A stretch of 41,006 nt of DNA from positions 1-41,006 of the forward strand of contig JAAETJ010000424.1 of NCBI GenBank assembly GCA_024228495.1, read 5' to 3'. How positions within the stretch are numbered: position 1 is the stretch's first letter; the number at the start of each line of letters is the position of its first letter. A program made the position numbers and the translations under genes. This DNA is from a bacterium (lineage in GTDB: Bacteria > Pseudomonadota > Alphaproteobacteria > Rhizobiales > JAKIUO01). The notes under the pieces are model-generated. The model saw only the letters and a program-made list of their open reading frames with translations, did no database searches and was not told where the DNA came from. Of this stretch, positions 1-41,006 are shown one piece after another.

Positions 1-1
1 A

Positions 2-274
2 CATCTTATTGATCTTAAAATGGAACCTAAATGCCTGGAGCAACCGCGTAGTGGCCAGTTGTCCTTCGCAATTGTTGAAAACACGAAGGCCTCGAGTAAT
101 TTCCTTTCCGCATTGACCAGCAGCGTTCCGCAAGAAGTTATAGCCAAAGGAAAATAGGTGTAGAAATTTTACGAGCAAAGCCTGCTTCGGGGAGCCAGCA
201 AAAAAGATCTCGTCCGATTTTTGAATGATGGTTTCATGGACGAATGGATCAGGCTGGCGCGCGGAATGGATTAG
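2..274 (+). pseudogene. Decayed reading frame at the left edge, unidentified
   Basis: Frame 2 is open from the window edge to a TAG at 155-157, passes a second TAG at 161-163, and stays open to a TAG at 272-274. The first part would end SVPQEVIAKGK; the second contains SKKDLVRFLNDGFMDEWIRL, which has ordinary protein composition. The two close stops suggest a gene tail broken by mutation, or two unrelated open stretches. I do not recognise the family and the 5' part lies outside the window, so this is a weak call. Confidence 0.25.
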
Positions 275-289
275 GTCATAATAGTTCGA

Positions 290-1204
290 ATGAGTAGATT
301 TTCTACCTTTTTTGCTTCTTTTCTTAGCGCTCGCAATTTGGCTCTATTGGCTTTGTTGGCCGGGGCGATTGGTATCTCGCTTTCTCCCATTTTTGTCCGC
401 TTGAGTGATGTCGGGCCAAGCGTTAGTGCGTTTTATCGCACCGCACTGGCCGTCCCCTTACTGCTGGTCGGGCCGTATTTCTTACCTGCCCCGCAAAGCC
501 AACAATCGCTGGTACCAGCGACGAGGGGCGAGGGGAGGCTACTCATATTGGCGGGGGTATTTTTTGCCCTTGATCTGGCTTTTTGGCACTGGTCCATCTT
601 GTTGACCTCGGTTGCCAATGCCACCTTGTTCCCAAATCTTGCGCCGGTGTTTGTCACGATTGCAGCGTGGATGTGGTTTGGCGAAAAAATAACCAAGGGC
701 TTTTCGCTGGGGCTTTTGGTTGCCATTGTCGGGGCCGCATTGATCGCTGGCAATAGCATGGGGCAAGCGGACAGCCATATTGTCGGCGATCTTTTGGGCG
801 TGGTGACAGCGGTTTTTTATGCGGGCTATTTGCTTGTTGTATCGCGATTGCGCAAGAATTTCGGGGTGCGGGTGATCATGATTTGGAGCTCCGTGGTCTC
901 GGCCTTGCTGTTGCTGGCCTTGAGCGTGTTTACCGGTGTGGCGTTACAACCAGCTTCCTTTTCTGGCTGGATGATTTTGCTGGCACTGGCTGGTGTCTCG
1001 CAAGTTGGGGGGCAGGGATTGATCGCTTATGCACTGGCTCATCTTCCGGTGTCGTTTTCATCAGTTGGCTTGCTGGTACAGCCTGCTTTGGCGGCTTTAT
1101 TTGGCTATTTGATCCTGTTTGAGCGTGTGGCTTTGTGGCAAGGTGTGGGGATCGTCACCATCCTGTTTGGCATTTATTTGGCCAAGCGCAATGCAGAGTT
1201 ATAA
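290..1204 (+). CDS. EamA/DMT-family transporter
   Basis: This 304-residue protein is almost entirely hydrophobic, with about ten predicted membrane helices arranged as two EamA repeats. Visible landmarks are the N-terminal helix around residues 15-35, the stretch LSPIFVRLSDVGPSVSAFYR (about 31-50) typical of the first repeat, and WMWFGEKITKG near 125-135 at the end of repeat one. The length is usual for the drug/metabolite transporter superfamily. It should export or exchange a small metabolite at the inner membrane; the substrate cannot be read from sequence. The ATG has no strong ribosome binding site. The YbjN gene follows in the same direction after about 120 bp, so the two are probably separate units. 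Confidence 0.9.
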   Translation: MSRFSTFFASFLSARNLALLALLAGAIGISLSPIFVRLSDVGPSVSAFYRTALAVPLLLVGPYFLPAPQSQQSLVPATRGEGRLLILAGVFFALDLAFWHWSILLTSVANATLFPNLAPVFVTIAAWMWFGEKITKGFSLGLLVAIVGAALIAGNSMGQADSHIVGDLLGVVTAVFYAGYLLVVSRLRKNFGVRVIMIWSSVVSALLLLALSVFTGVALQPASFSGWMILLALAGVSQVGGQGLIAYALAHLPVSFSSVGLLVQPALAALFGYLILFERVALWQGVGIVTILFGIYLAKRNAEL

Positions 1205-1323
1205 ACGCATGTATAAAATATATGTTTGTTAGGGTTGGCAAACCGCTCTTCGTGACTATTATCTCTTCAAGTCGTAGCGCTATTTATCGGCTATTTGGTA
1301 AAATTACCTGTTGGAGGACCTTC

Positions 1324-1791
1324 ATGGGTACATTGATCGACGTCGTAGAAGAATATCTACTGGAAATTGGTTGGAAATTTGAAAAAGATGAAGATAGTGA
1401 TGTTATCAAAACGGGCGTCAACGCTAAGAATGCCTCGTTCCGACTGATTATTTACAGTCTTGAGGACAAGGATCTGCTCACCGTTTATGTGGCCCAGGAC
1501 AATAATATCCCGGAAGATAAATTTACGACTATCTGCGAATTTATCACCCGCGCAAATTATGGTTTGAATCTCGGTAATTTTGATCTCGATCTGGAAGATG
1601 GCGAGCTTGGCTATAAAGTCTCTGTTGATCTTGAAGGTGGCTCTTTGTCGACGAATATGGTGGGCAATATGGTGGGGGCAGGGGTCTCGACCATGGACCA
1701 GTATTATCCAGGGCTGATGGCCGTTTTGTTTGGCAATGCGACGCCCGAAGAGGCCATTATTTCCATTGAGCGACCTCCCACAACGCATTGA
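1324..1791 (+). CDS. YbjN domain-containing protein
   Basis: This acidic 155-residue protein matches the YbjN family seen across alphaproteobacteria, which resembles type III secretion chaperone folds and has no firmly assigned biochemical role. The N-terminal half (IDVVEEYLLEIGWKFEKDED) and the middle (TICEFITRANYGLNLGNFDL, about 76-95) follow the family pattern. There is no signal peptide, so it is likely cytoplasmic. The frame is open further upstream, but the ATG at 1324 has a clear TGGAGG site 8 bases before it, which decides the start. The pyrF start lies 13 bp after its stop, so the two probably share a transcript. Confidence 0.85.
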   Translation: MGTLIDVVEEYLLEIGWKFEKDEDSDVIKTGVNAKNASFRLIIYSLEDKDLLTVYVAQDNNIPEDKFTTICEFITRANYGLNLGNFDLDLEDGELGYKVSVDLEGGSLSTNMVGNMVGAGVSTMDQYYPGLMAVLFGNATPEEAIISIERPPTTH

Positions 1792-1804
1792 TCGGGGTAA
1801 AAGC

Positions 1805-2503
1805 ATGATCACTCCCAAAGAGCGCATTATCGTTGCACTTGATTTTCCTTCGATTGCGCAGGCGCGGGATATGTCCAGCCGTCTCAAGGGACGGGTTGGC
1901 GTATTTAAAATTGGCATGGAGCTTGTCTATTCTGGCGGGCTTGAGCTGGCTGGTGAACTGGTTGAGGGTGGTGATCAGGTGTTTCTCGATCTGAAATTGC
2001 TCGATATTGGCCACACCGTGATGCAGGCTACCAAAGCGGTGGCGCGTCTTGGCGTTACTTTTTTGACCGTTCATGCCGTGGATGAAAAAACCCTGATGGC
2101 TGCGGTTGAGGGGCGCGGGGATAGCGTGCTCAAACTGCTGGGCGTCACGGTTATGACTAATCTTGATGGGAATGATCTGGAACAACAGGGTATCCAGATT
2201 ATGTCTCCAGCAAGTCTGGCCATTAAACGCGCGCAAATGGCTGCCAATTGCGGGTTTGAAGGCGTCATAACCTCTGGCCATGAAGCAAGCGCCATACGAA
2301 AGGCCATTGGTGCGGACAAATTGATCATCACGCCAGGTATTCGCCCCGCTGGCGCTGATATTGGCGACCAAAGCCGCGTTATGACCCCGGCACGCGCCTT
2401 GAGCGCTGGAGCCGATTATCTGGTCGTCGGCCGCCCTATCACGCAAGCTGATGACCCGGTCGCCGCCGTAGAAGCAATCGCTGCGCAGATTGAAGAGGGC
2501 TGA
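1805..2503 (+). CDS. pyrF: Orotidine 5'-phosphate decarboxylase
   Basis: This enzyme decarboxylates OMP to UMP, the last step of de novo pyrimidine synthesis, in the cytosol. The 232-residue length is standard. The N-terminal strand IIVALDF (8-14) and the catalytic Asp-Lys-Asp cluster DLKLLDIGHTV (62-72, with D62, K64 and D67) are intact. VTSGHE follows in the middle and the phosphate-binding end reads IITPGIRP ... YLVVGRPIT. The ATG at 1805 is preceded by GGGGTAA. A longer open frame begins at 1730, but it overlaps the YbjN gene and adds no family sequence. It lies directly behind the YbjN gene and is probably cotranscribed with it. Confidence 0.97.
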   Translation: MITPKERIIVALDFPSIAQARDMSSRLKGRVGVFKIGMELVYSGGLELAGELVEGGDQVFLDLKLLDIGHTVMQATKAVARLGVTFLTVHAVDEKTLMAAVEGRGDSVLKLLGVTVMTNLDGNDLEQQGIQIMSPASLAIKRAQMAANCGFEGVITSGHEASAIRKAIGADKLIITPGIRPAGADIGDQSRVMTPARALSAGADYLVVGRPITQADDPVAAVEAIAAQIEEG

Positions 2504-2552
2504 TAAGGCGCCGCGTCATAAATCTGCCCATCTGCTTTGACATGCTCACCCC

Positions 2553-3194
2553 ATGTTTAAATTGATCAAAATCGTATGTGGTTTGCTGGTATTGCTTGTT
2601 CTGGCGGATACCGTCACCGCACAGACGGCGTCGCTCGTGCAACGGTTCAACAGCGCGGCGCTGGAGCGTCTTAAATCAACGGTCACCTATGACCCCGCCT
2701 ATGTCAGCATCAAATATCCTATGGGCGATGTTCCGGCACATACCGGCGTTTGCTCGGATGTGATCATTCGCTCTTACCGTGCGATTGGGCTGGATCTGCA
2801 AGAGCTGGTGCACAAAGATATGCAGCGAGCCTTTGACAAATATCCCAAGCGTTGGGGCTTAAAGCGTACCGACAAAAACATCGATCATCGCCGTGTTGCC
2901 AATCTGCGTGTGTTCTTTACCCGCCATGGCAAAGTATTGAAGATCAGAAAGAAGGCCGCAGATTACAAGCCGGGTGATTTGGTAAGCTGGGATTTGTCGG
3001 GCACTAAAACATCAAGCCTCATCCACACCAAACTCCCTCATATCGGTATTGTCACCAACAAGCGCAGCGTGGATGGAGCAAGACCGCTGATCGTCCATAA
3101 TATTGGCCAGGGCCCAAAGCTCGATGATATGTTGTTCGATTATAAAATCACGGGCCATTATCGCTATCTGCCTTCCTTGAGACAGGCTCAATGA
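2553..3194 (+). CDS. Secreted DUF1287 family protein (NlpC/P60-like fold)
   Basis: This 213-residue protein begins with a signal peptide (hydrophobic residues 6-20, likely cleavage after VTAQ) and so should be periplasmic. The body matches DUF1287 (YijF-like). The conserved block PMGDVPAHTGVCSDVIIRSY (56-75) carries the likely nucleophile Cys67. HIGIV and IVHNIGQG in the C-terminal third supply conserved His residues, an arrangement like NlpC/P60 cysteine peptidases or amidases. Enzymatic activity has not been generally established for the family. Its last 47 bp overlap the 3' end of a convergent penicillin-binding protein gene, which fits a cell-wall setting. Confidence 0.85.
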   Translation: MFKLIKIVCGLLVLLVLADTVTAQTASLVQRFNSAALERLKSTVTYDPAYVSIKYPMGDVPAHTGVCSDVIIRSYRAIGLDLQELVHKDMQRAFDKYPKRWGLKRTDKNIDHRRVANLRVFFTRHGKVLKIRKKAADYKPGDLVSWDLSGTKTSSLIHTKLPHIGIVTNKRSVDGARPLIVHNIGQGPKLDDMLFDYKITGHYRYLPSLRQAQ

Positions 3195-5127
3195 CCGGCT
3201 CTTCAATCATCGCTTCTGGAAGGTCGGGCTGAACCGCCATGATGATCTCTTCGAGGGGTAGTTGTTCGTCGAGAATGAGTGCCTGAGCGGTCGCGATATT
3301 GTTTGTGCCAAGACCAGGCAGAGGACGAGGCGGGCGGCCCTGATGAGCGAGTTGCATGATCTGCTTCCAAAGAATCGCTGGCAGCTTGCCACCACTTACT
3401 CCGTTGGTGGGGGTGTTATTGTCATTGCCTGCCCAGATCCCACAGGTGAAATAGCCGCTATAGCCAATGAACCAGGCGTCGCGATAGCTCTGGGTGGTGC
3501 CGGTTTTGCCAGCGCTGGCATGATTGTCAAGCCGCGCCCTTTTGCCTGTACCGGTGCGCATCACAGCCCCCAGCATATCGTTCATGTCATAGATATAGGC
3601 GGGCTCAACAATGCGCACATGGTGCGGGTCCCTATATTCATAGACCAGCTCATCGTGAGTGGTTATTACTTCCTTGATGACATGGGGCGGGGCGCGAAAG
3701 CCACCGTTCATGAACGGCACATACGCGCCCGTCATTTCAAGCGGTGTGACTTCACTGGAGCCCAGCGCCAATGAAGGTCGCTTGTTAAGCCTTGAGTGGA
3801 TGCCAAGCCGTTTGGCAGTTTGGATTACCTTCTCTAACCCCACATCATCGGCAAGCTTGGCGGCGATACTGTTGATCGAGCCGGCCAGCGCCTTGCGAAG
3901 CGTAACCGGGCCACGATGAAATCTTGCATAATTGCGTGGGCGCCATCCCTCGATCTTGATGCGCTCATCCATTTCGATACTGTTGGGGCTGCGTCCACTT
4001 TCCATGGCGGCCAAAAAGACAACGGGCTTGAAGCTTGAGCCGGGCTGGCGGTGGGCCTGCGTGACCCTATTGAACTGACTGTGCTCATAAGAGGTGCCGC
4101 CAATCATCAGCTTTATACCGCCTGCTTCATCAAGCAGAACCGCGGCGGCCTGATCGATATTTTTTTCCTGCCGATTGGTTTCGATCATCTTGCGAACCAG
4201 TTTTTGTGCGAGCACCTGCCAGTTGAAGTTGAGGGTGGTTTTAACGATGAGGTCAGTTTCAATGCGCCCAACGCGATCCTTTAGCTGTTCCATGATCCAG
4301 TCAAGAGCATATTCGGTGCCGATAGTCCGACTTTTTGCGCGCGCTGGCTTATTAAGACGTGCTGGTTGATCTTCCGCGAATTTGGCTTGTGCGCGGCTGA
4401 TCGCACCAGTCGCCACCATATTGTCGAGCACCACGAAAGCGCGTTGATGAGCGCGTGCGAGGTTTTTACTTGGTGAATAATAGGAGGGTGCTTTTAGCAA
4501 TCCAGCGAGGAGTGCGGATTCGGCCAGATCCAGATTTGTCGGGGATTTGTCAAAATAGCGGCGGGCCGCAGCCGTGATGCCATGACTGGCACCAGCGCCG
4601 AAATAAACGCGGTTGAAATAAAGCTCGAGAATTTGCTCTTTGCTGTAATGTTGCTCCAGCCACAAGGAGATCACCAGTTCGCGAAGTTTGCGCGTCAATG
4701 TGCGTTTTCGTGTTAAAAAGACATTTTTAACGAGCTGCTGCGTGATGGTGCTGCCGCCTTCACGCAGGCGACCTTTCGAGAGATTGTTCCAGATAGCGCG
4801 CCCTAGCCCCTGGGGATCAAGCCCCCAATGGGAGAAAAAGCGCCGGTCTTCTGTCGAAAGGACCGCGTCGATCAAGCTTTGAGGAAGCGCACCAAGTGAT
4901 ATACCGGCATGCCGGATGCCACGTTTGGCCAGCACATGGCCATCATCTGCAAGCAGGGTGATCGTGGGAGATTTTTGATTGAGGGTGGTGCGTAGATCAT
5001 CCGCATAATTGCGATCAAACCACCAGAAAAAGGCGGTGCCCGTCAAGGTCAGCACAATCAAAGTAAAAGAAATGAATTTTGCAAAACCGATGAGGACCGA
5101 AGTTTTGTCAAAATCAATACGACGCAT
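3148..5127 (-). CDS. Class A penicillin-binding protein, PBP1A family
   Basis: This bifunctional peptidoglycan synthase has 659 residues, polymerises glycan strands and cross-links peptides, and is anchored in the inner membrane by one helix (about 15-37). The GT51 transglycosylase domain shows STEDRRFF (91-98, catalytic Glu93) and GGSTITQQLVKN (124-135). The transpeptidase shows SxxK at S364-K367 (PGSSFKP), SIN at 417-419 and KTGT at 541-544. All catalytic motifs are present. An upstream TTG at 5160 would add 11 residues; I chose the ATG because MRRIDF leads directly into the membrane helix. The 3' end overlaps the opposing DUF1287 gene. The last 40 residues are acidic and variable. Confidence 0.95.
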   Translation of the reverse strand: MRRIDFDKTSVLIGFAKFISFTLIVLTLTGTAFFWWFDRNYADDLRTTLNQKSPTITLLADDGHVLAKRGIRHAGISLGALPQSLIDAVLSTEDRRFFSHWGLDPQGLGRAIWNNLSKGRLREGGSTITQQLVKNVFLTRKRTLTRKLRELVISLWLEQHYSKEQILELYFNRVYFGAGASHGITAAARRYFDKSPTNLDLAESALLAGLLKAPSYYSPSKNLARAHQRAFVVLDNMVATGAISRAQAKFAEDQPARLNKPARAKSRTIGTEYALDWIMEQLKDRVGRIETDLIVKTTLNFNWQVLAQKLVRKMIETNRQEKNIDQAAAVLLDEAGGIKLMIGGTSYEHSQFNRVTQAHRQPGSSFKPVVFLAAMESGRSPNSIEMDERIKIEGWRPRNYARFHRGPVTLRKALAGSINSIAAKLADDVGLEKVIQTAKRLGIHSRLNKRPSLALGSSEVTPLEMTGAYVPFMNGGFRAPPHVIKEVITTHDELVYEYRDPHHVRIVEPAYIYDMNDMLGAVMRTGTGKRARLDNHASAGKTGTTQSYRDAWFIGYSGYFTCGIWAGNDNNTPTNGVSGGKLPAILWKQIMQLAHQGRPPRPLPGLGTNNIATAQALILDEQLPLEEIIMAVQPDLPEAMIEEPVIEPVSRKADSDNGP

Positions 5128-5284
5128 GGGAAACAACCTGTAACAACTGACAAGACACAAACACCCACAAACATGTGAGAATTGTTGGCTAGTTTACCGA
5201 CGCGGGCTTACACTATGGTTAATGAAATGAAAATAAGGGCGGTTGGTATATGCCCGCAGATTTGAAAACAGAGGATTGATCTAC

Positions 5285-5656
5285 ATGCGCTATTTGTATT
5301 TGCTGGCGGGACTGCTTTGTATTGGCACGCTCATCGTTCATGCCTTGATGGGCGGCATCGAGACACTTAATCCGGTGATGGCCAGTCCGCTTGTACTGGA
5401 AATACGAGTGGCTATACTGGCGATCTGGCACGGCATGACGCTGGTGTTTATCCTCTCTGCCATGGCCTTTTTCTGGGCCTTTGCGGCTGATCGGAGCAAA
5501 TCCCGTGCTGTTGGTTTGTTGCTTGGGTGTTTTTATGCGCTTTTTGGCGGTCTTTTCGCCACTTTGTCGTTTTTGTGGTTCGAAGATTTGATGATTTTAC
5601 CCCAGTGGACCTTGCTTGCTCCTATTGGTATATTTGCGCTAATTGCCTCAATTTAA
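5285..5656 (+). CDS. Small four-helix membrane protein, function unknown
   Basis: This 123-residue protein is mostly hydrophobic, with four likely membrane helices at about 4-22, 39-63, 74-97 and 103-121. The ATG at 5285 is preceded by AGAGGA at a good distance; the open frame extends upstream to 5243 but without a better start. Motifs worth noting are HALMGG near the first helix and AIWHGM at the second. It resembles uncharacterised alphaproteobacterial integral membrane proteins and I cannot assign a function. It is divergent from the PBP gene upstream and separated by about 100 bp from the hydrolase gene downstream. Confidence 0.7.
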   Translation: MRYLYLLAGLLCIGTLIVHALMGGIETLNPVMASPLVLEIRVAILAIWHGMTLVFILSAMAFFWAFAADRSKSRAVGLLLGCFYALFGGLFATLSFLWFEDLMILPQWTLLAPIGIFALIASI

Positions 5657-5758
5657 TCAATTTTTGTCTTCTTCACTGCTTTTATACTTCTATATGCCTA
5701 TACTATAAGAGAAATTTTAAGTGGGACTTGAATAAGTTGAAATGTTCGAGTGAGGCAC

Positions 5759-6886
5759 ATGACATTTGTTAATGGTATATTGGACAAGATAGGCGACGGG
5801 ATCGCCCGCATATTGTCGCGCGAAACAAGTGGCTATGAGCCCTTTACGCCGTCTGATCCAGAAACATTGGAGCGCGTGCTCCTGCCAGGCGACGTGTTAC
5901 TAGTCGAGGGCAATCAAAAAGTTTCCGCTGGCATTAAATATCTCACCCAGTCAACCTGGTCACATGCTGCCCTCTATATTGGAGAGGCGCTGGAAGAGCG
6001 TGATGAAGACGGTAAACGCCGCACCCTTGTGGAGGTCAATCTTGGTGAAGGCTGTGTGGCGGTGGCCCTTGATAAATACCAATGTTACAACACCCGCATC
6101 TGTCGCCCCGTTGGCCTGACGCGCAATGATCGTAAAAAAGTCGTCGATTTCATGGTCGGCAGTCTTGGCCTCAAATATGATATGCGCAATATCATCGATC
6201 TCATGCGCTATTTGCTGCCTACGCCACCTATTCCTGTACGCTGGCGCCGTCGTTTGATCTCGATTGGCAGTGGCGAACCGACCAGAGCCATTTGTTCCAC
6301 GCTTATTGCGCAGGCTTTTCAGTCTGTAAAATATCCCATGTTGCCGCGCGTCCAGCGTATTCGCAAGCATGAAAAGCAGCATGGACTTGGCACCTATACG
6401 CGGCAGGAAATTTTGCATATTCGTCATCACAGCTTGTTTGCGCCGCGCGATTTTGACCTATCTCCCTATTTCAAGATCGTCAAGCCGACGGTTGAACATG
6501 GTTTTGACTATAAAACGCTCGAATGGGGTACATTGACCTACGAAACGCCTGAATCAGACAAGGTCGATCCAAAACAGCTCGACGAAGTTGTGGAGCATGA
6601 AAAGGTTCACATTAAAAAAGCCGTCGATGTGAGTGCTACTGCTTCGAAAGCCAAGGATTACAAGGGCGACAAACCCAAGAAAAAAACCGATAGCAAGATA
6701 CAAAATAATGACCGAACTCTGGTGCTCAATAATAGTATTCACGCTCTTTCACGCGGTTCCCTCAACAAGTTTGCGCGCAGCGGCAATCACGCGTTTTGGA
6801 AGAACGGTCTTCCTGTCAGCCTATTCGGTGATCTCGCTGGTCATGTTCGCATGGCTGTTCATCGCCTTTTGGCGCGCCGAACATAG
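5759..6886 (+). CDS. YiiX/YebB-like NlpC/P60 cysteine hydrolase with overprinted C-terminus
   Basis: The protein has 375 residues. The YiiX/YebB-type permuted papain-like domain is visible in residues 40-240: PGDVLLVEG (43-51), STWSHAALYIGE (65-76, His69), LVEVNLGEG (90-98, Glu92) and RAICSTLIAQAF (176-187, likely nucleophile Cys179). Family members act on peptide or lipid-linked amide or ester bonds; the substrate here is unknown and there is no signal peptide. The ATG at 5759 follows GAGTGAGG; an in-frame GTG at 5750 is the alternative. Residues about 300-330 are Lys/Asp rich. From residue 317 onward the frame runs through the start of the nnrU-like gene, a 179-bp overlap, so the tail is probably not ancestral. 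Confidence 0.85.
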   Translation: MTFVNGILDKIGDGIARILSRETSGYEPFTPSDPETLERVLLPGDVLLVEGNQKVSAGIKYLTQSTWSHAALYIGEALEERDEDGKRRTLVEVNLGEGCVAVALDKYQCYNTRICRPVGLTRNDRKKVVDFMVGSLGLKYDMRNIIDLMRYLLPTPPIPVRWRRRLISIGSGEPTRAICSTLIAQAFQSVKYPMLPRVQRIRKHEKQHGLGTYTRQEILHIRHHSLFAPRDFDLSPYFKIVKPTVEHGFDYKTLEWGTLTYETPESDKVDPKQLDEVVEHEKVHIKKAVDVSATASKAKDYKGDKPKKKTDSKIQNNDRTLVLNNSIHALSRGSLNKFARSGNHAFWKNGLPVSLFGDLAGHVRMAVHRLLARRT

Positions 6887-7397
6887 CGGTGCCTATTTTG
6901 TAACCTCCTTTGGCGTACGCGCCTTAAGCGCCGTCTTGTTGCTGGCCGCATTCTGGCTGTTTTCAGCGGCGCTCATTCGCAAACCTCCCATCTTGTTGAC
7001 TGCTGAAACAGTGCTATGTGAGCAGGGCTCGATCTTTGGCGTGTTGCGTATAACCCGTCATCCGTTTTTGTGGGCGCTGGTTTTGTGGGCCAGCGTGCAT
7101 ATTGTGAACAATGCCGATCCAGCCGGTCTGGCCTTGTTTGGTTATTTCTTGACGTTGGCGCTGCTCGGGACGTGGCCCATCGACAAAAGGCGTGCGCGTT
7201 TGATCGGCGACGAGTGTTGGCGCGAGATTTTGAGGGATACTTCGAATCTACCCTTCGCAGCTATTTTTAGCGGTCGTCAGAGCTTGTTTTCTGCGATTAA
7301 AGAAATTGGCTGGATGGTGCCAATTGTAGCTATTGCCGCTTGGGCATTTGTGCTCACATTCCACGAGACCTTCTTCGGCCTGCCGGTGTTTTATTGA
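6708..7397 (+). CDS. NnrU family integral membrane protein
   Basis: This 229-residue protein has about six membrane helices and the NnrU/isoprenylcysteine-methyltransferase-like pattern. Features include FTLFHAVPST near the N-terminus, RITRHPFLWALVLW in the middle (His at the end of a helix) and TWPIDKRRARLIG before the last helices. NnrU proteins were first linked to nitrite/nitric-oxide reduction loci, and a plant relative (Z-ISO) is a haem-dependent carotene isomerase. No denitrification genes are visible here, so a specific role cannot be given. The ATG at 6708 is the first start at which hydrophobic family sequence begins; the open frame extends to 6633. It lies inside the 3' part of the upstream hydrolase gene in another frame, so translation is probably coupled. 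Confidence 0.85.
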   Translation: MTELWCSIIVFTLFHAVPSTSLRAAAITRFGRTVFLSAYSVISLVMFAWLFIAFWRAEHSGAYFVTSFGVRALSAVLLLAAFWLFSAALIRKPPILLTAETVLCEQGSIFGVLRITRHPFLWALVLWASVHIVNNADPAGLALFGYFLTLALLGTWPIDKRRARLIGDECWREILRDTSNLPFAAIFSGRQSLFSAIKEIGWMVPIVAIAAWAFVLTFHETFFGLPVFY

Positions 7398-7450
7398 TTT
7401 GGTGTCATTCCGTACCAGTTTGTTGACTTGGTATCCGAATGATAGTTTTA

Positions 7451-7565
7451 CCTCCTCTCCCTCCTTCTTCTCTCCCCATGGGAAGGGGGATAAGAGGTGC
7501 AGGTCAAGAAGGCCATTTGCTTTTTACTCCCTCTTCCACGAGGAGAGGGTCGGGGTGAGGGGGAA
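7451..7565. repeat. C/T- and G/A-rich intergenic palindromic repeat
   Basis: The 216-bp gap between the convergent nnrU-like and pbpC genes contains two imperfect hairpins. One pairs TCCCC (7473-7477) with GGGGA (7486-7490). The other pairs CCCTCTTCC (7529-7537) with GGAGAGGG (7542-7549) with one bulge, and is followed by TCGGGGTGAGGGGG. This resembles the dispersed repeats of the type CCCTCTCC...GGAGAGGG-TCGGGGTGAGGG often seen between genes in Rhizobiales and other proteobacteria. It could double as a bidirectional terminator for the two converging genes. Only one copy was seen in this window. Confidence 0.5.
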
Positions 7566-7613
7566 GGCTATCAGTTATTTCCTAAACTCTCATACTTGTT
7601 GGAAGCTCGCCTC

Positions 7614-9719
7614 CTATTCCACTCGTACTAGCACACTATCGGCGCGTCCCAGCGCGTCCAGAACACCCAATAGCACAAAGCCCTTCTCATGGGGTTTCCA
7701 AAAGGTCGTACGTCGTGCGCGATTGGTCTTGATGGGAGCGCCATTAATCATCCATGTGAGGGGCAGTTTGCCGCCTTCCGCTTTCATGGCGAGCAATTCG
7801 AAATGGCCGTTTTTATCAAGAGAAAGCGGCAATTGCGAACCATTGTGGGGGAAGGCTATTTTAACCGACGGATTGAGGCTGGTGCGTTCCGCATATTGTG
7901 TATCAGTGCGCTCGAAATGGCGCATGGTGGCGGGCAGCTCCGCGGATGAATGGGCCATCAGGGTGCCGCTTGGGGCGGGGGACAGCGGCGTTAACGGGCG
8001 GCCCAGTTGTTCAAAAGCATTAAACAAGGCGGGCGCTGCGGCGGTACGCCCGGTGAGGCCGGGACTAGCCGTGCCATCGGGGCGCCCGGCCCAGACAATG
8101 ATGGTGGTTTCCCCGTCGAATCCGGCGGCCCAGGCATCTCTGTAGCCATAAGAAGTACCAGTTTTATAGGCGATCTGACCTCTGCGGGCATTTTTGGGCG
8201 GCGGTGCATTGGCGAGAATATTACCAACCTGCCAGGCTGCCTGTTCGCTCATCAAGCGCACACCGGTGCCGCGCCTGCTTTGCTGGCTGGTATTTTTACG
8301 CCAACTCAGATCGATCATTTCACCGCCGCGTGCCAGTCCCACATAGGAGCGGGCAAGGTTCTGCACGGTGATGCCGAGCCCTCCAAGCACCATCGACAGG
8401 TTTGGTTTGGTACCTATAGGTGTTTTGAGATCAACGCCTATTTGCCGAAATCTGGCAAGCATGCGTGTTGGTCCCACCTTGTCCAGTATTTTGACTGCTG
8501 GAATATTGAGGGACAGTTGCAGTGCCTTGGCAACGCTCAAGGTACCGCTCCAGCTATCATCAAAATTCTTTGGTTTGTATTGGCCAAAGCGGGTGGGCAC
8601 ATCATCAATCAGAGTTTGCGGATGGGCCAGTCCTTCTTCGAACGCCAGGCCATAGATAAAGGGCTTGAGCGAAGAGCCGGGAGAGCGAACCGCCTTGATC
8701 ATATCGATGGGACCATGAAACCGGTTTTCTAGAAAATTGGGAGAGCCGACATAGCCGAGGATCTCACCGCTTGCGTGATCAATGGCAAGGATGGCCAGCG
8801 AATGTTTGTCGCCAAGCCTTGCAGCATGGGTCAAGGCCAGTGCCTGCAAGCGTTGCTGCAAAACCTTATCGATGGTCAATCGGTGAATGCTTTTGGCCGG
8901 GAATGATTTATTTTCGCTTTGCGCCAGATGTGGTGCAAGTTTTGGAAAGTTCAAACGCTTGCTTGGTACAGCTTCCAGCATTGCACGTTTTGCTGCTGCA
9001 AGCGATATGACACCGCTGTTGGCTGCGCGCATCAAGACCCGGTTGCGGGCTTTTTGGGCGCGTTTACGGCGTCGGTCAGGGCGGCGCATTTCGGGTGATT
9101 GCGGTAGCGCGACGAGCAGAGCGGATTCAGCCAGCGACAGGTGGCGAGGTTCGCGGCCAAAATAGGTGAGGGATGCGGCGCGAACCCCTTCGAGATTGCC
9201 ACCAAAAGGCGCAAGACGCAGATAAAGCGAAAGTATTTCATGCTTGGAAAACTGCCGTTCAAGTTCAAAGGCCCGGATGGTCTGACGAAATTTGGCAGTT
9301 ATCGTGCGCTTGTTGCGAGGCTCTAAAAGGCGTGCCACCTGCATGGTCAGGGTGGAGGCTCCAGAGATGATGCGGCCGTTCAAAAGCAGCTGTTTGAGAG
9401 CACGTAAGCTCGCCAAAATATCGATACCTCGGTGGTTGTAAAAGCGCTTGTCCTCATAATTTAGCAAGAGCTTCAAATATGTCGGATCGACCTTGCGTGG
9501 ATCAACCGGCAAGCGCCAGCGCCCGGATTTGGTGGTAAACGCGCGCAACAACTCGCCATTGCGGTCCAGCACAATGGTCGAGAGATCATCGGCCTTGGTG
9601 ATCGAGAGCGGACCCATTTTCTGGGTGGCTAATTTGATGCTTCCATAGGCTGAGAGTAAGCAGACTACCAACAGTAGTCCCCCAATTTTCCTCTTAATAT
9701 CAGAGGACTTACTTTTCAT
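7614..9719 (-). CDS. pbpC: Penicillin-binding protein 1C
   Basis: This 701-residue bifunctional peptidoglycan glycosyltransferase/transpeptidase has an N-terminal signal anchor (12-30). GT51 motifs are NYEDKRFYNHRG (87-98, Glu89) and SGASTLTMQVAR (119-130). The transpeptidase motifs are S349-x-x-K352 (PGSSLKP), SLN at 403-405 and KTGT at 519-522. The last about 90 residues (FPHNGSQLPLS onward) are the BiPBP_C domain typical of PBP1C. The ATG at 9719 overlaps the end of the alpha-2-macroglobulin gene by 11 bp, which indicates translational coupling. The pairing of pbpC with an alpha-2-macroglobulin gene is well known (yfhM-pbpC in enterics) and is read as a repair-and-protection pair. Confidence 0.96.
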   Translation of the reverse strand: MKSKSSDIKRKIGGLLLVVCLLSAYGSIKLATQKMGPLSITKADDLSTIVLDRNGELLRAFTTKSGRWRLPVDPRKVDPTYLKLLLNYEDKRFYNHRGIDILASLRALKQLLLNGRIISGASTLTMQVARLLEPRNKRTITAKFRQTIRAFELERQFSKHEILSLYLRLAPFGGNLEGVRAASLTYFGREPRHLSLAESALLVALPQSPEMRRPDRRRKRAQKARNRVLMRAANSGVISLAAAKRAMLEAVPSKRLNFPKLAPHLAQSENKSFPAKSIHRLTIDKVLQQRLQALALTHAARLGDKHSLAILAIDHASGEILGYVGSPNFLENRFHGPIDMIKAVRSPGSSLKPFIYGLAFEEGLAHPQTLIDDVPTRFGQYKPKNFDDSWSGTLSVAKALQLSLNIPAVKILDKVGPTRMLARFRQIGVDLKTPIGTKPNLSMVLGGLGITVQNLARSYVGLARGGEMIDLSWRKNTSQQSRRGTGVRLMSEQAAWQVGNILANAPPPKNARRGQIAYKTGTSYGYRDAWAAGFDGETTIIVWAGRPDGTASPGLTGRTAAAPALFNAFEQLGRPLTPLSPAPSGTLMAHSSAELPATMRHFERTDTQYAERTSLNPSVKIAFPHNGSQLPLSLDKNGHFELLAMKAEGGKLPLTWMINGAPIKTNRARRTTFWKPHEKGFVLLGVLDALGRADSVLVRVE

Positions 9720-12700
9720 TGACGATCTCCACGAAGCCGCTTGCAGTACTGGCGACACGCTCGGGGCGGTACATGTCCTCAACGCTGGCAGGACCGTGGG
9801 TGTAACGTCCAGGAGCAACCGCGCGGATCACATAGGCGGTGGAGACTGAGCTGGCATTGCCTTTTTTCAGATCATAGGCCGCCAGAAAGCGATCATCCCG
9901 GAACTCCACATGTTTGGGGGTGGATTTTTCCAGCCATGACAGAGCGGAGAGATCTGCTGATGAAACAAGCCGCGGATTATCGATCTCAAAACCGGCGGGC
10001 AGAGGATCAGAGATCATGATCTGACCACCAATGGGCTTGCCTTCTTGCACTTTGATGACCGTGATCAGCCGTGTGTTTTGGGCGACCCTTGAGGGATCAA
10101 CCTTCTCACCAGTCAGAGTGAAATATTCACGCTTTATCGTGAAGCCATTGGCGCGTGGTGGTTCGGGTGTTTCAGGTGAGCCAGAGATAGTGATGGTGGC
10201 GCGGGCATTGGCGTCCCCCATATTGGTGACCTGATAGGGGGTTTGCAGATCATCGCTTGCGAGGCTTTTGACCAAGGTGCCGGTGTGGCGCGTGCCATTC
10301 AAATCGAGCTGATAGGTCTTGGCTTCTTCAAACAGTGCATTGGCAGCAAGCAGCAGCCACGCCTTTTCCTGCGTATTAGTGCGGGGGGCCGCCATATTGC
10401 TCTGATGCTTTTCAAGAACGTGGCCCAGTGATGGCAATAGGCTATTGCGTAGACCGGTTTCGGAGACAAGCGCCAGAGTCGCGGCTCCATCACGCAGGGA
10501 CGAGCCATAGTCGGAGCTGTAGCGGCGCCTGTTGACACCAAGTTCCTTGTCTAGCTTGCCAAGGGCGTTGTAATAGACCTTTTTGGCGCGCACCTGATCG
10601 CCATACATCGAGAGGGCCGTTGCCAATTGTGCCTTGGCCATCGGATTGGCGAACGCGTTGAGTTTTTCGTCGGCATAATAGCGCAGTTCTGAGAGTCGGG
10701 CTCGTTTGTTGCGGGCCAGCACATAGAGCGAGTAGGCCACCGATTCACCGCCATATTTAAAATCTGAGGCATATTTGAGGGTGTTGGAGAGTTTGTCGAG
10801 CGCGAAGGTCAGATTGCGCTGGGGCACATCAAATCCTTTTTCGCGGGCTCTCGTCAAAAACTCGGTGACATAGGCGGTCAGCCACGAGCTGCCATTGCTT
10901 GTCGACCACAGGCCAAAGCTGCCATTATGACCTTGACGCGATATCAGCTTGTCGATGGCTTTCTGGATGGTTTTCTTAAGGTCCTGATCCTTTTCTTCGA
11001 GGATCCCGGCACGTTCTGCAACACTTGACAGATAGAGCAAGGGCAGAGCGCGAGAGGTGATCTGTTCCGAGCAACCATAGGGATAACGATCCAGCGAGGT
11101 CAACAATCCCGGGATATCTGGAAGATTGGCAGGACCGATTGACAAGGTGGCTTTTTCTGTTCCAGATACAAGACCCGTGAAAATATCGCTCGACAGGATC
11201 AGCTTATTGCCAGCAGATACTGTGCGCACTGATTGTCTGGTAACGCTTGGATAGGCCGGTTTGACCGGGATTACATAATCTCTGGCAATATCAATCCCGT
11301 CCGGTCCGGTCAGATGAATACTGACCATCGCTTTGCCAATCGCGTTGGGCGTGAGAGGGATGCGAATTGTGTGTTTTTGATCAAAAGCCAGTTTGACTTT
11401 GAAATTTTGTGATGCGGTGATGGTGCCTTCTCCCTCATTGCCAAGCGCGCTGGTCAGCTGGAGATCATAATCGCCTTGCGAGCCTTCTACATTGTGCAAT
11501 ACCAGATGTAATTGCGAGTGATCTCCCTTGGTCAGGAAACGAGGCGTCGTACCAGTAACAATCACTTGGTCGCGCACAATAACGTCCTTGGCGGCATGGC
11601 CCATCTTGTCTTTACTCCATGCCACGGCCATGATTTTTACTGTGCCGTTAAAAGCTGGAATATCGAAATGCAGGATTGCTTTGCCCTGTTCGTCCACAGC
11701 CACAACGCCGCTAAACAAAGCGAGGGAGCGTTGGTCGGGAGGGTTGCCGTTCATATTCATACCGCCTGCAGCACCCGGGCCATCACCGCCGGAACGAATA
11801 GAGCCTCGCACGCCTTGCATGCCATCAATCAAGCGGCCATAGAGATCGCGAAACTCGGTGCCGAGCTGACGCTGGGACAAGAAATGTTTTTCGGGGGAGG
11901 GAGGCTGGTAACCGGTGAGGTTCAAGATGCCCACATCAACGGCGCTGGCCACCACATATGCCTTGGCACCGGGCGTCAGACCCTTGAGTGTGATTGGTAC
12001 ATCCAGCGATTCATCGGGGCGGATTTTTTGCGGCGTTTGCAGGTTGAGGGTCAAGACACGCTTGTTGTGCCCGGCGTTCAGCCAGGTGATGCCAATGGCA
12101 CGGCTCGGCATGCGTTTATTGTTAATGTTCATGGGCCGATAGAGACTGACCGCGACATAAGCCCCGGCACCCCAGCTGTCATCGACGATCATATCGGTAG
12201 TGCTGGATCCTTTTGGCACGCTGACCGTTTTCATGGCCCGGATGCCGCCATTCAGCACCGTGATAAGGGCCTTGCCAGGCATGCGAGAAACAATACGCAA
12301 CTTGGCAGTTTCACCGACATTATAATCGGTTTTATCGAGCGCGACATCGAGCATGTCGGGCGTGTCGGAGACGGCGGTTGCGTACCAGCCGGCATTAAAT
12401 TCATAACTTGCGGCGGGGCGTCCATTATCATCGGATCGGACTTCAAGGCGGAACTGTCCCCATTTGATCGCAGATGAAAGGCGGATGGGCTGATCGGCCA
12501 GAGCATCAATTGTGCCGGTGGCTAGGCGTTCTTCGGAAGTGATCCTCTCATGGCTCCAGCGGCCATCATTTTGGTACCATTGATAGCGGCTGTTCAGCTT
12601 CACCAGTTCCCAGGTAAGATTTTTAAAATCACGCTGCTTGCCATTGACGCCCATCACCGCGACATCGAATGCGGCGGTACTGTTTTCTGACAGATCATCA

Positions 12701-14964
12701 AACAATGGCTTGATGCCGATAAGTGCGGTCCGGGGTTCAACCGGCACGCTCATCTTGCGCTCGATGGAACGACCAGAGGGGTCGCGCAGGCGCAAGGTGA
12801 TTTTTGCCTGTAGCGGTTTGGTACTTTCTGGCAGCACGGGCAGTTTGGTGATGGCCACGGCTTTGCCGCTGTCATCTGTTCGTGGCAGATCGTTGAAGAT
12901 GTGGCGGGTGGCTTTGACTTTTTCGCTCAACAAGCCAAAGTGATAGCCTTTGAAGCCTTTTATCTCATTGGTATTTTCGGTGATCTGCATTTCGCCTTCA
13001 ATGGCATGATCCTTGGCGGGAGCGCCATACAGATATTTGCCGTCGAGATTGATTTTGAGCGGTGTTTGTGCCGACAGGGCCGTTGTTTTGCTGGACACCG
13101 TCAAGTCCATGCGCTCTGGCACGAAGTCTTCCACCAGAAACGAGGTTTTCCCCAGTGCGTCGCCTTTGACATCCGTGTAGGCCAGCACCTGCCAGGTGCC
13201 GGTTTTTGCCGAAGCTGGCAGGCTGAGGGAAAATGTACGACCACCAAGCCCTTGATCCTTGACAACGTAGCGTTTATATTCGCGGTTGTCTGGGCGCATG
13301 AATTTGAAGGTCAAAGGCAGGTTAGAGAGGGCCTTGGCTTCAAGGTCCCGCGCCAAACCTGTGACATGCACCACTTCGCCGGGTTTGTACACACCTCGTT
13401 CCGAGAACAGCTGTACATCCACCGGTCCAGGGGTTGCGCGCCCGGTGACGCCACGATCAGAGAGATCAAAAGCGGGGCTGGTAAGATCGAGAAAGGCGTA
13501 ATCGCCGTGTTTGGTCTGCGCCACAATCATGGCGGGGCTCATGCCACCTTCACCTCGGGCAAGGGAGGCTGAAAAGCTCACAAAACCACCGCCATCTGTG
13601 GTCTGGGTGCCCAGCACCTGATTGTTCTTAGCGATTAAGCGGATCGTGGCTCCAGAGATCATGTCAGCGCTCTCGAGCGAGCGCACAAAGGCGTGCACAC
13701 CATCTTTGCCAATCAGGCCCGAGAGACCAAGGTCAGAGACGATGAACCATTGTGTGGTTTTTCGTTTCCAGTCATCAGCTGGTTTGTTCGTGGTATCCGC
13801 CACCATCACATAGAGACCGGATTGCAGATTAGGGATGGCCTTTTGTACAGGAAAGGCGGTGATCACATCCTTGTTGAGTTTTTGTGCGACATCGAGTGTA
13901 CCCTCCCAGATACGCTCGCCGAGCCGGTCTTTCAGCTCTTCAACATTATATCCCGCCAACTGCTTGAGAAAATCGCCTTGCACCGCGCTGCCAAGACCAC
14001 GATCGCTGTACCGGTAAATCTTTGCATAGATTATTTTGGTATTGACGCTGGTCATGGGAATACCGATCTGGCCTGAACGTGGCAGCACGTATTTGTTGCC
14101 GGAAAGACGAACGGATGGGGAGCGGTCTTTGACATAGACAGAAATCTCCACCGATTTTTTGAGATCATCATCGATCTGGGCGGGGATGCCAGCGCGAAAT
14201 TTGACCTTGTAGCGTTTTCCGTGTTGCAAGCCATCAATGCAAAGCTGACGGCCAGAAGTTGTGACGGCTGGTTTGTTGCTGCCTTGCAGGACGGTGTATT
14301 TGGCGTAGTCCGCGCCTTTTTTCAGTATTTCGGAAAAATTGGCGCACAGGCGTGGGGCCGTGCTGTTACTGTCGATATTGTAGTCCAGCATGCGAAAGCC
14401 GTGTTTTTTGTAGAGCGCATTATATTTTTTGCGAGCCGAGGCCTGTTCCAGATACTTTAGGCTCGATTGCAAAACGGTCAGGCTGGCGCGCCAGCTCTGG
14501 CGTCGTTCAAATGCCGACCCTAGCAGGCTCAAGGCATAGGCTTTGTCGCGGGTAGTTTGAGCACCCTGATAGGCCATGTACGCAGCCGCTCCTGCACGTT
14601 CGGGAAAGGTATAGCGCTCTTTATAATTTTCGGTTTTGGTCCAAAGCTGCGCTCGGGCAAGCTGCAATAAAGCGTTTGTGCCAGCCCCAGCAACATAGGC
14701 AGCTTCAAAGAAACTCACAGCTTTGCGATAATTTTTTTTGGCATTTACGAGGGCGCGCCCGCTGCGCATCAGGTCGTTGATATTTTTTGATGCCGATTTA
14801 TGGATTTGTTTCATCAGGGCATCATATCGCCCGGCTTCACCAGCCACCTGTTTGTTGGTGTAAATGCTTGCAGCATTGGCCGGGAGCACCATCAACAACA
14901 GTGAGACAAATAATGAGAAGAGGAAGTATGGATTGGAGCGAGAAGCGAAGCGAGAGGCGATCAT
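9709..14964 (-). CDS. Bacterial alpha-2-macroglobulin family protein
   Basis: At 1751 residues this is the largest gene here. It is a predicted periplasmic protease trap that would shield the cell when the wall is breached, acting with PBP1C. A signal peptide covers about 1-31 (hydrophobic run then LPANA-AS). There is no lipobox cysteine, so unlike many relatives it looks soluble. An alpha-helical N-terminal segment (about 40-190) is followed by macroglobulin beta domains, including a MG2-like VYKPGEVVHVTGLARD. The thioester is YPYGCSEQ with Cys1298 and Gln1301, and then comes the alpha/alpha toroid region (LTAYVTEFL). A Gly/Met/Asn-rich loop near residues 1058-1075 is the probable bait or linker. 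The start codon has only a weak ribosome binding site. Confidence 0.95.
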   Translation of the reverse strand: MIASRFASRSNPYFLFSLFVSLLLMVLPANAASIYTNKQVAGEAGRYDALMKQIHKSASKNINDLMRSGRALVNAKKNYRKAVSFFEAAYVAGAGTNALLQLARAQLWTKTENYKERYTFPERAGAAAYMAYQGAQTTRDKAYALSLLGSAFERRQSWRASLTVLQSSLKYLEQASARKKYNALYKKHGFRMLDYNIDSNSTAPRLCANFSEILKKGADYAKYTVLQGSNKPAVTTSGRQLCIDGLQHGKRYKVKFRAGIPAQIDDDLKKSVEISVYVKDRSPSVRLSGNKYVLPRSGQIGIPMTSVNTKIIYAKIYRYSDRGLGSAVQGDFLKQLAGYNVEELKDRLGERIWEGTLDVAQKLNKDVITAFPVQKAIPNLQSGLYVMVADTTNKPADDWKRKTTQWFIVSDLGLSGLIGKDGVHAFVRSLESADMISGATIRLIAKNNQVLGTQTTDGGGFVSFSASLARGEGGMSPAMIVAQTKHGDYAFLDLTSPAFDLSDRGVTGRATPGPVDVQLFSERGVYKPGEVVHVTGLARDLEAKALSNLPLTFKFMRPDNREYKRYVVKDQGLGGRTFSLSLPASAKTGTWQVLAYTDVKGDALGKTSFLVEDFVPERMDLTVSSKTTALSAQTPLKINLDGKYLYGAPAKDHAIEGEMQITENTNEIKGFKGYHFGLLSEKVKATRHIFNDLPRTDDSGKAVAITKLPVLPESTKPLQAKITLRLRDPSGRSIERKMSVPVEPRTALIGIKPLFDDLSENSTAAFDVAVMGVNGKQRDFKNLTWELVKLNSRYQWYQNDGRWSHERITSEERLATGTIDALADQPIRLSSAIKWGQFRLEVRSDDNGRPAASYEFNAGWYATAVSDTPDMLDVALDKTDYNVGETAKLRIVSRMPGKALITVLNGGIRAMKTVSVPKGSSTTDMIVDDSWGAGAYVAVSLYRPMNINNKRMPSRAIGITWLNAGHNKRVLTLNLQTPQKIRPDESLDVPITLKGLTPGAKAYVVASAVDVGILNLTGYQPPSPEKHFLSQRQLGTEFRDLYGRLIDGMQGVRGSIRSGGDGPGAAGGMNMNGNPPDQRSLALFSGVVAVDEQGKAILHFDIPAFNGTVKIMAVAWSKDKMGHAAKDVIVRDQVIVTGTTPRFLTKGDHSQLHLVLHNVEGSQGDYDLQLTSALGNEGEGTITASQNFKVKLAFDQKHTIRIPLTPNAIGKAMVSIHLTGPDGIDIARDYVIPVKPAYPSVTRQSVRTVSAGNKLILSSDIFTGLVSGTEKATLSIGPANLPDIPGLLTSLDRYPYGCSEQITSRALPLLYLSSVAERAGILEEKDQDLKKTIQKAIDKLISRQGHNGSFGLWSTSNGSSWLTAYVTEFLTRAREKGFDVPQRNLTFALDKLSNTLKYASDFKYGGESVAYSLYVLARNKRARLSELRYYADEKLNAFANPMAKAQLATALSMYGDQVRAKKVYYNALGKLDKELGVNRRRYSSDYGSSLRDGAATLALVSETGLRNSLLPSLGHVLEKHQSNMAAPRTNTQEKAWLLLAANALFEEAKTYQLDLNGTRHTGTLVKSLASDDLQTPYQVTNMGDANARATITISGSPETPEPPRANGFTIKREYFTLTGEKVDPSRVAQNTRLITVIKVQEGKPIGGQIMISDPLPAGFEIDNPRLVSSADLSALSWLEKSTPKHVEFRDDRFLAAYDLKKGNASSVSTAYVIRAVAPGRYTHGPASVEDMYRPERVASTASGFVEIVNEK

Positions 14965-15197
14965 CTAACTATCTTTCAGCGTTGGGGTGGACAAAAATTT
15001 ATTTGTGATGGGGTGTCGAAATGTTTCATGAGTTTAACTTAGGGCACAATGTCGCAGTATTGAAGGCCGGGAAGAGCTGGATGCCTACTTTATTTCTTTC
15101 AATCATTTCCTTTTTTAGGGTGATTTGATAGTTTTTGATGGTAAAACACCGGATTCAGCTGATCGCGGTCTTTGACGGTGAAGGAAATGCGGAAAAT

Positions 15198-16193
15198 ATG
15201 ATGGCATCGAGTGAGCAACCCCTGGACAATTTTGAGCATGATGACGAGGCGCAACGCGGTGTTGCAGATGCGGCCTTGAACAACTGGGTCGACCATCTGG
15301 CACCAGACTGGGCGCGCCCTTATTTGCGGCTTATGCGGGCCGACCGGCCGATTGGGTTCTGGTTGTTGTTCTGGCCCTGTGCCTGGTCTTTGACGCTTGG
15401 TTCCATCGCGGAGAATGAAATTTGGCTAAACTTATGGTTTTTTCGCAACCTGTTGTTGTTTTTGCTCGGTGCGATTGTCATGCGCGGGGCCGGGTGTGTG
15501 TGGAATGATATCACCGACCGTCACCTCGATGCGCAGGTAGTACGCACGAAATTGAGGCCGATCCCTTCCGGGCAGGTAAGCGTAAAAAAAGCACTATTAT
15601 TCATGGTCGCGCTTTGCCTCATTGGCTTTTTCGTCCTGTTGCAATTTGACTGGTTTACCGTTTATCTGGGACTTTCTTCTTTGCTGATCGTGGCGATTTA
15701 CCCGTTTATGAAGCGTTTTACTAACTGGCCACAAGCTGTGCTGGGGCTGGCTTTTGGCTGGGGGGCCTTGATGGGATGGGCGAGTATACGAGATATGGTC
15801 GAGTTGCCAGCACTCTTGCTATATGCGGGGACTATCTGCTGGATTATCGGCTATGATACTATTTATGCGCATCAGGACCGCGAAGATGATGCTCTGATCG
15901 GTATGAAATCAACGGCCCTGCGCTTTGGAGAGCGTACAAAAACTTGGCTTGTTGTGTTTTTTGGGTTGACGGTGATTTTTTTGTTTACAGCAGTTTTAGC
16001 GAGCATTGGCGGCACGATTTCACTGTCGAAGATGGCGATATTGATGCTTGGAATGGGCATTGCGGGTGGTTTGCTGATCTGGCAGATCGTGACACTGGAC
16101 ATTAATGAACCGGATAATTGCCTTGATCGTTTTCGCCATGCCCATATCTTTGGGTTTTGCGTGTTCGTGGTGTTTGCAATAGTGTGGCTATGA
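15198..16193 (+). CDS. ubiA: 4-hydroxybenzoate polyprenyltransferase
   Basis: This inner-membrane enzyme attaches the polyprenyl tail to 4-hydroxybenzoate in ubiquinone synthesis. Both Asp-rich motifs that bind prenyl diphosphate through magnesium are intact: VWNDITDRHLDAQV (about 101-114) and GYDTIYAHQDREDD (about 218-231). RADRPIGFWLLFWPCAW (47-63) is the conserved first-helix region, and eight to nine membrane helices follow. The open frame reaches back to 15135, but the ATG pair at 15198/15201, with GGAAA just upstream, gives a normal cytoplasmic N-terminus; the true start could be either ATG or the one at 15138. It is a single gene between the divergent macroglobulin gene and the cysQ-like gene. 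Confidence 0.95.
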   Translation: MMASSEQPLDNFEHDDEAQRGVADAALNNWVDHLAPDWARPYLRLMRADRPIGFWLLFWPCAWSLTLGSIAENEIWLNLWFFRNLLLFLLGAIVMRGAGCVWNDITDRHLDAQVVRTKLRPIPSGQVSVKKALLFMVALCLIGFFVLLQFDWFTVYLGLSSLLIVAIYPFMKRFTNWPQAVLGLAFGWGALMGWASIRDMVELPALLLYAGTICWIIGYDTIYAHQDREDDALIGMKSTALRFGERTKTWLVVFFGLTVIFLFTAVLASIGGTISLSKMAILMLGMGIAGGLLIWQIVTLDINEPDNCLDRFRHAHIFGFCVFVVFAIVWL

Positions 16194-16464
16194 TTAAGCT
16201 GTGGGATACAGGCGCTAACACACAAAACGGTTTCCTCAGTATTGAAGATACCGGCCTGTGCTTTTGTTTTGGACGTCTGACCTGTGAGCTTCCTGCGAGA
16301 ATCGACGAGTGGACCTCTATCTGATTCGTCGCTTCATTTGCCGAAATAGCAATAAACAGTTTATTGTCGCTTAAAACTGTTAGTTAAAACGGTATGAAAT
16401 TCAAGGCGGTGGCTCTGCCAAGGTCGGCCTTGAACTTATTTTTGAGAAGGTGGTCAATCACTTG

Positions 16465-17310
16465 ATGAATGTTGAGAAACGAGGCGTGCAAGCGGCCGAC
16501 ATAGCGGGCGATCTCGAGCTGATGAAAAATGCAGTGAAGGACGCTGGTCAGCTAGCGCTGGAGTTTTTTGGTGATCGCGCCAATAACATATGGCAAAAAA
16601 ACGATGGCAGCTTTGTCAGTGATGCGGATTTGGCGCTCGACAAGCTGTTGCACCAACGCTTGCTGGATGGGCGCGAAGATTATGGCTGGCTGTCTGAAGA
16701 GACAGAAGACGATCTTGTGCGGTTGAGCAAGTCTCATGTGTGGATTGTTGACCCTATCGATGGCACGCGGGCTTTTTTACATGACAGGCCCCATTGGGTT
16801 GTGTCGGTGGCGCTAGTGGTTGATGGTGTAGTGCGCATGGGCTGTTTGTACAACCCCGTCAAAGATGAGTTTTTTGAAGCTGTGCTGGGCGACGGAGCAA
16901 AGCTTAACGGTCAAAAAATGCTGATCAATGGGCAAGGCGACATTGAGGGCGCGACCATTATTTCTGCACCGGGGCGTTTTAAAAGCGATATCTGGCCAAC
17001 TCCTTGGCCGTGCGTCGAGAGTTTTATGGTCAATTCGGTTGCTTATCGCATGGCGCTGGTGGCTGCGAACAAGGCCGATGCGCTATTGACGCTTTCTTGC
17101 AAAAGCGACTGGGATCTGGCGGCAGCCGATTTGTTGGTGCGCGAAACAGGTGGCGTGGTCAGTGATCATCAAGGCGGTGAACTGACATTCAATCGTAAAA
17201 ACACGCGTCATCCCAGCGTGCTCGTTGCCAACCGCGAACTATATCCCAAACTGCTGGCTCGCACCGAACTAGTTGCGGCAAGCAAGCGCACGGGCTGTTC
17301 CCATAATTAA
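16465..17310 (+). CDS. cysQ: 3'(2'),5'-bisphosphate nucleotidase / inositol monophosphatase family
   Basis: This 281-residue member of the inositol-phosphatase superfamily is most similar to CysQ, which hydrolyses PAP to AMP. The magnesium-binding set is complete: KNDGSFVSDADLALD, WLSEETEDD (two Glu), WIVDPIDGTRAFL (Asp-Pro-Ile-Asp-Gly-Thr) and SDWDLAAADLLVRETGG near residue 215. In Hyphomicrobiales this gene usually heads the Kdo/lipid A cluster, as it does here, though its link to lipid A is not obvious and a sugar phosphatase role is possible. A GTG at 16450 is an alternative start; the ATG at 16465 suits the distance from GAGAAGG only moderately. DUF4170 follows after 84 bp. Confidence 0.88.
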   Translation: MNVEKRGVQAADIAGDLELMKNAVKDAGQLALEFFGDRANNIWQKNDGSFVSDADLALDKLLHQRLLDGREDYGWLSEETEDDLVRLSKSHVWIVDPIDGTRAFLHDRPHWVVSVALVVDGVVRMGCLYNPVKDEFFEAVLGDGAKLNGQKMLINGQGDIEGATIISAPGRFKSDIWPTPWPCVESFMVNSVAYRMALVAANKADALLTLSCKSDWDLAAADLLVRETGGVVSDHQGGELTFNRKNTRHPSVLVANRELYPKLLARTELVAASKRTGCSHN

Positions 17311-17394
17311 CGACCCAAACATAAATCAAAAACCGCGTTTTCGAGAGATAGTGCCACAGGCCATTTGCAACAGACCATGAACAAGGATAAAAAC

Positions 17395-17727
17395 ATGAGT
17401 GATCAAAAAGAACAGCCGGAAAAGCAATTGTTGCATATGGTGTTTGGCGGCGAATTGAGCGATCTGTCAAAAGTATATTTCCGTGATCTGGATGAGCTTG
17501 ATGTGGGTGGAATTTTCTCCAATTGTGCCACCGCGTTTGATGCTTGGAAGTAGGCCGCGCATAGCACGGTTGACAATGCGCATATGCGCTACTTCATCGT
17601 TCACATGCATCGCTTGTTTGACCCCGTGGACGAGAAGACGTGGAAGTTGAATAAAGCGCTCCAACCAGCTACTTTTGTACTAATAATACGAAGATCCACC
17701 GGACCAGAAAAGGCCTCCAAAACGTGA
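17395..17727 (+). pseudogene. DUF4170 gene interrupted by an in-frame TAG
   Basis: The first 52 codons encode the start of a DUF4170 protein (QLLHMVFGGELSDLSKVYFR, then GIFSNCATAFDAWK). A TAG at 17551-17553 then stops the frame. The same frame continues directly with the rest of the domain (STVDNAHMRYFIVHMHRLFD) and stays open to TGA at 17725-17727. From memory of the family, the Lys-Ala-x-Ala segment of the domain spans the stop. No frameshift is needed; one base change explains it. The last 30 residues or so go beyond the usual family end. The TGA overlaps the GTG start of the next gene as GTGA, so the full-length gene would have been coupled to the exporter gene. Several neighbours end normally in TAG, so readthrough is unlikely. 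DUF4170 function is unknown. Confidence 0.85.
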
Positions 17728-19535
17728 AAGACAGCCTCTTTAAGGATGTGCGCGAGATTGAGCGCGTGGATGATGCCCTCCAGAAGGACTATTCCACAAG
17801 GCAGATTGTCGAACGTGTCTGGCGCGAAAATCTCTATCCACGACGCAAGCTGGTTATATTGGCTCTGGTCGCAATGCTATTTGCAGCAGCCACAACCGGG
17901 CTCATGGTGCCGGCGATTAAATTTGCGATTGACGATATCTTCGTGGCGCGAAAGATGGAATTTGTCTACTATCTGGCCGGGGCAACTTTTCTCATCACTC
18001 TTATCAAATCGGTTTCGGAATATATCTCCAAACTGACGATGGGCTATCTTGGCAACCGGTTCATTGCTGATATTCGTATCTCACTGTACGAAAAACTGAC
18101 CTATGCGGATATGCAATGGATCGAGGGCACACATTCTGGTTTGTTCTTGTCCAATTTTCTGAATGATACCAATTTCATTCGCGATACCGCCAGCCGGGTG
18201 ATCATCGCGCTGGGCGAAAATCTCACCAAGGCTTTGTTTCTGGCGTTGGCAATGATCTGGCTTGATCCGCTGATGTCGATGATCATTCTGCTCTCCATGC
18301 CGCCTGCGATCTTTTTCATGAACCGTCAGCGCGGGGAAATGAACCTTGCCACCAAGAAAACCCTGCAAGAAACTGGTAATCTGAGCAAGTTGATTTCGCA
18401 GACACTGCGCTCCTTGCGCGTGGTGCGCGCCTATGGTCAGGAAGAGCGCGAAATAAAGCGCGCCAAGCAAGCTATTGAACGCGCCCTTGAGTTCAGCATG
18501 CGGTCCTTGCGGGCGAGATCCAAATCGGGGCCGGTAGTGGAGCTGTTGGCTGGCGTGGGTTTTTCAGGGGCGATTTTGTTTGCTGGTATGGAAGGGGCGC
18601 AAGGGCGCATGACGATTGGTGAGTTCAGCGCCTTTTTGGCCGCCGCCATGTTGCTCTATCAACCGCTCAAAGCATTGGCGCAATTGCAGGTCAGTTTGCA
18701 AGAGGGGGTGGCGGCATCCGGGCGGGTGTTTGGCATTATCGATCAGCCGCAAACAATGCTCGAACCGGTGGATGCAACAGACTTGAAACTGGACAAGGGA
18801 TCTATCAGTTTCAAAAATCTTGACTTTGCCTATGAGGATGGCAATCCTGTCCTGACCGATTTTACCCTGGACATCCCAGCGGGTAAATCAGTAGCCTTGG
18901 TTGGGCCATCCGGGGCTGGAAAAAGCACCATTCTCAATCTGGTGTTGCGGTTCTTTGATCCGACTAAGGGAAAAGTTTTTATCGATGGTCAGGATATTTC
19001 ACAGCTCAAGCTGAGCTCGCTTCGTGCCCATATTGGCCTTGTAACACAGGATCCGATTTTGTTCGATGATACGCTGGAAGCCAATATCGCTTATGGCTCC
19101 AGACAGATCGTGCCTGGCAAGGTAGAAAAGGCTGCCAAGGCCGCTGCAGCCGATGATTTTATCGTGGCATTTCCGCAAGGCTATAAATCGCCAGCAGGGG
19201 AGGCTGGCAACAATCTGTCTGGCGGCGAGCGCCAAAGGGTCGCCATTGCGCGGGCTTTCATGCATGATGCCCCCATTTTGTTGCTGGATGAACCAACCAG
19301 CGCGCTCGATAGTCAGGCGGAGGAAAAGGTACAAAAAGCTTTGTCTGAACTGATGATGGGCCGCACTGTCTTGATCATTGCCCATCGTTTGTCGACCATC
19401 AAGGATGTTGACATTATTTGTGTTCTTGACAAGGGACGCATTGTCGAACAAGGCACTCATGATATGTTGCTGGCTTCAGGCGGCCTTTATTCAAAGCTAT
19501 ACAAGACCCAGTTTGAAGGACAAGGCGAGATTTAA
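17724..19535 (+). CDS. msbA: ABC exporter, MsbA-like (lipid A flippase type)
   Basis: This 603-residue half-transporter carries an ABC transmembrane domain (about 40-330, six helices) and a nucleotide-binding domain. Walker A is GPSGAGKST (about 394-402), the Q-loop is VTQDP, the signature is LSGGERQ (about 497-503), Walker B is ILLLDEPTS (about 518-526) and the switch His is in AHRLS (about 553). Placement between cysQ/DUF4170 and waaA-lpxK supports transport of lipid A or core LPS to the periplasmic leaflet, but MsbA-like exporters are hard to separate by sequence from lipid or drug exporters. The GTG start overlaps the end of the broken DUF4170 frame by 4 bp. AAGG upstream serves as ribosome binding site. 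Confidence 0.88.
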   Translation: MKDSLFKDVREIERVDDALQKDYSTRQIVERVWRENLYPRRKLVILALVAMLFAAATTGLMVPAIKFAIDDIFVARKMEFVYYLAGATFLITLIKSVSEYISKLTMGYLGNRFIADIRISLYEKLTYADMQWIEGTHSGLFLSNFLNDTNFIRDTASRVIIALGENLTKALFLALAMIWLDPLMSMIILLSMPPAIFFMNRQRGEMNLATKKTLQETGNLSKLISQTLRSLRVVRAYGQEEREIKRAKQAIERALEFSMRSLRARSKSGPVVELLAGVGFSGAILFAGMEGAQGRMTIGEFSAFLAAAMLLYQPLKALAQLQVSLQEGVAASGRVFGIIDQPQTMLEPVDATDLKLDKGSISFKNLDFAYEDGNPVLTDFTLDIPAGKSVALVGPSGAGKSTILNLVLRFFDPTKGKVFIDGQDISQLKLSSLRAHIGLVTQDPILFDDTLEANIAYGSRQIVPGKVEKAAKAAAADDFIVAFPQGYKSPAGEAGNNLSGGERQRVAIARAFMHDAPILLLDEPTSALDSQAEEKVQKALSELMMGRTVLIIAHRLSTIKDVDIICVLDKGRIVEQGTHDMLLASGGLYSKLYKTQFEGQGEI

Positions 19536-19582
19536 GCCATTCGATGATCAAGAGATAACTCAAAACAGACAGTACGAGACCC

Positions 19583-21613
19583 GTGAAAGACAAGAACGCA
19601 GAGCGTATAAATAACCTGACATCCTGGCTGATGGCTCGCTATATCAAACTGGTGTTTGCGACCTCGAAGCGCGATGATGATTATGGTCAACTCAAAGACA
19701 GTTTTGCGAGAAATGCCCCGCTGATTATCGGCGGCTGGCATGGCACTTTTTTGTTGGCGCCGATTTTAATGCCAGAACCTGGCGAGGTCAGTGCTGTTGT
19801 GGCGCGTCATGGCGATGCTGCCGTCATGGGGCGCATGCTGGAGCGCTTTGGCGTCAAGCTGATCCACGGCGCCGGGGCAGGGGGCAAAAAGAAAGACAAG
19901 GGCGGCATGTTTGCACTGCGTGCTTCGTTGCGTGAGCTAAAAGCCGGGCGCTCTATCGCCATGACGGCCGATGTGCCACCAGGTCCGGCGCGTCAGGCCG
20001 GGCTGGGGATTATCACTATTGCGCGCCTGTCCGGGCGGCCTATTTTACCTTGTGCCGCCGTCACGTCCCGTTTCAAAGTGCTCAATACGTGGAGCCGGTT
20101 CGTGATCAATCTGCCATTTTCTAAATTGGTTTTGCTGTCGGGAGAACCGGTATACGTACCAGCAGATGCCGACAAGCAGATGATGGAAGCCAAGCGCGTT
20201 GAACTTGAAACCAAAATCAATGATCTGGTGGCGTGCGGGCATGAAATGGTTGGCGTTGATCCCTTGTTGAGCGCGCCGCCAGAAGTTGGCGTGCATCAAA
20301 AGCCGGGGCTGGTACTGAAGATATATCGTAGTGGCATGAGGTTGATGCAACCTCTCGCGCGCCCGATATTGCGACGCCGTGCCAAACGAGGCAAAGAAGA
20401 TTTGTCGCGTATGTCCGAGCGCTTTGGTCGTGCAACCATCCAAAGGCCTGCTGGCGATCTTATATGGTTTCATGCAGCAAGCGTTGGTGAAACCAATGCG
20501 GTGCTGCCATTGATCTCCTTGTTGCTGGAAAAAAAACTAGCTCAATCCATCTTGCTGACGACCGGCACGGTGACTTCGGCGCGCATTGCCGCAAAGCGAT
20601 TGACAACCGGGGCCTTGCATCAGTTCATTCCCCTCGATACGCCAGCCTTCATTAAGCGTTTTCTCGATCATTGGCGGCCAGACCTTGCCTTGCTGGTAGA
20701 ATCAGAAATCTGGCCCAATCTAATGCTCGAAACCAGTGCTCGCAAGATACCTGTGGCACTCATCAATGGTATCATATCGCAAAAAAGTTTTCGCCACTGG
20801 CGCCGTTGGGGTAGTCTGTCACGTCCTTTGTTTGGGCGCTTTGATCTCGTGTTGGTGCAAAACGAGCAATTGCAAAAACGCATTATAAGGCTTGGTGCCC
20901 CTGATGTGCGTGTGGTGGGAAATCTGAAAATTGATGCCCCGGCTCTGCCCGTTGACGAGTTGAAAAAACATCAATTGTTGAAATGGATCGGCGCGCGCCC
21001 TCATTTTCTTGCGGCCAGCACTCATCCTGGTGAAGAGCGCCAGATCATAGAGGCTCACAAGAAGCTGCGTCAGCAATTTCCTGATTTACTGACCATCATT
21101 GTGCCGCGCCATCCAGAGCGCGGCGATGAAATTTTTGAGCTGGTCAGTGATAGCGGGTTTGAATGCGTCAAGCGCTCAAGCGGTGAGCCTCTCATAAAAA
21201 AAACGGATCTCTATATCGCCGACACGCTTGGTGAGCTTGGTCTGTTCTTCGATATTTCAAACATCATTTTTCTGGGGGGCTCGCTGGTGGAAATAGGCGG
21301 GCACAATCCCATTGAGGCGGTGCGCTTTGGCACTGCGGTACTCACGGGGCCAAACTGGCGCAATCAGAACGACAGCTTTCACGCTTTATTGCAAGGCAAG
21401 GGAGCGCTGGAGGTCAACTCCGGGCGCGAGTTGGCCGATAGCATTCTCACCTTGATGAGTAATGAGCAAGAACTCTTGCAGCTGCTTGCCAATGCCGAAA
21501 AGATCGTAGAGGAAATGACCGGGGCAATCGATCGTACTTTGGAGGCGATCACACCGATGTTGCCAGCCGAAAGGCGTGCGGCAGATAAACAAAATAATGA
21601 GCTGGCGACATGA
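19583..21613 (+). CDS. waaA: Fusion of DUF374 acyltransferase-like domain with Kdo transferase WaaA
   Basis: One uninterrupted 676-residue frame joins two proteins usually encoded separately. Residues 1-225 are DUF374 (lysophospholipid-acyltransferase-like): GGWHGTFLLAPI with its His, VVARHGDAAVMGRMLERFG, and MTADVPPGPARQAGLGIITI. Residues about 245-660 are 3-deoxy-D-manno-octulosonic acid transferase (KdtA). This half has GKEDLSRMSERFG holding the proposed catalytic Glu, WFHAASVGETNAVLPLI (295-311), VESEIWPNL, and GGSLVEIGGHNPIEA near the end. The linker is about 20 residues (SAPPEVGVHQKPG). WaaA adds Kdo to lipid IVA at the inner membrane. The start is GTG. lpxK begins in an ATGA overlap. 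Both halves keep their key residues, so both are probably active. Confidence 0.93.
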   Translation: MKDKNAERINNLTSWLMARYIKLVFATSKRDDDYGQLKDSFARNAPLIIGGWHGTFLLAPILMPEPGEVSAVVARHGDAAVMGRMLERFGVKLIHGAGAGGKKKDKGGMFALRASLRELKAGRSIAMTADVPPGPARQAGLGIITIARLSGRPILPCAAVTSRFKVLNTWSRFVINLPFSKLVLLSGEPVYVPADADKQMMEAKRVELETKINDLVACGHEMVGVDPLLSAPPEVGVHQKPGLVLKIYRSGMRLMQPLARPILRRRAKRGKEDLSRMSERFGRATIQRPAGDLIWFHAASVGETNAVLPLISLLLEKKLAQSILLTTGTVTSARIAAKRLTTGALHQFIPLDTPAFIKRFLDHWRPDLALLVESEIWPNLMLETSARKIPVALINGIISQKSFRHWRRWGSLSRPLFGRFDLVLVQNEQLQKRIIRLGAPDVRVVGNLKIDAPALPVDELKKHQLLKWIGARPHFLAASTHPGEERQIIEAHKKLRQQFPDLLTIIVPRHPERGDEIFELVSDSGFECVKRSSGEPLIKKTDLYIADTLGELGLFFDISNIIFLGGSLVEIGGHNPIEAVRFGTAVLTGPNWRNQNDSFHALLQGKGALEVNSGRELADSILTLMSNEQELLQLLANAEKIVEEMTGAIDRTLEAITPMLPAERRAADKQNNELAT

Positions 21614-22644
21614 GCGTGTTTGTCAAAGCTCCCAAATGGTGGCAACTGTCACGCCATCCTCTCTCTTATCTGTTGGTTCCGCTTGGCATGGTCTATGGAT
21701 TGGCGGTCAAGCTGCGTTTTGCCCTGATAAAACCTTATCACTCCACATTGCCGGTTATTTGCATCGGCAATTTTACGGTTGGCGGCGGCGGTAAGACGCC
21801 TTTGGCTATTGCAGTTGCCAAGCTTTTGAGTGAGGCAGGCTACAAGCCGGTCATACTCACCAGAGGTTATGGCGGCCAGACCCAAGGGCCGCATTTGGTT
21901 GATCATTCAGTGGACAGCGCTGTTGGCGTTGGCGATGAACCCTTGATCCTCGCGCAATTCGCACCGGTCGTGGTGTGCGCAGATCGGGCCAGGGGGGCGC
22001 GCTTTATCGAACAAATGGAAGCTGATGTTATTTTGATGGATGATGGTTTTCAAAATCCCACTCTGAGCAAGGACCTCTCGCTCATCGTGCTGGATGCGAT
22101 GGCGGGCGTTGGCAATGGTCGCATTTTTCCAGCCGGACCCTTGCGGGCCGCGTTGGCTTTTCAGATGCCCCAAACCGATATCTTGGTACTAAGTGGCCCC
22201 CCTCCAGTGGGGACGACAGGATCAGCGACTGCGATCGAGAAGGCTTTTGCACGGCAAATATTTCACAGCGATATTGTTGCCAAGGGCGATAACCGCTGGC
22301 TGAAGGGGGCGACCATTTCTGTGGTTACAGGGATTGCCCGGCCTGATAAATTTTACGGGAGTCTTCAAGCGCTTGGGGCGGTCATCGTTGAAATGTATGA
22401 GTTTCCCGACCATCACAGTTTCAGTGAGCAGGAGGCCAAAGATATTCTGATCGCCACACAGATTGATGAAACGCAAATCATCATGACCCAAAAAGACTGG
22501 GTCAGACTACCGGCTAACGGCGAACGCGGCCGCTTGCGCAAGGTCGCAAAATTTCTTGAGGTAGAGGTTAAGATCGACCATCCCGACCGATTGCTGGAAC
22601 AATTGCAAAAAACTATTTCTGCGGTAACTCGATATAGCGCTTGA
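21610..22644 (+). CDS. lpxK: Tetraacyldisaccharide 4'-kinase
   Basis: LpxK phosphorylates the 4' position of the lipid A disaccharide at the inner membrane. The 344-residue protein has an N-terminal membrane-associated helix (about 20-40), the P-loop GNFTVGGGGKTP (53-64), LTRGYGG (83-89), and the DDGFQ motif (144-148, catalytic Asp). VTGIARPDKF and EFPDHHSFSE in the C-terminal half are also conserved. The ATG overlaps the stop of the DUF374-WaaA gene as ATGA, so it is translationally coupled. Its last 32 bp are antisense to the end of the convergent DUF2093 gene. Confidence 0.96.
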   Translation: MSVFVKAPKWWQLSRHPLSYLLVPLGMVYGLAVKLRFALIKPYHSTLPVICIGNFTVGGGGKTPLAIAVAKLLSEAGYKPVILTRGYGGQTQGPHLVDHSVDSAVGVGDEPLILAQFAPVVVCADRARGARFIEQMEADVILMDDGFQNPTLSKDLSLIVLDAMAGVGNGRIFPAGPLRAALAFQMPQTDILVLSGPPPVGTTGSATAIEKAFARQIFHSDIVAKGDNRWLKGATISVVTGIARPDKFYGSLQALGAVIVEMYEFPDHHSFSEQEAKDILIATQIDETQIIMTQKDWVRLPANGERGRLRKVAKFLEVEVKIDHPDRLLEQLQKTISAVTRYSA

Positions 22645-22837
22645 GGGATATATCGGCTGTTTTATAAGCCTCTTGCAGCTCCACGGACCAATAGCGCAGA
22701 TCATCAAGATCGATGGGGTCGCCGGTGACCGCACATTTGACGAAGGTCCCATGTTTGAGGACCTGATAGTCACCATTTTGATAGACTACTTTGGCTTCAG
22801 TCGCCCCGGAAATAGGATTTTGAAATCTCTTCAGCAT
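22613..22837 (-). CDS. DUF2093 family small protein
   Basis: This 74-residue protein matches DUF2093, a short family found next to lpxK in Hyphomicrobiales. Recognisable parts are EAKVVYQNGDYQVLKHGTFV (14-33), KCAVTGDPIDLDDLRYWSV (34-52) and the closing YKTADISLKRYIE. The single Cys35 precedes an acidic patch; there is no membrane segment. Function is unknown. The end converges on lpxK with a 32-bp overlap, so the two transcripts are antisense at their tails. Confidence 0.88.
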   Translation of the reverse strand: MLKRFQNPISGATEAKVVYQNGDYQVLKHGTFVKCAVTGDPIDLDDLRYWSVELQEAYKTADISLKRYIELPQK

Positions 22838-22876
22838 GTTTGTTCCACTATATATGAGCGCAAGTGTTGAGCCATT

Positions 22877-23356
22877 TTAATTATCTGTGGCCTCTTTGAC
22901 AATGGCGTTTAACAAGGTGTCTATGGCATTGAGGGCTTTTTGCGACGCTTCACCTGCGGCACCTTGCGGACGTTTGTAGCCAACCACCACAGTGCCGGGT
23001 TTTTTGGTGGTTTTATAGACATAAACAATATAGGGGCAAACTCCCATATTGGCGGGATCGGCTTCCATCATTCTGCGTGACAGGCGTGCGGAGCAAAACT
23101 GCATAAATTGCGCACCATTGTAGATTTTTGTCGTGCCACCCAAATCTTTGCGGGTGCGATCCAGCATCTCGCCAATTTTGCCGCGATAGTCAATATTAAG
23201 ACCGGCATTGACGATAGCGTCCTCCACATCCTGGATCACTTCTTCAAATTCACCTTGGGTCGAGTATGATTTAAGGGCGGCGTCATTGGCGAGCGCATAT
23301 GATGAAAACCAACTCAATAGGATCATTGTTGCCAGCAGGTTCAGGGCGAATTTCAT
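22877..23356 (-). CDS. Exported DUF302-like protein
   Basis: This 159-residue protein has a signal peptide (hydrophobic 4-22, cleavage after ALA-N). The mature part resembles DUF302 domains: EVIQDVEDAIVNAGLNIDYR (39-58) at the start, FCSARLSRRMMEADP in the middle, and PYIVYVYKTT followed by VVVGYKRP as the two C-terminal strands. It has two Cys (about 88 and 107), which could pair in the periplasm. DUF302 has no settled biochemical role. Its upstream neighbour on this strand is an AT-rich gap and then the mobile-element remnant, so it marks the left edge of the conserved backbone. Confidence 0.7.
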   Translation of the reverse strand: MKFALNLLATMILLSWFSSYALANDAALKSYSTQGEFEEVIQDVEDAIVNAGLNIDYRGKIGEMLDRTRKDLGGTTKIYNGAQFMQFCSARLSRRMMEADPANMGVCPYIVYVYKTTKKPGTVVVGYKRPQGAAGEASQKALNAIDTLLNAIVKEATDN

Positions 23357-23469
23357 GTCGGTGTTCTCATATGAAAGATAATAGCATCTTACATATATGT
23401 TATATCTCCCCGTTTCAACTCCGAAACGTTACATCTGTCCACTGATTGAATATGATATGATATGAGCTG

Positions 23470-23799
23470 ATGCCTAAAAACCCCTCACCCAATCTGATCA
23501 AGAAGCATCGCATTTATACTAATTGGGAGGCGGCAAATGCGCTAAGTGTTCATCGTCAGACTGTCATTCGATGGATCAAAGGCGCGGGTTTACAGGCCGA
23601 CATTTCACTAAAGCCATGGTTGATTAAGAGGTCAGACTTGAAGTTGTTTCTTGGTAAGCGGCGCAGTGCTGGCAAGTGTAAACTGGCTTTGCATCGGATG
23701 TATTGCCTGCTTTGCCGTGCCCCTCAGACGCCAGATGGATTGTTGGTTGAGTCTCAGCACCGAACAGACCAAACGGGCAGCCGCCTGCATACTCCTTAA
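23470..23799 (+). pseudogene. Truncated helix-turn-helix/zinc-ribbon protein gene
   Basis: Residues 14-60 form a MerR/Xis-like helix-turn-helix: RIYTNWEAANALSVHRQTVI followed by RWIKGAGLQ and the strand PWLIKRSDLKLFL. It continues into KRRSAGKCKLALHRMYCLLC with CxxC at 79-82. In intact relatives from mobile elements, two more Cys follow to complete a zinc ribbon. Here the similarity stops near Gly90 (23739), and the last 19 residues run antisense into the next broken gene. I read it as 3'-truncated by a deletion. In relatives it is often next to tyrosine integrase genes; none is present here. Confidence 0.65.
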
Positions 23800-24411
23800 C
23801 GATGCGCGACACTTCAAACTATGTTGGAAAAGTGCTTGTTCAAACCTCACACGATCCGCATCTGAGGCAAAGCGGGCTTCATGCCCAGTGTGGTTTGCCA
23901 GTTCGCGGCTAAGATAATAATCAAGTGATTTATAAGTAAGGCGCGCGAAAAAGTCTCTCGCTAAATCCCCAAACGTCTGCCCATTGGCAAACTTGCCGAG
24001 CGCTGATTTGATTTCAGAGGGCTGGGGTGCGAATAGGCTAGGCAGGCCATCTCGCAGCTCGAGCGAGAGACTTTCAATCAACGCGGATTGTGCAATCAGC
24101 CCTATGTCTGATGAGCGGCCTGTTTTAAACGTAAACTGGTCAATTGCGTCGTTGATTGAACTTAGTAGCGCCGATACCGATTCTGGAGAAGTTACAGTTA
24201 CGCCTTGAATTAGTTCAGAACGGGCGTGCTCGGATGCAGGCATTCTTGCCATAATAGGCAATTCAATCAACATCTTGGCAACTTATTGAAAAATGGTGTC
24301 ACTTGAGGCATTCTTTAGGTCATACTCAGCAGCCTTAGAAGATGCTGCTGCAATCTCTTCTAAAGATGAATTACCATTCAACAATTTGACGACTTCACAC
24401 CATTTTTTTGA
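23624..24411 (-). pseudogene. Conserved hypothetical gene broken by a stop and a frameshift
   Basis: Reading right to left, one frame runs from about 24411 (SKKWCEVVKLLNGNSSLEEI, ending SSDTIFQ) to a TAA at 24289-24283. It resumes in the same frame as VAKMLIELPIMARMPASEH and continues through FGDLARDFFARLTYKSLDYY and LSRELANHTG. Near 23815-23820 the frame is lost; a one-base shift restores EVSRIVKEYAGG. These segments look like parts of one protein. I recall a similar block (a phenylalanine-rich segment ending in LSRELxNHxG, then SRIxKExAGG) in an uncharacterised family, but I cannot name it. The 3' end meets the truncated helix-turn-helix gene head-on. There is no known function and it is almost certainly inactive. 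Confidence 0.6.
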
Positions 24412-24480
24412 TGCCTGAACAATCAGGTTGCGCCCCTCGCTAGGCGGGCGATACAGGGGCATGTCATAGGCAATCGGCAA
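24412..24480 (-). pseudogene. N-terminal stub of a radical SAM gene
   Basis: Codons here read PIAYDMPLYRPPSEGRNLIV followed by Gln-Ala. This matches the opening of a known radical SAM protein group whose next residues should be TxGCSFNxCxFC, the cluster-binding site. Instead the frame passes straight into the unrelated broken gene to the left (SKKWCEVV). The cluster cysteines are therefore absent, and the remainder of the gene is nowhere in the window. The frame opens after a TGA and the apparent start is a TTG. It is a deletion or recombination scar. Confidence 0.6.
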
Positions 24481-24558
24481 AACAATTCATCCTTCAATAA
24501 GAAGAGCGCCTCTTGGTCTATCCGAGAGTTGGGGGTGCCACCAACTAGGGCACCTAGT

Positions 24559-24680
24559 TTTGGCCAACCGTACACCCGGTCCGCCACCATTTTCTGGAAT
24601 GAATATAACACCTCCCGCCTCCAGTGCATCTGAAATTGTATACAAGTTTCTATATAATGGGGAGCTGCTAGTGGAGGCAG
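24559..24680 (-). pseudogene. C-terminal remnant of an XRE-family regulator
   Basis: On the minus strand the frame reads TISDALEAGGVIFIPENGGG and then PGVRLAK. This is the very characteristic end of a group of alphaproteobacterial XRE/Cro-type helix-turn-helix regulators (ALExAGVxFIxENGGGPGVRL). The DNA-binding part is missing upstream, and the frame runs on to a TGA at 24487-24489 with sequence unlike the family. It is a truncated remnant, abutting the radical SAM stub. Confidence 0.6.
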
Positions 24681-24689
24681 TCAGTGTGT

Positions 24690-24714
24690 GCCTGCTCTTG
24701 AGGGTAGAGCAGGC
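24690..24714 (-). terminator. Perfect 9-bp hairpin behind the deiminase gene
   Basis: GCCTGCTCT (24690-24698) and AGAGCAGGC (24706-24714) form a perfect stem with a 7-base loop, 45 bp beyond the stop of the minus-strand deiminase gene. No T-tract follows on that strand, so it may be a stability hairpin or a weak terminator, or belong to the mobile-element remnant it borders. Confidence 0.35.
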
Positions 24715-24758
24715 GTGTCAAGAAGACCGTGCTGACCATCACTACTAACCCGAAGCTG

Positions 24759-25799
24759 CTATTTCCTTGACTTCTTTTGCGTCGATCGGTGAAACGCTTT
24801 CAACCTTGAAGCGTTATCACCGCGCAATTGCCACGACATGCAGCGAACACCTCCGCCCATAAAGCAGACATCACTTGAGGCGACCGGTACAACCTCACGA
24901 ATCGTAGCAGCCCTGACTTGTTTCAGGGCAATTGCATCCTGAGGTATACCAAATTGCGGAAAATAAATGCGCCTGGGTGTGACGAGGGCATTTGTATAGA
25001 GGCCACAAGCCGAACCAAAGCGACTATCGTGAATTTTCGAGCCATTATAAGGCGTGATGATCTCATGAATTTTTACGCCCGGTAACCCGCGCCGCAGATC
25101 CTTCTTGAGATCTTGCATATATTCTGGATCACTCGGATAAGAATTGATGATGAGTGTGTTGGTATCGACAAAACTGACGACGCCATCTGCATGTTCGAGG
25201 CCGCCTTGTTCGTCGGATTCGATAAAAGCGACATGATGGACACCTGCGAGTTTTCGTAGTTTATCGCGAGCCGCTTGTTCTGAGAGCTTGTTATCACGCA
25301 AAAACTTCCGGCTGATGACCGCATTGCCTGCATAGTCATCAACAAAATTTCCACCATCATTCAGCAGGTTGCTTTCCTTAAAAGAGAGTGCTGCCTGCTC
25401 CGCGTAGGCCGCCAGTTCTTCTTGCAGGGCGTCTGCATCCCACTGCCCACGTCGTCCGCCTCCCTGACCGGCCGCCGTGTAACGGAACATCAGGGGGGCG
25501 GTCGCATTTGACGTGCCAAAGTCCCGCATCCAGATATCCGACATGGGAGCCAAAGCAACCTTATCCGGGCCAAGCTCCTTGACATAGCGATCATATGCCC
25601 CTTTGTCGGTCAGAATGAGCATGTCATCCCGGCCTTCAATCTGCCTGGCATAGGCAATATGAAAATTGAAAATCTTGTCGGCGACATTGGCATAGTAAGG
25701 ATCGCCGGTTCGCGGTGCAGCAAGGACAATTAATTCTGCCCGGGCAATGTTTGTCATGAGTAGTCCAAAAGCGATTGACAGGTAGGTGGTGAGCTTCAT
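24759..25799 (-). CDS. Exported agmatine/peptidylarginine deiminase family protein
   Basis: This 346-residue member of the PAD_porph/agmatine deiminase family hydrolyses guanidino groups to ureido groups plus ammonia. A signal peptide (about 1-21, ARA-E) directs it out of the cytoplasm, unlike the cytosolic AguA. Catalytic landmarks are SDIWMRDFGT (Asp in the substrate pocket), NDGGNFVDD, EHADGVVSFV (His-x-Asp) and the nucleophile Cys320 in GGGVRCMSWQ. That makes the guanidine-modifying triad complete. The substrate could be agmatine, free arginine or arginyl peptides; periplasmic location argues for an external one. It stands between the gene-fragment mosaic and the AEC transporter, so it may be horizontally acquired cargo. 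Confidence 0.88.
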   Translation of the reverse strand: MKLTTYLSIAFGLLMTNIARAELIVLAAPRTGDPYYANVADKIFNFHIAYARQIEGRDDMLILTDKGAYDRYVKELGPDKVALAPMSDIWMRDFGTSNATAPLMFRYTAAGQGGGRRGQWDADALQEELAAYAEQAALSFKESNLLNDGGNFVDDYAGNAVISRKFLRDNKLSEQAARDKLRKLAGVHHVAFIESDEQGGLEHADGVVSFVDTNTLIINSYPSDPEYMQDLKKDLRRGLPGVKIHEIITPYNGSKIHDSRFGSACGLYTNALVTPRRIYFPQFGIPQDAIALKQVRAATIREVVPVASSDVCFMGGGVRCMSWQLRGDNASRLKAFHRSTQKKSRK

Positions 25800-26255
25800 G
25801 GTGCTTTCCGTATTGTAGAAAAGTAACGTTGGTCATTATATCATTCATCTTCTATAGACGATTGGTTTTCTTGAAATTATGCAAATCTCGCTTCCTGTCT
25901 ATGACCGCTAATGTTCAATGTTCAGGTTTTCGGATGCCGACTGGGTAAGCTCTCGCTTTACGCCAGCCTGTCAGGTCGGCGTTCGGAAAACCCCCAAGGG
26001 ACGAAGCAGTCAATTGATACGACAATCCAATAGGTCCGCTGTCTAGGGGAGAGCAGAAAGTCAGGTGCAGAATGACCGCAAAACAAGATTATTTTCATTG
26101 CGATCTTGGCTGTATTTTCGAAGCCCATAAAACCACATTTAAATCCATTGTGAATGTCGTGGTACCAGCGAGTTGGAGTTTAATCCTTTGCAGGTTAGGT
26201 TGGGGCAATCATGTAATTCTCGCCATCGCTCCCCTCCAGTCAAGGAACTTATAAA
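25800..26255. other. 456-bp intergenic region with a structured palindrome
   Basis: No credible gene is present. The main content is the long hairpin listed separately at 25925-25992, then an AT-rich stretch leading to the AEC transporter with AAGGAA before its GTG start. Short open frames here (for example from 26072) have no recognisable family sequence. I see no clear promoter hexamers for either flanking gene. Confidence 0.6.
25925..25992. other. 68-nt nested hairpin, possible structured RNA or palindromic element
   Basis: GGTTTTCGGATGCCGAC (25925-25941) pairs with GTCGGCGTTCGGAAAACC (25975-25992) over 17 pairs with two G.T wobbles and one bulged G. Inside the 33-nt loop, GTAAGC (25945-25950) pairs with GCTTTAC (25955-25961), and GG/CC outside it can extend that stem. 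The arrangement of a long outer helix enclosing a second hairpin is what a small RNA or riboswitch, or a folded mobile palindrome, would look like. It is 264 bp before the AEC transporter start and about 125 bp upstream of the divergent deiminase gene. No match to a riboswitch consensus I know. Confidence 0.5.
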
Positions 26256-27131
26256 GTGTTCGAGCAACTTATTTCCATTATCTCCCCGGTAATGATCTGT
26301 GCCGCCATCGGCTATATTTGGGCGCGTACAGGCCGCCCCTACGACACCGAAATGATCACCCATCTTGTGACGACGGTGGGAGTGCCGTGCATTGTGTTTA
26401 TCACCTTAGTCAATGTGGACGTGGAACTGGACGCACTGGGTCGTATGGCTGGGGCAACGATTGCCGCAGTCTTCATCATGGGGGCCATAGGCGCGGTGGC
26501 CCTAAAGGTTTGGCGGCAACCCATCCGTGCCTTCCTGCCCGCGATGATTTTTCCCAATACCGGTAACATGGGGTTGCCGTTGGCGATGTTGGCATTTGGT
26601 TCCGAGGGTCTGGCTTTGGCGGTAGCGTACTTCACGGTGTGTATTATCTTGCAGTTCACCGTCGGCGTGGCGGTGTCGGCTGGCGCGATCTCGGTGCAAG
26701 CGTTGCTGCGCGTACCCACTTTGTACGCCTTAGCTTTGGCGTTGATCTTCAAGACCACCAATACGGCGGTGCCCCTGTGGGCGGCCAACACCATCGAACT
26801 GTTGAGCGGCTTCACTATCCCTCTGATGTTGATTACTCTAGGGATTTCCCTACAGCAATTTAAAATCGGCTATTTCGGTAAAAGCATAATAATCAGCTTA
26901 ATACGTCTAGGGATGGGTTTTGTCGTGGCTCTGGCCCTGGCCGAAGCTATGGGTTTCGAAGGTGTGATGAAGGGCGTTTTGATCCTGCAATCAACCATGC
27001 CAGTTGCGGTGTTTAATTATCTGTTTGCCGCGCGCTACAAAACTGAGCCCGAAACCGTAGCCGGCGCGGTAGTGCTTTCCACCGTAATTTCTTTTATCGC
27101 TTTGCCGGTCTTGATATGGTTCATTCTCTAG
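26256..27131 (+). CDS. AEC (auxin efflux carrier) family transporter
   Basis: This 291-residue protein has about nine to ten membrane helices and the two-repeat AEC layout. Signature segments are VGVPCIVFITLVNV in the first repeat, the crossover FPNTGNMGLPLAMLAFG (about 99-115), FTIPLMLITLGISL, and LQSTMPVAVFNYLFA in the last repeat. Bacterial members move organic acids such as malate or malonate, or other anions; auxin transport is not implied. The start is GTG with AAGGAA eight bases upstream. It stands alone between the structured palindrome and tRNA-Thr. Confidence 0.92.
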   Translation: MFEQLISIISPVMICAAIGYIWARTGRPYDTEMITHLVTTVGVPCIVFITLVNVDVELDALGRMAGATIAAVFIMGAIGAVALKVWRQPIRAFLPAMIFPNTGNMGLPLAMLAFGSEGLALAVAYFTVCIILQFTVGVAVSAGAISVQALLRVPTLYALALALIFKTTNTAVPLWAANTIELLSGFTIPLMLITLGISLQQFKIGYFGKSIIISLIRLGMGFVVALALAEAMGFEGVMKGVLILQSTMPVAVFNYLFAARYKTEPETVAGAVVLSTVISFIALPVLIWFIL

Positions 27132-27359
27132 GACGCAGAAGTCTTTACTTAACGAGTTTTGGTGCGATGCATGAGGGCGTTTAAATGAAATATGCAATCG
27201 GCATCCCTTGAAGGTCGGTATTAGCACTCTTTCGCCGTATCTGGGTGGGTGCTGCTACGGTGATAATTGGGGTATAAGCAGAAAGCATCATTAAGTTGAG
27301 GGTGTCACTATTTTGGGTAGGCAGCAATTGCAGCAAAGCCGGTTTGAAATGCCGTTTCG

Positions 27360-27378
27360 TTGGCACTATATTGGCACT
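27360..27378. repeat. Two TTGGCACT direct repeats near the tRNA-Thr 3' end
   Basis: TTGGCACT occurs at 27360-27367 and again at 27371-27378, one helical turn apart, about 50 bp beyond the 3' end of tRNA-Thr. Spaced direct repeats at this distance resemble arm-type sites of tyrosine recombinases that use tRNA genes, but no integrase or second attachment core was found. The gap 27132-27426 holds otherwise only a 61-codon minus-strand open frame (27181-27366) with no recognised similarity. Confidence 0.25.
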
Positions 27379-27426
27379 GCAGGAAGATTGTCACCGTTTT
27401 AACTCTATCTAAGTCATTGATTTTAG

Positions 27427-27502
27427 TGGTGCCGGCACCAAGAATCGAACTCGGGACCTACTGATTACAAATCAGCCGCTCTACCATCTGAGCTATACCG
27501 GC
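27427..27502 (-). tRNA. trnT: tRNA-Thr (anticodon UGU)
   Basis: On the minus strand the gene starts GCCGGTA and closes with TGCCGGC, then discriminator A and an encoded CCA. The acceptor has seven pairs including one U.G. The D stem is GCTC/GAGC. The anticodon stem GCTGA/TCAGT encloses the loop TTTGTAA with anticodon TGT, which reads ACA and related Thr codons. The T arm is CCGAG TTCGATT CTTGG. All standard landmarks are present. The gene borders a region with mobile-element debris on its 3' side. Confidence 0.97.
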
Positions 27503-27690
27503 ATTGGGGTGGTATATGTGAGGGGGCAAAAGCCATGACCTGGATACCAGAATCCCTAATGTTGCATGAACAAGTGGAACCTATAACCGTTTCAAACCGG
27601 CGTGACAAGTCCTGTTGATGATCCGCTTCAAACTGCCCGTGGACGTTGTTGCCAAGGGGGTCTACTTCACTTTGTTCACTGGGAATCTGC

Positions 27691-27720
27691 TTGAGACCTC
27701 TTAACTTAAGACGCTATAAT
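27691..27720 (+). promoter_or_regulatory. Sigma-70-type promoter before the small membrane protein gene
   Basis: TTGAGA (27691-27696) and a perfect TATAAT (27715-27720) are separated by 18 bp and sit about 30 bp before the ATG at 27752. This would drive the small membrane protein gene and probably the DsbA-family gene behind it. A TATAAT match this exact is uncommon in alphaproteobacterial promoters, which adds some weight. Confidence 0.5.
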
Positions 27721-27751
27721 ACCCCGAACATCATTTGCCGGGAGAACGTCT

Positions 27752-28099
27752 ATGCCGATTTTGCTAAAACTGCTTGTGCGCCACCTTATCATGGGCATTG
27801 CTGCAGGTTGGGTGACGCTTGGTATGTTGATGTTTGTCAATATTGGCGGGCTGCGCACGATCCTGATTGCGTCCTCCGATCCCGTCTTGGTGTTTATTTT
27901 ACTGGCGTTTGGGTTTACCATCACTTTTGGATCACTGGCCATGGGGGCGGCGATCATGACACTGCCTTATGGAGGCGATCAAGGCAAAGGCCGGGGACTC
28001 AGGATTGACAATGTCATGGTGCAACTCAAGCAGGGCCTGCCAAAGACTGACGTCGGTCTCGATCTGGTGCCAGTGCCTGCCAAGCATAATCCTGAGTGA
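27752..28099 (+). CDS. Small membrane protein, function unknown
   Basis: This 115-residue protein has two to three hydrophobic segments (about 8-30, 42-62, 63-72) and a polar C-terminal tail ending VPVPAKHNPE. GGGAGAAC precedes the ATG at 27752 and a good promoter lies upstream, so it is very likely expressed. It resembles uncharacterised Hyphomicrobiales membrane proteins and I cannot name a function. The DsbA-family gene follows after 37 bp, so they may form an operon. Confidence 0.75.
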   Translation: MPILLKLLVRHLIMGIAAGWVTLGMLMFVNIGGLRTILIASSDPVLVFILLAFGFTITFGSLAMGAAIMTLPYGGDQGKGRGLRIDNVMVQLKQGLPKTDVGLDLVPVPAKHNPE

Positions 28100-28136
28100 A
28101 AAAATAGCTCCCTTGAAGGGGCGTGCAGGAGCAACA

Positions 28137-28826
28137 ATGTTATCTTCCGATACACGCCAGCTGATCTATTTTGCCGATCCCATGTGTTCGTGGTGCTGGG
28201 GTTTTTCGCCTGTCATTGAGCGCATTGCCAAGGGATTTGGCAAGGATCTACCTATCAGGGTGGTGATGGGCGGATTGCGGGCTGGCAATACCGTTCCCAT
28301 GGATCAGGCGATGAAAAATGATATTGAAAGCCATTGGCGCCATGTCCATGAGCGCTCAAAGCAGCCCTTTGATTATGCCTTTTTTGACCGCGATGGCTTT
28401 GTCTATGACACGGGACCAGCTTGCCGGGCGCTTGTCGCAGCGAGGCGAGCATCGCCGGGGTGTGAGCGGGCATTTTTGAAAACGCTTCATGAAGCGTTTT
28501 ACAAATATGGGATTGATCTTACTGACGGTGTCGAGCTGATGCAGCTGGCCACAGATTTTGGCTTTACGAGTGAGCAATTTTCGCAAGCGTTTGAAGGGGA
28601 TGAATGTTCTATTGAACTCGCCAATGATTTTAGTTTGGTACTTAATAATGGTATCCGAGCTTTTCCAGCCCTGCTTGGTGGCAGCGAAGCGGATCGGTTC
28701 ATGGCGATCACCCATGGCTTTAAGAGTTTTGAAGATCTGGAGCCATCTCTAAACCGGCTTTTGTCAGCTGATACATTGCCAAACGGCTTGATGCCCGGCG
28801 CCCCCAGCGATCATTGCGTGACCTAA
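28137..28826 (+). CDS. DsbA family (FrnE-like) thiol oxidoreductase
   Basis: This 229-residue thioredoxin-fold protein lacks a signal peptide, so it is cytosolic as expected for FrnE/HCCA-isomerase-like members rather than periplasmic DsbA. The active site is CSWC (Cys17-Cys20) in YFADPMCSWCWGFSP. The helical insertion follows, and the cis-Pro loop is GIRAFPALLGG near residue 180. The partner substrate is unknown. The ATG at 28137 has AGGAG seven bases upstream; the open frame extends to 27969 but overlaps the previous gene. Its stop overlaps that of the convergent LysE gene by 4 bp. Confidence 0.9.
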   Translation: MLSSDTRQLIYFADPMCSWCWGFSPVIERIAKGFGKDLPIRVVMGGLRAGNTVPMDQAMKNDIESHWRHVHERSKQPFDYAFFDRDGFVYDTGPACRALVAARRASPGCERAFLKTLHEAFYKYGIDLTDGVELMQLATDFGFTSEQFSQAFEGDECSIELANDFSLVLNNGIRAFPALLGGSEADRFMAITHGFKSFEDLEPSLNRLLSADTLPNGLMPGAPSDHCVT

Positions 28827-29437
28827 TGCGTGCCGATAAAAATCGGATATAGGGACGCGACAAGCAATAGTGCACAAGCGGCATTGAAGGCTTGCATGCG
28901 CCGTTGATTATTGAACAGGGGCCGTAATTGTCGCCCGGCGAGGATCCACAGGCTGTTGATTGGGATGACCATGATCCCGAAAACCCCCGCTACCATCAGG
29001 AAATCAATAAAAACAGGGTCGCTGGGCGTATAAACGCTAACGGCTGTGAGCTGCATGGTCCAGGCCTTGGGATTGACCCATTGGAACAGGGCTGCCTGCA
29101 ATAGGGTAAGAGGTTTGCCCGCGTGCTTGCTGTGATCCGCGTTGGCACCTGGGGGCGCTGCGCTGGCTATTTTTGCCGCCAGATAGAGCAAATAGAGCGT
29201 GCAGACAATTTTCAGGATCATGACGGCAGAGGGAAAGAGTTCCACTAATTGCATGATGCCAATGCCAACCAGCACCAACATGACCGCAAAGCCGATACCG
29301 ATTCCTGCGAGATGCGGGAATGTGCGTCGATATCCATAATTTATGCCCGATGCCAGCAGCATGATATTATTTGGCCCTGGCGTAATCAGGGTAACAAATG
29401 CAAAGGTGATGAGGGCTGTCAGTAGGGCTATGGTCAT
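28823..29437 (-). CDS. LysE family amino-acid exporter
   Basis: This 204-residue inner-membrane translocator has about six helices. The N-terminal signature FVTLITPGPNNIMLLASGIN (residues about 14-33) is diagnostic of the LysE/RhtB family; FQWVNPKAWTMQLTAV in the middle is also typical. It probably exports an amino acid or analogue. The ATG at 29437 is chosen over a TTG at 29446 because MTIALL fits the family start; neither has a strong ribosome binding site. It is divergent from an Lrp/AsnC gene with a palindrome in between, the standard arrangement in which the regulator senses the exported amino acid and switches on the exporter. Confidence 0.9.
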   Translation of the reverse strand: MTIALLTALITFAFVTLITPGPNNIMLLASGINYGYRRTFPHLAGIGIGFAVMLVLVGIGIMQLVELFPSAVMILKIVCTLYLLYLAAKIASAAPPGANADHSKHAGKPLTLLQAALFQWVNPKAWTMQLTAVSVYTPSDPVFIDFLMVAGVFGIMVIPINSLWILAGRQLRPLFNNQRRMQAFNAACALLLVASLYPIFIGTH

Positions 29438-29459
29438 AATTTGCAATGATATCCAAAGT

Positions 29460-29480
29460 ATCGCACAATGTGTGTGCGAT
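29460..29480. promoter_or_regulatory. Palindromic operator between LysE and Lrp genes
   Basis: ATCGCACA (29460-29467) and TGTGCGAT (29473-29480) form a perfect 8-bp inverted repeat around 5 bp. It sits 22 bp from the LysE start and 16-31 bp from the Lrp start. This is the expected place and size for an Lrp/AsnC dimer site controlling both genes. Confidence 0.65.
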
Positions 29481-29511
29481 TATATCGGAACTTTAGATGA
29501 TTTCACAATAT

Positions 29512-29964
29512 ATGACCAATATTGATCAAATAAATCAAAATATATTGCGTGAGCTTGTGCGCGACGGGCGTATGAGTAATTCTGATCTGGCGCAGTCAGT
29601 AGGTTTGTCGCCTTCTGCTTGTTTGCGGCGTGTGCAGGAGCTGGAGCGCAAGGGCATTATTAAAGGTTATCGCGCTGTGCTTGATCAGGCGTCGCTGGGG
29701 GCTGGATTGACCGTATATGTCACTGTTGGCCTAGCCCGCCATCTCAAAAAAGATCAAGAAGCGTTTGAAACGGCCATGTCAGTCGCCCCGCAAGTCAAAG
29801 AGTGCTACAATGTCTCTGGCATAATTGAGTATCTATTGCGCATCGAAGTGGCCGACCTTGAGGCCTATAAATTCTTCCATATAGAAGTGCTCGGCACGGT
29901 TCCGCAAGTCTCCAGCATTGTGTCCTACTTTGTGATGGCAACTTCCAAGAACGAGCGTGGATAG
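29512..29964 (+). CDS. Lrp/AsnC family transcriptional regulator
   Basis: The protein has 150 residues from the ATG at 29512; an in-frame ATG at 29497 would add MISQY. The N-terminal winged helix-turn-helix is clear: IDQINQNILRELVRDGRMSN (4-23), then LAQSVGLSPSACLRRVQELE and GIIKGYRAVLD. The C-terminal RAM domain begins at LTVYVTVGLA and includes VKECYNVSGIIEYLLRI, the ligand-sensing region. Such proteins form octamers and respond to amino acids. The divergent LysE exporter gene and the palindrome between them point to local control of amino-acid export plus autoregulation. Confidence 0.92.
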   Translation: MTNIDQINQNILRELVRDGRMSNSDLAQSVGLSPSACLRRVQELERKGIIKGYRAVLDQASLGAGLTVYVTVGLARHLKKDQEAFETAMSVAPQVKECYNVSGIIEYLLRIEVADLEAYKFFHIEVLGTVPQVSSIVSYFVMATSKNERG

Positions 29965-30147
29965 GGTGAACGGCCCTGTGAACCAGCCCGCAACGCTCAT
30001 ATACTATCAAAATATCTCTTTTCGATAGTTATAGAAGGGGGTTGATAGCACTCTGATTATTCCCTGAAATGCGCTCCTCGCTTATATTTATAGCAAGGGT
30101 GACCAGTTCAATCGGTCAATTACAGGTAGAAATAAAGGAAGAAGATC

Positions 30148-30507
30148 ATGAGAACGCTTGTTATCGCAATGGCAATGATATTTTTCGGTTTTTCAAGTGC
30201 ACAGGCTGGTTGCGCCAATCGCTCTACGCAGGCGGCCATGAATAAATGCGCGCACAATTCTTACAAGAGCACAGACAAACGTATGAATCGCGTATATCGC
30301 ATGGCCATGAAAGTCCAGAAATCGGATCATAAGCAGGCTTTGCGCAAGGCACAACGCTCATGGGTGACGTTTCGTGACAATGCCTGCAAGTCCTATTCGC
30401 ATTTGGGCGACGCCGGCTCAATCCGTCCGTTGCTGTACAGCGATTGTCTTGCAAGGCTGACCAATGAGCGAACCAAGATGTTGGAGCTGCAGACACTGCG
30501 GTTTTAG
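30148..30507 (+). CDS. LprI-family (DUF1311) exported protein
   Basis: This 119-residue protein has a signal peptide (1-20, AQA-G). The mature part matches the lysozyme-inhibitor LprI N-terminal domain: CANRSTQAAMNKCAHNSYKS with two Cys, a basic helical stretch, then KAQRSWVTFRDNACKSYS and SDCLARLTNERTKMLE with two more Cys. Four cysteines allow two disulfides in the periplasm. Family members can bind lysozyme, though many are uncharacterised. AAGGAAG lies before the ATG. It stands alone; 180 bp upstream and 260 bp downstream hold nothing I can identify. Confidence 0.85.
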   Translation: MRTLVIAMAMIFFGFSSAQAGCANRSTQAAMNKCAHNSYKSTDKRMNRVYRMAMKVQKSDHKQALRKAQRSWVTFRDNACKSYSHLGDAGSIRPLLYSDCLARLTNERTKMLELQTLRF

Positions 30508-30766
30508 ATCCGGGTGCTTGATTAACCGGAAACCGGGCGTAATCTGGAGCGGCTGGTGGAGATTTCGCCAGCTACGCCAAGCCGGTTCGCGCGAAGGCTG
30601 TCAATCCAGGGGACGAGGATTTATCACAGCGTATTTGCGGCGATAAAATGCAGTTCAAGAAATGCGTTGAGTAGTTGAATAGTCGCCAGTTTGAGCAGTA
30701 ATGAGCATTGCGTGGATGAACCATCCAGACCGTCAATATCTGGTATGACGGGCTGGATGTTTTGGG

Positions 30767-32020
<1,254 letters not shown>

Positions 32021-32088
32021 TCACGCAAACAGGGGCAAGTGAAAAGCGCACGGGGAAGGAAAAACCCACGAGTAATGAGCGCTGGCTA

Positions 32089-33177
32089 TTACTGATTTTT
32101 CTCGTTCCCGTACTTTTTGGGTTGGCCATGTTTGCCGCCGAACTGTTTTTTGAGCTTGATGCAGGGATCTTCTCGCTGCGCGCCCGGGGTTACCCAGATA
32201 TAGTGCGCGGTGGCTTTGTCGCCGGGATCAAGGGGAATGAGATCAAGAGCTGTTTTCGCCTCGCTTGAGGTTTCAACAATCATCACGGTGACGCTTTTGA
32301 TATGTTCGCCGCGCAGATACCACGGGACCGCACGGTCTGTGCGCACGTGACCATTGCCAGCGATTAAAATAGAACCATCCACCTTGTTGGCTTCGCGCAG
32401 GGCGCGGGCCAGATGGGCGTCGCGATAACGCTGCACCAGCGCCATGGGACCCATCATTTTGGCGGGCATCATATCGCAATGGGAACTGACAAGTTCTATG
32501 GCCAGGGCATTATCCAGTTCGTCGCCAAGCGGTAGATCAAGGCCAAGATCGGTTGTTTCTCCCTCAGGCAATACTTTAAAGCCCTGTTTGCCAACCTTGC
32601 GGTTCATGGGTCTTGTAGTGTCACCAGCATATATGGGCAGCTTGTTATCGATGGCGGCTTTGGCGATGGGTTGATAGTTCTCCCATTTCGGCCAGCCGCT
32701 TTTTTCCCAGCCAATGGCGGGACCCATACGTTTTGCTGTTTTGAATTTGCCGCTCATAAACAGTTTGAGGATGCCCGCCTGATCGGCTCTGATCTGCTCC
32801 ATGACGATAGCAGGGGTGCGGTTCAAGGCGGCGAGCTGGGAAATGATCCAGGCCTGCAAGAGGTGATGGTCTTTATTGTCGTGGATTTCGCCCAGTAATA
32901 TATGGCGCTCGCTTGACAGACGGTCGATGAGCTCGCCGGGCGTAATATTAGATCCATCTTTGACCGCATAGATTTTACCAACCAGCGGGTGTTCGGCGTG
33001 GAGCGGTGATTGCCAGTTTTTAAACGGAGCGGGGGGCTGGGTCTCTTGCGCATCAAGGCGTGTGGTACTGACGAGGCTCAAGGGAAGGCCCAAGGTAACG
33101 TATAGGCCAAAAAAAGATATTAAGGCGCAGATCGCATATCGCTTTGCGGAGCGTTCAGTGTGTCTTGGCGTGCTCAT
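32089..33177 (-). CDS. ChaN family protein (haem-binding/TraB-like fold)
   Basis: This 362-residue protein has an N-terminal hydrophobic segment (about 15-36) acting as signal or anchor; there is no lipobox cysteine. The ChaN core is clear: LSSERHILLGEIHDNKDHHL with Glu-His residues, AIVMEQIRADQ, and LIAGNGHVRTDRAVPWYL near residue 280. ChaN-like proteins bind haem and have been linked to iron acquisition; the fold is shared with TIKI/TraB. A run of basic residues ends the protein. The ATG is only 2 bp past the carA stop, indicating coupling to carA, an unexplained functional pairing. Confidence 0.88.
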   Translation of the reverse strand: MSTPRHTERSAKRYAICALISFFGLYVTLGLPLSLVSTTRLDAQETQPPAPFKNWQSPLHAEHPLVGKIYAVKDGSNITPGELIDRLSSERHILLGEIHDNKDHHLLQAWIISQLAALNRTPAIVMEQIRADQAGILKLFMSGKFKTAKRMGPAIGWEKSGWPKWENYQPIAKAAIDNKLPIYAGDTTRPMNRKVGKQGFKVLPEGETTDLGLDLPLGDELDNALAIELVSSHCDMMPAKMMGPMALVQRYRDAHLARALREANKVDGSILIAGNGHVRTDRAVPWYLRGEHIKSVTVMIVETSSEAKTALDLIPLDPGDKATAHYIWVTPGAQREDPCIKLKKQFGGKHGQPKKYGNEKNQ

Positions 33178-33179
33178 GG

Positions 33180-34430
33180 TTAGGAGCCTTTGCTGGTCTT
33201 TATGGTATCTGCAAAGCGTGCAAAAAGATAGTGGCTGTCTTGTGGTCCAGGGGATGCTTCTGGATGATATTGCACGGAAAAAATTGGTTTTCCCTCGACA
33301 GCAATGCCGCAATTGCTGCCATCAAACAGCGAGATATGAGTTTGCGTGACATGGTCTGGAAGGCTGTCCCCATCAACAGCAAAGCCGTGGTTCATGCTGG
33401 TGATTTCCACCTTGCCAGTGGTAAAATCTTTCACGGGGTGATTGGCGCCATGATGACCTTGGTGCATTTTTTGGGTTTTGGCCCCAAGTGCCAGCGCCAG
33501 CATTTGATGGCCAAGACAAATGCCAAAGATCGGGATACCACTATCAATGAGGGTTTTTAACTCCGGCACCACATATTCGCCCGTCGCGGCAGGGTCGCCG
33601 GGACCATTGGATAAAAAGATGCCGTCTGGTTTAAGATCCAATATGGATTGGGCGCTGCTATTGGCCGGCACGACGGTGATCTTGCAACTCTGCGAGGCAA
33701 GACAGCGCAATATATTGCGCTTGATGCCAAAATCCATCACCACGACATGGTGGTCGACCGTTTCTTGCGTGCCAAATCCATCGGGCCATCGCCACAGGTG
33801 CTCATCCCATTCGTAGGGGGTGCTGCAAGAGACTTCTTTCGCAAGGTCCATGCCTTCAAGTCCGGGCCAGTTACCGGCCTTTGCCTTGAGGTCGTCAATA
33901 TCAAAGGTGCAATCAGCGCTATGGGCGATCACAGCGTTGGGCATACCGTTTTCGCGGATCATGGCTGTGAGCGCTCTGGTATCAATGCCGCAAATGGCGA
34001 TGATGCCCTGTTCTTTTAGCCAGTCATTGAAATGTTGTGAGGAGCGATAGTTGGACGGGTTGGAGATATCAGCGCGCATGATACAACCCTTGATACCGGC
34101 TCCGGCTTCCATATTGGAGGTTTCCAGATCCTCATCATTGACTCCAATATTGCCGATATGGGGAAATGTGAAGGTGATGATTTGTGCGCAATAAGACGGG
34201 TCGGTAAGCACCTCCTGGTAACCGGTCATGGCGGTGTTGAAGCACACTTCGCCTATCGCCGCGCCGGTCGCTCCAAGTCCGTAGCCTTCAATCACAGTAC
34301 CATCTTGCAAGATCAGGCGGGCGGTTTTTACCGGCTCCACCCAGTCGGCTGGCGGGGATTTTTGAACCATGTCATCTGCTGGCAAGCTGCCTGCTTCGCT
34401 GGGGGAGGGCATTGGTGTTGTCTGTGTCAT
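33180..34430 (-). CDS. carA: Carbamoyl-phosphate synthase small subunit
   Basis: CarA hydrolyses glutamine and passes ammonia to CarB for carbamoyl phosphate, which feeds arginine and pyrimidine synthesis. The 416-residue protein has the N-terminal CPSase small domain (ARLILQDGTVIEGYGLGATG, 37-56) and a class I glutamine amidotransferase domain. The nucleophile is Cys305 in FGICLGHQM, with His389 and Glu391 in YHPEASPGP; LSNGPGDP (273-280) forms the oxyanion strand. The first about 33 residues are a non-conserved extension, so a later start is possible. carB is not in this window. The gene is divergent from GatB/YqeY, the usual Hyphomicrobiales order. Confidence 0.97.
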   Translation of the reverse strand: MTQTTPMPSPSEAGSLPADDMVQKSPPADWVEPVKTARLILQDGTVIEGYGLGATGAAIGEVCFNTAMTGYQEVLTDPSYCAQIITFTFPHIGNIGVNDEDLETSNMEAGAGIKGCIMRADISNPSNYRSSQHFNDWLKEQGIIAICGIDTRALTAMIRENGMPNAVIAHSADCTFDIDDLKAKAGNWPGLEGMDLAKEVSCSTPYEWDEHLWRWPDGFGTQETVDHHVVVMDFGIKRNILRCLASQSCKITVVPANSSAQSILDLKPDGIFLSNGPGDPAATGEYVVPELKTLIDSGIPIFGICLGHQMLALALGAKTQKMHQGHHGANHPVKDFTTGKVEITSMNHGFAVDGDSLPDHVTQTHISLFDGSNCGIAVEGKPIFSVQYHPEASPGPQDSHYLFARFADTIKTSKGS

Positions 34431-34694
34431 TTTTGAGTGTCTTTTTGAGGCCCATGTGTTGCAAGAAATCGGGCAATTTCAAATTGACGCGAGATTAGTT
34501 AAAACACAGCGAGTGGTCAATGGCTGGCTGCGACTATTTTTTGTACAATAAAACTGCTCAAAGCGACATCTTTTAGCATCCTAATCGCCTGTTAACGCTT
34601 AAAGGTCATTTTGTGTGACAAGTCGTCATTGGCCAAATGCGATGAGAGCGGGTATAGTTCAGCCCCTTATGAACAGGCGGAGACTTTTATATCT

Positions 34695-35144
34695 ATGCGC
34701 GAACAAATCAATCAAGCATTGAAGCAGGCCATGAAAGACAAGAACAAGCTGCGTACTGGTACGTTGCGTCTTGTCAATGCGGCTATCACCGACCGTGATA
34801 TTGCTGCACGCGGCAAAGGCGAAGCTGGCGTCAGTGATGATGAAATACTCGAAATTCTATCTCGCATGATCAAGCAAAGACGCGATTCAATCATTGCGTT
34901 CAATGAGGGCGGGCGTCCGGAACTTGCGGTTCAGGAACAAGAAGAAATCGAGATTGTCACCGAGTTTTTGCCCAAGCAGCTTGACGAAGATGAAATCCGC
35001 GATATCTGCGCGAGTGTGATCGAGGAAATTGGCGCGCAGGGACTAAAAGATATGGGCCGCACAATGGGCGAGCTGAAACAGCGCTATACCGGTCAAATGG
35101 ACTTTGGCAAGGCCTCTCGTTTCGTCAAGGAAGCTCTTGGTTAG
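34695..35144 (+). CDS. GatB/YqeY domain-containing protein
   Basis: This 149-residue helical protein matches the YqeY family, related to the tRNA-binding C-terminal domain of GatB. Conserved pieces are QALKQAMKDKNKLRTGTLRL, the central IEIVTEFLPKQLDEDEI, and the glycine-rich end GLKDMGRTMGELKQRY. It may bind tRNA, but the role of stand-alone YqeY proteins is unsettled. The ATG at 34695 is the start that matches the family; the open frame runs back to 34611. It sits between carA and dnaG-rpoD as in related genomes. Confidence 0.92.
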   Translation: MREQINQALKQAMKDKNKLRTGTLRLVNAAITDRDIAARGKGEAGVSDDEILEILSRMIKQRRDSIIAFNEGGRPELAVQEQEEIEIVTEFLPKQLDEDEIRDICASVIEEIGAQGLKDMGRTMGELKQRYTGQMDFGKASRFVKEALG

Positions 35145-35311
35145 AGGCTTGCCTTTCGTTAGTACAAACGCTAGTTATCAAGAGCCTGTCCACGGATGAA
35201 AACCCATGCATACTCAAAGGCGCGAATCGCCCTATAATCCATTCACAAAATTGGTTCGGTTTGGCAGAAGATCTCCCCTTGAACGCTGCCAGCTTTTCGC
35301 GGGGTTTGCAG

Positions 35312-37297
35312 ATGCGCTTTTCACCAACACTACTTGACGAGATACGCGCCCGTTTGCCAGTGTCTCAAGTTGTGTCGCGCCATGTGCGTCTGAAACGGAC
35401 GGGGCGCGAATATACCGGCCTCTCGCCGTTCAAACAGGAAAAAACACCCTCTTTTACGGTCAATGATGAAAAAGGATTTTATCATTGTTTTGCCACCGGC
35501 GAGCACGGTGATATCTTCACGTTCTTGATCAAGGTGGAAGGGATCAGCTTTCCCGAAAGTGTCGAAAAGCTTGCAGCTGAAGCAGGGGTTGAACTGCCCA
35601 AGGATACGCCAGAAATGCAGCGCAATGCGGACAGGTATCTGCGGTTGCAGGAGGTTATGGAAGCCAGTTGCAATTTTTTCGAACAAGAATTCAAAGGACC
35701 GCGAGGCACTGGTGCAGACGATTATTTGAGCAAGCGCGGGCTTGATGATAAAGCGCGCGTCCATTTTCGTATTGGTTATGCGCCCAATGGGCGGGATTTG
35801 CTTAAGAACCATCTGACCAATCTTGGCTTTACCCTGGAAGAAATCGTCACATCGGGGATGTGTGTCGGTGGGCGTGATATTGCGGTGCCCTATGATCGGT
35901 TTCGGGATCGTTTGATGTTCCCCATCGCCGATTTGAAAGGCAAGGTCATTGCTTTTGGCGGGCGGGCGCTTAGTTCACAGCAAAAGGCCAAATATCTTAA
36001 TTCCCCCGAAACGCCTTTATTCCATAAAGGGCGATTGCTTTATAATATCGCCAAGGCCAGGCAGAGCGCTTATGACCGCCAAGCGGTGATCGCAGTGGAA
36101 GGCTATATGGATACCATCGCTTGCGCACAGGCGGGGTTTGAAAATGTCGTGGCGCCGCTTGGTACGGCTTTGACGCCGGAGCAGCTGCAATTGATGTGGC
36201 GTCTGTCGAAAGAGCCGATCCTTTGTTTTGATGGTGATGAAGCGGGCAAGAAAGCGGCCTGGCGGGCCATTGATACGGTGTTGCCGGAGCTGCATCCCGG
36301 ATTTTCCCTGCGATTTGCGTTCTTGCCAGACGGACAGGACCCCGATGATTTAATCAAGAGCCAGGGCAAAAAGGCCTTTGGTGATGTGATAAGTAAGGCG
36401 AGCCCGCTGGTTGATGTTTTATGGCAACGCGAATTGAAGCTCGCGCCAACCGATACACCAGAGCGCCGGGCCGCCTTTGAAGCACGCCTGCACGAGCAAA
36501 TCAATCGTATCAATGATCCAGCTGTTAAAACCCATTATGACAAGGAAGTGCGTCAGCGCCTGTGGGAGCTATGGCGTGAGCGTGGCACCAGCAAGAGTGC
36601 GGCCGGCAGCGCCCAACGATCGACGCCCAATGGCTCTTATAAGGCCTGGCGCAAAGATCGCACCAGACCATCCGAGCTGGTGGAGCGTTTCCAGCATCAA
36701 ATGGCCTCGTCCATGGAGACCTGGCGCAAGGGTGCGATGGCGACTGGGGCCAAAGAACAGATTTTACCACGCGAGGCTTTGGTACTTGAAGCATTGATTA
36801 ATCATTCCTGGCTGCTTGAGGACTATAGTGAGGAGGTTTCCGAGCTGACCTTTGTTCAAACCGAATTATCTGGCCTAAGGGACGCGATTTTACAGGTGCA
36901 GATCAGTTTAAGTGGTCAAAATGGACTTGACAGGGAGGCTTTCCGTGTCCATCTGAAAGAGATTGGATTTGGCGACGCCCTTGAAAGAGTGGGCGCCGCC
37001 CATGTTGGTATTGACAGATGGGTGAGGGCGCTGGACCAGTCTCGAACGCTGATCGAGGAAAGCTGGCACCAGATGCTTGAGCTGTATCGGCGTCAAATGG
37101 CGCTTTCCATACAGCTGGATGGAGCAAAACAGGCGTTTGACGAAGATGGTAGTGAAGAGAATCTCGGTAAGGTTCGAGATCTCAATGCGCGCTATCTGGA
37201 CAATGAGAACATGTTTGCAAGGTCGGGTGACGTGAGTGGTGCTGAGAATTTTGATGCATTTCTTGCTGCGCAGTTGGAAGCTCGCGGTTTGAAATGA
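35312..37297 (+). CDS. dnaG: DNA primase
   Basis: This 661-residue replication primase makes RNA primers for lagging-strand synthesis. An N-terminal zinc-finger-like region is followed by the catalytic core and TOPRIM domain. The latter has VEGYMD (Glu about 263) and CFDGDEAGKKAAWRA (about 304-318), which hold the metal-binding acidic residues. The C-terminal helical part (about 430-661) would bind DnaB helicase. In the finger region (GLSPFKQEKTPSFTV and YHCFATGEHGD) only one of the four expected zinc ligands is a cysteine. The open frame extends to a TTG at 35261; the ATG at 35312 (MRFSPTLLDEIRARLP) is the family start. rpoD follows in the same direction. Confidence 0.96.
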   Translation: MRFSPTLLDEIRARLPVSQVVSRHVRLKRTGREYTGLSPFKQEKTPSFTVNDEKGFYHCFATGEHGDIFTFLIKVEGISFPESVEKLAAEAGVELPKDTPEMQRNADRYLRLQEVMEASCNFFEQEFKGPRGTGADDYLSKRGLDDKARVHFRIGYAPNGRDLLKNHLTNLGFTLEEIVTSGMCVGGRDIAVPYDRFRDRLMFPIADLKGKVIAFGGRALSSQQKAKYLNSPETPLFHKGRLLYNIAKARQSAYDRQAVIAVEGYMDTIACAQAGFENVVAPLGTALTPEQLQLMWRLSKEPILCFDGDEAGKKAAWRAIDTVLPELHPGFSLRFAFLPDGQDPDDLIKSQGKKAFGDVISKASPLVDVLWQRELKLAPTDTPERRAAFEARLHEQINRINDPAVKTHYDKEVRQRLWELWRERGTSKSAAGSAQRSTPNGSYKAWRKDRTRPSELVERFQHQMASSMETWRKGAMATGAKEQILPREALVLEALINHSWLLEDYSEEVSELTFVQTELSGLRDAILQVQISLSGQNGLDREAFRVHLKEIGFGDALERVGAAHVGIDRWVRALDQSRTLIEESWHQMLELYRRQMALSIQLDGAKQAFDEDGSEENLGKVRDLNARYLDNENMFARSGDVSGAENFDAFLAAQLEARGLK

Positions 37298-37454
37298 TGG
37301 GTTCATCGTGCACACGAGCATTTTTTATCTCGGTGCAGCATATTAGACACAAGTGATCCTTGCCCTTCTGATTGGCCGTAAAAGGCCGGATATGAGGGGC
37401 TTTGCAGGGGACAGGAAGGCGCGTTCAATAGACGCGACTGGAGCAAGGAACCAT

Positions 37455-39521
37455 ATGGCAACTAAAACCGTCAAAGCAAAAGCAAAAGCGAAAGCAAAGC
37501 CTCGGAAGAAGAAAAAGCCTGAAGAAGTTCAGGACGAACCGCTTCTGGACATGAGCGACAAAGCTGTCAAAGGCATGATCAAAAAGGCCAAGAAGGCCGG
37601 TTATGTCACTTATGAGGAACTCAATGAAGTTCTTCCATCGAGCGAGGTTTCTTCCGAGAAAATCGAAGATACAATGACCATGCTGTCTGAGATGGGCATC
37701 AATGTTGTTGAAGCAGAGGATGCCGAAGAAATGGTTGATGCCAAGGGAGCTAAAACCGGAAAGAGCCTGGCTCCTGCTGTCAAAAAGAAAACAGCCGTTG
37801 CCAAAACCGGCACCAGGGCGGGAGCTGGCGAGCGTACCGATGATCCCGTACGCATGTATTTGCGCGAAATGGGCACGGTTGAGCTTTTGTCTCGCGAGGG
37901 CGAAATTGCCATTGCCAAGCGCATAGAAGCTGGACGCGAAGCGATGATTGCTGGCCTGTGCGAAAGCCCGCTGACTTTCCAGGCCATTATTATCTGGCGG
38001 GATGACCTCAATGAAGGCACACGTTTGCTGCGCGATATCATTGATCTTGAAGCCACTTATGCTGGACCTGATGCCAAGCAGGAAGATAAAACCCTGCAAA
38101 CCAACGAAGACGAAAAAGCAAAAGAAGGTGAAGAGGGCGATAAAAAAGAAGGCGACGAAGGTAAAACGGACAGCGAGACTGAAGATGCTGAAGATACCAA
38201 ATCGGAAGATGGTGAAAGCAGCGACGACGACGACGACGATGAGTTCGAAAACAGCATCTCGTTGACCGCGATGGAAGCAGAGCTCAAACCGGTTGTTTTA
38301 GAGTCCTTTGATCGCATCGCCAACGAGTACAAAAAATTGCGCGATTTGCAGGACAAGCTAGTCGCCAAGAAAATGAAAGGTGCCACCCTTTCGGTACCGC
38401 TAAAGAAGAAATACAAGACGTTTCAAACTAATATTATAAAAGAGGTCAAAAGCCTCGAACTGAATAATGGCAGTATTGAAACCCTGGTTGAGCAGCTCTA
38501 TTCGATTAACAAGCATCTCATTGGTTTTGAAGGGCGTTTGATGCGCCTTGCTGATAGTTATGGTATTCCGCGCAGAGAATTCCTTGAGGAATATTATGGT
38601 CACGAAATCGATACGGGTTGGTGTGACCGGGTTGAAAAACTGGAAGTAAAGGGCTGGGCCGAATTCATCAAAGAGGATAGAAATCGGGTCGAGTTGATCC
38701 GCGCGGATATCCATGAACTGGCAACCGATACGGGGCTGGTCATCAAGGAATTTCGGCGCATCGTCAAGCATGTGCGCAAGGGTGAAAAAGAAGCTGCCAT
38801 TGCCAAAAAGGAAATGGTCGAGGCCAATCTGCGTCTGGTGATCTCGATTGCCAAGAAATACACCAATCGCGGCCTGCAATTCCTTGATCTTATCCAGGAA
38901 GGTAATATCGGTTTGATGAAGGCCGTCGACAAATTCGAATATCGCCGTGGTTACAAGTTCTCGACTTACGCGACCTGGTGGATTCGTCAGGCGATTACGC
39001 GCTCGATCGCCGATCAGGCACGCACCATCCGTATTCCGGTACATATGATCGAGACCATCAACAAGATCGTGCGCACCTCTCGTCAGATGTTGCATGAAAT
39101 CGGCCGCGAGCCAACCCCTGAAGAGCTGTCACAAAAGCTCAACATGCCGCTTGAAAAAGTGCGCAAGGTGATGAAAATCGCCAAGGAGCCGATTTCCCTG
39201 GAAACGCCAATTGGTGATGAAGAAGATAGCCAACTTGGCGATTTCATCGAAGACAAGAACGCCGTTTTACCCATCGATGCAGCCATTCAGAGCAATCTGC
39301 GTGAGACAACCACTCGCGTGCTGGCCTCGCTGACGGCCCGTGAAGAGCGGGTTTTGCGTATGCGCTTTGGCATTGGCATGAATACCGATCATACGCTGGA
39401 AGAAGTAGGGCAGCAGTTTTCTGTGACCCGCGAGCGCATCAGGCAGATCGAAGCTAAGGCCCTACGCAAGCTCAAACATCCCTCACGCTCGCGTAAACTG
39501 CGCAGCTTCCTGGATAATTAG
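37455..39521 (+). CDS. rpoD: RNA polymerase primary sigma factor
   Basis: This 688-residue housekeeping sigma-70 opens with a Lys/Ala tract, then region 1.1 (about 28-90). Region 1.2 is [20 protein letters not shown] (about 129-148). The non-conserved region carries an extreme acidic segment at about 210-265, including a run of six Asp. Region 2 includes [20 protein letters not shown] and the -10/melting part [20 protein letters not shown]. Regions 3 and 4 follow, with the -35 helix in [20 protein letters not shown]. The ATG at 37455 has AAGGAA at good spacing; the frame is open to 37353. dnaG-rpoD order matches the classical macromolecular synthesis operon, here with about 150 bp between them. 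Confidence 0.97.
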
Positions 39522-39941
39522 GCGCGTGAAGGTTTGTTCCTCTGGAGCGAAGCAATAATAGTTTGGAGTCGGCACAGTTTTTTCATGTTATTGATATTAC
39601 ATGTATTAGTTCCGACTTGATCTGACGCCGCCTCCTCGCCAGCAGATGTGGAAAGGAAGCGGTATCAGATCAAGTTGGAACTAATACAGCTGATTGATCT
39701 GGCCACAGATTTCCCGGCCTATGGCTAGGTGTGCGCTTCCAATGAACTGTGAAAATCTAGTGTGTTTGTCTCGCCATCCGGGGAGTGCTCCATCTGGTTG
39801 CGTCATGAGGTTGACAGATATCTCACCTTGATCATTTTGCCAAATGGTCAGTGCTCAAAACCAAAATAACATTCATGCACAGTCTGCGCGAATTACTCGC
39901 TTATCTGGAAAAACACAGGCAAACCAAAATGGTTGAAAAAC
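39522..39941. other. 420-bp gap behind rpoD with a long inverted repeat
   Basis: Apart from the inverted repeat listed at 39602-39688, the region holds no convincing gene. A short plus-strand frame near 39810-39949 ends MHSLRELLAYLEKHRQTKMV and LEKLN-like residues, but it lacks a ribosome binding site and recognised similarity. The rpoD and TetR genes converge on this gap, so transcription from both sides must end here. Confidence 0.5.
39602..39688. repeat. Inverted repeat with 30-bp arms, MITE-like or terminator
   Basis: The left arm 39602-39631 starts TGTATTAGTTCCGACTTGAT, and the right arm 39659-39688 ends in its complement ACTAATACA. The arms match at 27 of 30 positions and flank a 27-bp spacer. 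The mismatches are one G/A and a neighbouring CG/TA pair. It could fold as a very stable hairpin in either transcript from the convergent rpoD and TetR genes. The arm quality far exceeds normal terminators and there is no T-tract, which suggests a small palindromic mobile element. Confidence 0.65.
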
Positions 39942-40550
39942 TCAATTGACCTTTGGGTCAATGGGCACAAATAAGGATGTGACCATGGTTTCGATCACCG
40001 GGCGCATATTGGTCATATCAAAATCCGGACAAACGATTTCGTTGACGACGAGCCCATCGACCAGCGAGATCAGTATCCTGGTGATCAGTTGTTTGTCATG
40101 TTGGCAACGCAGGAGGTCATTGTCTTCGAGCTCCTGCAACATGCCGCAAGCCTGCTGTGTCAGTTGTTTGTTGAATTTGGTGTAGATCGCGTTGATACGT
40201 GGATTGCGACCGGCTTCGGCAAATAGCTCGGCGATCAGTTCTGATTTATCATTTTCCATCAAGGTGGTCGCTGTCCAATAGACGGTATCGACGATGGCTT
40301 GCAACATATCTGGAGATGAGGGCACATCATTGATGGCGGTGCTCATCCATTGTAGCTCGTCAGCGGCAAAGGCCTCGATGATGACTTCCTTGCTGTCAAA
40401 ATATCGATAGATATTTCCAGCGCTCATACCAGCTTGTTGGCAGATGTCCTGCATGGTGGTGTTGTGAAATCCCTTGCGCACAAAACAGGCCTGGGCAGCT
40501 TCAAGAATTTCGAGCTTTTTGTCTACGATCTTTTGTTCGCTCAGTTTCAT
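39942..40550 (-). CDS. TetR/AcrR family transcriptional regulator
   Basis: This 202-residue regulator has the TetR helix-turn-helix at about 8-55: LEILEAAQACFVRKGFHNTT followed by MQDICQQAGMSAGNIYRYFD and SKEVIIEAF. The C-terminal ligand domain includes ELIAELFAEAGRNPRI, like regulators of multidrug efflux or fatty-acid genes, but the ligand cannot be assigned. The ATG at 40550 follows AAGGGATG; a TTG at 40568 is in frame. No target transporter is adjacent within the window. A palindrome 72 bp upstream is a likely operator, implying autoregulation. Confidence 0.9.
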   Translation of the reverse strand: MKLSEQKIVDKKLEILEAAQACFVRKGFHNTTMQDICQQAGMSAGNIYRYFDSKEVIIEAFAADELQWMSTAINDVPSSPDMLQAIVDTVYWTATTLMENDKSELIAELFAEAGRNPRINAIYTKFNKQLTQQACGMLQELEDNDLLRCQHDKQLITRILISLVDGLVVNEIVCPDFDMTNMRPVIETMVTSLFVPIDPKVN

Positions 40551-40568
40551 GTCTTTGCATCCCTTCAA

Positions 40569-40861
40569 GAGAGACCTGTACTCGCAGGCGGGTATGTCTG
40601 TGTTTGGTGCTATTTTGTCCAGAATGAACGGTCATTCAATATAATTTTTCTGAAGCAGGCTCAAGGATTATTTTTTTTAGATATGTTGGTGCGTGCAATC
40701 AATCTCTATCTTGATCGTTCCGCTATTCACATCTACACGATCAATTTTTCAATCGCATAAGAACAGCGCGCCTAAAAGGGCAGAGACTATCGGTTTTAAC
40801 GGTACCTCGGCTTGCAAAGCCATGAAAGGGAACAAGGCCATGATCATCGTTTAATTTTAAT
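40569..40861. other. AT-rich gap between TetR gene and transposase fragment
   Basis: This gap holds the TetR operator and, at 40809-40821, a small hairpin GGCTT-GCA-AAGCC. The hairpin lies shortly before the transposase fragment and could be part of an IS200/IS605 left end. No gene is supported: the open frames lack ribosome binding sites and recognisable similarity. Confidence 0.4.
40622..40637. promoter_or_regulatory. Likely TetR operator
   Basis: GAATGAACGGTCATTC is a 16-bp near-palindrome (GAATGA / TCATTC arms around ACGG), the shape and sequence type bound by AcrR/TetR proteins of the AATGANNGNTCATT kind. It is 72 bp upstream of the TetR start, in the promoter region. Confidence 0.5.
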
Positions 40862-41006
40862 TGGATCAGGGAAATCACCCGTCAGGTCTGTGGTGAACTC
40901 GGTGTGACGATCATCAGTGGTGTGCTGTCGAGCGATCACGTGCATATGTTCGTGTCGGTGCCGCCCAAAGTGTCGATCAGCAATTTGATGAGGGCCATCA
41001 AGGGGC
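40862..41006 (+). pseudogene. tnpA: IS200/IS605-family transposase TnpA, 5'-truncated, runs off the window
   Basis: The frame reads WIREITRQVCGELGVTIISG, then VLSSDHVHMFVSVPPKVSIS and NLMRAIKG. HVHMF is the HUH (His-x-His) metal-binding motif of Y1 transposases, which cut single-stranded DNA at hairpin ends. The normal first about 50 residues (with the HLVWVTKYR-type segment) are missing: upstream in this frame there is only AT-rich sequence and a TGA, and there is no start codon. The catalytic Tyr would lie beyond the window end. The copy therefore appears broken at its 5' end. Confidence 0.8.

Follow-up and report, generated by a model that had tools for sequence, protein, structure and literature searches.

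The late acyltransferases of E. coli require Kdo, whereas characterised LpxJ can work without it (a property seen in the enzymes of three Epsilonproteobacteria). DUF374 proteins are LpxJ, lipid A late acyltransferases that add a secondary acyl chain, and their activity has been shown for R. typhi and for three Epsilonproteobacteria, with no requirement for Kdo in the latter (PMC6148475, PMC6286764). In R. typhi LpxJ, residues W60, H61, D86, D132, W172 and D173 are each essential, while H84 is not, and the D173A mutant is inactive (PMC6148475). WaaA proteins, which transfer Kdo, differ in the number of Kdo residues that they transfer, and Arg212, Asn273 and Glu276 of A. aeolicus WaaA are CMP-binding (PMC6286764). 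A natural fusion of lipid A cluster neighbours, like the one reported here, is known in LpxC-FabZ of Bacteroidetes, Chlorobi and Verrucomicrobia, although LpxC-FabZ involves other enzymes, an early pathway step and unrelated lineages (PMC3087551). We found no description of an LpxJ-WaaA fusion in the open-access literature searched.

The window (the whole stretch of 41,006 nucleotides that was analysed) contains a fused lpxJ(DUF374)-waaA gene at 19583-21613 on the plus strand, with a GTG start and a TGA stop. The frame is open for 676 codons with no stop, and the 676-aa product matches both PF04028 (DUF374; residues 67-136, E 3.4e-16, 59 bits against a curated cut-off of 26.8) and PF04413 (Glycos_transf_N; residues 276-451, E 5.3e-62, 209 bits against a cut-off of 23.9), bearing out the single DUF374-WaaA frame proposed in a sequence-only reading of this DNA. 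The LpxJ/DUF374 acyltransferase half, delimited by the PF04028 match and residue conservation, comprises residues 1-224 (19583-20254, plus strand) and carries the motifs W52-H53 (block I), H76-x-D78, D130 and W170-S171. The linker between the conserved blocks is ~18-20 residues long (about residues 225-242; 20255-20308, plus strand), in agreement with the earlier estimate of about 20, and is followed by the WaaA (Kdo transferase) half at residues 243-676 (20309-21610, plus strand). NCBIfam WaaA models match the fused protein at residues 243-664, the best of them (NF004387) scoring 436 bits over residues 243-660, under its curated 617. The fused protein shares with A. aeolicus WaaA/KdtA (2XCI/2XCU) the equivalents of E31, R212, N273 and E276 (E303, R509, N575 and E578, as aligned with 2XCI), of which we take Glu31 to be the catalytic base, and differs in having an acyltransferase attached N-terminally. 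An AlphaFold2 model of the fused protein, built from a 5-row alignment, had a pLDDT of 45 and was too poor to support a shared membrane face, and a PDB profile search for a DUF374 structure gave a weak PlsC match alone (E 0.011).

The source genome has no DUF374 gene other than the fused one. The fused protein has no match to PF03279 (LpxL/LpxM), and the sole PF03279 gene of the genome sits elsewhere, on contig C80. One other late acyltransferase is typical for fused and split genomes alike (a genome of either kind has roughly one LpxL/M-type gene, and the counts therefore say nothing about a difference in role), and LpxJ is therefore the expected second. Immediately upstream on the same strand is a gene for an MsbA-like ABC exporter (17724-19535, plus strand; TIGR02203, 508 bits, below the cut-off of 602), and downstream is lpxK (21610-22644, plus strand), the start of which overlaps the stop of the fused gene (ATGA); a same-strand adjacent lpxK was present in 49 of 51 fused loci. 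The same cluster includes a gene at 17395-17634 (plus strand), which we take to be DUF4170-like, with an in-frame TAG at 17551-17553 where the congeners L033, L034 and L035 have Gln; this gene is either a pseudogene in the source genome or the site of a sequencing error.

The same uninterrupted joint frame is present in all four congeners (69-88% identical) and, at about 40-51% identity, in further families of the order. Uninterrupted joint matches were obtained in 48 of the 297 sampled genomes of the order, and fourteen families bear the fusion (f1, f2, f3, f7, f9, f10, f16, f18, f25, f30, f31, f33, f39 and f46); f32 is also fused, as seen as far as the contig end. The fused set that we examined directly consists of 51 genomes, one of them read only as far as its contig end. 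A frameshift error in the assembly at the linker, which the sequence-only reading had named as a danger to its claim, is ruled out by the occurrence of the same frame in the congeners and in many families of the order, and the proposed physical link between Kdo addition and DUF374 is real, lying in a conserved frame. Relatives with two genes and a stop between them had been named as a second danger; none of the four congeners has such a stop, but it is present in other families and in all other orders sampled. The majority of the remaining families of the order keep two genes, which either overlap out of phase or share a phase and are separated by one stop (the latter arrangement being that of f12, f35, f41 and f43). 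Outside the order, there was no joint frame without a stop among 385 genomes of the class, and the best joint matches contained one stop, which fell between the two genes in all nine that were read directly. Because the stop is present in other families of the order and in every other order sampled, the fusion is lineage-specific. A phylum-wide search at a strict threshold, which very distant convergent fusions would escape, returned no further fusions. One genome of f31 (G155; L117, C30:30000-32500) has a free-standing, Asp-type DUF374 gene away from waaA that groups with a sequence from another order, which suggests either horizontal transfer replacing the fused gene or a misbinned contig.

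Within the genus, dN/dS was 0.08-0.11 for the DUF374 half, 0.15-0.22 for the linker and 0.11-0.16 for the WaaA half. The linker is translated and under purifying selection, and its length varies within the fused clade. A scan of 12 fused loci revealed no internal start codon that is both conserved and accompanied by a Shine-Dalgarno-like sequence and, with the linker under selection, we reject an internal start yielding two products.

Of the 50 fused rows in the WaaA tree, 48 form one cluster. The main fused clade is supported by an SH-aLRT of 99 in the joint tree, with family f7 falling outside it. A tree constrained to hold all fused proteins and the re-split L118 in one clade had an lnL 10.2 better than that of the free search (p-AU 0.664), and a single origin of the fusion is therefore most likely, being preferred and not proven. 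An independent second fusion in f7, as suggested by the free trees, is not required, since the one-clade tree is better and f7 shares Ser171. Within the fused clade, G260 has been re-split via a 2-nt deletion in the linker (possibly a sequencing error), while in G236 and G252 WaaA is present but a genome-wide match to DUF374 is lacking; neither the covalent link nor the acyltransferase half is therefore indispensable. G236 has two tandem LpxL/M-type (PF03279) genes (C3:86420-88212), a pair that possibly replaces LpxJ, and G252 has one such gene only.

Like the free-standing LpxJ of R. typhi and the Epsilonproteobacteria, the N-terminal half belongs to the DUF374 family and matches W60-H61, H84-x-D86, D132 and W172 with W52-H53, H76-x-D78, D130 and W170, but it is covalently joined to WaaA and, in the fused clade, has Ser171 in place of the essential Asp173. 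The correspondence rests on motif spacing: W60, H61, D86, D132, W172 and D173 map to W52, H53, D78, D130, W170 and residue 171, with the spacing from W60 to H84/D86 the same in the fused protein and six inserted residues allowed for in the stretch from D86 to D132. In split homologues from other orders the Trp-to-Trp distance is in several cases 112 residues, exactly that of R. typhi. Codon 171 (AGC; 20093-20095, plus strand) specifies Ser, as it does in 50 of the 51 fused-frame proteins (the other, from f32, has Asn), whereas Asp occupies this position in each of the 50 homologues of the joint alignment that were never fused; the sole split protein with Ser is L118, a re-split descendant of the fused clade. 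Among the 625 aligned positions of both halves, position 171 is the best separator of fused and split proteins (JS 1.0). The main fused clade also has Pro133, where split proteins mostly have Lys or Arg, and Phe56, where split proteins of the order have His.

The remaining essential residues are kept: W52-H53, of which the His is the proposed catalytic base, in all but one of the 51 fused-frame proteins, that one having a gap; D78 and D130, equivalent to the essential Asp86 and Asp132, with Glu at 130 in three fused proteins; and W170. The essential Trp172-Asp173 pair is thus not intact (the Trp is kept and the Asp replaced), and the earlier statement that motifs are intact in both halves holds for the other essential residues but not for position 171, where all homologues examined outside the fused lineage have Asp. 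The half is recognisably a DUF374 homologue, but it may not act as a standard LpxJ. Because D173A abolished the activity of R. typhi LpxJ, Ser at 171 could mean that acyl transfer has been lost. However, evolution of the acyltransferase half is no faster than in split homologues (rate relative to WaaA, 1.071 in fused versus 1.065 in split proteins), and degeneration is therefore unlikely; Ser171 is fixed over deep divergence, many pairs being near 50% identical, and a constrained, altered active site is the simpler reading. The fusion and the substitution represent roughly one event each, and their association is therefore shared history, beyond test as a correlation.

On balance, we favour a bifunctional LpxJ-WaaA enzyme of single origin in which acyl transfer would have been retuned without loss of activity. 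The conserved translated frame, the retained catalytic residues, the preference for a single origin and the fixed Ser are shown, whereas we infer that both halves are active, how their two steps are ordered and coupled, and that specificity has changed. Judged by the functions of the two families, the protein would be one inner-membrane enzyme with a late acyltransferase of the LpxJ type at its N-terminus and the Kdo transferase WaaA at its C-terminus, both of which would share cytoplasmic-face lipid IVA coming from the adjacent LpxK. The WaaA half would transfer Kdo from CMP-Kdo to the lipid and the LpxJ half a secondary acyl chain from acyl-ACP, both steps preceding export through the adjacent MsbA-like transporter, and joining the halves would fix a 1:1 ratio and keep the lipid on which both act close at hand. 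Two adjacent, often overlapping genes would have become one when the stop that separated them was lost, a single time, in an ancestor shared by about 14 families, and in the same lineage the active site would have been retuned by the change of Asp173 to Ser, plus, in the main clade, Pro133 for Lys/Arg and Phe56 for His, substitutions that most likely altered acyl-donor or acceptor specificity with activity kept. Because the essential Asp has become Ser and the block III basic residue has been lost, we suggest, more tentatively, that the fused LpxJ may acylate another acceptor (such as Kdo-lipid IVA made in cis) or use a donor other than that of characterised LpxJ. The sequence-only reading was right to propose lipid A or a Kdo-lipid intermediate as the target of DUF374, DUF374 being LpxJ, but this was already established, and the proteins tested, those of the three Epsilonproteobacteria, did not require Kdo (PMC6148475, PMC6286764).

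Alternatively, the protein could be an ordinary LpxJ and an ordinary WaaA that act independently, the join being neutral or ratio-fixing and the Asp-to-Ser change an unrelated lineage marker. The genes are neighbours in many relatives, where they often overlap or share a phase with only one stop to part them, so that fusion is one step away, and fusion and Ser both trace to one ancestral lineage, placing a link between them beyond statistical test; we nevertheless consider this reading unlikely, as the fusion has been retained across about 14 families with its linker translated, Ser is fixed at deep divergence, and nearby active-site positions have been altered too. It is somewhat less likely still, in our view, that the acyltransferase half performs no acyl transfer and is kept as a scaffold that binds lipid or anchors WaaA in the membrane, leaving Kdo transfer as the only catalysis. 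Such a role would accommodate the replacement of the essential Asp in all fused proteins (by Ser, or by Asn in one), the change of the block III Lys/Arg to Pro, and the two members without DUF374 that keep WaaA (one of these having the tandem LpxL/M-type pair), but a scaffold would have no need of the catalytic-base His, which is kept nearly without exception along with both other essential Asp and both essential Trp; Ser is itself fixed, and the half shows no acceleration. An assembly artefact, or two proteins translated via an internal start, is scarcely credible: the source genome assembly is fragmented (1254 contigs), but the same frame is found in 51 genomes, of which several are assembled as a single contig, and both the selection on the linker and the scan of 12 fused loci for internal starts speak against two proteins.

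What is new here is the occurrence of the fusion across a large branch of one alphaproteobacterial order, its probable single origin and the fixed Ser, the LpxJ role of DUF374 being already known. The LpxJ-WaaA fusion of these ~14 families provides a single protein for studying whether acylation and Kdo transfer follow a set order or involve channelling, and the fixed Asp-to-Ser swap constitutes a natural experiment on the role of the essential LpxJ Asp.

Elsewhere in the window, the minus strand encodes two bifunctional penicillin-binding proteins within 3148-14964, one at 3148-5160 and the other, with a BiPBP_C domain, at 7614-9818. The latter adjoins a 1751-aa bacterial alpha-2-macroglobulin (9709-14964, minus strand), and the two are apparently the usual PbpC/macroglobulin pair. 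A further minus-strand gene, at 24759-25799, encodes a member of the Porphyromonas-type peptidyl-arginine deiminase family (PF04371).
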